Assembly: GCA_958295755.1 (NCBI GenBank)
Contig: OY282367.1
Location: forward strand, 268,294-332,293
From: an uncultured Acidimicrobiales bacterium
GTDB lineage: Bacteria; Actinomycetota; Acidimicrobiia; Acidimicrobiales; Hopanoidiivorantaceae
Length of the DNA stretch: 64,000 bases
Direction: 5' to 3'
The position numbers and the translations under genes were made by a program. Positions 1-64,000 of this stretch are shown piece after piece; positions within the stretch are counted from its first letter, which is position 1; the number at the start of each line of letters is the position of its first letter. A model generated the notes under the pieces. The model ran no database searches, was not told the DNA's origin, and saw only the letters and a program-made list of their open reading frames with translations.

Positions 1-679
1 TTTCAGCAGCCCGCCGAAACGATGAACCTGTCGTCACAACATCATCCACGATAAAAACGCTTTTGGGAAGACTAGCGGAACAGGCGGATTTGCCTGTTTG
101 TAAGCTTCTGGCAGGCACCAGAGATGGCCCTTGTAGCCGACCTTTCAAATCTCTGTCGCCTTGGGGGAGATCGTTGTTTCGTTTCAGCAGTTTGCGGCAA
201 GGTAGACCGGCAGCTCGCGCCATAGCCCGCGCCAGCAACTCAGCTTGGTCGTAGCCTCGTCTTCGCTTGTTCTTAGTAGCAGCAGGAATCCATGTGACAC
301 AGACTGCCTCTGCTTGCTGCACTGCCTCTGCTCTCTCGCTTACCAGTTTTTCAGTTTGTCGCATCTCAGCTTTCACTACCTCTGCTACCTGTTCAGCCAT
401 CTGTGGCGCAAGCCATCGCACCAGCTTCAGATCTCGTTGGTATTTCAAAGTCAGCACAACCCTTGAAGACGCCTTTGTGTAAGCAAACAAAGCCCGATAA
501 CCCAACTCAAACTCTGCCGCACGCTCCAAATATCGCGCAGGTTCTAGCTTCGCCACGCACCCATCACAGAGCACATCGCAGAGTGCCTCACTGATCTCCT
601 TACAAACGCAGCACCGCCGAGCCAAAAACACCCAAGCATTTTCCCACACAGCTATTGCAAATCTTCTTGTTAGTAGCAA
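1..679 (-). CDS. comF: ComF family phosphoribosyltransferase, 3' end cut by window edge
   Basis: This gene is read on the minus strand and runs off the left edge, so its C-terminus is missing. Near the N-terminus it has a cysteine cluster (CCVCKEISEALC...LCDGC) of the zinc-binding kind found in ComF. Near the edge it has the PRPP-binding signature VFIVDDVVTTG, typical of type I phosphoribosyltransferases. ComF proteins are linked to DNA uptake and replication restart, but the substrate is unknown. No ATG is available. TTG at 679 or GTG at 649 are the possible starts; the conserved region begins soon after 649. It is transcribed divergently from secA, which starts at 720, as is common in Actinobacteria. 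Confidence 0.85.
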   Translation of the reverse strand, partial: MLLTRRFAIAVWENAWVFLARRCCVCKEISEALCDVLCDGCVAKLEPARYLERAAEFELGYRALFAYTKASSRVVLTLKYQRDLKLVRWLAPQMAEQVAEVVKAEMRQTEKLVSERAEAVQQAEAVCVTWIPAATKNKRRRGYDQAELLARAMARAAGLPCRKLLKRNNDLPQGDRDLKGRLQGPSLVPARSLQTGKSACSASLPKSVFIVDDVVTTGSSFRRAAE

Positions 680-719
680 ACCCTAGGCAACAGCAGGCAC
701 AAGGTAGCCTGAAATTACA

Positions 720-3542
<2,823 letters not shown>

Positions 3543-3563
3543 GGTAGCTCTGCCAAACCAGTC

Positions 3564-4697
3564 ATGGATCTCATCGATCTTCGCCAGCGTGTAGAGGAAG
3601 CAGCGAGCTATCTCCACATCGCCGACCTCCGCACTCGCCGCATCGAACTAGAAGAGGTAGCCGGCAAGCCTGACCTCTGGGACGACCTCAACACTGCCCG
3701 TGCCGTGACTAAAGAGCTAGCAGACATCACCGATGACATCAACACCTACGACACTTTGCTGAAATCTCTGGAAGAAGCCGAAACTCTGAACGAGCTAGCC
3801 GAAGACGAAGAAGACGAAACCGTCCGCCAAGAGCTTGAACAAGAGCTGCAAGAAGCTACCACTTCTCTCACCAGCGAGTTAGATCATCTAGATCTGCGCT
3901 CGCTTCTCTCAGGCGAATATGACGAGCGCGACGCAGTCTGTCAAATCCAATCGGGCGAAGGTGGGACCGATGCTCAAGACTGGGCCGAGATGCTGTTGCG
4001 CATGTACATCCGCTGGGCTGAGCGTCAAGGTTTTACTATAGAAATCGTGTCGTTGCGAGAAGGCCAAGAGGCGGGTATCACCTCGGCTGAGTTCTTGGTG
4101 CGAGGTCGCTACGCCTACGGAAATCTCCAGAGCGAGCACGGCATCCACCGCCTGGTGCGCATCTCGCCGTTCAACAAAGAGGGCAAACGTCACACAGCAT
4201 TTAGCGGCATGAATGTGGTGCCGTTCTTTGAAGACATAAGAAACGAAGTTGAGATTGATGAAGCCGATTTGCGAATAGACACCTATCGCTCTTCTGGCGC
4301 GGGCGGCCAGCATGTGAATGTGACCGACTCGGCAGTGCGCATCACGCATTTGCCCACAGGCATCGTCACTTCATGTCAGAACGAGCGTAGTCAGCATCAG
4401 AACAAAGAGCAAGCTATGGAGATGCTGGCAGCCCGTCTGCTCGATTTAGAACGCCGTCGCCAACGTGAAGAAATCGCCGAGATAGCAGGTGAAGCTAAAC
4501 GGGTGGGATTCGGCAGTCAGATTCGCTCATATGTGATGCATCCGTTTCAAATGGTGAAAGACCTCAGATCTGCCGAAGAAACATCTAATTTTGATTATGT
4601 GTTAGACGGTGGTATAGACAACTTCGTTGAGGCTTTTCTCCGCTGGCAGCGAGCTACGAAAACAGCCCCTGAACTGACTAAGTCAACCGCCTCTTAA
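3564..4697 (+). CDS. prfB: Peptide chain release factor 2
   Basis: RF2 recognises UGA and UAA stop codons and triggers peptide release on the ribosome. The 377-residue product carries the stop-codon-reading tripeptide SPF (near residue 204) followed by the RHTAF segment, and the catalytic GGQ in SSGAGGQHVN (near 248). The N-terminal coiled region aligns with RF2 up to PDLWDD. Unlike E. coli prfB, there is no in-frame UGA or CUU-UGA frameshift site near codon 25: the segment reads straight through as SYLHIADL. Autoregulation by programmed frameshifting is therefore absent. It lies between secA and ftsE, a conserved actinobacterial order. Confidence 0.97.
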   Translation: MDLIDLRQRVEEAASYLHIADLRTRRIELEEVAGKPDLWDDLNTARAVTKELADITDDINTYDTLLKSLEEAETLNELAEDEEDETVRQELEQELQEATTSLTSELDHLDLRSLLSGEYDERDAVCQIQSGEGGTDAQDWAEMLLRMYIRWAERQGFTIEIVSLREGQEAGITSAEFLVRGRYAYGNLQSEHGIHRLVRISPFNKEGKRHTAFSGMNVVPFFEDIRNEVEIDEADLRIDTYRSSGAGGQHVNVTDSAVRITHLPTGIVTSCQNERSQHQNKEQAMEMLAARLLDLERRRQREEIAEIAGEAKRVGFGSQIRSYVMHPFQMVKDLRSAEETSNFDYVLDGGIDNFVEAFLRWQRATKTAPELTKSTAS

Positions 4698-4781
4698 AGC
4701 GAGCAAGGCAACACAGCAAGGCAACACAGCAAGGCAACAGAGTAAGGCAAACCGAGCAAAGCTACCGAGCAAGGCAAACCG
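4698..4781. repeat. Degenerate 13-bp tandem repeat between prfB and ftsE
   Basis: The whole prfB-ftsE spacer is built from variants of AGCAAGGCAACAC (about six copies, e.g. AGCAAGGCAACAC, AGTAAGGCAAACC, AGCAAAGCTACCG). It leaves no recognisable Shine-Dalgarno sequence close to the ftsE ATG. Similar short repeats fill other spacers in this window. Confidence 0.85.
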
Positions 4782-5459
4782 ATGATCCTATTTGAAGATG
4801 TCACCAAAACCTACAAAGGCGGCACAGCCGCACTCAATCACGTCTCTTGTGAGATTGGGAGAGGTGAGTTCGTGTTTATCGTAGGTCCTTCAGGTTCAGG
4901 CAAGTCGACCTTTCTACGTTTGATGACCCGCGAAGAAACCCCAGAGACGGGCGAAGTCCATGTGGGCGGCAAGAATGTGGTGGGGTTGTCTATGTCTCGC
5001 GTCCCCCATCTGCGCCGCGACATCGGCTGCATCTTCCAAGATTTCAAACTCCTCCCCAACAAAACAGTCACTCAAAATGTAGAGTTCGCCTTAGAGGTCA
5101 TAGGTCGCCCCCGCTCTGTCATCCGCACGCAAGTTCCCGCCATCTTGGATTTGGTCGGGCTCAGCCACAAGGTGCGTAGCTATCCCTCTGAGCTGTCAGG
5201 AGGCGAACGCCAGAGGGTCTCCATCGCCAGAGCTTTCGTCAATAAGCCTCCTGTGCTACTGGCCGATGAGCCCACTGGTAACCTCGACCCAGCCACATCG
5301 GTAGGCATCATGCAGCTCCTGATGCGTATCAACCAGATAGGCACCACCGTGATTATGGCTACCCACGACAAAGGCATAGTAAATCAGATGAAACGCCGAG
5401 TCTTAGAGCTAGAAGACGGCAAACTAGTCCGCGATCAAGAGCGAGGCGTGTATGAATAG
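4782..5459 (+). CDS. ftsE: Cell division ATP-binding protein FtsE
   Basis: FtsE is the ABC-type ATPase that pairs with FtsX at the divisome and drives activation of cell-wall hydrolases. The 225-residue protein shows Walker A GPSGSGKST (about residues 35-43), Q-loop FQDFKLLPNKTV, ABC signature LSGGERQRV (about 139) and Walker B VLLADEPTGNLDP (about 158). The FQDFKLL segment is characteristic of FtsE. It is followed 15 bp later by ftsX, forming the usual operon. smpB, often next in Actinobacteria, is not present here. Confidence 0.96.
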   Translation: MILFEDVTKTYKGGTAALNHVSCEIGRGEFVFIVGPSGSGKSTFLRLMTREETPETGEVHVGGKNVVGLSMSRVPHLRRDIGCIFQDFKLLPNKTVTQNVEFALEVIGRPRSVIRTQVPAILDLVGLSHKVRSYPSELSGGERQRVSIARAFVNKPPVLLADEPTGNLDPATSVGIMQLLMRINQIGTTVIMATHDKGIVNQMKRRVLELEDGKLVRDQERGVYE

Positions 5460-5474
5460 CAGCAGCTTTTAGCT

Positions 5475-6371
5475 ATGTTCCATCGCCTCGGCTACCTGTT
5501 GCGGGAGACCGGCAACAATGTCTTGCGTAACACCACGCTCTTTCTTGCTACCTTCATAGCAGTGTGGGTGTCGCTCACGATGTTCGGCTCGGCTATCATC
5601 ATGCGCACCGGAGTCAGCGAAGCCACCGGCCGCTGGAGCGACGATGTGCAGATAACTGTCTTTATGCTCGCCGACTCCACTGCCGACCAGCGAGCCGAGC
5701 TAGAGCGTTCCATAGATGCCAATCCTGAAATAGAACTCATCAGCTTCGTTACCCAAGAAGAGTCATACGAGCTACTTCAGGAAGCCTTTAGCGAAGATTC
5801 ACCTGAGCTTTTGGAAGGTCTGACGCCCGCCGACTTGCCGCTGTCGTATCGTATTCGTCCGCTCACCAACGATGCCGATGTGGTGAGTGCTATTTCTGAC
5901 AGTTTTCGCTCTAAGCCAGGGGTTAGATCGGTGGCAGACGCCCCGGAACTCTTGCGATCTATCGAGCGCAACTCACAACGCATCAGCACTATCTTGCTAA
6001 TCGCCTCAATCGTGGTTCTCGTGGCGGCTGTGTTGCTCATCATCAACACCATCCGCACAGCAGCTTTCGCCCGCCGTGACGACATCGAAATAATGAAACT
6101 AGTGGGGGCGTCAAACTGGTATATCCGCACGCCGTTCGTGATTGAAGGCACTATTCAGGGGCTGATTGGCGCAGTACTGGCCATTCCTATGCTTTTCTTG
6201 CTAAACAACTTGCTCAAAGACTTCGTTAGTGACGAAAGCCTTGAGTTGTTGCAGGGTTTGCCTGTAGAAAATTCGTTTATCTGGAACACATCTATATGGG
6301 TGATGCTGCTCGGGGCTGGGATTGGGGCTATCGGTTCGCTTGTAGTAGTTGGCAAATATGTAGATGTCTAG
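5475..6371 (+). CDS. ftsX: Cell division protein FtsX
   Basis: FtsX is the membrane partner of FtsE. The 298-residue sequence has the family topology: a first membrane helix at about 20-42, a large extracytoplasmic domain at about 45-170 containing ADLPLSYRI, then three helices (around 172-195, 220-245 and 272-292) with the conserved TIRTAAFARRDDIEIMKLVGASNWYIR segment between them. It ends KYVDV, and this end is duplicated several times in the following spacer. No strong ribosome site is visible before the ATG. Confidence 0.95.
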   Translation: MFHRLGYLLRETGNNVLRNTTLFLATFIAVWVSLTMFGSAIIMRTGVSEATGRWSDDVQITVFMLADSTADQRAELERSIDANPEIELISFVTQEESYELLQEAFSEDSPELLEGLTPADLPLSYRIRPLTNDADVVSAISDSFRSKPGVRSVADAPELLRSIERNSQRISTILLIASIVVLVAAVLLIINTIRTAAFARRDDIEIMKLVGASNWYIRTPFVIEGTIQGLIGAVLAIPMLFLLNNLLKDFVSDESLELLQGLPVENSFIWNTSIWVMLLGAGIGAIGSLVVVGKYVDV

Positions 6372-6417
6372 TAGATGTCTGAGAGTAAATATGTAGATGT
6401 CCAAATATGTAGATGTC
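6354..6417. repeat. Duplicated ftsX gene end (15-bp unit)
   Basis: The last codons of ftsX, AAATATGTAGATGTC at 6354-6368, recur downstream as a partial copy at 6371-6379 and full copies at 6387-6401 and 6403-6417. The spacer therefore consists of out-of-gene copies of the ftsX end. A strong AGGAGG at 6422-6427 follows and serves the next gene. Confidence 0.9.
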
Positions 6418-6432
6418 TAACAGGAGGTAGAA

Positions 6433-7518
6433 ATGACCCATAAAGTGCAGGGCATCATCGCCCTCGAGAAGAATGCCCCAGTTAGTCTGGAGACGGTAAT
6501 AGTGCCCGACCCAGGCCCCGGTGAAGTGCTAGTGGATGTTCAAGCCTGCGGAGTCTGCCACACCGATCTGCACTACCGCCAAGGCAACATCAACGATGAT
6601 TTTCCGTTCTTGCTCGGCCACGAAGCGGCAGGCGTGATTGAGGCGGTTGGCGAAGGCGTGACCTCCGTTACGGTCGGCGACTTCGTGATATTGAACTGGC
6701 GGGCAGTGTGCGGCGGTTGCCGTGCGTGTGCTAGAGGGCGTCCGTGGTATTGCTTCGCCACTCACAACGCGCAGCAAAAGATGACGCTAGAAGACGGCAC
6801 CGAGCTGTCGCCTGCTTTGGGCATCGGGGCGTTCGTAGAGAAGACTTTGGTAGCGGAGGGTCAAGCAACCAAGGTAAACCCCGAAGCTTCGCCTTTGGCG
6901 GCAGGGCTTCTGGGCTGTGGCGTGATGGCTGGACTAGGTGCTGCAATCAACACAGGGGGAGTAGGGCGAGGCGACTCTGTGGCAGTTTTCGGTTGCGGCG
7001 GGGTGGGCAATGCTGCGATTGCTGGTGCTGCACTGGCTGGGGCTACGACTATCATCGGCGTAGACATAGACGACAGAAAACTGGAATGGGCGCAAGGTTT
7101 CGGTGCGACTCATATCATCAATTCTCGCCAGATCGACCCCGTAGAGCGCATCCGTGAGCTGACCGACGGCAACGGCGTGGATGTGGCGATTGAAGCTATT
7201 GGCTTGCCAGAGACATACCAGCAGGCGTTTTTTGCGCGTGACTTGGCTGGCACAGTGGTTTTGGTGGGCGTTCCTGCTCCAGATATGAAAGTGGAGCTGC
7301 CATATATTGAGATATTCGGGCGGGGCGGGGCGTTGAAGTCGTCATGGTACGGCGATTGCTTGCCGAGCCGGGATTTTCCGATGCTGATAGATCTCTACAT
7401 GGAAGGCAAGCTAGATTTGGACGGCTTCGTTAGCGAGACGATTGGCATCGGCGATGTGGAGGAAGCGTTTCACAAGATGGAGCGAGGCGAGGTGTTGCGG
7501 TCTGTGGTTGCGTTTTGA
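6433..7518 (+). CDS. mscR: S-(hydroxymethyl)mycothiol dehydrogenase-like zinc alcohol dehydrogenase
   Basis: This is probably the mycothiol-dependent formaldehyde dehydrogenase/nitrosomycothiol reductase, which oxidises the formaldehyde-mycothiol adduct with NAD. The 361-residue product has the catalytic-zinc segment [13 protein letters not shown] (about residue 38), GHEAAG (about 62), the structural zinc cluster [15 protein letters not shown] (about 94-108) and the Rossmann motif GCGGVG (about 188). [24 protein letters not shown] and the C-terminal [19 protein letters not shown] closely match actinobacterial MscR proteins rather than glutathione-type ADH3. A strong AGGAGG precedes the ATG. 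It implies that the organism makes mycothiol. It overlaps the next gene by 4 bp. Confidence 0.88.
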
Positions 7519-8369
7519 GCGATTTTTCTGTTGTGGTATTGGCGGCGGGGTTGGGGTCGCGATTTGGGGGCGATAAGCAGCTGGCAGAGATTGGGCCAAA
7601 TGGCGAAAGCTTTTTGGATTACAACATTGCGGGGTGTATGGAAGCTGGGGTGAAGAATGTGGTGATGGTGGTGCGTAGCGACATCAAAGATGCAGTTGTG
7701 GCGCATGTGGCAAAACACCATGAAAGTGCCGAGAGTTTTACCTATGTGTGCCAAGACGAGTTCGGGCCGTCTCGTGCTAAGCCTTGGGGAACAGCTCATG
7801 CTGTTTTGGTAGCTAGAGAAGCGGTGCCGGGGGCGTTCATGGTGGTGAACGCCGATGACTACTATGCTGCTGAGACATTTCACATGCTGCGAGAGATTTT
7901 AGACATCGGTTTTGAGCATCAAGGCGGGTTGCTGGGGTTTCCGCTGGTTAATACTTTGCCCCCCGTTAATACTTTGCCTCCCAAAGGTGGCGTAACGCGA
8001 GGCATATGTAGAGTATCCGATGGTTATCTAACAGGCATAGACGAAACAAAAGGCGTTCACGCCACAGCAGAAGGCATTTTTGACGGAGACGGCCAAGAGC
8101 TTTCGCCTGATACCTTGGTTTCTTTGAACCTCTGGGGTTTTCCAGGTGCCTTTATGGAAAACCTGCAGCAATTCTGGAGCGACTTCCACACTCAACACGC
8201 CGACGATCCAGATGCCGAATGCCTACTCCCCGATGCCGTAGGCGCAACCATAGCCACAGGAGAGTTCGAATTCCGTGTCCGCCCCTGCGAATCCCGCTGG
8301 GTGGGCGTAACCTACGCCGACGATCTAGCAGCCGCCCAAGCAGCTTTCACCACCGGCCGCCCTGATTAG
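7515..8369 (+). CDS. Nucleotidyltransferase-like protein (NDP-sugar pyrophosphorylase family)
   Basis: The N-terminus [19 protein letters not shown] is the nucleotide-binding signature of sugar-phosphate nucleotidyltransferases, and VVNADDYY is the metal-binding motif. The family transfers a nucleotidyl group to a sugar phosphate; the substrate here is unknown. The protein is 284 residues. It starts with TTG at 7515, overlapping the previous stop, so translational coupling is likely. An 18-bp perfect in-frame duplication (7947-7964 and 7965-7982, one mismatch) inserts VNTLPP twice before KGGVTRG. Base use is G-rich in the first part and C-rich in the last third. Confidence 0.75.
7947..7982 (+). 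repeat. 18-bp in-frame tandem duplication
   Basis: GTTAATACTTTGCCCCCC is followed immediately by GTTAATACTTTGCCTCCC. It encodes VNTLPP twice within the nucleotidyltransferase-like gene. Confidence 0.95.
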
Positions 8370-8800
8370 TGGCTAATTGGGTCAGGATGGAATTGATGGA
8401 GAGAGTGTTTGACAAGGTTGGGGGGTATGAGTTTTTTGTGGGGTTGGTGGATGGGTTTTATGAACGGGTGGAGGGGGATCCTGTTTTGCGACCGTTGTAT
8501 CCGGAGGGGGAGGATGGGCTTAGGGCATCACGGGAGCATTTAGCTTTGTTTTTGTCGCAGTATTGGGGCGGGCCGCCCGTCTATAACGAGACACGAGGTG
8601 CACCTATGCTACGGGCACGACATTTGCCGTTTCGGATCGGGGTGGCCGAGCGGGACGCTTGGTTTGGGCATATGAAGGCTGCTGTGGAAGAATCTGGGGT
8701 GGCTGAGGAGATTGTCGCCGAACTGCTTGACTACTTCGACAAAGCAGCCACGCACCTCATCAATGACCACGATCTCAATATCGCGCCACCGGCCACCTGA
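8369..8800 (+). CDS. glbO: Group II truncated haemoglobin (GlbO type)
   Basis: TrHbO binds oxygen and is linked to respiration or oxidative stress defence in Actinobacteria. The 143-residue protein shows the group II pattern: Tyr B10 in DGFYERV (Tyr31), Tyr CD1 in LRPLYP (Tyr44), the YWGGP segment, proximal His in RARHLPF (His85) and Trp G8 in DAWFGHM (Trp98). The GTG start overlaps the last base of the upstream stop; an ATG at 8387 is an alternative. The first half is unusually rich in G at third positions compared with its neighbours. Confidence 0.9.
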   Translation: MANWVRMELMERVFDKVGGYEFFVGLVDGFYERVEGDPVLRPLYPEGEDGLRASREHLALFLSQYWGGPPVYNETRGAPMLRARHLPFRIGVAERDAWFGHMKAAVEESGVAEEIVAELLDYFDKAATHLINDHDLNIAPPAT

Positions 8801-8885
8801 TTTCAGGGTGAGCTTTAGCAAAAACTAGTGAAGTCATCATTTCACGCGATAAGATTTGATGGTCGTTTGCCAATCTGCAACAAAT

Positions 8886-8951
8886 CATCACAAAAGAAAT
8901 CACCACAAAACCAAGCATCACAAAACCAAGCATCACAAAACCAAGCATCAC
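8886..8951. repeat. 15-bp tandem repeat upstream of sucC
   Basis: CCAAGCATCACAAAA is present at 8911-8925 and 8926-8940, with a third truncated copy at 8941-8951. Degenerate copies (ATCATCACAAAAGAA, ATCACCACAAAA) occur just before. The third copy ends at the GGAGA that serves sucC. Confidence 0.9.
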
Positions 8952-8961
8952 GGAGACACAA

Positions 8962-10101
8962 GTGGATTTACTTGAATATCAAGGCAAAGGCTTTTTCGCC
9001 GAACACGCAATGCCCGTGCCCAAAGGCAAATACGCCGAAACAGTTGATGAAGCCGTAGCCGCCGCAGAAGAGCTAAGCTGTCCTGTGGTGGTGAAGGCTC
9101 AAGTTCACACGGGAGGACGAGGCAAAGCAGGAGGCGTAAAAGTAGCAGACAGCTTGGACGAAGTCCGCACCCACGCTGGCAACATCTTAGGGTTGGATAT
9201 CAAAGGCCACATCGTAGAGCAGCTTTGGATTGAGCAGGCTTCCGACATCGCCGAAGAATACTACGCCAGCTTCACCTTAGATCGCTCAGAGCGCAAACAC
9301 CTCGGCATGCTCTCGGCACAAGGCGGAGTCGAAATAGAAGAAGTCGCCGAACACGACCCAGACGCTATAGCAAAAATCTGGATAGACCCTGTCGACGGCC
9401 TCAGCCGTGAGCAATGCGCCGAATGGGTAGCTAAAGCTAAGCTCAACTCCACCGCCACAGAAGGCGCGATTGACATTCTCCTCAAGCTCTATGCAGCCTA
9501 CGAAAATGGCGATGCCGACCTCGCGGAGATCAACCCGCTCATCCTCACAGGCTCAGGAGAGGTGATCGCCTTGGATGCGAAAGTCACCCTAGACGGCAAC
9601 TCCACCTTCCGCCACGAAGACTATTCCGCCTACGATGCCACCCAACCTCGAGACGACCGCGAGCAAGCCGCTCACGCTAAAGGTCTGCAGTATGTGGGTT
9701 TGTCTGGCTCGGTAGGGGTGATCGCCAACGGCGCGGGGCTGGCGATGAGCACAGTGGATGTGGTGAATCAAGTGGGCGGGTCGCCTGCCAACTTCTTAGA
9801 CATCGGCGGCGGTGCCAATGCCGATGTGATGGCCAGCGCGCTGGATGTTATCAACAACGATCCTGCGGTGAAGTCCATCTTCATCAATATCTTCGGCGGC
9901 ATCACCCGGGGCGAAGAGATAGCCAAAGGTGTGATAGAAGCCATGCAGAGGGTGGAAATCCGCTCGCCTATAGTTATCCGTTTAGATGGCACCAACGCCC
10001 AAGAAGGCCGCGATCTCCTCCAGTCGCACCTCTCCGACAGGCTCATAATGTCGCCCACCATGCTTGATGCCGCCCACAAAGTCACCGAGTTGGCGGCGTG
10101 A
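8962..10101 (+). CDS. sucC: Succinyl-CoA synthetase beta subunit
   Basis: The beta subunit of the TCA-cycle enzyme that makes ATP or GTP from succinyl-CoA. The 379-residue product has the ATP-grasp start LLEYQGKGFFAEHAMPVPKG, the nucleotide-binding segment VVKAQVHTGGRGKAGGVK, the metal-binding LAEINPLILTGSGEVIALDAKV, and the CoA-ligase part with LSGSVGVIANGAGLAMSTVD and FGGI. The GTG start is preceded by GGAGA at suitable spacing. It is followed by sucD after 98 bp. Confidence 0.96.
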   Translation: MDLLEYQGKGFFAEHAMPVPKGKYAETVDEAVAAAEELSCPVVVKAQVHTGGRGKAGGVKVADSLDEVRTHAGNILGLDIKGHIVEQLWIEQASDIAEEYYASFTLDRSERKHLGMLSAQGGVEIEEVAEHDPDAIAKIWIDPVDGLSREQCAEWVAKAKLNSTATEGAIDILLKLYAAYENGDADLAEINPLILTGSGEVIALDAKVTLDGNSTFRHEDYSAYDATQPRDDREQAAHAKGLQYVGLSGSVGVIANGAGLAMSTVDVVNQVGGSPANFLDIGGGANADVMASALDVINNDPAVKSIFINIFGGITRGEEIAKGVIEAMQRVEIRSPIVIRLDGTNAQEGRDLLQSHLSDRLIMSPTMLDAAHKVTELAA

Positions 10102-10199
10102 TATTGTCTTTCCAGATTGGTATAGGTTGCTTTTCTAGCTTGATTTTGTTCGAATTCTCTGTCTCCCCCCTTTTCCACCCAAACTAGAAGGCAATCCTT

Positions 10200-11084
10200 A
10201 TGAGCATTTTCGTAGATGAGAATACCAAAGTCGTCTATCAGGGATTGACCGGCTCACAAGGCCGTTTCTACGGCTTGCTCAACCGCGACTACGGCACGAA
10301 AGTCGTAGCAGGCACCAACCCCAAGAAAGCCGGTACCGATGTAGACGGCATCCCCATCTATGCGACTGTCGGCGATGCCGTAGAAGCCACGGGAGCGACT
10401 GCCTCGTGCGTGTTCATCCCCGCCCCGGGTGTGAAGTCAGCCGTGCTGGACGCTGCTGAGGGCGGCGTGGATTTCATCGTGGTGATCACCGAAGGCGTGC
10501 CGATGCATGACGAAGCTTGGCTGTTCAACAAGCTCCAACGGGATTATCCCGATGTGCGTCTGCTAGGGCCGAACTGCCCCGGCATCATCAGCCCCGGTAA
10601 GTGCAATATCGGCATCACCGCAGGCCACATAGCCAAAGCGGGCGGCCCTGTGGGGATAGTCAGTCGCTCAGGCACGCTCACCTACCAAGCCCTCTACGAG
10701 CTGAAGCAAAACAACATCGGCTGCACCACCTGCGTAGGCATCGGCGGCGACCCCGTGCCCGGCACCAACTTCATAGACTGCCTAGCCGCCTTCGAAGCCG
10801 ACCCAGAAACGAAAGCCGTGATGATGATAGGCGAAATCGGCGGAGCAGCAGAAGAAGAAGCTGCCGCATTCATCGGCGAGCATATGACAAAGCCAGTAGT
10901 CGCTTATGTGGCAGGTGTAACCGCTCCTGCCGGCAAGAAAATGGGCCACGCCGGGGCCATAGTAACCGGCAACAAAGGCACAGCCCAAGCCAAAATGTCA
11001 GCCCTGAAAGAAGCCGGCGTTCAAGTAGGCCTAAACCCCACCGAAGCCGGCGAGCTAATGGTAGAGGTGGTAGCTAAGCTCTAG
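10200..11084 (+). CDS. sucD: Succinyl-CoA synthetase alpha subunit
   Basis: The alpha subunit forms CoA- and phosphohistidine-binding parts of succinyl-CoA synthetase. The 294-residue sequence shows the CoA-binding start TGSQGRFYG, the conserved [10 protein letters not shown] and [13 protein letters not shown], and the phosphorylated histidine in GHAGAIVTG (His250). It is the natural partner of the upstream sucC. The downstream neighbour is convergent and belongs to the defence island, so this marks the end of the core block. Confidence 0.97.
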
Positions 11085-11139
11085 CATCTCAGCAGAATAC
11101 CAGGTGTGTATAGAGAGATTTTTTTGCCTCGGGCTAGTC

Positions 11140-11499
11140 CTAAGGGTTCATGAATCCGTATTCGCTTAGGCTCTGTTGAAGTTTGGGAATTCCGGTTTTT
11201 ATGGTCTGGTAAAGCTCGATCAACAAAACGTTCTCATAAAAATGGACTATGCTCGTTCTTAGTTCCTTCAGCCACTCAAAGTCAATCTTGTTGTATCTGT
11301 TCCTGCCTGTTTGCGACACATAGGTTGCTGCCTCCCCAACTAACTCAACAGCTTTACCAACTCCTAATTCAAGAAAAACATCTCTGTTTGTATAAGTAAA
11401 AAACTCGTTGCGAGACCAATTTGACAATGGGGACAGTAGCGATACATAAGTAGCCATCATGTCTAAAAGCTGTTCATCACTCATGTCACGAGTGTGCAT
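11140..11499 (-). CDS. hepT: HepT-like HEPN toxin (DUF86)
   Basis: The product is a 119-residue all-helical protein with the HEPN RNase motif R-x4-H-x-Y, seen as RTSIVHFY (Arg81, His86, Tyr88). In the MntA-HepT family the HEPN protein is an RNA-cleaving toxin, and its tyrosine is AMPylated by the MntA nucleotidyltransferase. The gene lies directly downstream of such an MntA gene and overlaps it by 14 bp, the usual order for this pair. Sequence similarity outside the motif is weak. It converges on sucD. Confidence 0.75.
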   Translation of the reverse strand: MHTRDMSDEQLLDMMATYVSLLSPLSNWSRNEFFTYTNRDVFLELGVGKAVELVGEAATYVSQTGRNRYNKIDFEWLKELRTSIVHFYENVLLIELYQTIKTGIPKLQQSLSEYGFMNP

Positions 11500-11860
11500 A
11501 GATAACCTTCGCTTCCCCCAAAATCTGCTGACGAAGGGAGGGGGAGGTTCTCCATGACGACAATCCAGCTTTCGTGATCATGTCGGTTTTGCGTCCTATA
11601 ATATTACCTAACTCACCTTCTGCTCTGAAGTAGTCAGGCAACATCGGCTCGCGCCCTTCTTCAAATACGACCAACACATCAATATCACTAGTGTTGTCAA
11701 ATGTGCCTTTTACCACTGATCCGAATAAGCTCATCTCAGTCACATGCCACTTGAGGCAGAAACTCTCAATGGCTTCCATCGGAAGTTGATGTCGTTGCTC
11801 TGACAGCGTGCTTGTGGTCACACTTCCATTATAGCTATACATGGATTCAGCAATGAGCAA
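11486..11860 (-). CDS. mntA: MntA-like minimal nucleotidyltransferase antitoxin
   Basis: This gene encodes a minimal nucleotidyltransferase with the signature GS-x10-D-x-D (Gly47, Ser48, Asp59, Asp61 from the first possible start), reading LFGSVVKGTFDNTSDIDVLV. MntA antitoxins AMPylate their HEPN partner. The listed TTG start at 11860 is probably too far upstream. A TATAAT at 11833-11828 (minus strand) suggests that translation begins at GTG 11821 or at ATG 11779, just before EAIESFC. A similar gene occurs at 18369-18683. Confidence 0.78.
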   Translation of the reverse strand: MLIAESMYSYNGSVTTSTLSEQRHQLPMEAIESFCLKWHVTEMSLFGSVVKGTFDNTSDIDVLVVFEEGREPMLPDYFRAEGELGNIIGRKTDMITKAGLSSWRTSPSLRQQILGEAKVIYAHS

Positions 11861-11872
11861 GACAGTTTGCAG

Positions 11873-11936
11873 GCGGCTAAGCTTTCAAGCTGTATGACAT
11901 TATTTTCGCAGCAATCTGAGCTTGCCAGCGATGGTA
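11873..11936. repeat. Leader repeat, copy A (shared with 19330-19393)
   Basis: About 64 bp spanning GCGGCTAAGCTTTCAAGCTG, the ATG and the first codons (MTLFSQQSELAS) recur at 19330-19393 with roughly 85 percent identity by eye. Here the leader opens the separate type ISP C-terminal gene. In the other copy it opens a short fragment. Confidence 0.9.
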
Positions 11937-12604
11937 GTGGTGCTATGGAGGATGTTGATAATATTACCGACTGGTGTTTGGGTGAGTTTCAGACCCGCTA
12001 CGACAACCCAGCTATCACCAAGGACGACATCTGGGAGTATCTTTATGGTGTGATGCATGCTCCTGATTGGCGTGAGAAATATGCTCATGATCTTCAGCGC
12101 AGCTTGCCTAGGGTGCCGCTTGCTGCTGACTTTGAGGCGTTTTGCGAAGCAGGTCGCCAGCTTATGGACTTACACATCAACTTTGAGACGGTGCCTGAGC
12201 ATTCGCAGGTCGTCTGCTTTGTAGACGGCAGTGCGGACGAAGGCTTGAGCGATCCTGAAGCCTACAGAATCCAAGGCCGTATGCGCTGGGGCAGAAACCC
12301 CGAAACAAAAAAACGAGACGACTACACTGTCTTGGAAGTCAATTCTCGTTGTCTGCTTTCTTTCATTCCTATTGAGGCGCAAAACTATACAGTCTCAGGC
12401 AGATCGCCATTGGATTGGGCTATCGACAGCCTCCGCCACAAAGAAGATAAACCCTCTGGCATCACCGACAACCCCAACGGCTGGTATATCTGGGAAGATG
12501 AGCCGTTTAATCTTATTCGCCATCTCCGCAGGCTTGTATTTGTGAGCACTGAAAGTGCCCGCATCATCTCGCAGTTGCCACCGTCGCTGGCTGAGCAGAA
12601 ATAG
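11894..12604 (+). CDS. Detached C-terminal domain of a type ISP restriction-modification enzyme
   Basis: The product corresponds to the C-terminal portion of single-chain type ISP enzymes: NITDWCLGEF..., ITKDDIWEYLYGVMHAPDWR, LPRVPLAADFEAFCEAGRQL, DLHINFE, and the end YTVSGRSPLDWAIDSLRHK, SGITDNPNGWY, IVFVST-like ARIISQLPPSL. In relatives this region follows the methyltransferase part and contributes to target recognition. Here it is its own gene, upstream of and in the same direction as the enzyme body (12644), which lacks it. ATG at 11894 (MTLFSQQ) is preferred because the same leader is copied at 19351. An in-frame TTG at 11867 is possible. It may act in trans. Confidence 0.8.
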   Translation: MTLFSQQSELASDGSGAMEDVDNITDWCLGEFQTRYDNPAITKDDIWEYLYGVMHAPDWREKYAHDLQRSLPRVPLAADFEAFCEAGRQLMDLHINFETVPEHSQVVCFVDGSADEGLSDPEAYRIQGRMRWGRNPETKKRDDYTVLEVNSRCLLSFIPIEAQNYTVSGRSPLDWAIDSLRHKEDKPSGITDNPNGWYIWEDEPFNLIRHLRRLVFVSTESARIISQLPPSLAEQK

Positions 12605-12643
12605 CCCCGCGCCCTACTTAAGCCCTGCCCTGAAACTCTCCCT

Positions 12644-15600
12644 ATGCCTAACCTCCACGAAACTATTGAACGCCTGAAGGAAGGCGATCCGTCTTCTGCT
12701 GTTTTAGGTCGCAGGTTTGAAGTTTTTGTCCAGGATGTTTTCAAGCGGCATCCAGGCGAGTACGGCAAAGAGCGATTCGCCGAAGTGTGGCTGTGGCAAG
12801 AGTGGCCCGACCGTGAGAGCTACGGTTATAGCACCGACTACGGCATCGACATTGTTGCCAAGCAAACTGATGCCTACGGCGGCGGTCTGTGCGCCATCCA
12901 AGTAAAGTTCCGCAGCACCGGCGGTGAAGTTTCAACCCAAGAAGTCAGCAACTTCCTTTCTGCGGTAGGTGGAGCTTTCTCATCTTCGTTGCTTGTGGCG
13001 TCGGCACCGATTGCCGGCAAGGGTGTAGACAAAATCCGTAAAGCCTCACCTCGCTGCGAAATTCTCCATACTGCTGAGATGGACACTTGGGTAGATGACT
13101 GGGCTGATTACTTGAGGTCTCCTCAAGATTTTGAGATACCGCCTCCGCCGAAGCACGAACTTTACGATTTCCAGAGGGATGCTGTGCGAGATGTGGTCAA
13201 AAAACTCTCAGACTCTGATCGCGGTAAGTTGATCTTGCCGTGTGGCACAGGCAAGTCGTTCGTGGCACTTCGCATCGCCGAAGAACTTGCCGGCAGAGGC
13301 GGGCGGGTGCTCTATCTCGTGCCCAACATCGCCCTTGTGGGCCAGACGATGCGCGAGTGGTCGGCGCAACGCAGCATCACGTTGCAATACTTAGGTGTCT
13401 GTTCTGACTCTACGGCTGGTCGTAAGGCTTCTGAGCGGGCCGATACAGCTGACGATCTCACCGAGCTAGCTATACCTGTTACTACTGACCCGGTAAAAAT
13501 CCGGAAGCAAATCACAGAGCCTGTGGCAGATGGTGTGATGCAGGTGGTATTTAGCACGTATCATTCTTCGCCGAAAGTCAAAGAGGCTATGGAGGCTGGT
13601 GGTGAGTTTGATCTGATTATCTGTGATGAGGCGCACAGAACCACTGGCATAGACAAAGGCACTGGCACCGACAAAATAGAAGGCTATGAGTCGTACTACC
13701 AGATAGTCCATCACGACCGCCACATCTCAGCCAAACGGCGGCTTTATATGACTGCTACTCCTAGAGTGTTCGCTGAGCGCGCTAGGAAAGATCTAGCCGA
13801 AGGCGAAGACCCCGACTGCTACGACATGAATGATGAGAGCGTCTACGGTGAAGAGATCTATCGGATGTCGTTCGGCGAGGCGGTGGAGGCTGGGCATCTG
13901 ACTGAGTATGAAGTGCTGGTGATAACCGCGAGCCAAGAAGCGTATCTGCAATCCATCGGGGGGGGGTCCCACGAATTGATATTCGGGGAAGACTCCGAGA
14001 CTTCCCTCAACGATGCTGTAAAACTCGCAGGCTGCTGGGACGCCCTGGCATCTCCTTTGACCACCGAAATCTCCGAATGGTTGCCGGGGCAAATACATGA
14101 GGAAGGTGGTGAGCCTTCTCGCTCAGCCATCGGTTTCACTAACAGGGTTGCTACCAGCCAGTTCGTAGCCGAAAAGTGGGAGACAGTCGCCAAGAGCATC
14201 GCAAGCAAGGCGGCTGATCCCAAATTTAAACCTGAGGCAGTCATGCAGACGGGGCCAAGTGGGGAACAAATCCGCACAATAGGGGAAATCGATTACCCAG
14301 ATTTCTCAGTTAGCAAAGCTCCCCGTAGTGCTTTTTTGCGTATAGAAGTTGGCCATGTGGACGGCACCACTCCTGCTGCTGAGCGAGTGAAACACCTCAG
14401 ACGACTAGAACAAGACCGATACGCGGCAGACATCTGTCAAATCATAACTAATGCTCGTGTGCTCTCCGAAGGTGTGAATGTGCCGAGTTTGGACGCTGTG
14501 TTATTCCTAGACCCTCGCAGCAGCCAGATAGACATCACCCAGCAAGTTGGCCGTGTGATGCGCCGCGCCCCCGGCAAAGACAAGGGCTACATAGTCATCC
14601 CGGTAGTCGTGCCCGAAGACGCCGACCCACGCGAGCAACTACAAGCCAGCGATTGGAGCACCGTGTGGCAGGTGGTGAAAGCCCTGCGCTCACACGATGA
14701 GAGGCTCAACTACTACATCAACCAGCCCGATGCTTGGGCGCAGAACGCTCCTTTCTCGGTGCGAGCAGCAAGGCTGGGCGAACCCGAGGGGGATCCCAAA
14801 AAACAGCAAGAAACATACAGACAGCTCCATCTGGAACTCAGCCGTGAGATCGCTTCCAAAGTGGTAGAAATGTGTGGCGACCGGCAAACATATCCCACTT
14901 GGGGCCGCCGGGCAGCCGAGGTTTGCGCTCAAATTCAAAAGCGGGTTGAATATCTAACCAGCGAGGGTGGTCTTTGCGAAGACGCTTTTGTGAAGTTCCT
15001 TGAGGGAATCCGAGCGTCAGTGCGCGGCGAGGTTGAAGTAGCAGCAGCACAGCAGATGATCGCCCAGCACATCGTGACTATCCCCGTGTTCGACGCCATG
15101 CTAGGCAAAAACGAGTTCTCTCAGCACAATCCCGTGAGCAAAGAGATAGAGCGACTGCTAGTTGAGTTCAAAGCCAAAGGCGTGAGCTTCAGCGGCGAAA
15201 TCAAGCCTCTCACCCGCGCCTATCAAAACATGAGCGAAGCATTTGAAGGAGCAGTAGAAGGCTCAGCCCGGCTAGACATCTTGCGCCAGATATATGACGG
15301 CTTCTTCAAAGAAGCAATGCAAGACGAAGTAAAACGGCTAGGGATTGTCTATACCCCCGTAGAGATAGTAGATTTCATGGTCCGCTCCGCCGCTGCCATC
15401 TGCCAAAAAGAGTTCGGCAGAAGCCTCAGTGATGAAAATGTGCACATTCTGGACCCTTTCTGCGGGACCGGCACTTTCTTGACACAGCTGTTAGAACTGC
15501 GGGACGGCAATGGTGAATACATCATCGGAGACGAAGACCTAGACAGGAAATACCATCACGAACTACACGCCAACGAACTAGTGCTACTGGCATATTACAT

Positions 15601-17221
15601 AGCTGCTCTGAAGATAGAAGAAGCGAAGCACATGAGAGGTCTTGAAGCTAGCAAAAATATTGGCTACCAGCCATTTGATGGGATTTTATTGACTGACACT
15701 TTTCTAAATCCACCAGAGCAGGCTTCGTTCACAGATTATCTTGGCGAAAACATCCAAGGGCGTCTCAGACAAGACCAGATCCCTATGACAATAATTTTCA
15801 GTAATCCTCCTTGGTCTTCGGGGCAGAAATCTTCAGGTGATGATAATCCAAACATTGAGTACGAGGAGATTTCAAATAGAATTAATGCCACCTATGGAGT
15901 TAAACAGTATGAAATCACTGGGAAACCCAAAGGTGGCAATGCCTTTGGCAACCTATATTTAAAAGCCTTGAGGTGGGCAACAGACAGGATACTTCCCACC
16001 GAAGATAGAGACGATAACCCCGCAATTATAGGGCTAGTCCATCCGAACTCTTTGACAGATGCAACATCACTGGCTGGAGTTCGCGCAACGATGCGAGAAG
16101 AATTCTCTGACATCTATGTGGTGAACCTGCGAGGTAATGCCTACAAAGCAGGTGAAGAATTCCGAAAAGAAGGTGACAAGATTTTTGGTGCAGGTTCCCG
16201 CAATGGGGTGCAGATAACCTTTCTAGTCCGCAATCCCAGCAAAGATCTGTCTGAAGCAGCCACTTTGCACTATGCCCAAGTGCCCGACAGGATGAGTTTG
16301 GAACAAAAATTCAGATGGCTCAGAGACTTGGATGATATAACAAATTCTAAATTAGAAGAAGTACCGCTGAATCCTCAACACGATTGGGTAAATATTAGCG
16401 ATGGAACATATGAAAATCTAATGCCAGTATGCGATAGCGATCGCAAGAATCCTAATGTTTTTGCAACAAAGCATGCAAATGGCGTAGCAACAGCCTGTGA
16501 TGTTTATGTGTATTCATTCAGTAGGCGTGCTCTCGAGGAAAAAATTCAAAACTTAATTGAAGTTTACAACGAAGCTTTAGATGATGTGGACTGCGGTTTA
16601 GCGACCATAGAGACAGCCACTCAGAACACCCAACTAGAAGCCATCAAATGGACCGAAACCCTTAAGAGCTCTTTCAAGCGACGTGAACAAATTGAGTTTG
16701 ACCCTAATCGAATGCGCGAAGTTTTGTATCGTCCTTTCACAAAACTTTGGCTCTACGAAGACGACCGTATTCTGTCTCGTGTGAAAACTATTCTATCTAT
16801 ATTCCCCAGAGATGCGGATGTCGAAGCTTTCGAAGTCACAGGGGGCTCAAATAATAGTAGCCCTGACAGTCTGATGGCTGTTGATGGTATTTCAGATTTG
16901 AATAGTATAGGACCGGGACGGGGGGGGGTCGCGTCATTGCAAGACGGCGATTCTCACAACCAGCGGCAGCAACATGATTTTCCAGACACTCGCGACGAAC
17001 CTGCTGACCGATCTAGCGGCGATCAAGGGATCCCAACAGACCAGGGTGATACCGCGAGCAAAATAGGCGGGGGGGGGGGTGCCTGCAAAGACATTCTCAG
17101 AACAACAATTCTCGTCAGGTGCGACAACCAACTCCCATTCACAACCTTCGCGACCAGCACTCTCCCAGACCTCCACATCACCGGACGCCCAACCCGCAAC
17201 CTCCCCAGATATCAATTCTGA
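12644..17221 (+). CDS. Type ISP restriction-modification enzyme body: nuclease-helicase-methyltransferase
   Basis: Type ISP enzymes are single-chain, translocating restriction-modification proteins. The 1525-residue frame has an N-terminal Mrr-like nuclease (GIDIV with Asp69, then IQVK with Gln86 and Lys88), an SF2 helicase (LPCGTGKS near 200, ICDEAH near 326, YMTATPRVF, QQVGRVMRRA), a coupler, and an N6-adenine methyltransferase (DPFCGTGTFL near 940, FSNPPW near 1053, YRPFTKLWLYED near 1370). The expected C-terminal domain is missing and lies upstream at 11894-12604. Residues after about 1395 run through poly-G tracts and a cassette array. In this assembly the frame ends in cassette 2 at 17221. 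A further G9 tract lies inside the helicase (13958). Confidence 0.9.
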   Translation: MPNLHETIERLKEGDPSSAVLGRRFEVFVQDVFKRHPGEYGKERFAEVWLWQEWPDRESYGYSTDYGIDIVAKQTDAYGGGLCAIQVKFRSTGGEVSTQEVSNFLSAVGGAFSSSLLVASAPIAGKGVDKIRKASPRCEILHTAEMDTWVDDWADYLRSPQDFEIPPPPKHELYDFQRDAVRDVVKKLSDSDRGKLILPCGTGKSFVALRIAEELAGRGGRVLYLVPNIALVGQTMREWSAQRSITLQYLGVCSDSTAGRKASERADTADDLTELAIPVTTDPVKIRKQITEPVADGVMQVVFSTYHSSPKVKEAMEAGGEFDLIICDEAHRTTGIDKGTGTDKIEGYESYYQIVHHDRHISAKRRLYMTATPRVFAERARKDLAEGEDPDCYDMNDESVYGEEIYRMSFGEAVEAGHLTEYEVLVITASQEAYLQSIGGGSHELIFGEDSETSLNDAVKLAGCWDALASPLTTEISEWLPGQIHEEGGEPSRSAIGFTNRVATSQFVAEKWETVAKSIASKAADPKFKPEAVMQTGPSGEQIRTIGEIDYPDFSVSKAPRSAFLRIEVGHVDGTTPAAERVKHLRRLEQDRYAADICQIITNARVLSEGVNVPSLDAVLFLDPRSSQIDITQQVGRVMRRAPGKDKGYIVIPVVVPEDADPREQLQASDWSTVWQVVKALRSHDERLNYYINQPDAWAQNAPFSVRAARLGEPEGDPKKQQETYRQLHLELSREIASKVVEMCGDRQTYPTWGRRAAEVCAQIQKRVEYLTSEGGLCEDAFVKFLEGIRASVRGEVEVAAAQQMIAQHIVTIPVFDAMLGKNEFSQHNPVSKEIERLLVEFKAKGVSFSGEIKPLTRAYQNMSEAFEGAVEGSARLDILRQIYDGFFKEAMQDEVKRLGIVYTPVEIVDFMVRSAAAICQKEFGRSLSDENVHILDPFCGTGTFLTQLLELRDGNGEYIIGDEDLDRKYHHELHANELVLLAYYIAALKIEEAKHMRGLEASKNIGYQPFDGILLTDTFLNPPEQASFTDYLGENIQGRLRQDQIPMTIIFSNPPWSSGQKSSGDDNPNIEYEEISNRINATYGVKQYEITGKPKGGNAFGNLYLKALRWATDRILPTEDRDDNPAIIGLVHPNSLTDATSLAGVRATMREEFSDIYVVNLRGNAYKAGEEFRKEGDKIFGAGSRNGVQITFLVRNPSKDLSEAATLHYAQVPDRMSLEQKFRWLRDLDDITNSKLEEVPLNPQHDWVNISDGTYENLMPVCDSDRKNPNVFATKHANGVATACDVYVYSFSRRALEEKIQNLIEVYNEALDDVDCGLATIETATQNTQLEAIKWTETLKSSFKRREQIEFDPNRMREVLYRPFTKLWLYEDDRILSRVKTILSIFPRDADVEAFEVTGGSNNSSPDSLMAVDGISDLNSIGPGRGGVASLQDGDSHNQRQQHDFPDTRDEPADRSSGDQGIPTDQGDTASKIGGGGGACKDILRTTILVRCDNQLPFTTFATSTLPDLHITGRPTRNLPRYQF
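13958..13966 (+). repeat. G9 tract (T0) inside the helicase domain
   Basis: Nine consecutive G read as three glycine codons in LQSIGGGSHE. Gain or loss of one G would shift the frame and remove the helicase C-part, methyltransferase and cassettes. In this assembly the tract is in the ON length. Confidence 0.9.
16830..16919 (+). other. Cassette 0: in-frame copy ahead of the first array tract
   Basis: In the enzyme's own frame, EAFEVTGGSN...PDSLMAVDGISDLNSIG resembles the cassette motif (ILxTxxSN...LAT..L.DL....G). It lacks the R-x-IPR end, which is replaced by the G9 tract at 16920. It would be present in every frame variant. Confidence 0.6.
16920..16928 (+). repeat. G9 tract (T1)
   Basis: First array tract. 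With nine G the enzyme frame passes through cassette 1 as nonsense-free filler to T2. Loss of one G or gain of two would enter cassette 1. Gain of one or loss of two would end at the TGA at 16975-16977. Confidence 0.92.
16929..17066 (+). other. Cassette 1 (frame: codons start at 16929)
   Basis: Reads SRHCKTAILTTSGSN, then FQTLATNLLTDLAAIKGS and RVIPRAK, followed by TAG at 17064-17066 just ahead of tract T2. It is one of seven copies of the type ISP segment that normally precedes the C-terminal domain. Confidence 0.85.
17069..17079 (+). repeat. G11 tract (T2)
   Basis: Second array tract, preceded by AAATAGGC. Entering in the enzyme frame with eleven G leads to cassette 2. One extra G leads to cassette 3, and one fewer leads to the open third frame that runs to T3. 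Confidence 0.92.
17080..17221 (+). other. Cassette 2 (currently in frame with the enzyme)
   Basis: Reads ACKDILRTTILVRCDN, PFTTFATSTLPDLHITG and RNLPRYQF, then TGA at 17219-17221. This is the C-terminus of the 1525-residue protein in this assembly. Its end overlaps the start of cassette 3 by 16 bp in another frame. Confidence 0.85.
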
Positions 17222-17337
17222 TAACGACCCCGTCAAGCGTGGCGAAAGTGACGGTACTGGCATCAGTAGTTCTAGCGGACCTTCACTGCCTGTCGGGGAT
17301 AAACGCAGCAAGAGCGATACCGAGAATCAAGAAATAG
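17206..17337 (+). other. Cassette 3
   Basis: Reads QISILITTPSSVAKVTVLAS, VVLADLHCLSGIN and ARAIPRIKK, then TAG at 17335-17337 ahead of T3. The frame is open back to T2, giving a Gln/Pro-rich lead-in (QPTPIHNLRDQHSPRPPHH). Confidence 0.85.
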
Positions 17338-17339
17338 AC

Positions 17340-17349
17340 GGGGGGGGGG
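17340..17349 (+). repeat. G10 tract (T3)
   Basis: Third array tract, preceded by AAATAGAC and followed by TGCCTGCAAAG as at T2. From the open frame, cassettes 4 or 5 are entered by length change, and an unchanged length continues to T4. Confidence 0.92.
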
Positions 17350-17350
17350 T

Positions 17351-17488
17351 GCCTGCAAAGCCATTCTCATCACAACCCCATCCAACAAGGCAATCTTCGG
17401 AATTCTCGCGAGCAGAATTCTCGGAGACCTCTGCGCAGTCGGAACTCAACAAGCCAGCCGAGCAATCTCAAGAAAACGATCATTCTGA
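17351..17488 (+). other. Cassette 4
   Basis: Reads ACKAILITTPSNKAIFGILA, SRILGDLCAVGTQQ and SRAISRKRSF, then TGA at 17486-17488. Its start is nearly identical in DNA to that of cassette 2. Confidence 0.85.
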
Positions 17489-17598
17489 CAGGCCCCTCCA
17501 ACATGGCACTCTTCGGAACCCTAGCCACCCTCCAGCTTCCCGACCTTCACTCTATGGCAGCCGGCCAGCAGACCAGGGTGATCCCCCGAGCGAAATAG
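17473..17598 (+). other. Cassette 5
   Basis: Reads KTIILTGPSNMALFGTLATL, QLPDLHSMAAGQQ and TRVIPRAK, then TAG at 17596-17598 ahead of T4. Its end is nearly identical to that of cassette 1. It overlaps cassette 4 by 16 bp. Confidence 0.85.
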
Positions 17599-17600
17599 AC

Positions 17601-17610
17601 GGGGGGGGGG
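17601..17610 (+). repeat. G10 tract (T4)
   Basis: Fourth array tract, preceded by AAATAGAC. With ten G the open frame coming from T3 leads to cassette 7. Loss of one G leads to cassette 6. Gain of one reads past the array to a TAG at 17906-17908. Confidence 0.92.
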
Positions 17611-17763
17611 TGCCGTTGCCAAGCAATTTGGGTGGCATGTCCTTCCAACACCAGCGTCTTCACGACACTCGCGACCAACATCCCCGGCGATCTCAAAGCA
17701 GCTGGAATCAACCAAGCCAACCGAGCCATCTCCAGAACCAAACAAATCGCCCCAGCATCCTAA
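17611..17763 (+). other. Cassette 6
   Basis: Reads CRCQAIWVACPSNTSVFTTL, ATNIPGDLKAAGINQ and NRAISRTKQIAPAS, then TAA at 17761-17763. It overlaps the start of cassette 7 by 19 bp. Confidence 0.83.
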
Positions 17764-17882
17764 TCAACCAAACTCAGCAGCTCCCCTTCACAACCTTAGC
17801 AACCAATCAACTATTCGACCTCTGCGCCACCGGTCGCCAAACCCGCGCCGCACCCCGACGCCTAATAGAAAGCGGTTGTTAA
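17745..17882 (+). other. Cassette 7, last of the array
   Basis: Reads NRPSILINQTQQLPFTTLAT, NQLFDLCATGRQ and RAAPRRLIESGC, then TAA at 17880-17882. Its frame is open from 17079, crossing T3 and T4 without a stop (a 267-codon frame rich in Ser, Gln and Pro). Confidence 0.83.
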
Positions 17883-18376
17883 GTCGGCTCGACTGGTGCG
17901 AGATCTAGAGCTTTATCTCGAAAGGGTTTCAAATCCTCAGAGAAGAACTTGTTATATCTCTCCCCGTCTATCTGCTGATATTGGTCGTAATGCGAAGCTA
18001 GGTCGGATGTCTCCTCAATCCACATCAGGGTTTGCTGTGAAAAGTTTCGCCTGCCAGCAGGGCTCAACCCCCGCACAGCATTGCCCAATCGGATGATAGG
18101 AAGAAGTGAAGCATAGTAAGTCTTGCGACAACTCCAGTCGGGGGTCTCTATTAGCAATTCTGGATGATCTTCACCGCAATCAATGAGATCATTAGCATAT
18201 TTGAGAATATCAATAAAAAAAACTGCATCACTGTGATCTGTCATGTTACATAACCTCCTAACAACATCCTTACCGGCAGCCAGCCAATCTTCATAAGAGT
18301 GGAAGTGACTGACACTCTGCATTACCTCAAGCCCCAGATGCAGAGCGTCTTGCATGCGGATTTCCCGCTCATCCAT
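17879..18376 (-). CDS. Unknown protein paired with a MntA-like nucleotidyltransferase
   Basis: I do not recognise this 165-residue family. It is predicted to be mostly helical, with one cysteine pair region and no HEPN R-x4-6-H-x-Y motif (HYDQY near residue 130 is not the motif). It starts 8 bp inside the end of the MntA-like gene at 18369, so it occupies the position a HepT toxin normally takes. It may be the toxin or target of that nucleotidyltransferase. Its end overlaps the end of cassette 7 on the other strand by 4 bp. The coding choice rests on the overlap with mntA and the absence of a better frame. Confidence 0.65.
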   Translation of the reverse strand: MDEREIRMQDALHLGLEVMQSVSHFHSYEDWLAAGKDVVRRLCNMTDHSDAVFFIDILKYANDLIDCGEDHPELLIETPDWSCRKTYYASLLPIIRLGNAVRGLSPAGRRNFSQQTLMWIEETSDLASHYDQYQQIDGERYNKFFSEDLKPFRDKALDLAPVEPT

Positions 18377-18683
18377 AAATCTTGACGGCTCCTTCCAGTA
18401 TATATTTTCGCAGTAGCCAGTTGTGGCTCTCTCGCAAAGCGTCCATATCCACCAAGTCCACTTCCCGTCCGAATACAGAACTCAAAGCTTCGTCCCTGTC
18501 CACAACGAGCTCGATCTCTGCAGGCAAATTCCTCCCACGCTGGTACTGAACCAGCACATCCACATCGCTGTCAATGGCAAAATCACCACGGGCCATCGAC
18601 CCGAAGACCCACATCTCAGCCACCCCCCACTCAGAGCAGAAGTGGGTCAGAGCGTCAGTGTCGTAGCATAGCTCGTTCTCCAT
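18369..18683 (-). CDS. Second MntA-like minimal nucleotidyltransferase
   Basis: The 104-residue protein shows GS-x10-D-x-D in VFGSMARGDFAIDSDVDVLV (Gly28, Ser29, Asp40, Asp42), followed by VDLVDMDAL and a C-terminal ILEGAVKIYG typical of minimal nucleotidyltransferases of the MNT/HEPN type. It is related to, but distinct from, the copy at 11486-11860. It is translated first, ahead of the unknown gene at 17879-18376. An antitoxin-like AMPylase role is inferred from the family. Confidence 0.8.
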   Translation of the reverse strand: MENELCYDTDALTHFCSEWGVAEMWVFGSMARGDFAIDSDVDVLVQYQRGRNLPAEIELVVDRDEALSSVFGREVDLVDMDALRESHNWLLRKYILEGAVKIYG

Positions 18684-18714
18684 AAGCTTTAGGATAGTAG
18701 CGTCTGTAGGAGAC

Positions 18715-18825
18715 TAAACAGAATCTGTCCAATGACAACCTAGCTATCACCAAAGATGACATCAGGGAGTCATGCCTTCAGGTAGTCGCTCAAAACTGGG
18801 CGTGGCATCGACTCGTCAAAAAGTA
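18715..18825 (+). pseudogene. Remnant of the type ISP C-terminal domain
   Basis: The plus strand encodes DNLAITKDDIRESCLQVVAQ and WAWHRLV, which match DNPAITKDDIWEYLYGVMHA and WREKYA of the complete domain at 11894-12604. At DNA level GCTATCACCAAAGATGACATC differs from the intact copy at two third positions. There is no start and the rest of the domain is gone, so this is a decayed copy at roughly the place where the enzyme's own C-terminus would be expected. Confidence 0.75.
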
Positions 18826-18831
18826 GTAAGA

Positions 18832-19242
18832 CTATTTCTGGTTGGTGGCATGAACATTGGTGGCATGGGCTATGGCCTCCCGCAATGTGGAGATTATGTC
18901 ATTGTGGTCTATCCAAGGGAAATCTGTTTCGAATTCTGATAGAGGCGACCCGCCGATGAAGTAGTCGGTCAGCACATAAAATGGTACGCGAGTGCCTGGA
19001 AAGCACGGAGACCCGCCCATGCGTTCAGGATCTATAGAGAGTGAGCTGTACTTCATTTGTTTTAGTTCGTCGAGGGCGGTTTCCACATCTTCTCGTTCAA
19101 CTTCAGGATGCTCCGCTAAGAAGTCGTCTAGTGTCGCCTGTGCGATAATTGCCTCTATTACGGCAGACAGTGGCACATGGGTGTCATGAAAGCAAGGCGT
19201 GCCGCCTAGAATTTCTGGAGTTGAAACTAGTTGGTGTGTCAT
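18832..19242 (-). CDS. Tandem DUF433 protein (antitoxin-like)
   Basis: The 136-residue protein consists of two DUF433 units in a row. The first is VSTPEILGGTPCFHDTHVPL (about residues 6-60) and the second is LSIDPERMGGSPCFPGTRVP (about 67-122). Each has the GG[ST]PC[FI]xx[TR]R/HVP core followed by a helical LxEFxxxFPxxxxxDIxxAL part. Single DUF433 proteins are winged-helix-like and often act as antitoxins of PIN-type (DUF5615) toxins. No such toxin gene is adjacent here. It sits alone among other TA-like genes. Confidence 0.8.
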   Translation of the reverse strand: MTHQLVSTPEILGGTPCFHDTHVPLSAVIEAIIAQATLDDFLAEHPEVEREDVETALDELKQMKYSSLSIDPERMGGSPCFPGTRVPFYVLTDYFIGGSPLSEFETDFPWIDHNDIISTLREAIAHATNVHATNQK

Positions 19243-19329
19243 TTTCTATGGTCGTGCAGAGAGACTGTGGAAATAGTTATTCTGTCATTCTAGTAGCCCT
19301 TGCTAGCAGAAAAGAAAAGTATTTGACAA

Positions 19330-19473
19330 GCGGCTAGGCTTTCTAGCCGTATGACATTATTTTCTCAGCAATCTGAACTTGCCAGCGTCGGAATTCTCAG
19401 GACCAGAACCCTGGGAGATCTTGTCGCACTCGGACCCCCAAGAGTTTTCCCCAAGTTCCTCAGCAAAGACTAG
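19330..19473 (+). pseudogene. Leader repeat copy B fused to a cassette fragment
   Basis: Positions 19330-19393 copy the leader at 11873-11936. The ATG at 19351 opens a 40-codon frame: MTLFSQQSELASVG, then ILRTRTLGDLVALGPPRVFP and KFLSKD, with TAG at 19471-19473. The second half fits the type ISP cassette motif (compare ILASRILGDLCAVG in cassette 4). The leader here contains an inverted repeat CGGCTAG/CTAGCCG. It could be a stored donor cassette or debris from a duplication. Confidence 0.65.
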
Positions 19474-19484
19474 CTCACTAAGTC

Positions 19485-19850
19485 CTAATTTTTAAGGGAT
19501 TTTAATTCGTTGATGTATTTCTTCCATCTAGTGGTGTCTTCTGTTTCTTGATTGCCTTTGAAAAAAATTTGAATAAAATCTACTAGTTCGTCATTTTCAA
19601 AATAGGCATAAACTATACGAAATGGTGACTTCTTAACTGAAAAACTTGCCATACGAGTTTTGATTATACAAATTCCGTCCTCCTCATGCAGGATGGAAGT
19701 GTTTTTGTTCCTAGCAGTGCGAGGTTGCTTTAATCTGTAATTTACGAACTCCTTGAGTTTCAAGAAGTCACTCGGTAGAGTCCGATATTTTCTTGCCAGC
19801 TTTTCGAAATCTCTAGTAAAGAGAGTATATTCCTCTTTAAAGTTCATCAT
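19485..19850 (-). CDS. RelE-like candidate toxin next to a Panacea antitoxin
   Basis: The 121-residue protein ends with a beta-rich segment, SFSVKKSPFRIVYAYFENDELVDFI followed by QIFFKGNQETEDTTRWKKYI, which resembles the core of RelE/HigB-type interferases (strand-strand-helix with KSPFRIVY). The N-terminal part is helical and basic. It begins 14 bp inside the end of the Panacea-domain gene, suggesting coupled translation. The function is inferred from fold-like pattern and position. Base composition is AT-richer than neighbours. Confidence 0.6.
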   Translation of the reverse strand: MMNFKEEYTLFTRDFEKLARKYRTLPSDFLKLKEFVNYRLKQPRTARNKNTSILHEEDGICIIKTRMASFSVKKSPFRIVYAYFENDELVDFIQIFFKGNQETEDTTRWKKYINELKSLKN

Positions 19851-20346
19851 ATTCTGCTACAGATGTATCTTCGTTCCGATAGCGAGCGTCTCTGTAGTCG
19901 AGAATATCACCGTCATTTGCGATTATCCAAGGGTAATCTGAGTGCGAATAGTCTGAAATTTTTGTAGCATTCATATCAGAAAACCGATCAAGTGTCCAAT
20001 CTATATGAGCTATATCATCAGCAGAGAGCTGGTCCATATTGGGGTCGCGAAGGGAGCGGAAACACCTTTGCTCATACGATCCTCTTGGCTCTATCCAATG
20101 TTCTACTTCGTTGTTCACCACCATCTCATGCAAGACTTCATCAAGGTTGACCATCGTAGGTCCAAAGTGATTCTTTTTGTATTGCCCACCAAGAAAATAT
20201 TCTTCGTGAATCTCGTAGTAATCGAAATCCATGAAATACAAGAGTTTATGCAAGACGGTTTCGCCCACATTAGGCTTATCGGCTGTTGCTCGTAGAACAT
20301 AGAGCAAAACCTCTTTGAGTTTGGCTACATCTTGCAGCGTGGTCAT
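19837..20346 (-). CDS. Panacea (SocA/DUF4065) domain antitoxin
   Basis: The core VLHKLLYFMDFDYYEIHEEY, then FLGGQYKKNHFGPTMVNLDE, is the Panacea/DUF4065 signature (KLLYFADF...G..Y....GP). This domain neutralises many unrelated toxins. The ATG at 20346 lies six bases after GGAGGT (20353-20358); GTG at 20352 is the alternative. The C-terminal part has an acidic, Tyr/Asp-rich extension. It is first in a two-gene operon with the RelE-like gene, behind a near-consensus promoter. Confidence 0.8.
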   Translation of the reverse strand: MTTLQDVAKLKEVLLYVLRATADKPNVGETVLHKLLYFMDFDYYEIHEEYFLGGQYKKNHFGPTMVNLDEVLHEMVVNNEVEHWIEPRGSYEQRCFRSLRDPNMDQLSADDIAHIDWTLDRFSDMNATKISDYSHSDYPWIIANDGDILDYRDARYRNEDTSVAEYDEL

Positions 20347-20370
20347 TGGCACACCTCCTCTCTGCCCTCC

Positions 20371-20399
20371 ATTATAACACTCATGGTTGCAAATGTCAG
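20371..20399 (-). promoter_or_regulatory. Near-consensus sigma-70-type promoter of the Panacea TA operon
   Basis: On the minus strand CTGACA (20399-20394), a 17-bp spacer and TATAAT (20376-20371) are followed about 20 bases later by the Shine-Dalgarno GGAGGT. The leader is therefore very short. Confidence 0.8.
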
Positions 20400-20453
20400 C
20401 ACATTATGCCTTGAGGGTATGAAGAGGAACTCTAGTCCATACAGCCGCTCAGA

Positions 20454-20478
20454 GGGGGGGGGAGGATCAGGGGGGGGG
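20454..20478 (+). repeat. Two G9 tracts in a divergent intergenic region
   Basis: G9 at 20454-20462 and G9 at 20470-20478 are separated by AGGATCA. They lie between the Panacea operon promoter (minus) and the membrane protein gene at 20615 (plus). Their length could alter promoter spacing for the plus-strand gene. The rest of 20400-20614 holds nothing recognisable. Confidence 0.9.
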
Positions 20479-20614
20479 CTTGGAGAGAGCGATGGGAGGG
20501 GAATCTGCTGATGCACTCGGTGTGGCTACGGCGCGGCTGTGGTAGCTGGAGGAAGCGATAGAGGCGAGAGTTTTGTGATGTTGGTTGAAGTTGTGCGGGT
20601 TAATACCATAGCCT

Positions 20615-21409
20615 GTGGATGTGGAGGAATCTGAATCTCAGGCTGACAAGGCTGAGGCTGGAACAACTCAGACGGGTGAGTCACAAATGAGCGGGAAGGC
20701 TCAGGCGGGCGAATCTCAGGATGGGAAGTCTCAGATGGGGAAGGCACAGGTGGGCGAATCTGAGGCTGGGAAGGCTGTGCCGAAGACGCAGGTTCCTTGG
20801 CGGGCTTTGACATTTGCTGTGGTTGCTGTGGTGGTGGGGCTGGGGGCGGGGTTTTTGATGTTGCAGCTGGCTGACAGCGGGGGAGTGGATGTGCGGCTCG
20901 GAGATGCCGAGTTCAGTGCAGGTGCGGCTCAGCAGTTGAGCGAAGATATCGCTGAAAGGGGGCCTATTCTCTACCCCGACCCGAGAGGTTCAAGCCGCCA
21001 TATCTATATACAGCATCAAGGCGAAGACTTTACTAGAGGCTGGCTGGCTTTTGAACCGCATTGGCCAGGCACGCCGAGAGAGTGCATTCTGGCGTGGGAA
21101 GCCGTGTCTGGCCAATTTGTGCCACCTGATAACCTACCCTGTGAAAGCTTGCCTCGAGCCGAGGCAGATGGGACGGCGGTGGTTGATTCGGCTGGGATGG
21201 AGTCGACCGCGATAGCTGAGACAGATGCTGAAGAAAGCGACTTGGTTTACGACAGGGAAGGAGCTGCTGGGGCGATAGAAACTGAAGAAACCTCAGAAAC
21301 TAATATCCCCAATACTGCTATTTCAGAAGCAACTCGACTGCCGCAACATCGCATCGCTGTCACACCCAGTGGCAGAGTGATCGTTACCTTACAGCGCGAC
21401 GGTGGTTAG
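20615..21409 (+). CDS. Membrane-anchored extracytoplasmic protein of unknown function
   Basis: The 264-residue protein has a cytoplasmic tail made of repeats (GESQ..GKAQ..GESQ..GKSQ, about residues 20-52), one membrane helix (ALTFAVVAVVVGLGAGFLML, about 65-85) and an outer domain with YPDPRGSSRHIYIQHQGEDF, GWLAFEPHWPGTPRECILAW and a C-terminal HRIAVTPSGRVIVTL. The outer domain looks conserved and has two cysteines. I cannot name the family. A similar gene sits beside uvrD/pcrA in other actinobacteria as far as I recall, but this is not certain. GTG or ATG starts near 20615 cannot be separated. Confidence 0.7.
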   Translation: MDVEESESQADKAEAGTTQTGESQMSGKAQAGESQDGKSQMGKAQVGESEAGKAVPKTQVPWRALTFAVVAVVVGLGAGFLMLQLADSGGVDVRLGDAEFSAGAAQQLSEDIAERGPILYPDPRGSSRHIYIQHQGEDFTRGWLAFEPHWPGTPRECILAWEAVSGQFVPPDNLPCESLPRAEADGTAVVDSAGMESTAIAETDAEESDLVYDREGAAGAIETEETSETNIPNTAISEATRLPQHRIAVTPSGRVIVTLQRDGG

Positions 21410-21424
21410 AAGCAAGCACGCTTG

Positions 21425-23878
21425 TCAAACTTTCTCAATAGGGGCAACATTAGCCAAGAGACGTTTCTGCCCAACAGAGGGGAAATCCACGACTATCTCC
21501 TCCGACTCGCCGCCGCCGATGACTTCCAAGATGGTACCGCCCCCCCAGCGTGTGTGGGAGATTTTGTCGTTGACTTTGTATTTGGCAGGCTGACTGGGTT
21601 TCGGTGCTGCCGATTTGAAAGCAATAGAGGAAGCAGGACGTGAAGAGATCTTGGTGTTTCCCCCTCCGCCAGCTTTAGTATCTCTTTCATTGGCAAAACC
21701 TTTATCGCCATCTGAATTTCCAGCCCCTAAAGCACTTCTCGACATAGAACGCCCAGCTGCAACCTCGGATCCACCACCAAACTCGTCGCTTGCCTCCGGC
21801 TCATCAGCATCAAACACGCCCGCTTCATCCAAGAATCTGCTGGGAAAGTTGTAGCTCATGTCGCCGAAGGTCATGCGGCTGGCCGACCACGAAAGCATTA
21901 GCTGGTCTTTCGCCCTAGTCATCGCCACATAAGCCAGACGCCGCTCCTCTTCCATCTCTTCAGGTTCATCCATAGAAAACTTGTGGGGGAACACGCCCTC
22001 TTCCAAGCCGATCACGAACACGAACGGGAACTCCAACCCTTTTGCCGCATGAACCGTCATCAACGATACACGATGGTCTTCCATGTAGCTGAAACCATCA
22101 TCCACATCGTCATTGCGGGTAACCAGCGCGGTGAAATCTACGAAGTCTTCAACAGTTTCATAGCCCTCCGTCAAGTCGGCCAGCTGCTGTAGGTTTTCCA
22201 GCCGCCCCTGCGCCTCAGAAATCATATAATGCTTCAAGTCCTCATCGACTTGACGGCGCAAATCACCTAGATAGCCGCTCTCCTCTAGTAATAGATTGAG
22301 CACCATAGTCGGCCCCATATCAAAACTGCCCCTCACCAAGTCGCACAGCGCAACAAACTCCTCTATGCCTTTGCGAGCCCTCTCCGACACGCCCACCTCG
22401 TGAGCTCGCCGCAAAGCCTCGCCGAAGGGCAGATGCTCCCAGCTGGCAAACGTGGCGAGCTTGGCGACGGTCTGGCTACCCACGCCACGCTTGGGAATGT
22501 TGATCACACGGGCGATGCTCTGCTGGTCGCGAGGATTCACCACAGCCCGCAGATAAGCAATCGCATCGCGTATCTCCATCCGCTCAAAAAAGCTGGTGCC
22601 GCCCACCACCTTGTGAGGAATGTCAAACCGTGTCAGAATGTCTTCTAGTAGCACGCTTTGAGCATTGGTGCGATACAGCACAGCGAAATCGTCGGCTGTG
22701 AGACTCGGGTCGCTCTGCAAAGCGGTAGCAATACGTTTGGCCACCCAGTATGCCTCATCTCGGTCGCTCTCAGCAGCATATGTCAACACCTTCCGCCCGC
22801 CGTGGGCCGTCTGACGATGCGCCCGCAAGACCTTGCGAGCACGATGCGGATTGTGGGCGATAACCTTGTTGGCAGTATCCAAAATATTTTGAGTTGAGCG
22901 GTAGTTTTCTTCCAAGAGCACGGTCTTGACATTGGCGAGTTTGCTCTCAAGCTGGCCAATGTTGCTGATGTCGGCACCTCTGAAGCGATAGATCGACTGG
23001 TCGGCATCGCCCACCACACAAATATTGCCTCGCTTGTCGCAAAGCTGCAAGATGATACTGTTTTGCGCTGCGTTCGTGTCTTGATATTCGTCCACCAAGA
23101 TGTGCTGAAACTTGTTCTGATGCCACTCCAACACATCGGGATGCTGACGGAACAACTCGTGCGTTTTTACCAGCAAATCGTCAAAATCCATCGCCCCGGC
23201 ACCTTCAAGCTGCTGCTGATACATGCGATAGACGGTGGTAACTTGGGCAGGATCGAAGACGCCACGCTCTCCGGCAACCTCGGCGAACTTATCGGGCGAG
23301 AGTAAATCGTTCTTGGCTTTGCTGATCGGATTTCGGAAGCGATTCACAGGTAGTCGCTTGGGGTCGATCCCTAGCTCTCTGAGCACATACTTAAAAACCC
23401 GTGAGGAATCTCCCGTGTCGTAGATGGAAAACTGCTCGGGATAGCCGAGCTTCGGGGCGTGACGGCGAAGAATCCGCGCACATGCCGAGTGAAAAGTGGA
23501 GACCCACATCCCGCTGATCTCAGCCTTGTCCAAAGTAACTGGGGCAGTGGTGTCTTCGCCTGTGCCACCCCCAGCATCCCACATATTTTGAGTGCTTCTA
23601 TTTTCAGTGCTGTCATATCTGCCTATGCCATCTCTGTCGCCCAGCAGCTCAGCTACCCGCTTTTTCATCTCGTTGGCGGCTTTGTTGGTGAAGGTGATGG
23701 CGAGAATCCGATAGTGCGGTACCCCCATTTCACCAATGAGGTAAGCGATCCGTCGTGTAATCACACGGGTCTTTCCCGACCCGGCTCCAGCCACCACGAG
23801 CAACGGTCCTTCGCCGTGCTTCACAGCTTCTTGTTGCTGCGGGTTGAGGTCGGTAAGCAGATGCGACATCTGAGTCAT
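21425..23878 (-). CDS. pcrA: ATP-dependent DNA helicase PcrA/UvrD
   Basis: This SF1A helicase unwinds 3'-5' in repair and replication-fork clearance. It shows Walker A VVAGAGSGKT, the TFTNKAANEM motif Ia, HILVDEYQDTN (motif II), GDADQSIYRFRGA (motif III), ENYRSTQNIL (motif IV), VSLMTVHAAKGLEF (motif V) and RLAYVAMTRA (motif VI). The C-terminal VNDKISHTRWGGGTILEV is the PcrA/UvrD tail that binds RNA polymerase. ATG 23878 (MTQMSHLL) is preferred over the TTG at 23896. About 45 extra residues sit between the motif-Ia region and WVSTFHSACARIL, where relatives have a short loop. Confidence 0.96.
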   Translation of the reverse strand: MTQMSHLLTDLNPQQQEAVKHGEGPLLVVAGAGSGKTRVITRRIAYLIGEMGVPHYRILAITFTNKAANEMKKRVAELLGDRDGIGRYDSTENRSTQNMWDAGGGTGEDTTAPVTLDKAEISGMWVSTFHSACARILRRHAPKLGYPEQFSIYDTGDSSRVFKYVLRELGIDPKRLPVNRFRNPISKAKNDLLSPDKFAEVAGERGVFDPAQVTTVYRMYQQQLEGAGAMDFDDLLVKTHELFRQHPDVLEWHQNKFQHILVDEYQDTNAAQNSIILQLCDKRGNICVVGDADQSIYRFRGADISNIGQLESKLANVKTVLLEENYRSTQNILDTANKVIAHNPHRARKVLRAHRQTAHGGRKVLTYAAESDRDEAYWVAKRIATALQSDPSLTADDFAVLYRTNAQSVLLEDILTRFDIPHKVVGGTSFFERMEIRDAIAYLRAVVNPRDQQSIARVINIPKRGVGSQTVAKLATFASWEHLPFGEALRRAHEVGVSERARKGIEEFVALCDLVRGSFDMGPTMVLNLLLEESGYLGDLRRQVDEDLKHYMISEAQGRLENLQQLADLTEGYETVEDFVDFTALVTRNDDVDDGFSYMEDHRVSLMTVHAAKGLEFPFVFVIGLEEGVFPHKFSMDEPEEMEEERRLAYVAMTRAKDQLMLSWSASRMTFGDMSYNFPSRFLDEAGVFDADEPEASDEFGGGSEVAAGRSMSRSALGAGNSDGDKGFANERDTKAGGGGNTKISSRPASSIAFKSAAPKPSQPAKYKVNDKISHTRWGGGTILEVIGGGESEEIVVDFPSVGQKRLLANVAPIEKV

Positions 23879-23964
23879 CGGGATACTCGGAGGCAAGGCA
23901 TTTTTTTAGTGTAATGCTGTGGCACTGCATGGCTTGGAATGTGGCATTTGGTAGCCTGCATATT

Positions 23965-25845
23965 GTGACCGAAGAGAAGCTACTAGATGAAGCTACACCC
24001 GCGGAGGCTGATGAGGAGGGGGCAGAAGCAGAAAAAGCAGCTACCGAAAAAGCTGAAGTAGACGAGGGTGCGAGTGAGGAGGCAGAAGTGGTTGAGGGGG
24101 CAGAAGCAAGCGAAGGGGTAGAAGCAAGCGAAGAGTCTGAAGCTGACGAGAGTGCAGAAGCAGTCAAGGGCAAGCCAGTTGATAAATTCCGAAACGGCAA
24201 CATAGTCATCGGCACAGTTATAAATGTCAATTTCCAGCAAGCCGAAATCGACCTAGGCGAAGGCGAAATCGGTGTGCTCAGTAGCCGACATTATGCCGCC
24301 GGGCTGATGGTCGACCTCACAGGTGAGATTAAAGTCGGCGACGAAGTAGAGGCAGCCGTGCTCATAAGAGCCGACCACAACAATCGGGTGGTGCTCTCGC
24401 GCACATGGGCCCGCTCGCAGCGAGCTTGGAAAAAGATAATGGAAGCCAAGCAGTCCAACACAGTCATTGAAGCGGTGATCGTGGAAGCCGTGAAAGGTGG
24501 CTTCAGCGTGGAAATAGATGACGCTAGAGGCTTCTTGCCTAGTTCGTTGGTGGTGCGCTCAGAGTTGGCCGCAGGCGAAGCAGTGCCTGACGAAGCAGTG
24601 CCTGATGTCTCAGAGCCTGAAAACTCAGAACCTGAAGAAGCTGAGCCTGAAGAAGCTGAGCCTGAAGAAGCGGAGTCTGATGTCTCAGAGCCTGAAAACT
24701 CAGAACCTGAAGCACTAGATACTGAAGAAGCTGAACCTGAAGAAGCAGAACCTGAAGAAGCGGAGCCTGACGAAGCAGAGCCAGCAGAAGCTGAACCTGC
24801 AGAATCCAGCCCCGACATTAGCCACACCTCAGACAAATTCTTAGGGCAGATAGTCAAATGCAAAGTCATAGAAGCCAATCCTGAAAAAAGTCGTTATGTG
24901 CTTTCACACAAAGCCGCCGTTCGCACCGAACAGCGCATGAAAGAAAAAGAGCGCGTAGCTAGTTTAGAGAAGGGCACCATTGTCTCAGGCAAAGTTGTGG
25001 CACTAGAAGACTATGGAGCTTTCATAGACATCGGCGGTGCCAGAGGGCTACTCCACCGCACGGAGATGGCATGGAACCACCCTGCTGAGCCGGGAGAAAT
25101 CCTGCAGATGGGAGAAAGCGTCTTTTGTCAAATTGTCAAGATAAATAAAGAGAAGGCGCAAGTGGGCCTGTCGTTGCGCTTGGGCGAAAACCCTATTGGT
25201 GAGATTTCTGTGGGACAGCGGCTCACGGGCAAAGTAGATCGCCTGGCCTATGCTGGTGCGCTGGTCGCCTTGGATATCCCCGACCATAAAGTGCCGGACT
25301 CCCCTGAAGTGACAGACTCCCAAGAAGAAGACGAAGAAGGCAGCGACAAGACCGATGTCACAGATGATGTCACAGATAATGAAACCTCTGCGGCTACTGC
25401 ACCCACTTCGCCCAAGTGCTCACTTCACGGTTTCGTGCATGTGAGTGAGATGTCGGAATACCCTCTTCGCCGTCCGCAGAGGGTGGTGCTGCCCGGCGAC
25501 AAGGTGGCAGTGAAAGTCATAGAAGTGCAACGCAAGCAACGTCGCATAGGTCTGTCGATCATAGATGCCATAGTTCCTGATGAGCTGGCTTCAAATGGGC
25601 TAGCTTCGGATGAGCCAGTTCCAGTTGAGCCAGTTCCAGATGAACCAGTTCCAGATGAGCCAGTTTCAGATGAGCCAGTTTCAGATGAGCTGCCGGAAGA
25701 GTCCCAACCTGGCGATGAAGAAGCCTCGGTAGATGTTCTTACAGATGAAGTTTTTGTTGCCGAAGAATCTAGTGAAGAAGCCAGTGAAGAAGTCAGCGAA
25801 GAAGCCAATGAAGAAAGTTCACCGGATAAGGGTGGGGAAAAATAA
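23965..25845 (+). CDS. rpsA: S1-domain protein (ribosomal protein S1-like) with acidic insertions
   Basis: The protein has an acidic N-terminal tail and four S1 RNA-binding domains: GTVINVNFQQAEIDLGEGEI, AVIVEAVKGGFSVEIDDARGF, GKVVALEDYGAFIDIGGARG and a last one starting GKVDRLAYAGALVAL. It resembles bacterial S1, which helps mRNA binding at the small subunit. Two S1 domains are interrupted. About 90 residues of EPEEAEPEEAEPEE-type repeats split domain 2 before FLGQIVKCKVIEA, and about 45 acidic residues split domain 4 before LHGFVHVSEMS. The C-terminus is also acidic (DEPVPDEPV repeats). GTG 23965 (VTEEKLLDE) is a likely start; ATG 23914 is possible. Confidence 0.85.
   Translation: MTEEKLLDEATPAEADEEGAEAEKAATEKAEVDEGASEEAEVVEGAEASEGVEASEESEADESAEAVKGKPVDKFRNGNIVIGTVINVNFQQAEIDLGEGEIGVLSSRHYAAGLMVDLTGEIKVGDEVEAAVLIRADHNNRVVLSRTWARSQRAWKKIMEAKQSNTVIEAVIVEAVKGGFSVEIDDARGFLPSSLVVRSELAAGEAVPDEAVPDVSEPENSEPEEAEPEEAEPEEAESDVSEPENSEPEALDTEEAEPEEAEPEEAEPDEAEPAEAEPAESSPDISHTSDKFLGQIVKCKVIEANPEKSRYVLSHKAAVRTEQRMKEKERVASLEKGTIVSGKVVALEDYGAFIDIGGARGLLHRTEMAWNHPAEPGEILQMGESVFCQIVKINKEKAQVGLSLRLGENPIGEISVGQRLTGKVDRLAYAGALVALDIPDHKVPDSPEVTDSQEEDEEGSDKTDVTDDVTDNETSAATAPTSPKCSLHGFVHVSEMSEYPLRRPQRVVLPGDKVAVKVIEVQRKQRRIGLSIIDAIVPDELASNGLASDEPVPVEPVPDEPVPDEPVSDEPVSDELPEESQPGDEEASVDVLTDEVFVAEESSEEASEEVSEEANEESSPDKGGEK
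24580..24800 (+). repeat. In-frame acidic repeat array within S1 domain 2
   Basis: Repeats of GAAGCTGAGCCTGAA-type units encode EPEEAEPEE and SEPENSEPE modules, with a duplicated DVSEPENSEPE block. The repeat lies inside the S1 fold rather than between domains. Confidence 0.85.
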
Positions 25846-25927
25846 AATTTCTAGCTTGTCCGAAACCCTTCGGCGGCGACCACAACTTACTACGCCAACC
25901 GGTGGGGAAAAATAAAATTTCTAGCTT
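25831..25927. repeat. 27-bp direct repeat copying the S1 gene end
   Basis: GGTGGGGAAAAATAAAATTT plus CTAGCTT occurs at 25831-25857, covering the last codons and stop of the S1 gene, and perfectly again at 25901-25927, 70 bp downstream. The second copy abuts the end of guaA on the other strand. Confidence 0.95.
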
Positions 25928-27493
25928 CTACTCCCACTCAATAGTGCCGGGGGGTTTTGAGGTTATGTCGTAGGCCACTCTATTCACCTGCGGCACTTCG
26001 TTGATGATGCGGCTCGACATCGTAGCTAGCACCTCAGGCGGAAGCCGTGCCCAGTCGGCTGTCATAGCGTCTTCGCTGGTTACCGCACGGATCACAATCA
26101 GGTGGGCATAGGTGCGCTCATCGCCCATCACGCCAACTGTGTGCACATCTGGCAACACAGCAAAATACTGCCAAACATCAGCGTCGGCACGGGCGATTTC
26201 TTCACGCACGATGGCGTCTGCCTCTTGCAAAAGAGCGACTGCCTCGGGCGTTACTTCGCCAATAACCCTAACGGCTAGCCCCGGCCCCGGAAACGGCTGA
26301 CGTTGGACGATCTCATCAGGCAAGCCGAGCGACCTGCCCACCTGTCGCACTTCGTCCTTAAATAGGCGCACCAGAGGCTCTACTAACTCAAACTCCAAAT
26401 CTTCAGGCAGGCCACCCACATTGTGATGACTTTTGATTTTGGCGGCGTGCCCAGTGCCAGATTCAATCACATCTGGATACAACGTGCCCTGCACCAAAAA
26501 CTCAGCATCGCCCACCTCAGAAGCCGCCTCTTCAAAGGTGCGTATGAAAAGCTCGCCGATGATGCTGCGTTTGCGTTCAGGATCGGAAACTCCCCGTAGT
26601 CGCTCAAAAAACTTACCGCTGGCGTCCACATGTACAAGCTCTGCGCCCATGTTGCGTCCGAAAGTCTCAATCACTTGCTCGGCTTCGCCCTTGCGCAGTA
26701 GCCCTGTATCTACAAACACGCAAGTGAGACGCTCCCCCAGCGCACGGTGAGCGAGAGTAGCTGCCACCGAAGAATCTACCCCGCCCGACAGCCCACAAAT
26801 AGCCCGCCCATCGCCCACTTGAGCAGCGATGGCTGCCACAGATTCTTCAGCGATAGATGCGGGTGTCCAAGTGCCTTCAGTGCCACACACCCCTCGCACG
26901 AACCGCTCTATGATGGCTTGGCCGTGTGTGGTATGTGCCACTTCTGGGTGGAATTGCACCCCGTAAATACCACGGCTAGCATCCTCAAAGGCTGCAACAG
27001 GCGAGTCGGCGGTGACTGCTGTGACATTACAGCCATCAGGAGCCGTGGCGATAGCATCAAAATGGCTCATCCATACATCTTGAGTGTCGGGCAGGTTGGT
27101 CAGTAGCCCCCAAGCATCGGAGCTTGTGGCAGAAGACTGTGTGGCGCGGCAGATTTGCAAAACAGTACGCCCGTATTCCCCACGACCTGTCTGTTTTACC
27201 GAGCCGCCAAGTTCGTGAGCCAGCAACTGCGCTCCATAGCAGATGCCCAAAGTCGGCACACCCAACCCATAGACATCGGGGTCAAGTTGTGGAGCAAACT
27301 CGGCATAGACCGACTTCGGCCCCCCGCTCAAAATGAGCCCCTTGGGTTGGCGACTAGCTAGCTCAGATGCTGAGATTTCGTGTGAGACTATTTCGCTGTA
27401 GACGCCAGCTTCGCGCACTCTGCGAGCAATCAGCTGTGCGTATTGCGCCCCGAAATCCACCACCAAGACGGTGTCTCGGCTATCTCCCTTCAA
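25928..27493 (-). CDS. guaA: GMP synthase (glutamine-hydrolysing)
   Basis: GMP synthase converts XMP to GMP. The 521-residue product has the class I amidotransferase part with [16 protein letters not shown] (nucleophile Cys) and the [11 protein letters not shown] histidine, then the ATP pyrophosphatase motif [11 protein letters not shown] and the C-terminal dimer domain ending [13 protein letters not shown]. The start is uncertain. TTG 27493 overlaps the upstream gene end by 14 bp, and an AAGGGAGA lies within that overlap, so a start a few codons further in is possible. Confidence 0.97.
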
Positions 27494-28289
27494 ATTCCGC
27501 AGGCCGCCCTTCCAGCATAGACACCACGCCTTCTCTGCGGTCGTGCGTCTGGGCTATGAGGGCTGAAGTCATGGCTTCTTCGTTGAAAGCCGTTACCATG
27601 TCGCTGTCTAGTGAGCGGCGGTAGAGACGTTTGGCTTGACCCAAACTGCGAGTAGGGCCGGTTGCTAGCCTCTGTGCCAATTCGCTCGCCACATTCTCGA
27701 CCTCATCTGGTGGCACGAGTCGATTCACGGCACCCCACCTCGCCAAATCCTCTGAGGTAAAACGATCTCGGAGCAGAGCGATCTCGTTGAGAGCGTGGAA
27801 AGGCAGAACGCGAGGCAAAAAGTAAGGGTCGCCAGCGTGTGGGATCATGCCTCGCTCGGCGAATACATGAATCCAGCGGGCACCTTCGGCTGCCACCACG
27901 ATGTCGGCAAGCAGGGCTAGCATCCAGCCAGCACCAGCCACAGTGCCATTCACAGCCGACACTACGGGAGTCTCTAGCTCCCAATACACACGGAACAAGT
28001 CACGGAAAATGTTGGTATCGGGGCGATAGTCAAGCAGCAAGCTGTCTTCGGATGCGCCAGTGGAAGCTTTGCCGCCACCGCTTGGGGTAAGGTCGGCACC
28101 CGTGCAGAAATATTTGCCGTTGGCTGCCATCACTATGGCTCGCACCTTCGGGTCGACATCGGATTCTCGCCAGAGGGCTTTGAGGTCTTCCAGCATCGCA
28201 AAGTCGATGCCGTTGCGCCCGTCTATGCGGTTAAGGCGAATCCAGAGCGCGCCGCCGTCACGCTCAGTTAGCAGGCTGTTTTCAGTCAC
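27480..28289 (-). CDS. Enoyl-CoA hydratase/isomerase family protein
   Basis: The 269-residue crotonase-fold protein shows the CoA-binding segment [14 protein letters not shown] and the oxyanion-hole glycines in [20 protein letters not shown], plus [15 protein letters not shown]. The family acts on the double bond of acyl-CoA in beta-oxidation and related pathways; the substrate is not visible. GTG 28289 is the start. It lies upstream of and overlaps guaA, an odd pairing that may place guaA under its promoter. Confidence 0.85.
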
Positions 28290-28334
28290 GAAACTACCTT
28301 ATTCTGAATTCTGATTCTTATTCACGATTCTGAT

Positions 28335-29237
28335 TCACGAGGTCACTTCGTTTACGAAGTCGGCAATCTCTTCCACAGCTTCCACAGCTTCGGGGAAGTT
28401 GGGGTAGCCGTGATGCCACACATGTGGCATTGCCTCAAACACCCGATGGCGCACATCCACACCCGCTTTGCGAGCGGCATCGGCAAGGTTGGCGGCATCA
28501 TCTAGCAACACTTCAGTGCTACCCGCGTGTATAAGCAGCGGACCCAAGCCCGACCAGTTGCCGAAAACCGGCGAAGCATAAGGATTGCGGGGATCTTCGC
28601 TTCCTAAATAGCTAGCCGCAGCATCATCAGCCATTTCTTTAGAAAACATCATGTCGGTGCCGGCGTTAGAGCTGAAGCTTTCGCCCGAGTTGGTGAGATC
28701 AGACCATGGCGACAGACAAGCGCACCCTGCAGGCAACGGCAGACCTTTGTCGCGAGCTGCCAAATACAGAGCAGGGGCTAAACCGCCTCCAGCGGAGTCG
28801 CCCGCCAGCACGATACGCTCCGAAGGTACATTGCTTACCAGCCAGCTATAAGCCGAAGTAGCATCGTCCACCGCAGCGGGAAATACATTCTCAGGCGCGA
28901 GGCGATAATCCACGAGTAGCACATGGCAATTGCCTGCCTTGGCTAAGTGCGACCCGAAATGCTGCCACGCTCTAGCTGAGCCGATTCGATACCCGCCACC
29001 GTGGAAATAGCAGATGCCGGGGGCATTTTCGGCTACTCCTTCTGGGGCTAGTCCGATGGTGTGCACTCCGTTGGCGACGATCTCCTTAGCCACCACACCT
29101 TCGGCGAGAGGGCGTTGGCTGAGCATCTTATCGATGTGTTCTCGCCTCTCTTGTTCGCTCTTGAATTCAGGTGGCGGATTGGCAGCAGCTTGTTTCGCCA
29201 TCGCTGTTTGATAGTCGAGGAATTCTTTGCTTGCCAT
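28335..29237 (-). CDS. Alpha/beta hydrolase, hormone-sensitive-lipase-type esterase
   Basis: The 300-residue protein has the HSL-family oxyanion motif CYFHGGGYRIGSAR, the nucleophile in LAGDSAGGGLAPAL, the acidic residue near STEVLLDDA and the histidine in MPHVWHHGYP. Such enzymes hydrolyse short-chain esters. It sits upstream of the enoyl-CoA hydratase gene on the same strand with a 45-bp gap. Confidence 0.88.
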   Translation of the reverse strand: MASKEFLDYQTAMAKQAAANPPPEFKSEQERREHIDKMLSQRPLAEGVVAKEIVANGVHTIGLAPEGVAENAPGICYFHGGGYRIGSARAWQHFGSHLAKAGNCHVLLVDYRLAPENVFPAAVDDATSAYSWLVSNVPSERIVLAGDSAGGGLAPALYLAARDKGLPLPAGCACLSPWSDLTNSGESFSSNAGTDMMFSKEMADDAAASYLGSEDPRNPYASPVFGNWSGLGPLLIHAGSTEVLLDDAANLADAARKAGVDVRHRVFEAMPHVWHHGYPNFPEAVEAVEEIADFVNEVTS

Positions 29238-29361
29238 AATGCAAAGTTTAGAAGCAAGGGGATTGTCTTGCAGACGGTGAGGCTGGCAGTTTATATTTGA
29301 TAAAGCTATAGTTGATAAAGGCGCGTATGCGACTTAGTTGTGAGATAAAAGGAGGCTGACA

Positions 29362-30174
29362 ATGACAAATCCAATGAGCTACGAAGGCAAGAGAGTTGTC
29401 GTCACGGGTTGTTATTCGGGAGTGGGGGAGGCACTGGTGAAGTTGCTGGCAGAGCTGGGGGCTGATGAGATCATCGGCTTGGATATCAAAGAACCGGACG
29501 GACCAGTGAGCCGCTACATCCACTGCGACATGGGCGACCCCGACTCGGTAGATGCCGTTGCAGGTGAGATAGACGGGCCCATACATGCTCTGTTTAACAA
29601 TGCTGGAATCGCTGCCAACTTCGGTGCGGAAGCTGTGATGCGGGTGAATGTGTTCGGACTAGTCCGCCTCACCAAGGCACTACTCGACAAAATCCCCGAA
29701 GGCGGAGCCATCATCAACACGGCGTCCATCGCCGGTATGAACTGGCCGGCCCACCAAACCGAGATAATGGAACTGCTCTCCATAGACGACTGGGACAAGC
29801 AAGTCGCTTGGGCGGAAGAGAATCCAGAGGTAGTGGCAGACGGCTATATGTTTTCAAAAGAGTGCATTCAGATTCTCACTATGTGGAAGGCGAAAGACTT
29901 GTGGAAGAAAAAGATCCGCCTCGCCAGCGCGTGCCCCGCGCCGATAGATACCCCGTTGCTTCCTGCTTTCAAAGAGACGATGAGTGAGCAAGTCATAGAT
30001 TGGACAGCCGACCAAGCCACAGGCGAATATGTACAGCCGATGGAGGTAGCGAATCTGCTGGCCTATCTAGGTAGCAATGCCGCCACCTATATAAGCGGTA
30101 CCAATGTGAATATAGATGGTGGTTTCCAAGGCGGCATCATCACCGGCCAAGTGGACATGTCGGCGATTATGTAG
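29362..30174 (+). CDS. Short-chain dehydrogenase/reductase (hydroxysteroid dehydrogenase-like)
   Basis: The 270-residue SDR has the cofactor motif TGCYSGVG, ALFNNAG, the catalytic serine in IINTASIAG, and Tyr-x-x-x-Lys in YMFSK. The long segment between them (MELLSIDDWDKQVAWAEENP) resembles 3-alpha-hydroxysteroid dehydrogenase-like SDRs in Actinobacteria. The ribosome site AAGGAGG ends 10 bases before the ATG. It converges with the acyl-CoA ligase at 30183 and is likely part of the same catabolic region. Confidence 0.87.
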   Translation: MTNPMSYEGKRVVVTGCYSGVGEALVKLLAELGADEIIGLDIKEPDGPVSRYIHCDMGDPDSVDAVAGEIDGPIHALFNNAGIAANFGAEAVMRVNVFGLVRLTKALLDKIPEGGAIINTASIAGMNWPAHQTEIMELLSIDDWDKQVAWAEENPEVVADGYMFSKECIQILTMWKAKDLWKKKIRLASACPAPIDTPLLPAFKETMSEQVIDWTADQATGEYVQPMEVANLLAYLGSNAATYISGTNVNIDGGFQGGIITGQVDMSAIM

Positions 30175-30182
30175 ACATGCGG

Positions 30183-31709
30183 TTATGGCCGAAGGCTAGT
30201 TTGGCCCTCTTCCCACAGTTTGTTTCTGAGAACCACCCGTAAAGTCTTGCCAGTTGGGTCGCGAGGGATTTCATCTGTGACGACAATCTTGCGGGGGCGT
30301 TTGTAGCCTGCGATTTCGGCTTCGCAGACACTCTCTACTGAAGCCACTACTTCGGCTGGATCGCAGTCTTTTGCTACCACAATAAATGCCACAGGTTGTT
30401 CGCCTCGTTCAGGGTCGGGGCCGCCAGCTACGCAAGCATCTGCCACGCCAGAGATCTCAAACAATACAGCCTCAATCTCAGCAGGATAGATGTTGACTCC
30501 TGCCGCCACTATCAGATCGGCAGTGCGTCCCGACACGAACAGGTAGCCTTCTTCGTCTGTGTAGCCGATGTCGCCGACCGTGAAAGAGTTATCGGCACGA
30601 TAGGCGCGGTCGGTCTTTTCGTCTTCTTTGAGATAGCGGAAATAACGCCCCTCTGGGCGAGTGAAATATATTTCGCCTTCTTGATTTGGACCTAAGTCGT
30701 TGCCAGCATCATCTACAATGTGAACCTTCAAGGTGCCAATCGGCAAGCCGACCGTGCCTGGGCGTTCTAGCCATTGCTGTGAGGTGGCTAAAGTCATGCC
30801 GCCTTCTGTGAAGCCGTAGTATTCGGTGAAAATCGGCCCCCACCAGTTGATCATGCGCCGTTTCAGTTCCACAGGGCAAGCCTCTCCGCCGTGTAGCACA
30901 TAGCCCAGATTTGAAGCGGCTAGGGCGACATCTAGAGCTTTGCGCTGTTCTTCGGGCAGGGCTAGTAGGTGGCGGAACATAGTTGGCACCATGATCGTGG
31001 CTGTCACGCCTTCGCCAAGCAGGTCGGCGAAGCGAGAAGCGTCCCAGCGAGAGATGATACGCATTGGTGCCCCACCGCAGAGCGCGCCGAAGCCGAAAGT
31101 CATAGGTGCGCCATGAAACATCTGTGAGACCATAAGGTGCAGCCCGTCTCGTGGCAAACCGATACCTTTGGCACCTAGAGCATTGCTGTGTGCCCATTCT
31201 TCAAAGGTGGATCCCACATCTAAAGTGCGTTCCACGCCTTTCGGCGCACCTGTGGTGCCTGATGTGTAGGGGATGCGATAGCCTTTTCGCCCAGCTTCCA
31301 CAGGAGTGGGGTCTTGAGCTTCTAGCCAGCTGTTGAAGTCTGTATCTAGATCTATGATGGGCAGATTGGCATCAGCTGCTGCTTCGCGGGCGGTATCTAC
31401 ATCGGTGATAACGGCTTTTGAGTTGGCATCGGCAAAAAGATAACTCATCTCGGCTGGCTTCCAGTTGGTCTTTACAGGTGTTTGTGTGAAGCCGCCGCGC
31501 AGGGTGGCGATGTAGCTCTCTAAAAACTCAATACGGTTCGTAACAGCGATAGCCACATGCTGGCGATGTCCTACGCCCAGAGCTTCCAGCCCTCGGATGA
31601 GAGCGTGGGTGCGACGATCTAGCTCAGCCCAAGTCTGGCTACGAGCATCATCTACCACCGCAATCTCGTCGGCTTCACGGCCGACTAGTTCATGTAGCAG
31701 AGTTGGCAT
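30183..31709 (-). CDS. AMP-forming acyl-CoA ligase
   Basis: The 508-residue adenylate-forming enzyme shows the P-loop IPYTSGTTGAPKGVERT, the TEYYGFTEGG motif, the FTVGDIGYTDEEGYLFVSGR hinge and the C-terminal lysine in PRDPTGKTLR. It activates a carboxylic acid as its CoA thioester. The substrate is unknown. It is the last gene of the minus-strand cluster that starts at 34690 and overlaps the thioesterase gene by 20 bp. Confidence 0.92.
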   Translation of the reverse strand: MPTLLHELVGREADEIAVVDDARSQTWAELDRRTHALIRGLEALGVGHRQHVAIAVTNRIEFLESYIATLRGGFTQTPVKTNWKPAEMSYLFADANSKAVITDVDTAREAAADANLPIIDLDTDFNSWLEAQDPTPVEAGRKGYRIPYTSGTTGAPKGVERTLDVGSTFEEWAHSNALGAKGIGLPRDGLHLMVSQMFHGAPMTFGFGALCGGAPMRIISRWDASRFADLLGEGVTATIMVPTMFRHLLALPEEQRKALDVALAASNLGYVLHGGEACPVELKRRMINWWGPIFTEYYGFTEGGMTLATSQQWLERPGTVGLPIGTLKVHIVDDAGNDLGPNQEGEIYFTRPEGRYFRYLKEDEKTDRAYRADNSFTVGDIGYTDEEGYLFVSGRTADLIVAAGVNIYPAEIEAVLFEISGVADACVAGGPDPERGEQPVAFIVVAKDCDPAEVVASVESVCEAEIAGYKRPRKIVVTDEIPRDPTGKTLRVVLRNKLWEEGQTSLRP

Positions 31710-32457
31710 CGCCCTCGTACATCCCCAAGTCGGGCCATTTCTTAGCTGCCTCTCGCCTGAGGCTACCGATCTCGCTTGAACTGATCATTATGAACAGACC
31801 TTCTGCTCGCACGGTCACCACATCACCACAACGTGCGATGCCCTTCGTGGTGATCTTCTTGCCAGCTCTCTCAACGACCTCAGCTTCAAACACGATGGGT
31901 TTCTCAAGCGGTGTGGGCTTGTGATAGTGAAGTGAGAGGCGAGCAGTCGGCCCCGGCACTCCCGACATCATGTTGGCCACATTGAAGACCTGATCAAAAG
32001 CTGCGGCCAGCACAGCCCCGTGCACACAGCCGGGTGGCCCTTCATAGGGATGTGTGAACTGAGCATGACAGATTGCCTTCGGAGGGTGCCACTCGCTGCG
32101 AATAGGCAAAGCTAGAGGGTTGTAGGGGCCGAGCACATAGTCGTAGTTGAAGAGATCGCGAGGGTGCTCTGGTGGCTCGCCATTTGCCCTGGAAGAAGAC
32201 GGCAATACGGCGTAGCGGTCATAATCGGGGCTGACTGTGGCTTCTAGTCGGTCAGCGATTGCGTCTAACTCAGCTGCGAACTGAGCTGTCTGTTCAGCTG
32301 AAGCCGAGTTGTCGTTAGTCGCCACGATGAGCCGACGCACTGAGTCGGCCAGAGAGCGTAGTTCTTGTTCACGCCCGGCTATGTTGGGATGATTGCTTGC
32401 GTGAAATACTCCGCCGGGTTGGTTTATATCTGGCCCTGTTGCCGACATTGGCGACAT
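31690..32457 (-). CDS. PaaI-type hot-dog thioesterase
   Basis: The C-terminal half has the hot-dog thioesterase pattern: GPPGCVHGAVLAAAFDQVFN (HGG-like core) and ARLSLHYHKPTPL. The N-terminal 90 residues are helical and not recognised. The family hydrolyses acyl-CoA. It starts on the base after the amidohydrolase stop codon, so translation is coupled. Confidence 0.8.
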   Translation of the reverse strand: MSPMSATGPDINQPGGVFHASNHPNIAGREQELRSLADSVRRLIVATNDNSASAEQTAQFAAELDAIADRLEATVSPDYDRYAVLPSSSRANGEPPEHPRDLFNYDYVLGPYNPLALPIRSEWHPPKAICHAQFTHPYEGPPGCVHGAVLAAAFDQVFNVANMMSGVPGPTARLSLHYHKPTPLEKPIVFEAEVVERAGKKITTKGIARCGDVVTVRAEGLFIMISSSEIGSLRREAAKKWPDLGMYEGDANSAT

Positions 32458-33666
32458 CTAGCCGCGAGTAAAAGCAGGGCTGGAGTTATCGGGCAGTTCG
32501 TCCAAAGGCGTGGAGACTTCCTCAACTGTCGGCCCGTACTCTGCGGCTATGGGGGCTAGAGCGTCCAAGTCAAAGTCGTAGAGTTCGGCTTGGTTCTCAG
32601 AGAGTAGTTTGTGCATCAGCTCTGGTGGTGTGTCGCTGAAAGCATTACGCAGAGCCTCACGGGTGTGCGGGTAGCAGCCCTCGTTGTGCGGGTAATCGTT
32701 GCCCCACATCACCTTGTTCCAGCCGACTTCTGCTATAGCTTTGGCTTCGCTGGGGCTGGGGAAGCTGGCACCTACCCAGCAGTTGCGCTGAAAGTAGAAG
32801 CTGGGCGGCTCAGGTAACACAACATCGGCATTGAAACCCAGTTCGCCGACTCGCCCTGATTTCATCTGTGCATGGTAAGCATCTAGCCGTGCCAAAGTCT
32901 CAGGTATCCAAGCCACGCCTTGTTCAGTCACGATGAACTTCAGGTTGGGGTGTCGCTCAAATACGCCCGAGAGGATCATATACTCCAACGCTCTGTGAGA
33001 ATAAAAAGGTGTTTCCACTAGCAGCAACATCAAAGCGATGGGGTGTTTGCCGTAGTTGGGGGTGCCGTTGCCTGAATGGTGCGTGATAGGCATATCCAAC
33101 TCTTCGCACAGCGACCAGAAAGGTTCATAGACATCTGAATAGAGCGGCTCAATACCTGAGTCGGGCGGAATACCTGGTAGCAACACGCCGCCGCGCAAGC
33201 CTTGATCTTTGATCCACTGGACATCTGTGAGGGCTTCATCCACATCGTTGAGGAAAATTTGTCCTATGCCGGCCCGCCGTTGTGGATACTCCGCGCACCA
33301 ATCCACCAGCCAGCGATTATGAGCACGGATGCCAGCCAAGCGACGCTGGTAGTTCTTGGGGTTCGGCGGGGGAGCGATGAGCGCGCCTGTGGGGAAAAAC
33401 GGCGGCACGGTATTGGGGAATACTATCTCGGCGACAACGCCGTCGTCATTTAGCTCTGAGACACGCCGCTCGTTATCCCAGTTGCGGCTACGGCCGTCGT
33501 CTTGCAGGTCGCGGAAGGGGTTGCTGTAGGCACCTCGCCAGTCGTCGAATTCTTCCTGCCAAGACGACTCCAGATACTCGCGGTACATAGCGTGATTGCC
33601 TCCGGCGTGGCAGTCGGAGGAGATAATCGTATAGTGGTCGGCGGTTGCAGATTGGTTTGTTGTCAT
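32458..33666 (-). CDS. Amidohydrolase family protein (ACMSD-like TIM barrel)
   Basis: The 402-residue metal-dependent hydrolase starts ISSDCHAGGN (a degenerate D-x-H metal motif), and contains PITHHSGNGTPNYG, NLKFIVTEQGVAWIPE and WGNDYPHNEGCYP with the catalytic aspartate. It belongs to the amidohydrolase_2 group, which decarboxylates or hydrolyses ring-cleavage products. An AAGGAGA precedes the ATG. It lies inside a CoA-dependent catabolic cluster. Confidence 0.88.
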   Translation of the reverse strand: MTTNQSATADHYTIISSDCHAGGNHAMYREYLESSWQEEFDDWRGAYSNPFRDLQDDGRSRNWDNERRVSELNDDGVVAEIVFPNTVPPFFPTGALIAPPPNPKNYQRRLAGIRAHNRWLVDWCAEYPQRRAGIGQIFLNDVDEALTDVQWIKDQGLRGGVLLPGIPPDSGIEPLYSDVYEPFWSLCEELDMPITHHSGNGTPNYGKHPIALMLLLVETPFYSHRALEYMILSGVFERHPNLKFIVTEQGVAWIPETLARLDAYHAQMKSGRVGELGFNADVVLPEPPSFYFQRNCWVGASFPSPSEAKAIAEVGWNKVMWGNDYPHNEGCYPHTREALRNAFSDTPPELMHKLLSENQAELYDFDLDALAPIAAEYGPTVEEVSTPLDELPDNSSPAFTRG

Positions 33667-33671
33667 GGGAT

Positions 33672-33752
33672 TATGTCTCCTTATGATTCCTTGGGCTCTT
33701 TATGGTTTGTGCCCTTTATGATTCCTTGTGCCCCTTATGATTTCTTGTGCGG
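33672..33752. repeat. About 20-bp tandem repeat between two catabolic genes
   Basis: Four variants of CCTTATGATTCCTTGTGCC fill the spacer between the amidohydrolase and the enoyl-CoA hydratase. The outermost copy supplies the Shine-Dalgarno of the amidohydrolase (minus-strand AAGGAGA). Confidence 0.88.
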
Positions 33753-33754
33753 CT

Positions 33755-34690
33755 TTAGCCCTCGACTTGGCTCTCGACAAGTCGATAATCTCCGAAGGGC
33801 TTGTCTCTTTCTTTCAAGGCTCCAGACACTCCTTTGTCTTTGATGGATTGGACGAACTCGGCCATGGCATCTGTATGTATCCCCAGAGCGCACATTTCGG
33901 TGCCAGCCCTGATGCCTGAACGCATACCCATATGCTCCATCTGACGATGCACGATGCGCTTGTTGAGCTGCAGCAGCTGCGGGTGAACGGTAGCTATACG
34001 CTGAGCGATCTCAAGCACTCGCTCTTCTAGCTCTTCGGCAGGGTATGCGGCTGTGGCCCAGCCCCTTACCGCCGCGTCGGTACCAGAGATGGAATCGCCC
34101 GTGAGCATCATCTCCATGGCTTTGCGCATCCCGACTAGCCAAGGGTGAAAATGCATGTCGGGCACGCCGAAACGAGTGGCTGGATAGCCCATCTTGGCGT
34201 CTTCTGCCATATACACAAGGTCGCAGCCTGTGGCCAGTTCGCTACCGCCTGCCAAACAGTAGCCGTGCACTTGGGCGATGACAGGGATGGAAAGATCCCA
34301 AATACTCATCCAAGTTTCGGTTACGTGGCGAGGCCATTCGCCTTCGCCTTTGGGAGTATAAAAAGGCATATCGTAGCCCACATTGCCATCGCCAAGATCG
34401 TATCCAGCCGAGAAAGATTGACCCGCGCCGCGAATAATCGCCACCCGCACATCTGGGTTTTGGTCGGCATCCACAAGAGCACTGATGATGGCACCTCGTA
34501 GCGGATGGATGAGGGAGTTGCGTTTTTCAGGGCGGTTGAGTGTTAGACGGACAACATGCTCAGCAGGGCTGTCTACCAACAAAATAGGCTCTCCTGCTGC
34601 GTTGAGTGGGAGATCTGCTCCGGGGGAGGCGGTGTGCGGCATGTTGCTGGCTGTGTTGCTGGTTGTGGTGTCGTAGTATTTATTGGACAT
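33755..34690 (-). CDS. Enoyl-CoA hydratase/isomerase family protein
   Basis: The 311-residue crotonase-like protein shows LTLNRPEKRNSL, the CoA site GAGQSFSAGYDLGDG, and the oxyanion segment VHGYCLAGGSELATGCDLVY, followed by MGYPATRFGVPDMHFHPWLV. The N-terminal 30 residues are low-complexity (YYDTTTSNTAS). It is first in the minus-strand cluster that continues with the amidohydrolase, thioesterase and acyl-CoA ligase, suggesting a ring-containing or steroid-like substrate. Confidence 0.87.
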   Translation of the reverse strand: MSNKYYDTTTSNTASNMPHTASPGADLPLNAAGEPILLVDSPAEHVVRLTLNRPEKRNSLIHPLRGAIISALVDADQNPDVRVAIIRGAGQSFSAGYDLGDGNVGYDMPFYTPKGEGEWPRHVTETWMSIWDLSIPVIAQVHGYCLAGGSELATGCDLVYMAEDAKMGYPATRFGVPDMHFHPWLVGMRKAMEMMLTGDSISGTDAAVRGWATAAYPAEELEERVLEIAQRIATVHPQLLQLNKRIVHRQMEHMGMRSGIRAGTEMCALGIHTDAMAEFVQSIKDKGVSGALKERDKPFGDYRLVESQVEG

Positions 34691-34815
34691 TGTGAGACCC
34701 TCGGTGGTTGATTGTTACTGGTGGTTTTGTGTTGGCGATGGTTGGCGGTAGCTAGTGGTTAGTGTCTGGGTTGTTTTGGCTGGCGACTGGTTGCTGTAGT
34801 TGGTTGCTGTTGTTC
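34691..34815. repeat. G/T-rich low-complexity spacer
   Basis: The spacer is made of GGTTG/TGGTT variants (for example TGGCGACTGGTTGCTGTAGT) and shows no promoter or gene that I can recognise. Confidence 0.6.
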
Positions 34816-35052
34816 TCAGATATTTACAACGGGGCAGGTGAGCGTGCGGTTTACCCCGGGAGCAAGTTGAATATTGCGCACCACCACACGCCCCAAAGCG
34901 TCCATGCTCTCAACATCAGCCTTAGCGATTATGTCGTAGGGGCCGGTTACGATGTCGGCAAAAACTATCCCCTCAATTTGACGGATCGAATCGGCAACGC
35001 TTGCTGCCTTGTCCATATCGGTTTGAATGAGAATATATGCTGAGACGCTCAT
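34816..35052 (-). CDS. Stand-alone Lrp/AsnC C-terminal (RAM) domain protein
   Basis: The 78-residue protein is a ligand-binding RAM domain without DNA-binding part: SAYILIQTDMDKAASVADSI, GIVFADIVTGPYDIIAKADV and RNIQLAPGVNRTLTC. Such stand-alone domains form octamers and may sense amino acids. ATG 35052 is chosen because AGGGAGG lies just upstream; the longer TTG form would include non-conserved residues. It has its own promoter region, with no partner regulator next to it. Confidence 0.88.
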   Translation of the reverse strand: MSVSAYILIQTDMDKAASVADSIRQIEGIVFADIVTGPYDIIAKADVESMDALGRVVVRNIQLAPGVNRTLTCPVVNI

Positions 35053-35124
35053 GGATTCCTCCCTGATGAGAATGGCTGTTATCGTCATTTCAATCTTACA
35101 CAAGGGGTGTGATGAGTATCATCG

Positions 35125-35256
35125 CTGTGCAGTCGGTAACAGGCAGTCGGCAAAGTTCTCGGCCTGGCAGTCGGCAACATTGGCTACTTCCCCAATCCGC
35201 CCCGCGCCCTAGGCTACTTAGATTGCCTGCTTAGATTGCCTGCTTAGGCTGCCTGT
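35125..35256. repeat. Two tandem-repeat families between the Lrp-like gene and pckG
   Basis: Variants of GGCAGTCGGCAAC occur three to four times at 35130-35180, and GCTTAGATTGCCT occurs two to three times at 35212-35250. No gene is seen. Confidence 0.8.
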
Positions 35257-37104
35257 TCAGACCGACTGCAGTCGCTTCGTCAAATCCTCAAGCTGTTCAA
35301 ACACCTCATCGGGCACACGTTCGCCCAATGAGTCAAAGTGTTCCTGTAAGCGTGGCAACTCTCTGAACCAAGCGTCAGTATCAACCTCTAGCAGCTCTGA
35401 GCGAATCTTCTCGCACTGCTCCTCACTCAAACCAGAAAGATCCAAAGCATCCTGTGTGGGTAGCAGCCCCAAGGGAGTGTCCACAGCTTCAGCCTTGCCC
35501 GCAATCCGCTCTACAACCCACTTCACGATTCGAGCGTTGTCGCCGAAGCCAGGCCACACAAAGCGATTGTTCTCATCACGACGGAACCAGTTCACCCAAA
35601 ACAGCTTCGGTAGGCGGCCTTTGATTGCAGATTTGCCGATCTGAAGCCAGTGAGCAATGTAGTCGCCGACATTGTAACCCATGAAAGGCAGCATGGCGAA
35701 CGGATCAAATCGCACTTTCCCCACAGCCCCCGCAGCAGCCGATGTAGTTTCAGAGCTCATGCTGGCACCCAAGAATATTCCGTGCTCCCAACTGCGAGCT
35801 TCAGTTACCAAAGGCACAGCTTCGGCTCGCCTACCGCCGAAGAGTATCGCAGAAATAGGCACGCCCTTCGGGTCTTCCCACTCTGGCGCAATACACGGAG
35901 CTTGCGAAGCGGGCACGGTGAAGCGAGCGTTCGGATGGGCGGCAGGTTCACCATCGGCAGGATTCCAAGCTTTGCCTCGCCAGTTGGTAAGACCTTCAGG
36001 TGGCTCATCTGTAAGCGACTCCCACCACACATCCTCAACCCCTGTCTCGTCTTCAATATGTGCAACATTTGTAAACACGCAGTTGCCCGACAGCGTAGCC
36101 AAGGCATTAGGATTGGTTTTCTCTGAAGTGCCTGGCGCAACGCCGAAAAACCCAGCCTCGGGATTAATGGCGTAAAGCTGTCCGTCGTCTCCGAAGCGCA
36201 TCCAAGCGATGTCGTCGCCTACCGTCTCCACCTTCCAGCCCGGCAAATTCGGCACCATCATCGCCATATTTGTCTTACCGCAAGCAGACGGAAAAGCTGC
36301 GGCTATGTATTTCTTTTCTCCATCAGGAGGCGTAACACCCAAGATCAGCATATGCTCTGCCATCCAGCCGTCATCTCTGGCCATCACAGAGGCAATCCGC
36401 AAGGCAAAACACTTCTTACCCAGCAAAGCGTTGCCGCCGTAGCCCGACCCATACGACCAAATCTCACGAGTCTCAGGGAAGTGGGCGATGCAGCGATGGT
36501 CGGGGTCGCAAGGCCAGGGCACATCTTTTTCGCCTTCTGCCAACGGATGACCCAGCGAATGCACGCAAGGCACAAAACTGCCGTCTTCGCCTAGCAGATC
36601 GAGCACTTGGTGGCCCATGCGTGTCATAATCCGCATATTCACCACAACATAAGGTGAGTCGGTTATCTGAACTCCATGCTGTGAGATAGCTGAACCGAGC
36701 GGCCCCATGCAAAACGGAATGACATACATAGTGCGCCCAGCCATCGACCCGCTGAAATGCTCCAGCATCTCTTCTTTCAGCTGGGCTGGGTCGCGCCAGT
36801 TATTGGTGGGGCCTGCATCTTCTTGGTTGACCGAGGCGATGAAAGTTTGCTCTTCCACACGAGCTACATCTCGAGGGTCAGAAAGAGCAAGATAGCTGTT
36901 GGGGCGTTGGTTGAGTTCTTGAAGGGTGCCCGTAGCCACCATCTCATCGCAAAGCTGGTGGTATTCCTCTTCGCTACCATCGCACCAGCGCACATTTGCG
37001 GGCTTGAGAATGTCGTTCCACTGCTCCACCCATGCGATCAGCTTTTTGTGGCTGGTGGGCGGGGCAGTATCGGGGTCGTCTGATATTGGATTGGGGGAAG
37101 ACAT
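35257..37104 (-). CDS. pckG: Phosphoenolpyruvate carboxykinase (GTP)
   Basis: PckG interconverts oxaloacetate and PEP with GTP and feeds gluconeogenesis. The product of about 615 residues has the kinase P-loop [15 protein letters not shown] with the reactive cysteine, the substrate site [27 protein letters not shown], and [23 protein letters not shown] 37104 is preferred because GGAGGT lies 8 bases upstream (37108-37113). A 9-bp duplication (GGTTTCAAT) surrounds that site and a G9/C9 tract lies in the leader at 37150-37158. Confidence 0.96.
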
Positions 37105-37149
37105 TGAAACCTCCAAGATTGAAACCCAAGTGGGGATAAAGACGGGGTC

Positions 37150-37158
37150 GGGGGGGGG
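37150..37158 (-). repeat. Poly-G/C tract (9) in the pckG leader
   Basis: Nine consecutive G on the plus strand (C9 in the mRNA sense of pckG) lie 46 bases upstream of the pckG ATG and just after the stop of the cold-shock-like gene. Confidence 0.9.
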
Positions 37159-37162
37159 AAGG

Positions 37163-37390
37163 CTACCGTAGAAAATCTGGTGTGCCCATATCGACTTCGC
37201 TACCTAATCGCAGCTGCGTGGCGAAGCTGTGGTCATCCACGCTGAAGACTATGCGTTGCCCTTGTCGCAACATGCGAAAGAGCGATCCTTCCAATGCGTC
37301 AGGCGAGAGTTCATACTCTTTGAGGTCGGCATCGCAGACTATGACGCCATCGCCTGTCGTCGGGTCGTACGATTTGACCACACCCTGCAT
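37163..37390 (-). CDS. Cold-shock-like OB-fold protein
   Basis: From ATG 37390 the 75-residue product reads [20 protein letters not shown], then [20 protein letters not shown] and [12 protein letters not shown], a divergent version of the cold-shock domain (G.VK.Y....G.G.I...L...GQ.V.F). The frame is open to 37522, but that would leave only 4 bp before the divergent gene at 37527. The RNP aromatic motifs are largely lost, so nucleic-acid binding is uncertain. Confidence 0.65.
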
Positions 37391-37526
37391 GTTTGCATCA
37401 TACAAGATGCTCAGGCGAAGGCGGGTTTCAAATCTAGCCTTGTGCGACTTAGGTGTTTTCACTTGTGCCATCCAGCTGTGCTGAGAGTGAGGTTTTACTT
37501 CTAGCTGTTCCGCTACGCTCAAAGCT

Positions 37527-39248
37527 ATGGCCGAGGTGCGAGCAGAAGCTCAGCTTCAAGAGCAAGCAGGGGGGCCGACAAAGGCAGGTGCCCGTGAGCT
37601 GATACAGATTATGGTTGCCTACGAAACAGTGCTGAATATGCATCGACGAGCCATCGACAGCCTGAATGTATTCCCGGTGCCCGATGGTGACACCGGCACC
37701 AACATGGCTATGACGGTTACTTCAGTGGTGAAAGAGATAGAAGAAGCAGATACGGCAAGCGATGTAGCTGCGGTGTGTAAGGCTATCAGCCACGGCTCAC
37801 TAATGGGAGCGAGAGGCAACTCGGGGGTCATACTCTGTCAGATTTTGCGAGGTTTGAGCGAAGCCTTTGCTGAAGCTGACGAATGCAACCCAAGCTCTCT
37901 GGCGAAAGGTTTAGTTCTAGCTAGGCAGTCTGCTTACGAAGCAGTGTTAGAGCCCAAAGAAGGCACGATCTTGACAGTGCTGAAAGACATCGCCACCGAA
38001 GCCTGCGAGGCAGAGGGCTGCAACCTCACAGAAATGGCTGACCGCTGCAAAGCAGCAGGCCAAGAGAGTTTAGAGAGAACCCCTGAGCTGCTAGCGGTGT
38101 TAGCTGAAGCAGGCGTAGTAGATGCTGGCGGAGCAGGCTTAGTGCTGTTCTGGGACGCTGTGCTGTCGGTGATAGATGGACGCGACCTGCCAGAGCCACC
38201 AGCGGAGCTGCCGGGAGTGGTGGGAATGACAGGAGCTGTTGCTAGCACTGGCGCAGCAAGCTCTGGAGCGGCGTCAGAGGAACCAGGCATCGCAGCAACT
38301 CACGCGGCAGGAGATCAACGCTACGAAGTGATGTATTTTCTTGAGACATCAGATGACAACATCGCCTCCTTCCGAGAAGTTTGGGGAAGCATCGGCGACT
38401 CCATAGTGGTGGTCGGAGGTGACAATCTTTGGAACTGCCATATCCACACTAACGACATCGCAGCAGCCATAGAAGCAGGTATAGAAGCAGGTCGCCCTCG
38501 CCAGATCAAAATCACCGACCTGTTCGAACAAGTTGAGCACATAGAGTCTGATATGCACATAGAGTCTGGCAAGCCCATTTGCGCGGCTATCTCGGTGGCT
38601 ACAGGCGATGGCATTCGCAATCTTATGGGGACGCTCGGAGTGCACAGCGTAGTATCAGGAGGGCAATCCATGAACCCTTCCACCGAACTGTTACTCCAAG
38701 CCATAGAAGCAGCCTCAACATCAGAAGTAGTACTGTTGCCCAACAACAAAAATATCATCCCCGTAGCCCACCAAGCAGCCGCTACTAAGAATGATGATCT
38801 TGATTCTGGCAAAAAAGTGCTGGTTTTGGAAACCACGAGCATTCCTGAAGGCATCGCCGCTCTCTCTGCCTATGCCCCCGAAGCTGACGCCAGCGAAAAC
38901 TTGACAAAAATGCAAGCAGAAATCGCCGATTTAGTAGTGGGTGAAATAACCCGAGCAATCCGCACAACCAAAGCAGACGGCCGCGAGATAAACCAAGGCG
39001 ACTACATAGCGATCTCCAACGGCCAAATCCTCTCCTCAGCAACCACACCAGCCGATGCCGCCTGCGAGATGCTAGATGCCATAATCACGCCCGAACACGA
39101 ACTTTTGACACTCTTCACTGGGGAACCTACCGATGAAGCAACAACGCAAACACTCACCGACTGGCTGAGCCAACACCATCCTCACATAGAGGTAGAAACC
39201 CACAACGGTGGCCAACCCCTCTACCACTACTATCTGAGTTTGATCTAG
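37527..39248 (+). CDS. DAK2/DhaL-domain protein, FakA-like fatty acid kinase
   Basis: The N-terminal DhaL domain has the ADP/Mg motifs SLNVFPVPDGDTGTNM and SHGSLMGARGNSGVILCQ. The middle contains GVVDAGGAGLVLFWDAVL and an EVMYFLET segment, and the C-terminal part has LLPNNKNIIPVAHQA and a DegV-like end. This is the order of FakA/YloV proteins, which phosphorylate fatty acids bound to FakB. No fakB is nearby. It is 573 residues long. In many bacteria it sits near recG or asd-type housekeeping genes; here asd follows. Confidence 0.87.
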   Translation: MAEVRAEAQLQEQAGGPTKAGARELIQIMVAYETVLNMHRRAIDSLNVFPVPDGDTGTNMAMTVTSVVKEIEEADTASDVAAVCKAISHGSLMGARGNSGVILCQILRGLSEAFAEADECNPSSLAKGLVLARQSAYEAVLEPKEGTILTVLKDIATEACEAEGCNLTEMADRCKAAGQESLERTPELLAVLAEAGVVDAGGAGLVLFWDAVLSVIDGRDLPEPPAELPGVVGMTGAVASTGAASSGAASEEPGIAATHAAGDQRYEVMYFLETSDDNIASFREVWGSIGDSIVVVGGDNLWNCHIHTNDIAAAIEAGIEAGRPRQIKITDLFEQVEHIESDMHIESGKPICAAISVATGDGIRNLMGTLGVHSVVSGGQSMNPSTELLLQAIEAASTSEVVLLPNNKNIIPVAHQAAATKNDDLDSGKKVLVLETTSIPEGIAALSAYAPEADASENLTKMQAEIADLVVGEITRAIRTTKADGREINQGDYIAISNGQILSSATTPADAACEMLDAIITPEHELLTLFTGEPTDEATTQTLTDWLSQHHPHIEVETHNGGQPLYHYYLSLI

Positions 39249-39348
39249 TCTCCGCATCAGACTGCTTGCCTTCATCTCACTGCTACCTGCTACTGCTACC
39301 TGATCTAACTTGCCGGCTGACTGGCTAAGTCCCGCTACCCTGAAAGTT

Positions 39349-40359
39349 ATGCATGTAGCAGTGGTCGGAGCCACCGGACAGGTAGGCGGAGTGATGCTGG
39401 ACGTCTTGGCGCAGCGCAACTTCCCACTAAGTAGCCTGCGCCTTTTTGCTTCCTCGCGGTCGGCAGGCAAAGAAATAGCCTGGGAAGGCGGCATCATCGT
39501 AGAAGATTTGGCAACTGCCGACTTCTCGGGGATAGATATAGCCCTGCTCTCCGCAGGTAAGACGGCTTCACTGGCATTTGCCCCGAAAATCGCCGAAGCA
39601 GGCGCGGTCGTCATAGACAACTCCTCGGCATGGCGGATGGATCCTAGTGTGCCGCTAGTGGTGGCAGATGTGAACAATCACACCGTTTCTGCTGGCAATT
39701 CTGGCTGCATTATCGCCAATCCCAATTGCACCACTATGGTGGCGATGATGGCACTCAAACCGCTCCACGACCTAGCTGGTCTGCAGAGTTTCTCGGTAAG
39801 TACCTATCAAGCTTGCTCAGGTGCAGGTCTAGCAGGAGTAGCCGAACTAGACGAACACCTACGTGCCGGTGCCCCTAACGCCGTAGGATTAGCCTTTGAT
39901 AATACAGCCATAACCTTGCCACCTGCCGAAGTCTTCCCCGACAATGTAGCGTTCAATGTGGTGCCGATGTGCGGTTCGTTCGCAGACGACGCTTCTGGCG
40001 AAACTGACGAAGAGCAGAAGTTTCGTAACGAAAGTCGCAAAATCTTGGAGTTGCCTGACTTAGAAATTACTCCGACTTGTGTGCGTGTGCCTGTTTTTAC
40101 AGGCCACAGTATGACAATCCACGCCTCTTTCGCTCAGCCAGTTACACCCGAAGAAGCTACGGAGAAGTTGGCAACCTCGCCCGGTGTCAAAGTTTGCCAG
40201 CAACCTACGCCTATTGCCGCAACGGGTGCAGACGAGACATTGGTTGGCCGTATTCGCCAGTCGGGTGAGAGTGGTTTAGTGTTTTTTCTTTCGGGAGATA
40301 ACCTTCGCAAAGGTGCTGCCCTCAATGCTGTTCAAATTGCTGAGTTGGTTGCTAGATAG
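39349..40359 (+). CDS. asd: Aspartate-semialdehyde dehydrogenase
   Basis: Asd makes aspartate semialdehyde for lysine, threonine, methionine and diaminopimelate synthesis. The protein starts MHVAVVGATGQVGGVML (NADP-binding), has the phosphate site NPNCTTM, and the nucleophile in STYQACSGAG (Cys156), plus VPVFTGHSMTIH with the catalytic histidine. ATG 39349 places the Rossmann motif at the N-terminus as in the family; the in-frame TTG at 39310 adds unrelated residues. Confidence 0.96.
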   Translation: MHVAVVGATGQVGGVMLDVLAQRNFPLSSLRLFASSRSAGKEIAWEGGIIVEDLATADFSGIDIALLSAGKTASLAFAPKIAEAGAVVIDNSSAWRMDPSVPLVVADVNNHTVSAGNSGCIIANPNCTTMVAMMALKPLHDLAGLQSFSVSTYQACSGAGLAGVAELDEHLRAGAPNAVGLAFDNTAITLPPAEVFPDNVAFNVVPMCGSFADDASGETDEEQKFRNESRKILELPDLEITPTCVRVPVFTGHSMTIHASFAQPVTPEEATEKLATSPGVKVCQQPTPIAATGADETLVGRIRQSGESGLVFFLSGDNLRKGAALNAVQIAELVAR

Positions 40360-40380
40360 AACCGCAGGGGCGCATCTTCT

Positions 40381-41523
40381 TTATCTCACAAGTCGGGCGA
40401 ACTTTCGCACGTCTTCCATGTATAGATCGGGTTGTTCAAAGGCTGCGAAGTGACCGCCGATCTCTTGGGTCGTCCAGTGGATTACATTGGTGTATCGCTT
40501 CTCGGCCCATCGCCGCGAGACGCGGATGATCTCTTTCGGATAAATGCACCCTCCCATCGGCACCTTTACTTCGGTGAGGGTTGCGCTTTCAGCATGGAAA
40601 CTTTCGTAATACATCCGAGCCGATGATCCTGCGGTGGCGGTGCACCAATAAAGCATCACATTATTCAGCAGTTCGTCACGAGTCAGCACATTTTCAGGGT
40701 GGCCGTTGCAGTCTGTCCATCGCCAGAACTTCTCAATGATCCAAGAAGCCTGCCCGGCAGGGGAGTCTGTCAAACCGTATGCGAGGGTTTGAGGGCGAGA
40801 AGACTGCTGCTTGGAATAGCCAGAGTCCCAGCGGTCGTAATCGGCTAGTGACTGCAGGGAGGCTTGTTCGGCTTCGGTGAGGTTGTCCATCGTCTCAGGG
40901 TCGGGGCTGGCGATAGGCATATTGAGATGAATCCCTGCTAGATGTTCAGCGTCAAACTCGCCGAGACGGGTGGTGACCATCGCCCCCCAGTCGCCTCCCT
41001 GAGCGATGTAGCGGTCATAACCTAGGCGTTCCATAAGTTGCTTCCACATGCGAGCCGTCCTGTCTGCCCCATAGCCCAGAACAGGTGGCCGATCCGAAAA
41101 GGCATAACCAGGTAGCGATGGGCAGACCACATGGAAAGCATCAGCCGCATCGCCTCCGTAAGAGGTAGGGTCGCGGAGTGGTTCAATGACTTTGTGAAAC
41201 TCCACTACAGAGCCGGGCCATCCGTGGGTGATGAGTAGCGGTATGGCTTCAGGATGCGGTGAGGGAGCGTGTATGAAATGGACGCCGAGGTCGTCTATCT
41301 CAGTGCGGTATTGAGGAAAGCTGTTGAGGTGGGCTTCCTGTGCCCGCCAGTCGTATTCGTCAGCCCAATAGGCGCAGACCTCTTTGAGATAATCCAAGGG
41401 CATTCCTAGATCCCAGCCTGCGTTCTGTACCTCGTCTGGCCAGCGGGTGTTGCGAAGACGGGCACGAAGATCGTCAAGTACTTCGTCGGCGATGTTGATG
41501 GTGAATGGTGTGATGTCAGACAT
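40381..41523 (-). CDS. Epoxide hydrolase (EHN-domain, alpha/beta hydrolase)
   Basis: The 380-residue protein has the N-terminal EHN domain (FTINIADEVLDDLRARLRNT, WPDEV) of microsomal-type epoxide hydrolases, then LLITHGWPGSVVEFHKVIEP, the nucleophile in AQGGDWGAMVT (Asp), the acid near AYGLTDSPAGQASWI and the terminal histidine in EIGGHFAAFEQP. It adds water to an epoxide; the substrate is unknown. An independent gene convergent with asd. Confidence 0.92.
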   Translation of the reverse strand: MSDITPFTINIADEVLDDLRARLRNTRWPDEVQNAGWDLGMPLDYLKEVCAYWADEYDWRAQEAHLNSFPQYRTEIDDLGVHFIHAPSPHPEAIPLLITHGWPGSVVEFHKVIEPLRDPTSYGGDAADAFHVVCPSLPGYAFSDRPPVLGYGADRTARMWKQLMERLGYDRYIAQGGDWGAMVTTRLGEFDAEHLAGIHLNMPIASPDPETMDNLTEAEQASLQSLADYDRWDSGYSKQQSSRPQTLAYGLTDSPAGQASWIIEKFWRWTDCNGHPENVLTRDELLNNVMLYWCTATAGSSARMYYESFHAESATLTEVKVPMGGCIYPKEIIRVSRRWAEKRYTNVIHWTTQEIGGHFAAFEQPDLYMEDVRKFARLVR

Positions 41524-41717
41524 ATCGGCTCCTATGTGATGTATCGGTTACTTTGATTTTGTGTAGTTGTAGTTTCAGTGTGATTGTGATTTCTGTGTGA
41601 TTGTGATATTTGAGTTTTGCCTGCATAGAGATTAGCAAGATAAATATAAAGTTTGGCAAGCTGGCGAGAGGGGCAGTAGGCGAGAAGTTGCGAAGGTGTT
41701 TGGGTGTGGTGAGTATG

Positions 41718-42347
41718 TCAAACAGGGGCAGCATCGGTCGCTCCGTCTGTCAATCTTTGGCGTGCTGTTAGGGCGCGGCCGAGAGTTAGCTCGTCTACAA
41801 ATTCCAAATCGCCACCCACAGGCATACCGCTGGCGGGGCGAGTAACGATGAGGCCGAGCGGGTTGAGCAGACGAGCAAGATACAGGGCCGTGGCTTCGCC
41901 TTCAATGTTGGGGCTGGTGGCGACGATGATCTCATTGACTTGCCCGTCTCCCAGCCGATTTAGCAGTTCTTTGACTTTTAGTTGGTCGGGGCCGATGCCT
42001 TCAATTGGATTCATCGCTCCGTGAAGCACATGGTAGAGACCTTTGAATTCGCCACTGCGCTCCACCACGGCTATGTCACGGGACTCTTCTACCACGCAGA
42101 TGATATTTAAGTCACGGCTCTGGTCTAGGCAAAGCTCGCAGATATCTTCTGAGCTGAAGTTGCAGCATCTGGAGCAGAACTTAACTTCACGTTTGGCTGT
42201 CTGAATGGCAGAGGTAAGACGCTCGGCTTCTTCAGGTGCTGACTGCAAGATATAAAAAGCGATGCGCTGCGCCGACTTAGCTCCGATTCCTGGCAGTCGG
42301 CTGAACTGGTCTATGAGTTCCTGCACAGGCTGTGTATAGATATTCAT
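41718..42347 (-). CDS. recR: Recombination protein RecR
   Basis: RecR works with RecO/RecF to load RecA at gaps. The 209-residue protein shows the helix-hairpin-helix region FSRLPGIGAKSAQRIAFYIL, a zinc finger CSRCCNFSSEDICELC, and the Toprim part ICVVEESRDIAVVERSGEFK with YHVLHGAMNPIEGIGP. It is just downstream of dnaX, the classic order. Confidence 0.97.
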   Translation of the reverse strand: MNIYTQPVQELIDQFSRLPGIGAKSAQRIAFYILQSAPEEAERLTSAIQTAKREVKFCSRCCNFSSEDICELCLDQSRDLNIICVVEESRDIAVVERSGEFKGLYHVLHGAMNPIEGIGPDQLKVKELLNRLGDGQVNEIIVATSPNIEGEATALYLARLLNPLGLIVTRPASGMPVGGDLEFVDELTLGRALTARQRLTDGATDAAPV

Positions 42348-42377
42348 GGGTAAGACAGAGTGAGTTTGGCAGTAGAA

Positions 42378-44810
42378 CTATCCGAACAGAGAATCTTGGG
42401 GGATATTCGGATTGTTTTCTTGGGCTTCACGGGCTTCAATATCTTGAGCTTCTAGCGCGACTGTGGCATCATGACTGAGAGCTTCGCGGAGCTTTTCTTC
42501 AACTGATTGGGTTGCGGTGTTGGCGATATCTTTGGAAATCAGCATCTCTGGATCTGGCGGCGCAGGTGCACTGCCGTCGTCTTCTAGCAGATGCACAGCA
42601 ATCTGGCAGCTGAAGTACTCAGCTAGCTTCGCTTCAATCTCTTGGTGCTGTTCGGGGGCTACGGATCTGACTGAGGCGGCAGGTAGTGCCAATCGCACAG
42701 CATCGTCTTGGGATGTCAGAAACCGAGACACAGAAAAACGTCGCTTTGTTGAGGGTGACAAATTATCGAAAATCTCATTCCCCCACGCCACAGTGATTTC
42801 ATCACGAGATGGGACAACTGGGGTGCCGCCGGCCTTGGGTAAATCGTCAGCACCACTTAGTTGGTTACTGTCTGTGGAGGAGGGGTCTGTGCTGTCTGTG
42901 GGGGAGGAGTCTGTGGGAGAGTGGTTTGCGTTGTCTGTGGGGGAAGGGGCGGCAGATTGTTGAGGGCTGTGCTGCTTTGAGGTTTGCGGCGGTGCAGTAT
43001 GGCTAGATGATTTTTGTTTAACAGATTCTGGAATCTCAACCGCCCGAGCGTCTGGAAAATATTCTTTTACGCGTGCCATAGTCTCTTCGCTGATTCCCAC
43101 AGCTTCAGCCGTGCTTTTAGATGGTGTGCCAGATGGTGGTAGAGATTCGTAGGTCTCAGGGGCAGAGCTTTGTGGTTCAAGATATTCCATCTCTTCGGGA
43201 GTATCTTGTTCTGCGGGCGCAATTTGTTCTTCGGGGATATCTTGCTCTGAGACAGACTCGGTCTCTGCTTGCGCTTCAGATTGGGTTACTCTTGATTGCT
43301 CAGCAGCTCGTCTCTTGCGGACGGCCCCGAGAGTTGGCGCAGGGTTCGTAGCTACAGAGGGCGCGTCTATGTTTGGAGAAGTGGTTTCTTGTGGAGCGGC
43401 TGGCTGAGCGGCTGGCGGATTGTTGGAGGAACTAAAGGTCGATCGAGGGGCGGCACTTTGCAGTTCTTCTCTGAGTTGTGCATTGTCTCTCTGAATGCGA
43501 TCAAAATTACTTGGCGGTTCAACTTGTTCGCTATGAGAAGCTGGCTGGCTGTGAGAAGCTGTGCTTTCGGTTTGTGCTTCGGTTCGGGGTTGTTCGCCGC
43601 TTTGCCTGCTGACACTCCTATCATCACTCGCACTTCTATTATCGCCCCTGGCTGGCGATGGCATTTCTGCTGGTGAAGGTCTTTCTGCTGGTGAAGTCCT
43701 TTTTGCTGGCGATGGCCTTTTTGCTGGCGAAGACCCCTCGCTAGATCCACCAGGTGCTGCACTACCTGCTGCATCTCTTCGGGTCAAACGAAAGAAGGCC
43801 AACTCCAAGTCGATGCGAGGGTCGGGTGATTGGCGCATATGCACTAAGGCTTGGCCGAGCTCTTCAAAAGTTTTAGTGATAGCTACGGTGGGTAGTTGTT
43901 CGGCTCGTGCCTGGGCTTGTGCTTGTTCCTGAGGTAGCAGATGCGAAAGGTCAGCCCCAACAGAGCACAAAAACGCAGATCGCAAAGCCCTGACTATCTC
44001 TTCGGCAATCACACGAGGTTCTTTGCCCGAGCGAATAGCAGTGTCGGTAGCAGACACCATCATGCCCGGATCCCAAGTAGCTAGAGCAGCTACAAATTCC
44101 TCAATCAAATCGTCATCTTCAGGCTTTCCTTCGGCTGAAACCACCTGATCCAAAGCCGACAAAGTATCGCGTACCGATCCGTTCCCAGCACGCACAGCAT
44201 AGTCAAGGTCGTCTTCCGACAAGCTCAGATTGGCATCTTCTGCGATCCAACGGACATGTTCGGCCAACTCATCAGCCGTGACTAGCTCAAATTGTAGATG
44301 TTGCGCCCTGCTACGCACAGTAGCTGCTACCTTGTGCGGCTCGGTTGTGCACATCACGAAGCAGACATGGGCTGGCGGCTCTTCTAAGGTCTTCAGCAGG
44401 GCGTTCTCGGCCCCTGTGGTGAGCATATGCACTTCGTCCAGCACATATACCTTGCGGCGACCTGGCGTGCCGAATGAAACCTTTGAAATCAAATCACGGA
44501 TGTCTTCCACCTTGTTGTTGGAGGCAGCATCTAGCTCGTGAAGGTCATAGGAAGTGCCAGTAGCAAAAGCCAAACATGATTGGCAAGTGCCGCACGGCTC
44601 ACCGTCTGTGAGATTTTCGCAGTTAATGGCTTTGGCGAGTATGCGAGCGGTGGAAGTCTTGCCCGTGCCTCGAGGCCCGCTGAATAGATAGGCGTGTCCC
44701 ACCTTGTTGTCACGCACTGAGTTGCGTAAAGCAGTCACCACATGGTGCTGTCCAATCAGCTCACCAAAACAAGCAGGCCGATACCGACGATAAAGCGATT
44801 GGTGTTCCAT
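42378..44810 (-). CDS. dnaX: DNA polymerase III subunit gamma/tau
   Basis: DnaX is the clamp-loader ATPase. It starts with SLYRRYRPACFGELIGQ and has Walker A FSGPRGTGKTSTARIL, the zinc cysteines CENLTDGEPCGTCQSC, Walker B VYVLDEVHML and the SRC-type segment CTTEPHKVAATVRSRAQ. After domain III, residues about 355-680 form a long low-complexity linker with repeats (SPAKRPSPAKRTSPAERPSP, SPTDSSPTDSTDPSS), then a conserved-looking end. The 810-residue length is large for the family because of this linker. recR follows 30 bp downstream. Confidence 0.96.
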   Translation of the reverse strand: MEHQSLYRRYRPACFGELIGQHHVVTALRNSVRDNKVGHAYLFSGPRGTGKTSTARILAKAINCENLTDGEPCGTCQSCLAFATGTSYDLHELDAASNNKVEDIRDLISKVSFGTPGRRKVYVLDEVHMLTTGAENALLKTLEEPPAHVCFVMCTTEPHKVAATVRSRAQHLQFELVTADELAEHVRWIAEDANLSLSEDDLDYAVRAGNGSVRDTLSALDQVVSAEGKPEDDDLIEEFVAALATWDPGMMVSATDTAIRSGKEPRVIAEEIVRALRSAFLCSVGADLSHLLPQEQAQAQARAEQLPTVAITKTFEELGQALVHMRQSPDPRIDLELAFFRLTRRDAAGSAAPGGSSEGSSPAKRPSPAKRTSPAERPSPAEMPSPARGDNRSASDDRSVSRQSGEQPRTEAQTESTASHSQPASHSEQVEPPSNFDRIQRDNAQLREELQSAAPRSTFSSSNNPPAAQPAAPQETTSPNIDAPSVATNPAPTLGAVRKRRAAEQSRVTQSEAQAETESVSEQDIPEEQIAPAEQDTPEEMEYLEPQSSAPETYESLPPSGTPSKSTAEAVGISEETMARVKEYFPDARAVEIPESVKQKSSSHTAPPQTSKQHSPQQSAAPSPTDNANHSPTDSSPTDSTDPSSTDSNQLSGADDLPKAGGTPVVPSRDEITVAWGNEIFDNLSPSTKRRFSVSRFLTSQDDAVRLALPAASVRSVAPEQHQEIEAKLAEYFSCQIAVHLLEDDGSAPAPPDPEMLISKDIANTATQSVEEKLREALSHDATVALEAQDIEAREAQENNPNIPQDSLFG

Positions 44811-44917
44811 CCTTCCGCTATCTTATATTTACAACCCTGTCTCTGCTGATAGACCTCTCAAGACATTGTTCTCAGAGCAAGCTATGCAGCAAACAAGGCT
44901 CAGTGCCAACTTGTTTT

Positions 44918-45139
44918 TCAGGCAGATGTATTATCCTCGTTGCCTTCAGTAGAGTCGTGGTTGTCAGGTGGAGGGATGATTTCACCCGAAGGCAAAAGCC
45001 GCTCGCCAGAGGGGAAGACGATTTCCTCCATGTATGTATTCCCCCATTCCATCCGCTGAAGATCGGCTGCCCTGGCTCTTTCAGGCAGTGGCGGTCGGCG
45101 TTTTTCTAGCTCTTGCCAGCGTTTTTTGCTTCCAAACAT
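44918..45139 (-). CDS. Small hydrophilic protein of unknown function
   Basis: From ATG 45139 the 73-residue product begins MFGSKKRWQELEKRRPPLPE and ends with an acidic tail. The start is fixed by GGAGG in TAAGGAGG, which overlaps the stop of the upstream membrane-protein gene. I do not recognise a family. The coupling suggests that it works with that membrane protein. Confidence 0.6.
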   Translation of the reverse strand: MFGSKKRWQELEKRRPPLPERARAADLQRMEWGNTYMEEIVFPSGERLLPSGEIIPPPDNHDSTEGNEDNTSA

Positions 45140-45150
45140 GGCTAACCTCC

Positions 45151-46017
45151 TTACGGCAATATCCACATTCTAGCGCAGGCTGCAGCAATGATAAAGAATA
45201 CTGCTGAAAGTGCCCATAGTCGTTCTCTTATCTTCCACTCTTTTGAGTTCTGTTCAATCTCTAGCTTTAGGTTGTGAACATTATAAATATGGTATTCGAT
45301 GGATTCGTAGTATAGTTCTGCGAAAGTATGGAATTGGGCTGTTTCTGATACAAAAAATTGTTTCATAGATGGTTTCACAGGTCTAGCAGCTCGTACCATT
45401 GTGACGCATGAGAGTGCCAGTATTGCGAGAAGAGAGCTTTCGATAATTGAGGGTGTGGCTCTTAGCAAGCTGAGGGTTGAGAACCATACTCCAATGATTA
45501 CGACTGTTACCCAGAGGAAAATATGGGGGGTGGCTTGCGAGTTGCGCCATTGCTCTGCTAGCGCATCTGTTCTTCTGAGGTTTTGAGCCATCACGGCCTG
45601 CTGGATTTCAGTGTCGGCTCCAGTATGGCGGAGTATGGCTACCTCGGCTGAGGCTGCTGTTCGGAGCCATTGTTGGCAGAGAGGCAGGTTGAAGCTAGAG
45701 TCGGGGAACTGGGTGTTATTTGCCCAGGCTGCCATTGTGTTCCATGGCACTTCAGGATGATTACTGCGAAAGGTGTCGGGCAGTGCTGAAACTTCGTACC
45801 CGATATTGCGGAAAGTCTGTAGTAGCGTCCCGCTCTTTGCATCAGGCCGACCCTCTGATGTCTGCTGAGCTTCGCCAGTTCGCTTCTCTTGGCTTGTTTG
45901 CTTTATGGCGGGGTCTGCCGCATCAAAAGCCCGTTGAAGCCTGCCTGCTCGTGCCAGTCTGTTGAGTGTGTGTATCTGTGCGACTATTTCGTCTAGTCGC
46001 TGTTCTGTGTATGTCAT
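45151..46017 (-). CDS. Membrane protein of unknown function with three predicted helices
   Basis: The product has a hydrophilic N-terminal half of about 170 residues, then two close membrane helices (FLWVTVVIIGVWFSTLSLL and SSLLAILALSCVTMV), a cytoplasmic segment rich in aromatic and charged residues (HTFAELYYESIEYHIYNVHN), and a last helix (ALSAVFFIIAAACARMWIL). The arrangement recalls SLATT-like 2TM effectors but no sequence signature proves it. ATG 46017 is preferred because AGGGAG precedes it. AT content is higher than in flanking genes. Confidence 0.65.
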   Translation of the reverse strand: MTYTEQRLDEIVAQIHTLNRLARAGRLQRAFDAADPAIKQTSQEKRTGEAQQTSEGRPDAKSGTLLQTFRNIGYEVSALPDTFRSNHPEVPWNTMAAWANNTQFPDSSFNLPLCQQWLRTAASAEVAILRHTGADTEIQQAVMAQNLRRTDALAEQWRNSQATPHIFLWVTVVIIGVWFSTLSLLRATPSIIESSLLAILALSCVTMVRAARPVKPSMKQFFVSETAQFHTFAELYYESIEYHIYNVHNLKLEIEQNSKEWKIRERLWALSAVFFIIAAACARMWILP

Positions 46018-46324
46018 CGGCACTCCCTTGCCGCAGGGTTGAATTCTTTGAGGCGGAGAAGATTCCACGAAACAACACAGGCACCGCCTAAACCAAGCTC
46101 AACCGAAGCGGGCAGGTGACCTGACTTCAAAGGCAGGTACCTACAAAAAGCAGATAGTTATCAGATAGTTACCTACGAGGCGGATTAAACCGCTATCAAG
46201 CAAATGAGACAGATCAAAACATGACCAATCAAGCATGACCAATCCGAGGGCTGCAAGGCCGATCACCCCTAGTGCCCACTATAGCACGGATAAGAATGAT
46301 TGTTATATGCAGAAAGTATGCTAG
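46018..46324. repeat. Intergenic stretch with short direct repeats
   Basis: No gene is visible. It holds paired copies of AAGCATGACCAATC (46216-46245 area), CAGATAGTTA and CAGGTNACCT, plus an alternative upstream frame of the membrane-protein gene up to 46068. Confidence 0.7.
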
Positions 46325-47101
46325 CTAGCGGTCTTGTTCCCAGAAGTGTTTTGAATCAGATAGGGTTTCGGTGCCGGTAGCTAGGGCTAGGAGTTGGCGG
46401 AGCATGGCGGCGGTGGCACCCCAGACGGTGTCGCCGTATAGTTCAAAGAAGTTGACGGTGACTTGGCCGATAGAGGGGAGTTTCCAATGTTCCTCATGGA
46501 AGACATCATCTCGCAGCAGCTCTGACATTGGTACATAGAGAATGTGCTCTACCTCGGAAAGGTCAGCGACTAGACCTTCAGGGCGTCCGCCTCGAATGAC
46601 GGCTACGAAAGGGTGGACTAGCGACTTGCTGCCTACGGTTCGGAAGGTGGGGAGTTGGCCTATGCGCTCTACAAGCCCAGAACCAAGTGAGATTTCCTCG
46701 CGGGTTTCACGCAGGGCGGTTTCCCAGAGGCTGGTGTCGGCTTCTTCTTGGCCGCCACCAGGGAAACTTACCTCCCGGCTGTGGGAACGCAAGTGGGCTG
46801 CCCGTCTTGTAAGCACCACATGGAGTTCGCCGTTTTCTTCATAGAGCGGCACCAGCACAGCTGATTTTCGCCACGTGCCTTGAGTCAACTCTTCGGGGAT
46901 GGACGGGGCTTCTGATATGTGGGATGCTTTATCGCGAATGCTGCCAGATCCCAAAGCCTCACGTAACAGTTCCAAGCTGGCACGCCGACTTGTTTCTGCG
47001 ATCTCGCCCCAAGGCGGCAACCCGCCTAGTTCTACATCTTCAGGGCGGGGGATAATCTGAGGCCCACCTCGACTGGCTTGGAGGGCCTCTAGATTATTCA
47101 A
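46325..47101 (-). CDS. NUDIX hydrolase, probable CoA pyrophosphatase
   Basis: The 258-residue protein has the CoA-pyrophosphatase (UPF0035) signature LTRRAAHLRSHSREVSFPGG directly followed by the Nudix helix (LWETALRETREEISLGSG). NudL-type enzymes split CoA into 4'-phosphopantetheine and ADP. The N-terminal 60 residues are variable. In the Nudix box the residue before the helix is Asp where the general consensus has Glu, as is common in this subfamily. Confidence 0.88.
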   Translation of the reverse strand: MNNLEALQASRGGPQIIPRPEDVELGGLPPWGEIAETSRRASLELLREALGSGSIRDKASHISEAPSIPEELTQGTWRKSAVLVPLYEENGELHVVLTRRAAHLRSHSREVSFPGGGQEEADTSLWETALRETREEISLGSGLVERIGQLPTFRTVGSKSLVHPFVAVIRGGRPEGLVADLSEVEHILYVPMSELLRDDVFHEEHWKLPSIGQVTVNFFELYGDTVWGATAAMLRQLLALATGTETLSDSKHFWEQDR

Positions 47102-47137
47102 GTTGTTCAGGAGGGTTTTGGCACTACCGGGTCGATG

Positions 47138-49062
<1,925 letters not shown>

Positions 49063-49076
49063 GTAGGCCTCCTTTG

Positions 49077-49103
49077 TTAGCACTCTCTACTTACGAGTGC
49101 TAA
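49077..49103. promoter_or_regulatory. Perfect CIRCE operator of groESL
   Basis: TTAGCACTC, nine bases, GAGTGCTAA: an exact match to the CIRCE inverted repeat bound by the HrcA repressor. It sits between the promoter and the groES ribosome site. Confidence 0.98.
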
Positions 49104-49131
49104 TGCTAGAGGCGATTTCGCGAAATTACAA
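49103..49131 (-). promoter_or_regulatory. Probable groESL promoter
   Basis: On the minus strand TTGTAA (49131-49126), a 17-bp spacer and TAGCAT (49108-49103) lie directly upstream of CIRCE, so HrcA binding would cover the transcription start. Confidence 0.7.
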
Positions 49132-49182
49132 CCTGCGGCTTCTCGCGCAAATCAGCAGAGGGGCAACAGAGGGCTATTTGGG

Positions 49183-50991
49183 TTAGCTAGATTTGCTCGC
49201 TTCTTTAGTTTGCTGGCTGTCTTTCTTTTCGCTCCTGGCAATCCCAAGATATTTGTGAGTTATGGGCATGCGGCGGTCTTTGCCGAAGGCTTTGCGGGTT
49301 ATGCGGATGCCCGGAGGGTTCTGGCGGCGTTTGTACTCGGCAGTGTCTATGAGCTTGGAGATGCGAGCTACTAGTACAGGGTCATAACCTGCTTCCGACA
49401 TATCGCCGGCAGTGAGGTCTTGCTCTACTAGGGCAAACAGGATCGGATCTAACACATCGTAAGGGGGCAGGGTTTCGTCGTCTCGCTGATTGGGGCGCAG
49501 TTCAGCAGACGGGGCTTTGGTCAGCACATTGGGTGGAATGGGTGGCTGAGCTGGCTGGGAATCTGGCTGGGCATCGGCTTGGGAATCTAGCTGGGCATTG
49601 CGCCACTGCGCCAGAGCATAGACTTGCTGCTTCCAGACATCTTTGATAACAGCGAATGCGCCAGCGGTATCGCCGTAGAGGGTGGAATAGCCGACTGCAC
49701 TCTCGCTCTTATTTCCTGTGGTGAGGTTGAGCCAGCCTTGGTGGTTGGCTAGAGCCATCAGCACTATGCCTCTGATACGAGACTGCAGGTTTTCTTCGGT
49801 AAGACCAAGATCGCTGCTGTCACCGTCGCCGAGGTCACCATTGCCAAGGCTGTCGCTGCTGAGGCTCTCGTGAAGCATATCAAGCAAAGCTTGGTGGGCT
49901 GGTTCTATCGGCATAATGCGATAGTCGATGCCGAGATTTATACAGAGTTGTTTGGCGTCGCTGAGGGAATGGTCTGAGGAGTAGCGCGAGGGCATGAGCA
50001 CGCCGTGGACTCGGCTAGGGCCGATGGCATCGGCAGCTATGGTTGCCACCAGAGACGAGTCGATGCCGCCCGAAAGACCCACGCAAACATCTGAAAAGCC
50101 GTTTTTGGCGATGTAGTCGGAAGTGCCGAGTTTCAGGGCTTCATAGATCTCAGCTAGTGGTTCTAGCAGTGGAGTGATTGGGTAGGACTGGGGAGGCTGA
50201 TGGTTCTGGCTCCCTACGGGCACATCCACGCTCCCTACGGGCACATCCACGATTTGGACTGCTTCACAAAACTGCGGGCATCGGGCCAACAGACCGCCTG
50301 AGCTGTCGTACACCATTGATTGGCCATCAAAAACCAGCTCGTCTTGCCCGCCCACTTGGTTTACATACACGAACGGTATGCCGTACTCTTTGCTACGGCT
50401 TTCAAGCAGATACTGACGGCGGCTCCACTTGCTTAAGTGATAGGGCGAGGCGTTGATATTTATCACGACTTCTGCTCCGAAGTCGACAATTTGGGCGACT
50501 GCGCCGCCTTCAATCCAAAGGTCTTCACAGATTGTCACACCCACCTTCACGTTGCCTGACTTTGTGTTTATCTCTACAGGTTCGCAGGGTTGGCCCTCGC
50601 TGAAATAGCGATGTTCGTCAAATACGGCATAGTTGGGCAGGTGGGTCTTGTCTATTACTGTCAGAATTTTGCCGTTTCCACAAACAGCAGCTGAGTTTTT
50701 GAGGAGACGATGCTCGGAGTCTTCAAGTCGCGAGGGGAAACCTACTATGGCAAAGCAGCTGGAGGTTTGGGTGGCTATTTTTTCTAGCGCAGCTGTGGTG
50801 TCGCGGATGAAGCGGTTTTTCATCAGCAGGTCTTCGGGAGGGTAGCCACATATAGCCAGCTCGGGGAATACCGCTAGGCAACAGCCTGCATCTTCGGCTT
50901 CAGCTAGGGTTTGGCAGATTTTTTTGGTGTTGCCATCTATGTCGCCTACTACTGTATTGAGTTGGCACAGGGCAACGCGCAGAGTTTTCAT
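49183..50991 (-). CDS. nadE: Glutamine-dependent NAD(+) synthetase
   Basis: The final step of NAD synthesis. The N-terminal nitrilase-type glutaminase has the Glu in VFPELAICGYPPEDLL, the Lys in DKTHLPNY and the Cys in GVTICEDLW. The synthetase part has the P-loop GLSGGIDSSLVATI, SESAVGYSTLYGD and the end RRMPITHKYLG. The 602-residue protein carries three low-complexity insertions: a duplicated VDVPVGS (21-bp repeat), SDSLGNGDLGDGDSSD, and DSQADAQPDSQPAQPP. Confidence 0.96.
   Translation of the reverse strand: MKTLRVALCQLNTVVGDIDGNTKKICQTLAEAEDAGCCLAVFPELAICGYPPEDLLMKNRFIRDTTAALEKIATQTSSCFAIVGFPSRLEDSEHRLLKNSAAVCGNGKILTVIDKTHLPNYAVFDEHRYFSEGQPCEPVEINTKSGNVKVGVTICEDLWIEGGAVAQIVDFGAEVVININASPYHLSKWSRRQYLLESRSKEYGIPFVYVNQVGGQDELVFDGQSMVYDSSGGLLARCPQFCEAVQIVDVPVGSVDVPVGSQNHQPPQSYPITPLLEPLAEIYEALKLGTSDYIAKNGFSDVCVGLSGGIDSSLVATIAADAIGPSRVHGVLMPSRYSSDHSLSDAKQLCINLGIDYRIMPIEPAHQALLDMLHESLSSDSLGNGDLGDGDSSDLGLTEENLQSRIRGIVLMALANHQGWLNLTTGNKSESAVGYSTLYGDTAGAFAVIKDVWKQQVYALAQWRNAQLDSQADAQPDSQPAQPPIPPNVLTKAPSAELRPNQRDDETLPPYDVLDPILFALVEQDLTAGDMSEAGYDPVLVARISKLIDTAEYKRRQNPPGIRITRKAFGKDRRMPITHKYLGIARSEKKDSQQTKEASKSS
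50210..50251 (-). repeat. 21-bp perfect in-frame duplication inside nadE
   Basis: CTCCCTACGGGCACATCCAC plus G at 50210-50230 is repeated exactly at 50231-50251. It encodes VDVPVGS twice in the linker between glutaminase and synthetase domains. Confidence 0.97.
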
Positions 50992-51050
50992 TACTTTTCA
51001 TCGTATCTATTGGGAGTATTTGCTGATAGGAAACTCGTAATATGAATTGA

Positions 51051-53930
51051 GTGGATGCTGAAAAATTGGTGCACGAAAATCCAGCGGTGGGTGAGGTGTT
51101 GCGAGATGCGGCTTTCCCTGAGTTAGCAGAGCAGGCGATTATTCGTCTGTTGGAAGAGCATCCCCAGATGGAAGAAGATATAGCAGAAGGTGGGATTTTG
51201 TGCAGGGCTGTGGTGGGGTTATCTGATGTGTCGCGTTCGTTTAGTGAAGCTGTGCGGCGTGACCCAACGCTTTTAGAGTCGCTACGCCAGGATGGAGTGT
51301 TAGAGCGGGAGCTCACCAGCGAAGACATGCTCAAGGGGCTGAAGGAAGAGCTAGAGCAAAACCCCGACGCAGATGTTCGCCATTGGAAGCGGCGTCAGAT
51401 GTTGCGGATTATGGTGCGCGACATTGAGGGCGGAGCCGACTTACTGTCGGTCACTCGTGAAGTATCGGCTTTGGCGGATGCTTGCCTTATTCACTGCTTT
51501 GAGAAGGCTTGTCGAGACCATCCCGGTGTCCGTATGGCAATAGTCGGTATGGGCAAGCTCGGCGGCAACGAGCTCAACTATTCCAGCGATGTGGATGTTG
51601 TTTTCGTCCACGCTCCTTCCGAAGACGGCTCTGACGCCGCTCGTGGCGCAGCACAGATCGCACGGCAAGTAATGGCTGAGATGTCGACCACGACCATCAG
51701 CGGATTGCTGTTTCCAGTGGACGCCGAACTTCGACCTGAAGGCAATTCTGGCCCGCTCAGCCGCACACCTGAAGCTCATCGCAACTACTTCGCCAAGTGG
51801 GCTCGTCCGTGGGAGCGACAGGCTTGGATGAAAGCCCGATATGTGACAGGCGACTTGGAAATAGCCAACGAACTCCTCAATATTGCACGAGAATTCGTGT
51901 GGCGAACCGACTTAGCCCCAGAAGAAATTCGCTACATACGCGAGCTCAAAACCAAAGTAGAGCAGTCGGTCGCCAAGAGCCAAGGCAGAGACTTCAAGCG
52001 TGGCCCCGGCGGAATCCGCGACATAGAGTTCAGCACGCAGCTGTTGGTGCTGGTGCGAGGCCGCACCGACTCTCTGGTGCGCTCGCCCAACACTTTGCTG
52101 GCATTGGATCAGCTCAAACGCGCTGGCAGCATAGACCCCTATGACGCTAACTACCTGAGCATCGCCTACCGCTATCTGCGCACGGTAGAGCACCGCATGC
52201 AGCTGCGCGACGAGCGAGCCATCTATGAGATTCCAGCCGACGAGCAAGGGCGCAACTGGCTGGCACGAGTGCTAGGCCATCGTGACGCAGCAGATCGCAC
52301 TGCCGTAGAGCTGTTTGACGAGCAGCACACCCGCTATCTAACTTCGGTGCGTAGCATCCAACAGAAGCTGTTCTTGCGCCCTACTTTGGAGGCGTTTGTG
52401 TCGCAGTCTTCGCAGGCTTGGCTCAATCCTGTCGAACAGCTAGAGTTGTTGGGTTTCAAAGACCCTGAACAAGCGGCGCGCATCGTGGAAAAACGATTGA
52501 CAGGCACCAGCGCAGCTGCGCGCACCTTGTCGCAAGTGCTGCCTATTTTTGTATCGGCCTTGGCAGAAACCCCTGATCCCGACATCGGCCTCATCAGATT
52601 TGACTGGATAACCGATGGGCCCCATCATGTCAACACGATTGTGCCCTGCCTCCGGGATTCACCAGAGACGGTATATCGTCTCAGCATGCTATTGGGATCT
52701 AGCAAGGTAGTGGCAGGGGATTTACGCCGTGACCCCGACTTTGTGCAGGAGCTCTCAAGCGAAGATTTGGCGAAGCCGGCAGCACAGCTTCACTCAAACT
52801 TGGCCGATGCCATAGCCCCTGTTCGCAACGATCAAGACCCGCGGCGAAACGCCTTGCGAAGATTTGTGCGCCGAGAACGTCTGCGAATTGCCAGTTGTGA
52901 TCTGCTGGGGATAGCCGACATTCGTCAAGTGGGAAAGGAGATGGCTGAGTTGGCTGAGGTAGCTTCGGAAGCGGCTCTGGAAGTGCTACAAGATGTGATG
53001 TCAAATGGGAATCCACCACGCATGTGCGTAATCGGTTTGGGTTCTTTCGGCGGTAGCGAGATGCTATACACCTCCGATTTGGATGCGATAATCCTCTATG
53101 CCCCAGGGGGAGAAGTTGGCTCAGAGGGAGAAGCTAGCGGATCTAGCACTGGCAAGTCGCCCGCGCAAATCGCAGAGAAGATCGCGAAATTCTGGGTAGG
53201 CGACATTTCGCAGCCTACGGCCGAAGGCTATGCCTGGGAGGTAGATCTTCGTTTGCGCCCTGAAGGAGCCGGACTCTCGGTGCACACAGTTGATGCCTAT
53301 AGCCGCTATTGGGCGGATCGGGCACGACTTTGGGAGTTTCAAGCGTTGTTGAAAGCAAGAGTGGTGGCAGGCGATGTCGAGCTAGGTCGGGAATTTATGG
53401 AAACAGCAGCAGATTTCGTGTTCGCCAAGCGCGACCCCAAAGACACAGCTTCACAACTCTGGCAGATGCGCCAGCGGATATTTGAAGAGCGTGCCCTAGG
53501 CAAAGCCGACATCAAACGAGGCCCTGGCGGTCAGCTAGATACCACCTTCGCCGTGCAGCTTCTGCAGCTCATCTATGGATGTGATGTGCCGGCTATCCGT
53601 CAACCGAACACGCTGGCCGCAATAGACGCTATAGCCCAAGAAGGCATCTTGGAGGCTTCTGAAGCACAAACTCTAAGCGTTGGCTTTGCCTGGTGCTCCA
53701 AACTGGCAGCCAAGCAATACCTGATAAGCGGTTCCGCCGAACACATAGGCGTTCTTCCTGAAGATAGAGACAACCGGCTCCTCTTGGAATGCGTCATGGC
53801 TAGCCCCTCAGACGCAGAAGATCTGATTGACTCCACCTCGCCTGCAACCCTAGAAGACGAAGCTAAATCTATCACCGCTGCCACTCAAGAAGTTATCAAT
53901 TCCATCTTCGCCCGTCACGGCGAAAAGTAG
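51051..53930 (+). CDS. glnE: Bifunctional glutamine synthetase adenylyltransferase/deadenylase
   Basis: GlnE adds and removes AMP on GlnA according to nitrogen status. The 959-residue protein has the two expected nucleotidyltransferase halves: N-terminal VGMGKLGGNELNYSSDVDVV (near 165) and C-terminal IGLGSFGGSEMLYTSDLDAI (near 660), each followed by a helical GlnD_UR-type domain (with KRGPGGIRDIEF and KRGPGGQLDTTF). The GTG start fits. It lies one gene away from its target glnA. Confidence 0.97.
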   Translation: MDAEKLVHENPAVGEVLRDAAFPELAEQAIIRLLEEHPQMEEDIAEGGILCRAVVGLSDVSRSFSEAVRRDPTLLESLRQDGVLERELTSEDMLKGLKEELEQNPDADVRHWKRRQMLRIMVRDIEGGADLLSVTREVSALADACLIHCFEKACRDHPGVRMAIVGMGKLGGNELNYSSDVDVVFVHAPSEDGSDAARGAAQIARQVMAEMSTTTISGLLFPVDAELRPEGNSGPLSRTPEAHRNYFAKWARPWERQAWMKARYVTGDLEIANELLNIAREFVWRTDLAPEEIRYIRELKTKVEQSVAKSQGRDFKRGPGGIRDIEFSTQLLVLVRGRTDSLVRSPNTLLALDQLKRAGSIDPYDANYLSIAYRYLRTVEHRMQLRDERAIYEIPADEQGRNWLARVLGHRDAADRTAVELFDEQHTRYLTSVRSIQQKLFLRPTLEAFVSQSSQAWLNPVEQLELLGFKDPEQAARIVEKRLTGTSAAARTLSQVLPIFVSALAETPDPDIGLIRFDWITDGPHHVNTIVPCLRDSPETVYRLSMLLGSSKVVAGDLRRDPDFVQELSSEDLAKPAAQLHSNLADAIAPVRNDQDPRRNALRRFVRRERLRIASCDLLGIADIRQVGKEMAELAEVASEAALEVLQDVMSNGNPPRMCVIGLGSFGGSEMLYTSDLDAIILYAPGGEVGSEGEASGSSTGKSPAQIAEKIAKFWVGDISQPTAEGYAWEVDLRLRPEGAGLSVHTVDAYSRYWADRARLWEFQALLKARVVAGDVELGREFMETAADFVFAKRDPKDTASQLWQMRQRIFEERALGKADIKRGPGGQLDTTFAVQLLQLIYGCDVPAIRQPNTLAAIDAIAQEGILEASEAQTLSVGFAWCSKLAAKQYLISGSAEHIGVLPEDRDNRLLLECVMASPSDAEDLIDSTSPATLEDEAKSITAATQEVINSIFARHGEK

Positions 53931-53936
53931 CTAGCT

Positions 53937-54863
53937 GTGCTAGATCTGTCGCAGAACTGGGTGGTTTATGGGGACAATGCGGAGGTATTACCTAGATTGC
54001 CGGGTGGGGCTTTTTCGCTGATCTATATTGATCCGCCCTTCAACACCGGGCGAGAGCAGAAGAGACAGACTTTGACAGCTAGGAGGGTGGAGACTGAGAA
54101 AGAGCCTGAGAGAGAGACAGTGAAAGAGCCAGTTGAAGGTTTGCAGGGCGAGGGCACACAAGTTAGAGGCTTTCAGGGTGAGAAATACAGCATAAGTCGC
54201 GGCTCTATCACTGCCTATGGCGACCAGTTTGACGACTATCTAGGCTTTATCGTCCCAAGATTGCAAGAAGCGCATCGGCTATTGAGCCAAGAAGGCACGC
54301 TCTATTTCCATATTGACTATCGGGAGGCGCACTACTGCAAAATCGCGCTAGATGAGATTTTCGGCAGAGAAGCCTTCATCAACGAGATCATCTGGGCATA
54401 TGACTACGGCGGACGCCCTAAACGCCGCTGGCCTGCCAAGCACGACACGATCTTGGTGTACGCCAAAGACCCAGAAGGCTACTTTTTCAATCAAGAAGCT
54501 GTAGAGCGTATTCCCTATATGGCACCCGGCTTGGTCACGCCAGAAAAAGCCGAGAGAGGCAAGCTTCCTACCGATGTTTGGTGGCACACTATCGTGGGTA
54601 CGAACGCCGCTGAGAAAACAGGCTATGCCACACAAAAGCCCGAAGGTATTCTTCGCCGCATAGTCAGCGCGTCTTGTCGGCTTGGCGACACGGTGTTGGA
54701 CTTTTTTGCAGGTTCAGGCACTACTGGCGCAGTTTGTCAGCAACTAGACCGTCGTTTCGTGCTAATAGATAACAACCTTCAAGCTGTCAGCACTATGGCT
54801 GCCCGTCTAGGCGCAGAAGATGTTAACTATATAGAATGCTGTCCCCCGTCTAACTTGGAATAG
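53937..54863 (+). CDS. Orphan site-specific DNA methyltransferase (beta-type, N4/N6)
   Basis: The 308-residue enzyme has motif IV as IYIDPPFNTG near residue 36 and motif I as LDFFAGSGTTGAVC near 255, the motif order of beta-class amino-methyltransferases. A charged insertion (about residues 43-82, KEPERETVKEPVEG) follows motif IV. KTGYATQKPEGILRRIV is the usual lead-in to motif I. No restriction gene is adjacent, so a regulatory or epigenetic role is likely. It starts 6 bp after glnE and converges on glnA. The target sequence cannot be read from the protein. Confidence 0.9.
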   Translation: MLDLSQNWVVYGDNAEVLPRLPGGAFSLIYIDPPFNTGREQKRQTLTARRVETEKEPERETVKEPVEGLQGEGTQVRGFQGEKYSISRGSITAYGDQFDDYLGFIVPRLQEAHRLLSQEGTLYFHIDYREAHYCKIALDEIFGREAFINEIIWAYDYGGRPKRRWPAKHDTILVYAKDPEGYFFNQEAVERIPYMAPGLVTPEKAERGKLPTDVWWHTIVGTNAAEKTGYATQKPEGILRRIVSASCRLGDTVLDFFAGSGTTGAVCQQLDRRFVLIDNNLQAVSTMAARLGAEDVNYIECCPPSNLE

Positions 54864-54866
54864 TAG

Positions 54867-56294
54867 TTAGATCGAGTAGTAAAGTTCGAACTCTAGGGGG
54901 TGGGGGTGCATGTTGATGGCATCTACTTCGGCACGCTTGCCTTCAATGTAGGAATCCAACAGGTCGCTTGTGAAGACGCCTCCTGTCAAAAGGAAGTCGT
55001 GGTCAGCCTCAAGAGCATCCAGAGCTTCACCGAGTGAGCCGGGCACAGTTGGCACACCAGCTGCTTCTTCGGGCGACAGGTCGTAGATATTCTTATCCAA
55101 AGGCTCGCCCGGGTCGATGCGATTCTGGATGCCATCTATTCCCGCCATCAGCATCGCCGAGAAAGCGAGATACGGGTTAGCCGAGGGATCGGGGCAGCGG
55201 AACTCAAGCCTTTTTGCTTTCGGGCTGTTGGAATACAGCGGCACACGGATGGAAGCCGAGCGGTTCCGCGAAGAATAAGCCAAATTGACCGGAGCTTCAT
55301 AGCCCGGCACCAGCCTCTTGTAAGAGTTCGTGGTGGGGGCAGCAAAAGCTAGCACAGCCGAAGCGTGACGGAGTAAACCGCCGATGTAATAGCGGGCTGT
55401 CTCAGAGAGACCTGCGTAGCCAGCTTCGTCATAGAAGAGCGGCTCGCCGTCCATCCAGAGCGACTGGTGGGTGTGCATTCCTGAGCCGTTATCGCCGAAG
55501 ATGGGTTTGGGCATGAAGGTTACAGAGTGTCCCCACCTTGCGGCTACATTCTTCGTTACATACTTATAGATCTGCACATGGTCGGCCATCTTCAACATCT
55601 CGCCGAAGCGCACATCTATTTCGGCTTGTCCTGCTGTGCCGACTTCGTGGTGTTGAATTTCCACGTGCACTCCGCACTGTTGAAGCACATTCACCATCTC
55701 TGAGCGAAGATCTTGGAAAGTGTCCATCGGTGAAAGCGGAAAATAACCCATCTTGTGGGGCACTTTGTGTCCCAAGTTGGGTGTGCCGTCCACGAGCATG
55801 TCTTCGCCGCTGGTCCAGATGCCTTCACGAGAGGTCAGCTCGTAGCCAGAAGTGTGGGGGGTGTTGGTGAAAGTTACATGGTCAAAGATGAAGAACTCCA
55901 GCTCGGGGCCGATGAAGATAGTGTCGGCGATGCCAGTGCTCTTGAGATAGTTGGTGGCTCGCTTCGTAACGCTACGAGGATCTTTCTGATATAGCTCGCC
56001 AGTTACAGGATCGGCCACATCGCAGACCAGCGAAAGGGTCTTACGGGCGTAGAACGGGTCGAGCATGGCTGTGGAAGGGTCAGGGAACAGCAACATATCA
56101 GAAGCGTCAATCGTTTGAAAGCCTCTGATGGAAGAGCCGTCAAAGCCCAGACCTTCGCTGAAAACATCCTCGTTCAGCTCACTCACTGGCATGCTGAAGT
56201 GGTGTTGCAGTCCTGGAACATCGGTAAATCTATAGTCGACAAACTCAACGCCTTCAGACTTTGCCATTGCTATAACTTCGGCTGGTGTACTCAT
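54867..56294 (-). CDS. glnA: Glutamine synthetase type I (adenylylated form)
   Basis: The 475-residue enzyme makes glutamine from glutamate and ammonia. It shows GFDGSSIRGFQTID, metal and ATP motifs (EVGTAGQAEIDVRFG, MHTHQSLW, NRSASIRVP) and the adenylylation site DKNIYDLSPEE with Tyr404, the residue modified by GlnE. The AAAGGA ribosome site precedes the ATG. It is convergent with the methyltransferase gene and shares the neighbourhood with glnE. Confidence 0.98.
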   Translation of the reverse strand: MSTPAEVIAMAKSEGVEFVDYRFTDVPGLQHHFSMPVSELNEDVFSEGLGFDGSSIRGFQTIDASDMLLFPDPSTAMLDPFYARKTLSLVCDVADPVTGELYQKDPRSVTKRATNYLKSTGIADTIFIGPELEFFIFDHVTFTNTPHTSGYELTSREGIWTSGEDMLVDGTPNLGHKVPHKMGYFPLSPMDTFQDLRSEMVNVLQQCGVHVEIQHHEVGTAGQAEIDVRFGEMLKMADHVQIYKYVTKNVAARWGHSVTFMPKPIFGDNGSGMHTHQSLWMDGEPLFYDEAGYAGLSETARYYIGGLLRHASAVLAFAAPTTNSYKRLVPGYEAPVNLAYSSRNRSASIRVPLYSNSPKAKRLEFRCPDPSANPYLAFSAMLMAGIDGIQNRIDPGEPLDKNIYDLSPEEAAGVPTVPGSLGEALDALEADHDFLLTGGVFTSDLLDSYIEGKRAEVDAINMHPHPLEFELYYSI

Positions 56295-56335
56295 TAGGGC
56301 ATCCTTTCTGGGAGGGAAAATAGAGCAACCTTATT

Positions 56336-56554
56336 CTACAAGGTTTGGCTTGATGTTGCCTTAGCTACTGGCTGTTTTTTGCGCTTCCACTCCCAAACGG
56401 CCATATAAATTAGTCCAATCATTCCAAGGACGAATACAGCAACAATCAAGGGTAGTGGCCAGTTTTCGCCGATGATGGCTACCAGTACCATAAGTCCGAT
56501 TAGAATACTCCTGATAACCCCCATCTTCAGCCATTCCTGATTTTTAGGTTTCAT
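56336..56554 (-). CDS. Small two-helix membrane protein
   Basis: The 72-residue product has two hydrophobic helices (VIRSILIGLMVLVAIIG and PLIVAVFVLGMIGLIYMAVW) and a basic C-terminus (EWKRKKQ). The AGGGGG just before the ATG supports it. The family is not recognised. Confidence 0.65.
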   Translation of the reverse strand: MKPKNQEWLKMGVIRSILIGLMVLVAIIGENWPLPLIVAVFVLGMIGLIYMAVWEWKRKKQPVAKATSSQTL

Positions 56555-56599
56555 TCAGCCCCCTGAGAAATCCCCTTGAGAAATATGCTGGTCCCCGCC

Positions 56600-56920
56600 C
56601 TACGAGAAGGATTGGCCGCAGCCGCAGGTGCGTTGGGCGTTGGGGTTAGTGATGGAGAAGCCGGCGGCAGTTAGACCGTCTTGGTAGTCCATCTGGGCAC
56701 CTTCTAAGAGTTGAGCACTCTGCGGGTCTACCACCACACTCACATTGCCGAAGGAGGCTTGCTTGTCGTCGGGGTGGATGTCGGAATCGAAAAACATCTC
56801 GTAGCTGAAGCCTGAGCACCCGCCCGGCCGCACCGCCACACGCAAGGCAAGGTCGTCTTCGCCCTCTTGTATGATAAGTTCGCTGACTTTGCTGGCGGCA
56901 GTTTCTGTGAGAGTGATCAT
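56600..56920 (-). CDS. erpA: A-type iron-sulfur carrier (ErpA/HesB family)
   Basis: The 106-residue protein has the three conserved cysteines of A-type carriers: GGCSGFSYEMFF and the terminal CGCGQSF. It delivers Fe-S clusters to target enzymes. The divergent neighbour is the Mrp Fe-S carrier, which supports a shared role in cluster delivery. The choice between ErpA and other A-type names is by similarity only. Confidence 0.9.
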   Translation of the reverse strand: MITLTETAASKVSELIIQEGEDDLALRVAVRPGGCSGFSYEMFFDSDIHPDDKQASFGNVSVVVDPQSAQLLEGAQMDYQDGLTAAGFSITNPNAQRTCGCGQSFS

Positions 56921-57202
56921 CGCTCCTCCAGTTTGTGGTTATGGCAGTTTGTGGTTATTGGCTGCTGATTTCAGTATAGTGGCGGTTTGCCTGTTTATGG
57001 TATTAGTGCATCTGCGGCTTAGAACTAAGGCATATGCAGGCTGTGTTTATGTCTGTGTTTAGAGCTATAGCATCTGAGAAACACTCTGAAGCTTTACAAT
57101 TGATAGCAAGGGAACAGTTACCGAGAACGAATAAAGATTAGGAACATAAAGACTGCGAATATTAAGACAGGGAATGTAAAGATAACGAGTGCCAGATTTG
57201 CG
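56921..57202. repeat. Divergent spacer between erpA and mrp with short repeats
   Basis: CAGTTTGTGGTTAT is repeated at 56930-56960 and GAANATAAAGA-type units recur at 57125-57190. No gene is recognised. Confidence 0.6.
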
Positions 57203-58432
57203 ATGACAAACATTCAAGGCCCAGTGCCTACTGCTGACGATGTGTATGGCATCTTGCGTAATGTCATCGACCCTGAGCTAGGTAGCGACATCGTAGATCT
57301 CGGCATGGTAAAGGGTGCATCGGTCGGCGAAGACGGCACAGCCAAAATCACCATCGCCCTCACCACTATGGGTTGCCCACTGAGAGCGCAGATCAAACAA
57401 GACGCTGTGCTGCGAGTGGGCGAGCTGGCTGGCATCAACGATGTGAAAGTGGATTGGACGGTGCTGACCTCAGAGGAAAAAGCCAACACGATGGCCAAAG
57501 CTCGCCAGCGCATCGCCGAAAACCCTTCTGACACCGCTGTGGGCATGAATACCCGTGTGTTGCTGATCGCCTCTGGCAAAGGCGGCGTAGGCAAATCCAC
57601 GGTGACAGTAAATCTGGCTACAGCTTTAGCGGCTTCGGGCTACTGCGTAGGGGTGTTAGACGCCGACATCTGGGGGTTTTCGGTGCCTCGCATGTTGGGA
57701 CTAGAAGGGCGATTGGAAGGCGAAATCGTGGATGACGAAGCAGCTACTGAGGCGGGCGGAGAAGCTGCTTTAGGTGAGAAGAAAATCTTGCCATTGGAGA
57801 AGTCTGTGCCACCTGGCAGCTTGAAAGTCGTCTCAATGGGATTGCTGGTGGACAGAGAAGAGACAGCACTTATGTGGAGAGGCCTCATTTTGAGTAGAGC
57901 TGTGCGCCACTTCTTGGAAGATGTGCTCTGGGGCGATTTGGATTATCTGCTGGTGGATATGCCGCCCGGCACTGGAGATGTGCAGATGGGAATCGCCAAG
58001 CTACTGCCACGAGCAGAGATGATAATAGTAACTACTCCTTCTACCGCCGCCCAAAAAGTCGCAGTTCGCGCCGCCACTATGGGACAAAAAAACTATCTGC
58101 GAATAGTTGGCGTGGTAGAGAATATGACATCTTTTACATCTTCTGACGGCGCAACTCACAGTGTGTTCGGTGAAGGTGGTGGAGAGGCTTTAGCTACTGA
58201 GGTGGGTGTGCCGCTACTGGGGCAAATTCCACTAGATGCTGCTGTATCGGCAGCAAGCGACAATGGCGAACCTCTACTTAGCGGTGACGCCAGTGACACA
58301 TCCGATAGCACAGCAGCCAAAGCGTTCCGCTTGCTGGCGGACAAGATCGTTACAGAAGCTGCCCCGCCGATGTCGGGCTGCACCGCTCGTCTGTTTGCAT
58401 CCGATGCGGTGCCTGTTTCGGTGCGGCTTTGA
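57203..58432 (+). CDS. mrp: Mrp/ApbC-type iron-sulfur cluster carrier ATPase
   Basis: The N-terminal MIP18/DUF59 domain (VIDPELGSDIVDLGMVKG, TTMGCPLR) is followed by the deviant Walker A ASGKGGVGKSTVTVNLA near residue 123, LDADIWGFSVPRMLG and LLVDMPPGTGDVQMG. Mrp binds and transfers Fe-S clusters. The usual CxxC near the C-terminal third is not evident: the position after VGVVENM reads TSFTSSDG rather than a Cys pair. That loss is typical of some actinobacterial Mrp proteins or may be meaningful. The last codons overlap the next gene. Confidence 0.93.
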   Translation: MTNIQGPVPTADDVYGILRNVIDPELGSDIVDLGMVKGASVGEDGTAKITIALTTMGCPLRAQIKQDAVLRVGELAGINDVKVDWTVLTSEEKANTMAKARQRIAENPSDTAVGMNTRVLLIASGKGGVGKSTVTVNLATALAASGYCVGVLDADIWGFSVPRMLGLEGRLEGEIVDDEAATEAGGEAALGEKKILPLEKSVPPGSLKVVSMGLLVDREETALMWRGLILSRAVRHFLEDVLWGDLDYLLVDMPPGTGDVQMGIAKLLPRAEMIIVTTPSTAAQKVAVRAATMGQKNYLRIVGVVENMTSFTSSDGATHSVFGEGGGEALATEVGVPLLGQIPLDAAVSAASDNGEPLLSGDASDTSDSTAAKAFRLLADKIVTEAAPPMSGCTARLFASDAVPVSVRL

Positions 58433-59118
58433 CTGTCAAAACTCCAGAAATCCAAAAATTTCTAAGAGCATTGAAAACCGAGAAGACTGACATCTTTAAG
58501 ACAGACACCTTGAGAATGGGTACTGAAGAGGCAACAAAAGCTCGCCCTAAGACAAAATTGCGAGTTCCGCTTGTGGTGAGTCTCTTGGCATCAATGCTGT
58601 TCGTGCTACTGACAGCTTGCAGCAGCGGAGGCAATGAAGCACAAGAACGCCTTATTGATATTCATTACGGCTCTGAACCGGCTAGTTCTGAAACCAATGC
58701 ATTTATTTGCGGGCAACGGCTCAGCGTGTTGCCGGGTGAGAAAATCCGTTTCAGGATTTATAACTACACTGACGACAATCTTGAGTTCATCGTGACAGAC
58801 GAAGCGGGCGCAGATCTGAGACGAGAGAAACTACAGCCTGGTCTGCGGATTATTCCCGTCTCAGCCACCGAACCGGCCGGAGTATCTGGTTCGGGCGAGA
58901 TGGCACACGCTGGACACGAAGAAGAAAAGTGGCCAGATGCCACCCAAGACTATGACTATCGCCTCATAATTGACCCAGCCTTAGGCAACCGACCTAATGT
59001 TCGCAACGAGCTGGTGACTTTCCCCGATGCCACCGAAGACTATGTTTTAGATCGCTATATCTGCGCCCACCCCGACATCTTGGAGCAACTAGTAACCAGC
59101 AGCATCTCCCGCCGCTAA
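58429..59118 (+). CDS. Predicted lipoprotein of unknown function
   Basis: A basic N-terminus, hydrophobic stretch VPLVVSLLASMLFVLL and lipobox LTAC mark a lipoprotein anchored at the acylated cysteine. The mature part has CGQRLSVLPGEKIRFRIYNY and FIVTDEAGADL, a beta-sandwich-like pattern reminiscent of cupredoxin-like folds, then an Asp/Glu-rich end with two cysteines. TTG 58429 overlaps mrp by 4 bp. ATG 58516 would give a normal signal peptide length and is the better start. Confidence 0.8.
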   Translation: MTVKTPEIQKFLRALKTEKTDIFKTDTLRMGTEEATKARPKTKLRVPLVVSLLASMLFVLLTACSSGGNEAQERLIDIHYGSEPASSETNAFICGQRLSVLPGEKIRFRIYNYTDDNLEFIVTDEAGADLRREKLQPGLRIIPVSATEPAGVSGSGEMAHAGHEEEKWPDATQDYDYRLIIDPALGNRPNVRNELVTFPDATEDYVLDRYICAHPDILEQLVTSSISRR

Positions 59119-59121
59119 CCA

Positions 59122-61092
59122 TCAAACCAAAGTCACAGCCTCAAGCACTTTGTCGCCACCAGTAACAGCAGCTTCTAAAGCTGTAGCTTGGGGAAGTATC
59201 TGAGTGCAAAAGAACTCTGCGGTAAGCATCTTGGCTCGAAGCCATTCGGCTGAGTTCCCAGCCGCTGAGTTCCCAGCAGCAGAGTTCCCAGCAGACAGCA
59301 CTTCGGCAAGCTCACCTCTAGCTATCACAGCCGAGCGAGCCATAAGCCAAGCAGCTACAAGAGTTGCCAGCATCCGTAGATAAGGCGCAGCACCCGCTAA
59401 GGCTGCATCTTTAGGTTGCGCCGCCAGCCAGAGGGTTGCCCTACGAGTGGCTTCCAGCGCGTCAGCGATAGGTGGCCATAGAGCAGACAAATCGCTGCTT
59501 GCTAAATCGCCGCTTGTCAAGTCGCTTTCCACCTCGCTGATGCTGGTTAGCAAATCCGAGACAACTTGACCGTCTCGCATCTGGAGTTTCCTCCCCACTA
59601 GATCCAAAGCTTGGATGCCGTTGGTGCCTTCGTAGATGGCGGCTATGCGGATGTCTCGGTAAAGCTGGGCAGCACCTGTCTCTTCTATGTAGCCCATGCC
59701 GCCGTGCACTTGGATGTTGAGCGATGCCAGATCATTGCCCCAGTCGGTGCACCATGACTTGGAAAGGGGGGTGAGCAGATCCACAAGTTCTTGTGACTCA
59801 GATGCCTCTTCAGCATCGGGGGAGTGGACGGCGCGGTCAATTGCTGCGCCGTTGTAATACACCAAGCATCGCATCGCCTCAGTTACAGCTTTCATCGTGA
59901 GTAGCATCCGCTTCACATCAGGGTGCTCCACGATTGGGGCTTGTGTTGTGCCGAGGCTAGCAGTGCTACCGTCTTCGCTTGCCTTACTATCTGCCTTGAA
60001 TCTTCCTTGCTCTTGTCCTTGTCGCTGCCCTTGCCGCCGTCCCTGTCGCCGCTCATTTGCAAACGCCGAAGCTTGCTGCCAAGCACTTTCTCCTATGGCC
60101 ACACCTTCTAGCCCTACAGCTAGGCGCGCGTAGTTCATCATCGTGAACATATAAGCCATGCCTTGTTGCTCTTCGCCGACGATCTCAGCTATAGCTCCGC
60201 CGTTCTCGCCGTATTGCAGCACGCAGGTGGGGCTGGCGTGGATGCCGAGCTTGTGCTCTATGGAAACACAAGAGATATCGTTGCGTTCGCCCAAGCTACC
60301 ATCGGGATTCACAAGATACTTAGGCGCGATGAAACAGGAAATACCTCTTGTGCCCGGCGCAGCATCGGGTGTGCGAGCCAGCACTAAGTGCACGATGTTG
60401 TCGGTGAGGTCGTGCTCGCCCCAGGTGATGAAGATTTTCTGTCCAAACAGGCGATAGGTGCCGTCTGGCTGTGGTTCGGCGCGGGTTGTGAGTGCGCCCA
60501 CATCGGAGCCGGCTTGAGATTCAGTGAGGTTCATCGTGCCTGCCCACTCTCCAGAGATGAGTTTCGGTAGCCAGCGAGCTTGCTGGCTCTCTGTGCCGTG
60601 AGCCGCCAGCAGATGAATCGCCCCCTGCGTGAGCATCGGACACAACGAAAAAGACATGTTGGCCGAGGTGAGCATCTCAGAAACTGCGCTACCTATCACC
60701 CAAGGCTGATTCCCTCCACCCCATTCAGCCGAAAAAGGCGCGGCCCCCCAGCCTGCTTGCTGATATGACCGATATGCCATGGAGAAACCCTCTGGGGTGG
60801 AAACCGAGCCGTCTTCGTTGCGGACGCTACCTTGCAGGTCGCCTGTGCGGTTTGTGGGGGCTATGACTTCTGTGACGAAACGACCGGCTTCGGTGAGTAT
60901 TGTTTCTAGGTCGCTGGCGTCCATATCTTCAAACGCTTCCATAGAGCAGATACCTTCTATGTCAGCGATGTGGCGCAAAGCAAACATCATGTCTGCCACG
61001 GGTGCTGTGTATTCGCTCATATGAGACATTCGTGAGATGTTGTTTTCAGCTTGTGCTTCGGAGAGATGGCTTCTGGAGAGATGCTTTCTCAA
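59122..61092 (-). CDS. Acyl-CoA dehydrogenase (FadE/DmdC-like)
   Basis: An FAD enzyme that oxidises acyl-CoA to enoyl-CoA. It shows the N-terminal extension of the long FadE5/DmdC group, NLTESQAGSDVGALTT, FITWGEHD, the loop MMNYARLAVGLEGVAIG and the catalytic Glu in AAIYEGTNGIQALDL. Two insertions are low-complexity: RRQGRRQGQRQGQEQGR between FANE and IVEHPDVKRML, and AAGNSAAGNSAAGNSA near the C-terminus (three 15-bp units). Starts at 61029 or 61020 (MSEYTAPV) are more likely than 61092. It is 42 bp downstream of the MeaB-fusion gene. Confidence 0.92.
   Translation of the reverse strand: MRKHLSRSHLSEAQAENNISRMSHMSEYTAPVADMMFALRHIADIEGICSMEAFEDMDASDLETILTEAGRFVTEVIAPTNRTGDLQGSVRNEDGSVSTPEGFSMAYRSYQQAGWGAAPFSAEWGGGNQPWVIGSAVSEMLTSANMSFSLCPMLTQGAIHLLAAHGTESQQARWLPKLISGEWAGTMNLTESQAGSDVGALTTRAEPQPDGTYRLFGQKIFITWGEHDLTDNIVHLVLARTPDAAPGTRGISCFIAPKYLVNPDGSLGERNDISCVSIEHKLGIHASPTCVLQYGENGGAIAEIVGEEQQGMAYMFTMMNYARLAVGLEGVAIGESAWQQASAFANERRQGRRQGQRQGQEQGRFKADSKASEDGSTASLGTTQAPIVEHPDVKRMLLTMKAVTEAMRCLVYYNGAAIDRAVHSPDAEEASESQELVDLLTPLSKSWCTDWGNDLASLNIQVHGGMGYIEETGAAQLYRDIRIAAIYEGTNGIQALDLVGRKLQMRDGQVVSDLLTSISEVESDLTSGDLASSDLSALWPPIADALEATRRATLWLAAQPKDAALAGAAPYLRMLATLVAAWLMARSAVIARGELAEVLSAGNSAAGNSAAGNSAEWLRAKMLTAEFFCTQILPQATALEAAVTGGDKVLEAVTLV
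59251..59295 (-). repeat. Three 15-bp tandem units inside the acyl-CoA dehydrogenase gene
   Basis: TGAGTTCCCAGCCGC, TGAGTTCCCAGCAGC and AGAGTTCCCAGCAGA encode the AAGNSA repeats in frame. Confidence 0.95.
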
Positions 61093-61134
61093 GAAATGGC
61101 GCAGTTGATCTGCCGTATACTTATCTGCCCCTGG

Positions 61135-62508
61135 TTATCTGCGGTATATCTGGAGCACCTCAATCATATTCCAGAGGTCAGAAATGCCTTCGCCAGAAGT
61201 AGCAACAGTGGAAATCACAGGTGGTCGCCACGAGCTTTCCATGCGCGAATCCAACATACGTTCCAAATCTCGACTAACCGAGGCAGCTTCTTGGGTGTCG
61301 GTCTTATTCACCACGAATATGTCGGCTAACTCAAGTAGCCCTGCTTTGGAGGCTTGGATGTCGTCGCCATAGTCTCCTGTCACGACCATCACAAGGGTGT
61401 CGACAATCTCAGCTACATGTCCGACTCCCGTAGTTTCCACCACTATCAAATCAAAACCTACAGATCTCAAGAGCTTCACAGCGTCAGGAATCCAAGACGG
61501 GATTTCCCCGCTTTGCCCCGCTACAGAGCGGAAGAATACGTTGCCGCTCACACTGCTTTGGGGTTTCTGGATAGAAGATGTCATACGGATTCTGTCGCCG
61601 AGGATAGCTCCGCCGGTGCGCGGCGAAGAAGGGTCAACAGCTAAGACAGCTATCTTGGGAGCTGGCACATCAGACTTCTTGGGCCGACCGCGGCCTCGGC
61701 CAGAAGCAGCTTTAATTAAACCAGAGCAGAGGGTAGATTTTCCAGAACCAGAAGCACCTGTTATGCCGATCACATGTGAGTCGCCTGAAGCTGAGCTAGT
61801 AGCAGTAACGCTGTAAGTAGATACACTGGCATCTCTGGCATCTGCGGAACTGCTCGCTGCAGCGGACAAAAGCAGCTCTGCGGCAGTGTCTCCCGACGCA
61901 GTGTCTCCCGATGTTTTCCCCTCTCGCGCATCTTCAAGCACGCTCAACAGACGCCCTATGGCCCGATTACTTCCGGAGCGGGCTTGTCGTAGCAAATCCG
62001 CCATATTCTCTGTGGCTTGACTGGCATCCCTCGCATTATCGTCTTCAGCATTATCTGCGTGTCTATCCGCCGCTTCTGTTCCATACACAGCCCGATATAC
62101 CTGAGCGGCAACCTCCGATGAATTCATGACCTCAGCGATACCGACTCTGCGAAGTTGCTCAGCTTCTCCGGTAGCGTCTCTAGCATCAGTGTTACCAGCT
62201 GTATCGCTAGCTGTGGTTCTAACAAGAATCACAGGCGTGGTTGCCATCTCCCCACCAGCTGACTGCAGGTTTTCTAGCAGCTCTATCGCCATGTGAGTTG
62301 AAGTAATACAAACAACAGCGTCAGCGTCTTCCTGCTCCACAGCTACTATAAGACTCTCGGGTGTTTGGCGCAAACCGAGATAGATAACTTCGGCTCCAGC
62401 ATCTCGCAAAATGAGGGCGATGTTTCTCAGGTCGCGTGTGCGCCCTTCAGAACCGAGCTTTCCTAAAACTATTTTTGCGAGCGGTTTCATAAACTGATTT
62501 TCATTCAT
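61135..62508 (-). CDS. B12-binding-like domain fused to a MeaB/ArgK GTPase
   Basis: The N-terminal 130 residues have the fold pattern of the methylmalonyl-CoA mutase small domain (VLGKLGSEGRTRDL, AGAEVIYLGLRQTPE, CITSTHMA). The cobalamin motif D-x-H-x-x-G is replaced by Glu21-x-Arg23-x-x-Asp26, so the cobalt-coordinating histidine is absent. From about residue 240 a G3E GTPase follows: GITGASGSGKSTLCSG, VLAVDPSSPRTGGAILGDRI, VVETTGVGH and VVNKTDT, as in MeaB, the chaperone of B12-dependent mutases. A Ser/Ala/Asp-rich linker with an SGDTA repeat joins them. No mutase gene is in the window. Confidence 0.85.
   Translation of the reverse strand: MNENQFMKPLAKIVLGKLGSEGRTRDLRNIALILRDAGAEVIYLGLRQTPESLIVAVEQEDADAVVCITSTHMAIELLENLQSAGGEMATTPVILVRTTASDTAGNTDARDATGEAEQLRRVGIAEVMNSSEVAAQVYRAVYGTEAADRHADNAEDDNARDASQATENMADLLRQARSGSNRAIGRLLSVLEDAREGKTSGDTASGDTAAELLLSAAASSSADARDASVSTYSVTATSSASGDSHVIGITGASGSGKSTLCSGLIKAASGRGRGRPKKSDVPAPKIAVLAVDPSSPRTGGAILGDRIRMTSSIQKPQSSVSGNVFFRSVAGQSGEIPSWIPDAVKLLRSVGFDLIVVETTGVGHVAEIVDTLVMVVTGDYGDDIQASKAGLLELADIFVVNKTDTQEAASVSRDLERMLDSRMESSWRPPVISTVATSGEGISDLWNMIEVLQIYRR
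61883..61912 (-). repeat. 15-bp in-frame duplication in the MeaB-fusion linker
   Basis: GCAGTGTCTCCCGAC is followed by GCAGTGTCTCCCGAT, encoding SGDTA twice. Confidence 0.95.
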
Positions 62509-62530
62509 TCTAACAGGCGGTAAAATATCT

Positions 62531-62579
62531 TATAGCGCGCTATAGTTTAATGCGATGAGAATTGCTATTTGAACTATAG
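62531..62579. promoter_or_regulatory. Palindromic operator candidate in a divergent promoter region
   Basis: A perfect 14-bp palindrome TATAGCGCGCTATA (62531-62544) is followed by an inverted repeat CTATAGTT (62540-62547) and AACTATAG (62572-62579). It lies between the divergent MeaB-fusion and FadD-like genes and could bind a dimeric repressor of the TetR kind. Confidence 0.6.
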
Positions 62580-62608
62580 CTTTTGTAGTTCCCAACACAA
62601 GTTTTCCC

Positions 62609-64000
62609 CTGAAAGTTTCAGCCCCTCAGCCGACTATTCGCGACGCCATATTGGCGCGTCGTGAGGATCCCTCCATTGCGATCCTTTACGAGGATGAATC
62701 TTGGACTTACCGCGAGTATGTAGCCGAATGCTCTGCTGTAGCAAATTTTCTAGTCGGTGACGGGCAGGCCAGTGAGAGAGGCAACGATGCCAGTAGCCCC
62801 TTCCATATAGGCGTGCTGCTTGACAACGGCCCGCATTTTTCTGTGGCTTTGGGTGCGGCATCGCTGTGCGGGGCAGTAGTTGTAGGCATTAACCCCACTC
62901 GTCGCGGAGGCGAGCTGGTGCGTGATGTTACTCACACGCAATGCCAGATGATCCTAACCGAAAGCCGCTACTTAGAGTTACTAGAGCCGGTGAAGCAGAG
63001 CAATGTTAGTGTTATGGACTTGCCAGAGTGGTCTGGCGAGTTAGAAGCTCATCGCGGCAAACCCGCACCCGATGTGGAAATCGACCCGGCCGCGCCCTAC
63101 CTGTTGCTGTTCACCTCAGGCACAACAGGGCAACCTAAAGCAGCTATTTGTTCACAGCAGCGCATCGCCCGCATCGGTGGCGTCATAGCGCAGACGCACG
63201 GTCTTACTTCTGAGGATGTCTGTTACCAGTCAATGCCAATGTTTCACTCCAACGCTTTGATGGCAGGGTGGAGCCCTTGCATCACGACAGGGGCAACTGG
63301 GGCGTTTCGCCGGAAGTTCTCAGCATCGAGCTGGCTGGCAGATGTTCGCAAGTTCGGGGCTACCTACTTCAACTATGTGGGCAAGCCACTCACCTATATC
63401 ATGGCTACGCCGTCGCGTCCAGACGATGCCGACAACCCGCTGCGAGTAGTCTTCGGCAACGAAGGCGCACCGCACGATCTGGATCGTTTTGCCGAGCGAT
63501 TCGGCGTGGTAGCCCACGACAGCTACGGCTCGACCGAAGGCGGCTTCGGCGTATCCCGCACGCCCGACACGCCACCTGGCGCGCTTGGCAGAGGCGACGA
63601 TCAGACCAAAATTTACGATGCCGACACAGGTTTGGAATGTCCACGAGCCGTCTTTGCTTCCGATGGTAGCTTGTTGAACGCCACCGAAGCTACGGGCGAG
63701 ATTGTCCATCTGCAAGCAGTGAGCGATTTTGAAGGCTATTGGAATAACCAAGAGGCCGATGTAGAGCGCACGAGAGAGGGTATCTATTGGTCGGGCGACT
63801 TGGGGTATATGGATTCAGATGGGTTCGTCTATTTCGCAGGGCGAAACTTCGACTGGCTGCGCGTAGACGGCGAGAACTTTGCTGCAGCCCCGTTAGAACG
63901 CATCTTGGTGCGCCACGAAGACATCGACTTGGCAGCAGTCTATGCGGTGCCCAACAGCGATGTGGGCGACGATGTAATGGCAGCTGTGATACATCGACCC
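62609..64000 (+). CDS. Acyl-CoA synthetase (FadD-like), 3' end cut by window edge
   Basis: The open frame reads IRDAILARREDPSIAILYED, WTYREYVAECS, the P-loop LLLFTSGTTGQPKAAICSQQ, SYGSTEGGFG, and the hinge YWSGDLGYMDSDGFVYFAGR, so it is an AMP-forming acyl-CoA ligase similar to FadD17-type proteins. No ATG, GTG or TTG exists between the upstream stop (62570) and the conserved region. CTG at 62609 gives the best N-terminus, otherwise a TTG near 62652. It continues past the edge. Confidence 0.88.
   Translation, partial: MKVSAPQPTIRDAILARREDPSIAILYEDESWTYREYVAECSAVANFLVGDGQASERGNDASSPFHIGVLLDNGPHFSVALGAASLCGAVVVGINPTRRGGELVRDVTHTQCQMILTESRYLELLEPVKQSNVSVMDLPEWSGELEAHRGKPAPDVEIDPAAPYLLLFTSGTTGQPKAAICSQQRIARIGGVIAQTHGLTSEDVCYQSMPMFHSNALMAGWSPCITTGATGAFRRKFSASSWLADVRKFGATYFNYVGKPLTYIMATPSRPDDADNPLRVVFGNEGAPHDLDRFAERFGVVAHDSYGSTEGGFGVSRTPDTPPGALGRGDDQTKIYDADTGLECPRAVFASDGSLLNATEATGEIVHLQAVSDFEGYWNNQEADVERTREGIYWSGDLGYMDSDGFVYFAGRNFDWLRVDGENFAAAPLERILVRHEDIDLAAVYAVPNSDVGDDVMAAVIHRP

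Follow-up and report, generated by a model that had tools for sequence, protein, structure and literature searches.

The type ISP gene and its split recognition domain

The window, a stretch of 64,000 nucleotides from an uncultured Acidimicrobiales bacterium, bears on its forward strand, on which all features described here lie, a type ISP restriction-modification gene, identified as such in an earlier note and borne out by Pfam domains and by homology to LlaGI and LlaBIII. As sequenced, the main open reading frame (12644-17221) specifies 1525 residues, comprising in order an Mrr nuclease, an SF2 helicase, a coupler, an N6 methyltransferase, the N-terminal half of a recognition domain, a linker, and the segment termed here cassette 2. 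Pfam matches of the system are to Mrr_cat_2, ResIII, ISP_coupler, N6_Mtase and Type_ISP_C, and a homology search aligns the main protein to LlaGI with E 2.3e-197. The motifs LPCGTGKS, DEAH, DPFCGTG and NPPW can be read by eye in the translation. The parts characteristic of a type ISP enzyme (Mrr-family nuclease, SF2 helicase-like ATPase, coupler, N6-adenine methyltransferase and recognition domain) are all present, and the enzyme is predicted from its sequence to carry out sequence-specific methylation and translocation-coupled cleavage.

The system departs from the usual single polypeptide in that its recognition domain is split over two reading frames. The Type_ISP_C match in the main frame covers positions 5-144 only, and stops at the start of the base-reading omega hairpin and Loop VI. 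The domain's C-terminal half, with its core helices and guide, is encoded upstream at 11894-12604 (Type_ISP_C 161-335, E 2e-44; 236 residues from an ATG, in a frame open from 11867), and aligns to LlaGI chain 1211-1401. Inspection by eye revealed no obvious ribosome site at its start, and exact peptide patterns found no match for it in viral contigs. The C-terminal half likewise lies outside the main frame at 24 of the 26 loci of this design; at the other two the contig ends before that half. Because the rest of the domain is a separate upstream frame, the cassette is the natural C-terminus of the main protein.

This upstream half went unmentioned in the earlier note, as did a G9 tract in the helicase part and an in-frame cassette 0. 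The helicase tract (13958-13966, from the tract scan) is likely an ON/OFF tract; loci L014, L015, L019 and L141 also carry tracts at a similar residue position (about 440-454). Downstream of the gene lie two remnants, one of the C-terminal-half frame (18734-18770; 89% identity over 37 nt to 12002-12038), the other joining the leader of that frame (90% over 61 nt) to a degenerate cassette scoring 18.8 bits (19327-19473). The array itself was unmatched in 72,556 plasmid records, and a plasmid origin was rejected.

The cassette array

At the end of the gene, four G tracts accompany seven homologous cassettes of about 38 residues, each with its own stop. The tract scan places the tracts, the putative first to fourth selectors, at 16920-16928 (G9), 17069-17079 (G11), 17340-17349 (G10) and 17601-17610 (G10), in agreement with the lengths given earlier. 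The cassette profile locates the cassettes, each ending with its stop, at 16950-17066 (cassette 1, Loop VI ...DLAAIKGSQQTR...), 17108-17221 (cassette 2, DLHITGRPTRNLPRYQF), 17218-17337 (cassette 3, DLHCLSGINAAR), 17366-17488 (cassette 4, DLCAVGTQQASR), 17482-17598 (cassette 5, DLHSMAAGQQTR), 17629-17763 (cassette 6, DLKAAGINQANR) and 17757-17882 (cassette 7, DLCATGRQTR), with scores of 55-76 bits against a profile whose seeds include these same cassettes. All seven stops are those first noted. The paired cassettes do overlap, but by 4, 7 and 7 nt when measured by profile and not by the 16, 16 and 19 originally reported, the start of a cassette being a matter of definition. An eighth, cassette 0 (16835-16977), is an in-frame hairpin extending across the first G tract, and it ends ...DLNSIGPGRGGGRVIARRR... 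when that tract gains one unit (mod 3).

Enumeration of tract lengths modulo 3 turns the array into a decision tree, following the frame logic already proposed, in which every one of the seven cassettes is attainable and one outcome is free of any cassette. The sequenced state selects cassette 2, with its stop at 17221. The frame said to stay open beyond the array does so, ending at 17908, and its tail (17883-17908) is an empty slot, filled by a cassette at the genome's second such locus. The in-between frames are open and specify polar linkers; depending on the outcome, the linker before the cassette is roughly 10 to 280 residues long. The window thus contains frame-altering repeat tracts of the kind that define simple-sequence-repeat phase variation. 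The codon-shuffling simulation suggested in the earlier note was carried out: among 500 synonymous-codon shuffles of the window array all seven cassettes were reached in 0.2%, the mean being 1.83.

The counterpart of the cassette is chain 1182-1216 in LlaGI and the stretch from 1342 onward in LlaBIII, corresponding to the omega hairpin and Loop VI, which in the available text of PMC4872093 hold H1368/G1372/Q1373 and N1360. The residue following Asp-Leu varies among cassettes (H, N, A, S, C or K); by its alignment it is predicted to be the position that reads target +3 in LlaGI numbering, and the enzyme's DNA target is predicted to differ from cassette to cassette. An AlphaFold model of the natural product P0088 was poor (mean pLDDT 60.8, cassette 22-31), so it is uninformative on docking.

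Recurrence, frame statistics and public proteins

A search for homologous loci found that the cassette design, with repeats close to the corresponding boundary, recurs elsewhere in this genome, at a second locus, and at 24 others, giving 120 cassettes at 26 loci with the window included, in several families of the class Acidimicrobiia. Among 23 scanned loci cassettes were seen at 14; none was in view at L021. L139 was excluded from counts as lying on the same contig as L016, and L133, L135, L140, L142 and L143 were set aside because their contigs match in length those of L024, L015, L012, L010 and L009, respectively. The second locus of the genome has the same architecture. The repeats preceding the cassettes are of G, C, GA, AC, CA, TC, GTCC and CGAA, with a probable pentanucleotide seen from peptides only, and no unit length is divisible by three. 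L014 and L141, 94.5% identical over 1.5 kb, have GA20 and GA7, respectively, in their assemblies. Within the genome itself, 6 of the 30 G tracts of ten or more lie within or beside the two cassette loci, which make up 0.5% of the sequence.

Reachability was assessed in 22 arrays from 21 loci (L009 contributing two; L010, L016, L017, L064 and L137 were left out on account of contig ends or a run of N). Tract length gives access to 99 of their 104 cassettes, against 47.0 +/- 4.3 in 500 synonymous shuffles, with a maximum of 60. The five unreached with the scored tracts belong to L020 (one), L132 (two) and L136 (two); the arrays of L132 and L136 contain C7 runs, which fall under the scoring cut-off. 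Cassette 2 of L011 is broken by a premature stop, and that locus counts as 4/5 or 5/5 because the second count accepts arrival at this stop. Neighbouring cassettes within a group are separated by a step of 2 mod 3, a -1 frame shift, in 67 of 69 pairs over 15 spacings (binomial 1e-29, assuming independent loci); since the loci share descent, the statistics overstate independence. Across seven cassette families, one of which had two rows only, dN/dS was 0.16-0.24 in the cassette frame and 1.0-3.3 in the other frames: purifying selection acts on the cassettes in their own frame only.

Among the 120 public homologues listed, out of 213 found, 100 end in a cassette, 12 in a form like cassette 0 and 8 otherwise. 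Over 794 residues the N-truncated P0013 shares 99.9% identity with P0027 and 99.4% with P0014, and the three proteins have three different terminal cassettes: P0027 diverges from the other two at the first G run, and P0013 from P0014 at the next. The latter difference may be due to recombination, not frame, and some of the frame differences among public proteins could be homopolymer assembly errors, the evidence for switching consisting of assemblies and predicted proteins. Recombination also acts, since closely related genes differ by cassette exchange: the bodies of P0002 and P0020 are 98.0% identical and their cassettes 0 differ.

Probable selection of C-termini by slippage, and known systems

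We put at roughly 85% the probability that a type ISP restriction-modification enzyme with a split recognition domain is encoded here, and that repeat slippage likely picks its C-terminal cassette from as many as eight, the base read being predicted to differ among them. The selection of alternative C-termini by slippage, first proposed from the window alone, draws support from the 26 loci, the diversity of their repeats, the frame logic of the 22 arrays, dN/dS and the public proteins. Slipped-strand mispairing at replication would alter tract length, so that descendants of one cell would carry different cassettes; the selected cassette would dock into the recognition core, which the separate C-terminal polypeptide may complete in trans, and the residue after Asp-Leu would set the base at target position +3. 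With the C-terminal half on its own reading frame, the variable segment comes to stand at a free C-terminus and can be swapped by frame choice alone. Because one recognition domain serves both activities, methylation and restriction specificity would change together, and the likely benefit is that lineages shift the two jointly.

It is improbable that the slippage-selected cassettes leave sequence specificity alone and adjust activity, stability or assembly: the spread in linker length among window outcomes would suit such tuning, but the cassette corresponds to the base-reading element of two solved enzymes, its variable residue falls at the position reading +3, and in the Helicobacter pylori precedent, in the text available, it is specificity that is altered (PMC3936762). 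We judge quite improbable a choice made at the RNA level, where transcriptional slippage or ribosomal frameshifting would yield several C-termini per cell and DNA tract length would matter little. Homonucleotide runs, G and C included, can indeed be bypassed at that level, according to the available part of PMC3812077. Against this, near-identical predicted proteins differ in the genomic frame itself, and multiple specificities in one cell would all require simultaneous protection. Moreover, di-, tetra- and probably (from peptides only) pentanucleotide repeats occur near the same boundary, and these should be hard for transcription to slip on.

It is very unlikely that the array is a silent store recombining into an expressed position, its repeats being recombination or replication hot spots. 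The two arrays of this genome are 89.6% identical over 316 nt while the main proteins are 46-49% identical, cassette order differs between the tandem copies at L009, and P0002 and P0020 have exchanged cassette 0; such a store, however, has no need of the -1 frame step and open pass-through frames that have been kept, and no recombinase is present among the seven reading frames scanned. Site-specific inversion in the manner of a shufflon was rejected on the same scan and because 11000-20500 holds no fitting inverted repeats: the two inverted pairs that it does contain are weak (24-25 nt, 72-75%) and lie outside the cassettes. Frameshifted debris from tandem duplications in a decaying gene, already disfavoured, is close to untenable; the two downstream remnants and the broken cassette of L011 are what decay would leave, but spacing phase, reachability, own-frame purifying selection and recurrence in several families of the class all speak against it.

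More broadly, it is probable that the three reading frames serve as a decoder, with serial repeats as base-3 dials and homologous DNA-recognition modules as the leaves of a decision tree that often lacks an OFF leaf, the host enzyme being split so that the module stands at a free C-terminus; about eight heritable specificities per locus would then arise by slippage alone, a self-diversifying immune repertoire across Acidimicrobiia. If so, a locus has between three and eight outcomes through repeats by themselves, almost every one a different cassette and not an ON/OFF state, and uncultured bacteria may need no recombinase to vary their phage defence. The natural set of Loop VI cassettes is also ready test material for the proposed type ISP recognition code.

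The closest precedent is the two-state switching of H. pylori Hpy99XIV. In this Type IIG enzyme (JHP1272) and in HpyAXVI (HP1353-HP1354), a homopolymer determines whether a partial copy of the recognition domain is added at the C-terminus; by experiment this copy changes specificity, and it seems to do so by displacing the homologous recognition part (PMC3936762, available text). The window gene similarly has a repeat-gated C-terminal segment homologous to a base-reading recognition part, and its G9 tract at 13958 may correspond to the second, earlier tract that turns the H. pylori gene on or off. The H. pylori enzymes, as described there, have two specificity states and one added domain, whereas the type ISP system has up to eight cassette outcomes, four tracts and a split domain, and the specificity change demonstrated for the former is predicted for the latter. 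In NgoAV, a Type I system, poly-G length in hsdS likewise alters recognition specificity, but between two forms, a truncated and a fused subunit, without cassettes, in the available text of PMC9577141. The earlier note, which knew of no described parallel for the combinatorial form, did not name the two-state precedents of the principle. A literature search found no counterpart to several homologous modules packed into overlapping frames. LlaGI and LlaBIII share the domain order of the window enzyme, and their omega hairpin and Loop VI correspond to the cassette, but their single recognition domain is uninterrupted and has one Loop VI, and the available part of PMC4872093 mentions no repeat tracts. 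In C-terminal phase variation of Helicobacter canadensis (PMC2823697) and Neisseria gonorrhoeae (PMC5320596), a tract at the 3' end switches the C-terminal residues among three frames; in the parts of these papers at hand the tails are mostly short (1-61 residues in most rows) and homology among them is not described. The tails in the window, by contrast, are modules of a single domain that are homologous to one another, and a gene carries several of them behind serial tracts. Many alternative C-termini or specificities per locus are found also in the R64 shufflon and in invertible hsdS loci, where a recombinase performs site-specific inversion; the window resembles these in its many endings, but uses reading frame and repeats in place of inversion. 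A 2025 review that names shufflons presents phase variation, in its available text, as alternation between two states or occasionally three (PMC11868660).

A recognition domain split around an array of cassettes

The type ISP restriction-modification gene of the window, assigned by homology, occupies positions 12644-17221 (+). Its ORF encodes in turn an Mrr nuclease, an SF2 helicase, a coupler and an N6 methyltransferase, followed by positions 5-144 of the Type_ISP_C profile, and the nearest solved relatives of the protein are LlaGI and LlaBIII. Profile positions 161-335 are found in a separate C-terminal-half ORF (11894-12604, +), which lies directly upstream of the main gene rather than behind it. 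The single piece missing between these two halves is what the array at 16920-17882 offers in many copies. Because L066, a relative in the same order, has one unbroken recognition domain with a single Loop VI, the split array is probably derived. Locus L063 (G001:C48, ~7400-8600 in main-gene orientation), from the same genus, carries a fused type ISP gene with C9 tracts nearby; its single ORF seems to hold two hairpin segments, and the gene may represent an evolutionary stage between the single-loop form and the array.

The G tracts of 9, 11, 10 and 10 claimed in the earlier note, and its seven homologous cassettes (C-terminal segments of ~38 residues) with seven separate stops, are present. 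When each tract is enumerated modulo 3, the outcome tree has nine leaves: cassettes 1 to 7, the additional in-frame cassette 0 (16835-16977), which reads through the first tract, and one end without a cassette. The frame described previously as open beyond the array does stay open past it, but terminates at 17908 without a cassette. Cassette 2 forms the C-terminus in the sequenced state. The seven cassettes are, as judged by eye, of seven different sequence types, and the pass-through frames encode polar linkers (hydrophobic fraction 0.17, versus 0.44 in the cassettes).

A chain joined from the window pieces was used as alignment query, and the alignment was repeated with a second cassette. 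The cassette and the C-terminal half align as one stretch to LlaGI, LlaBIII and 7lo5 (which we take to be DrdV), and the N-terminal half as a separate stretch; cassette 0 is the end of the N-terminal half, and coincides with the cassette position in LlaBIII and 7lo5. The cassette covers residues 1182-1216 of the LlaGI chain. Given an offset of 164 by our own count, which takes H1368, G1372 and Q1373 of PMC4872093 as chain residues 1204, 1208 and 1209, it takes in the omega hairpin (1347-1358) together with Loop VI (1365-1374). According to PMC4872093, target position +3 is recognised by residues of Loop VI: a G by H1368 in LlaGI, and an A by N1360 in LlaBIII. Among 120 cassettes, this place is taken by H (40 cassettes), C (21), A (18), N (16), S (13) or K (8), with four rows misparsed.

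Recurrence of the arrays and their repeat tracts

The search for homologous loci that the earlier note proposed did find them, with tracts near the same boundary, and their repeat units are not limited to G. A second locus in the same genome (G000) has a main protein 46-49% identical, the same split, tracts G9, G10 and G10, and six cassettes; ~10 kb from it lies a degenerate cassette remnant (G000:C1:1104707-1104873, -) resembling that at 19327-19473 in the window. A search with the C-terminal-half ORF located 23 loci; cassettes are present at 14, which belong to named Acidimicrobiia or untyped MAGs. Of 298 genomes from the order compared with a cassette profile, 16 have at least two cassettes, 7 others one weak match and 275 none; of 395 genomes sampled across the class, the order among them, 11 gave matches, spread over five families. 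With the window counted, the total is 120 cassettes from 26 loci, and the C-terminal-half ORF lies upstream on the same strand at 7 of these loci, divergent at 3, downstream at 14 and beyond the contig end at 2.

At part of the loci no more than ~45 residues separate the first tract from the "..FP" where the hairpin starts, or the tract falls where cassette 0 ends; elsewhere it lies shortly upstream of the first cassette. Its units are G9-G15, C14, (GA)7-20, (AC)14, (CA)13, (TC)20 and (CGAA)14, with (GTCC)9 in L016 and (GA)24 in L064, none of a length divisible by three. Public proteins show the further linkers HTHTHT, RERERE and PPP, and pentanucleotide linkers, deduced from the peptide alone, are probable in some. 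Tract length varies between close relatives: GA20 in L014 versus GA7 in L141, in sequences 94.5% identical over 1.5 kb, and, for the tandem copies at L009, G13/G13 versus G15/G14. That locus (10001-20639) carries the main gene as two copies, 89% identical, the second preceded by a mere fragment of the C-terminal-half ORF. Since the copies differ in cassette order as well as tract length, cassettes are reshuffled by recombination over longer times.

Frame, chance and natural variants

Where no scored tract intervenes, the spacing of adjacent cassettes is 2 mod 3 for 67 of the 69 pairs (15 listed spacings, some displaced by the profile start); of the two exceptions, one pair has a C7 run in between, and in the other the profile start extends back into G10. 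Shuffling, which had been suggested as a control, bore out the arrangement: 99 of 104 cassettes are reached in nature, against a mean of 47.0 (sd 4.3, maximum 60) in 500 synonymous shuffles that kept cassette proteins and frames. In 13 of the 22 arrays a cassette is reached whatever the tract state, the broken cassette of L011 counted. The cassette families are under selection, with dN/dS of 0.16-0.24 in their own frame and 1.0-3.3 in the two others. The loci share ancestry, so the phase, reachability and dN/dS figures are not independent trials.

Natural frame variants are seen among predicted proteins. In 120 listed of 213 homologues, the C-terminus is a cassette in 100, the cassette-0 form in 12 and otherwise in 8, the class being arbitrary for some low-scoring rows. 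Public protein P0013 shares 99.9% of 794 residues with P0027 and 99.4% with P0014. All three share "...SDLNNLRGGG", where the cassette-0 form follows in P0027; P0013 and P0014 continue together and diverge at the next G run into a C-type and an H-type cassette respectively. The split of P0027 from the others is the pattern predicted for slippage, and the three frames of the window show the same. That between P0013 and P0014 could stem from frame or from recombination. Homopolymer assembly error is a possible source of the differences among all three.

Proposed mechanism and known systems

We propose that tract slippage in vivo would pick the cassette, that the chosen cassette would dock, that the upstream polypeptide would complete the recognition domain in trans, and that a change of cassette would alter the base read at +3. 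An AlphaFold model (mean pLDDT 60.8) was uninformative on mechanism.

The main ORF itself contains further G tracts, either around residue 440-454 (13958 in the window; L014, L015, L019, L141) or in its methyltransferase part (L013, L018), and these would switch the whole enzyme on or off. In L008 (reverse complement 1510-1520), L009 (9876-9893) and L061 (2966-2976, main-gene orientation), long runs of G or C are found within the C-terminal-half ORF or shortly before it, so this subunit may be phase-variable too. The G000 genome has 30 distinct tracts of at least ten G in 2.29 Mb, and phase variation may be widespread in it. Beyond the two ISP loci, some of these tracts fall within an HsdM-like methyltransferase (L096) and a leucine-rich-repeat protein (L080), others close to where an Eco57I/MmeI-like methyltransferase ORF ends (L098) and at the start of similar ORFs with signal-peptide-like N-termini (L081-L083). 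Additional G9 tracts in the window lie at 20454-20478 and 37150-37158. Toxin-antitoxin-like genes flank the locus: a HepT-like/nucleotidyltransferase pair on one side (11140-11860, -), and on the other (17879-18683, - and 18832-19242, -) a nucleotidyltransferase beside another ORF, plus a DUF433 protein.

Among titles, abstract starts and passages of open-licence PMC papers, we found no description of several homologous cassettes that lie in different frames downstream of successive repeats, and none of a Type ISP recognition domain divided as it is in the window. C-terminal phase variation has been named in H. canadensis (PMC2823697) and N. gonorrhoeae (PMC5320596), and a poly-G tract alters the specificity of NgoAV (PMC9577141). 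In two H. pylori Type IIG enzymes, as PMC3936762 describes, a homopolymer-gated added copy of the base-reading segment changes specificity, and there likewise one tract acts as an on/off switch and a later one governs specificity.
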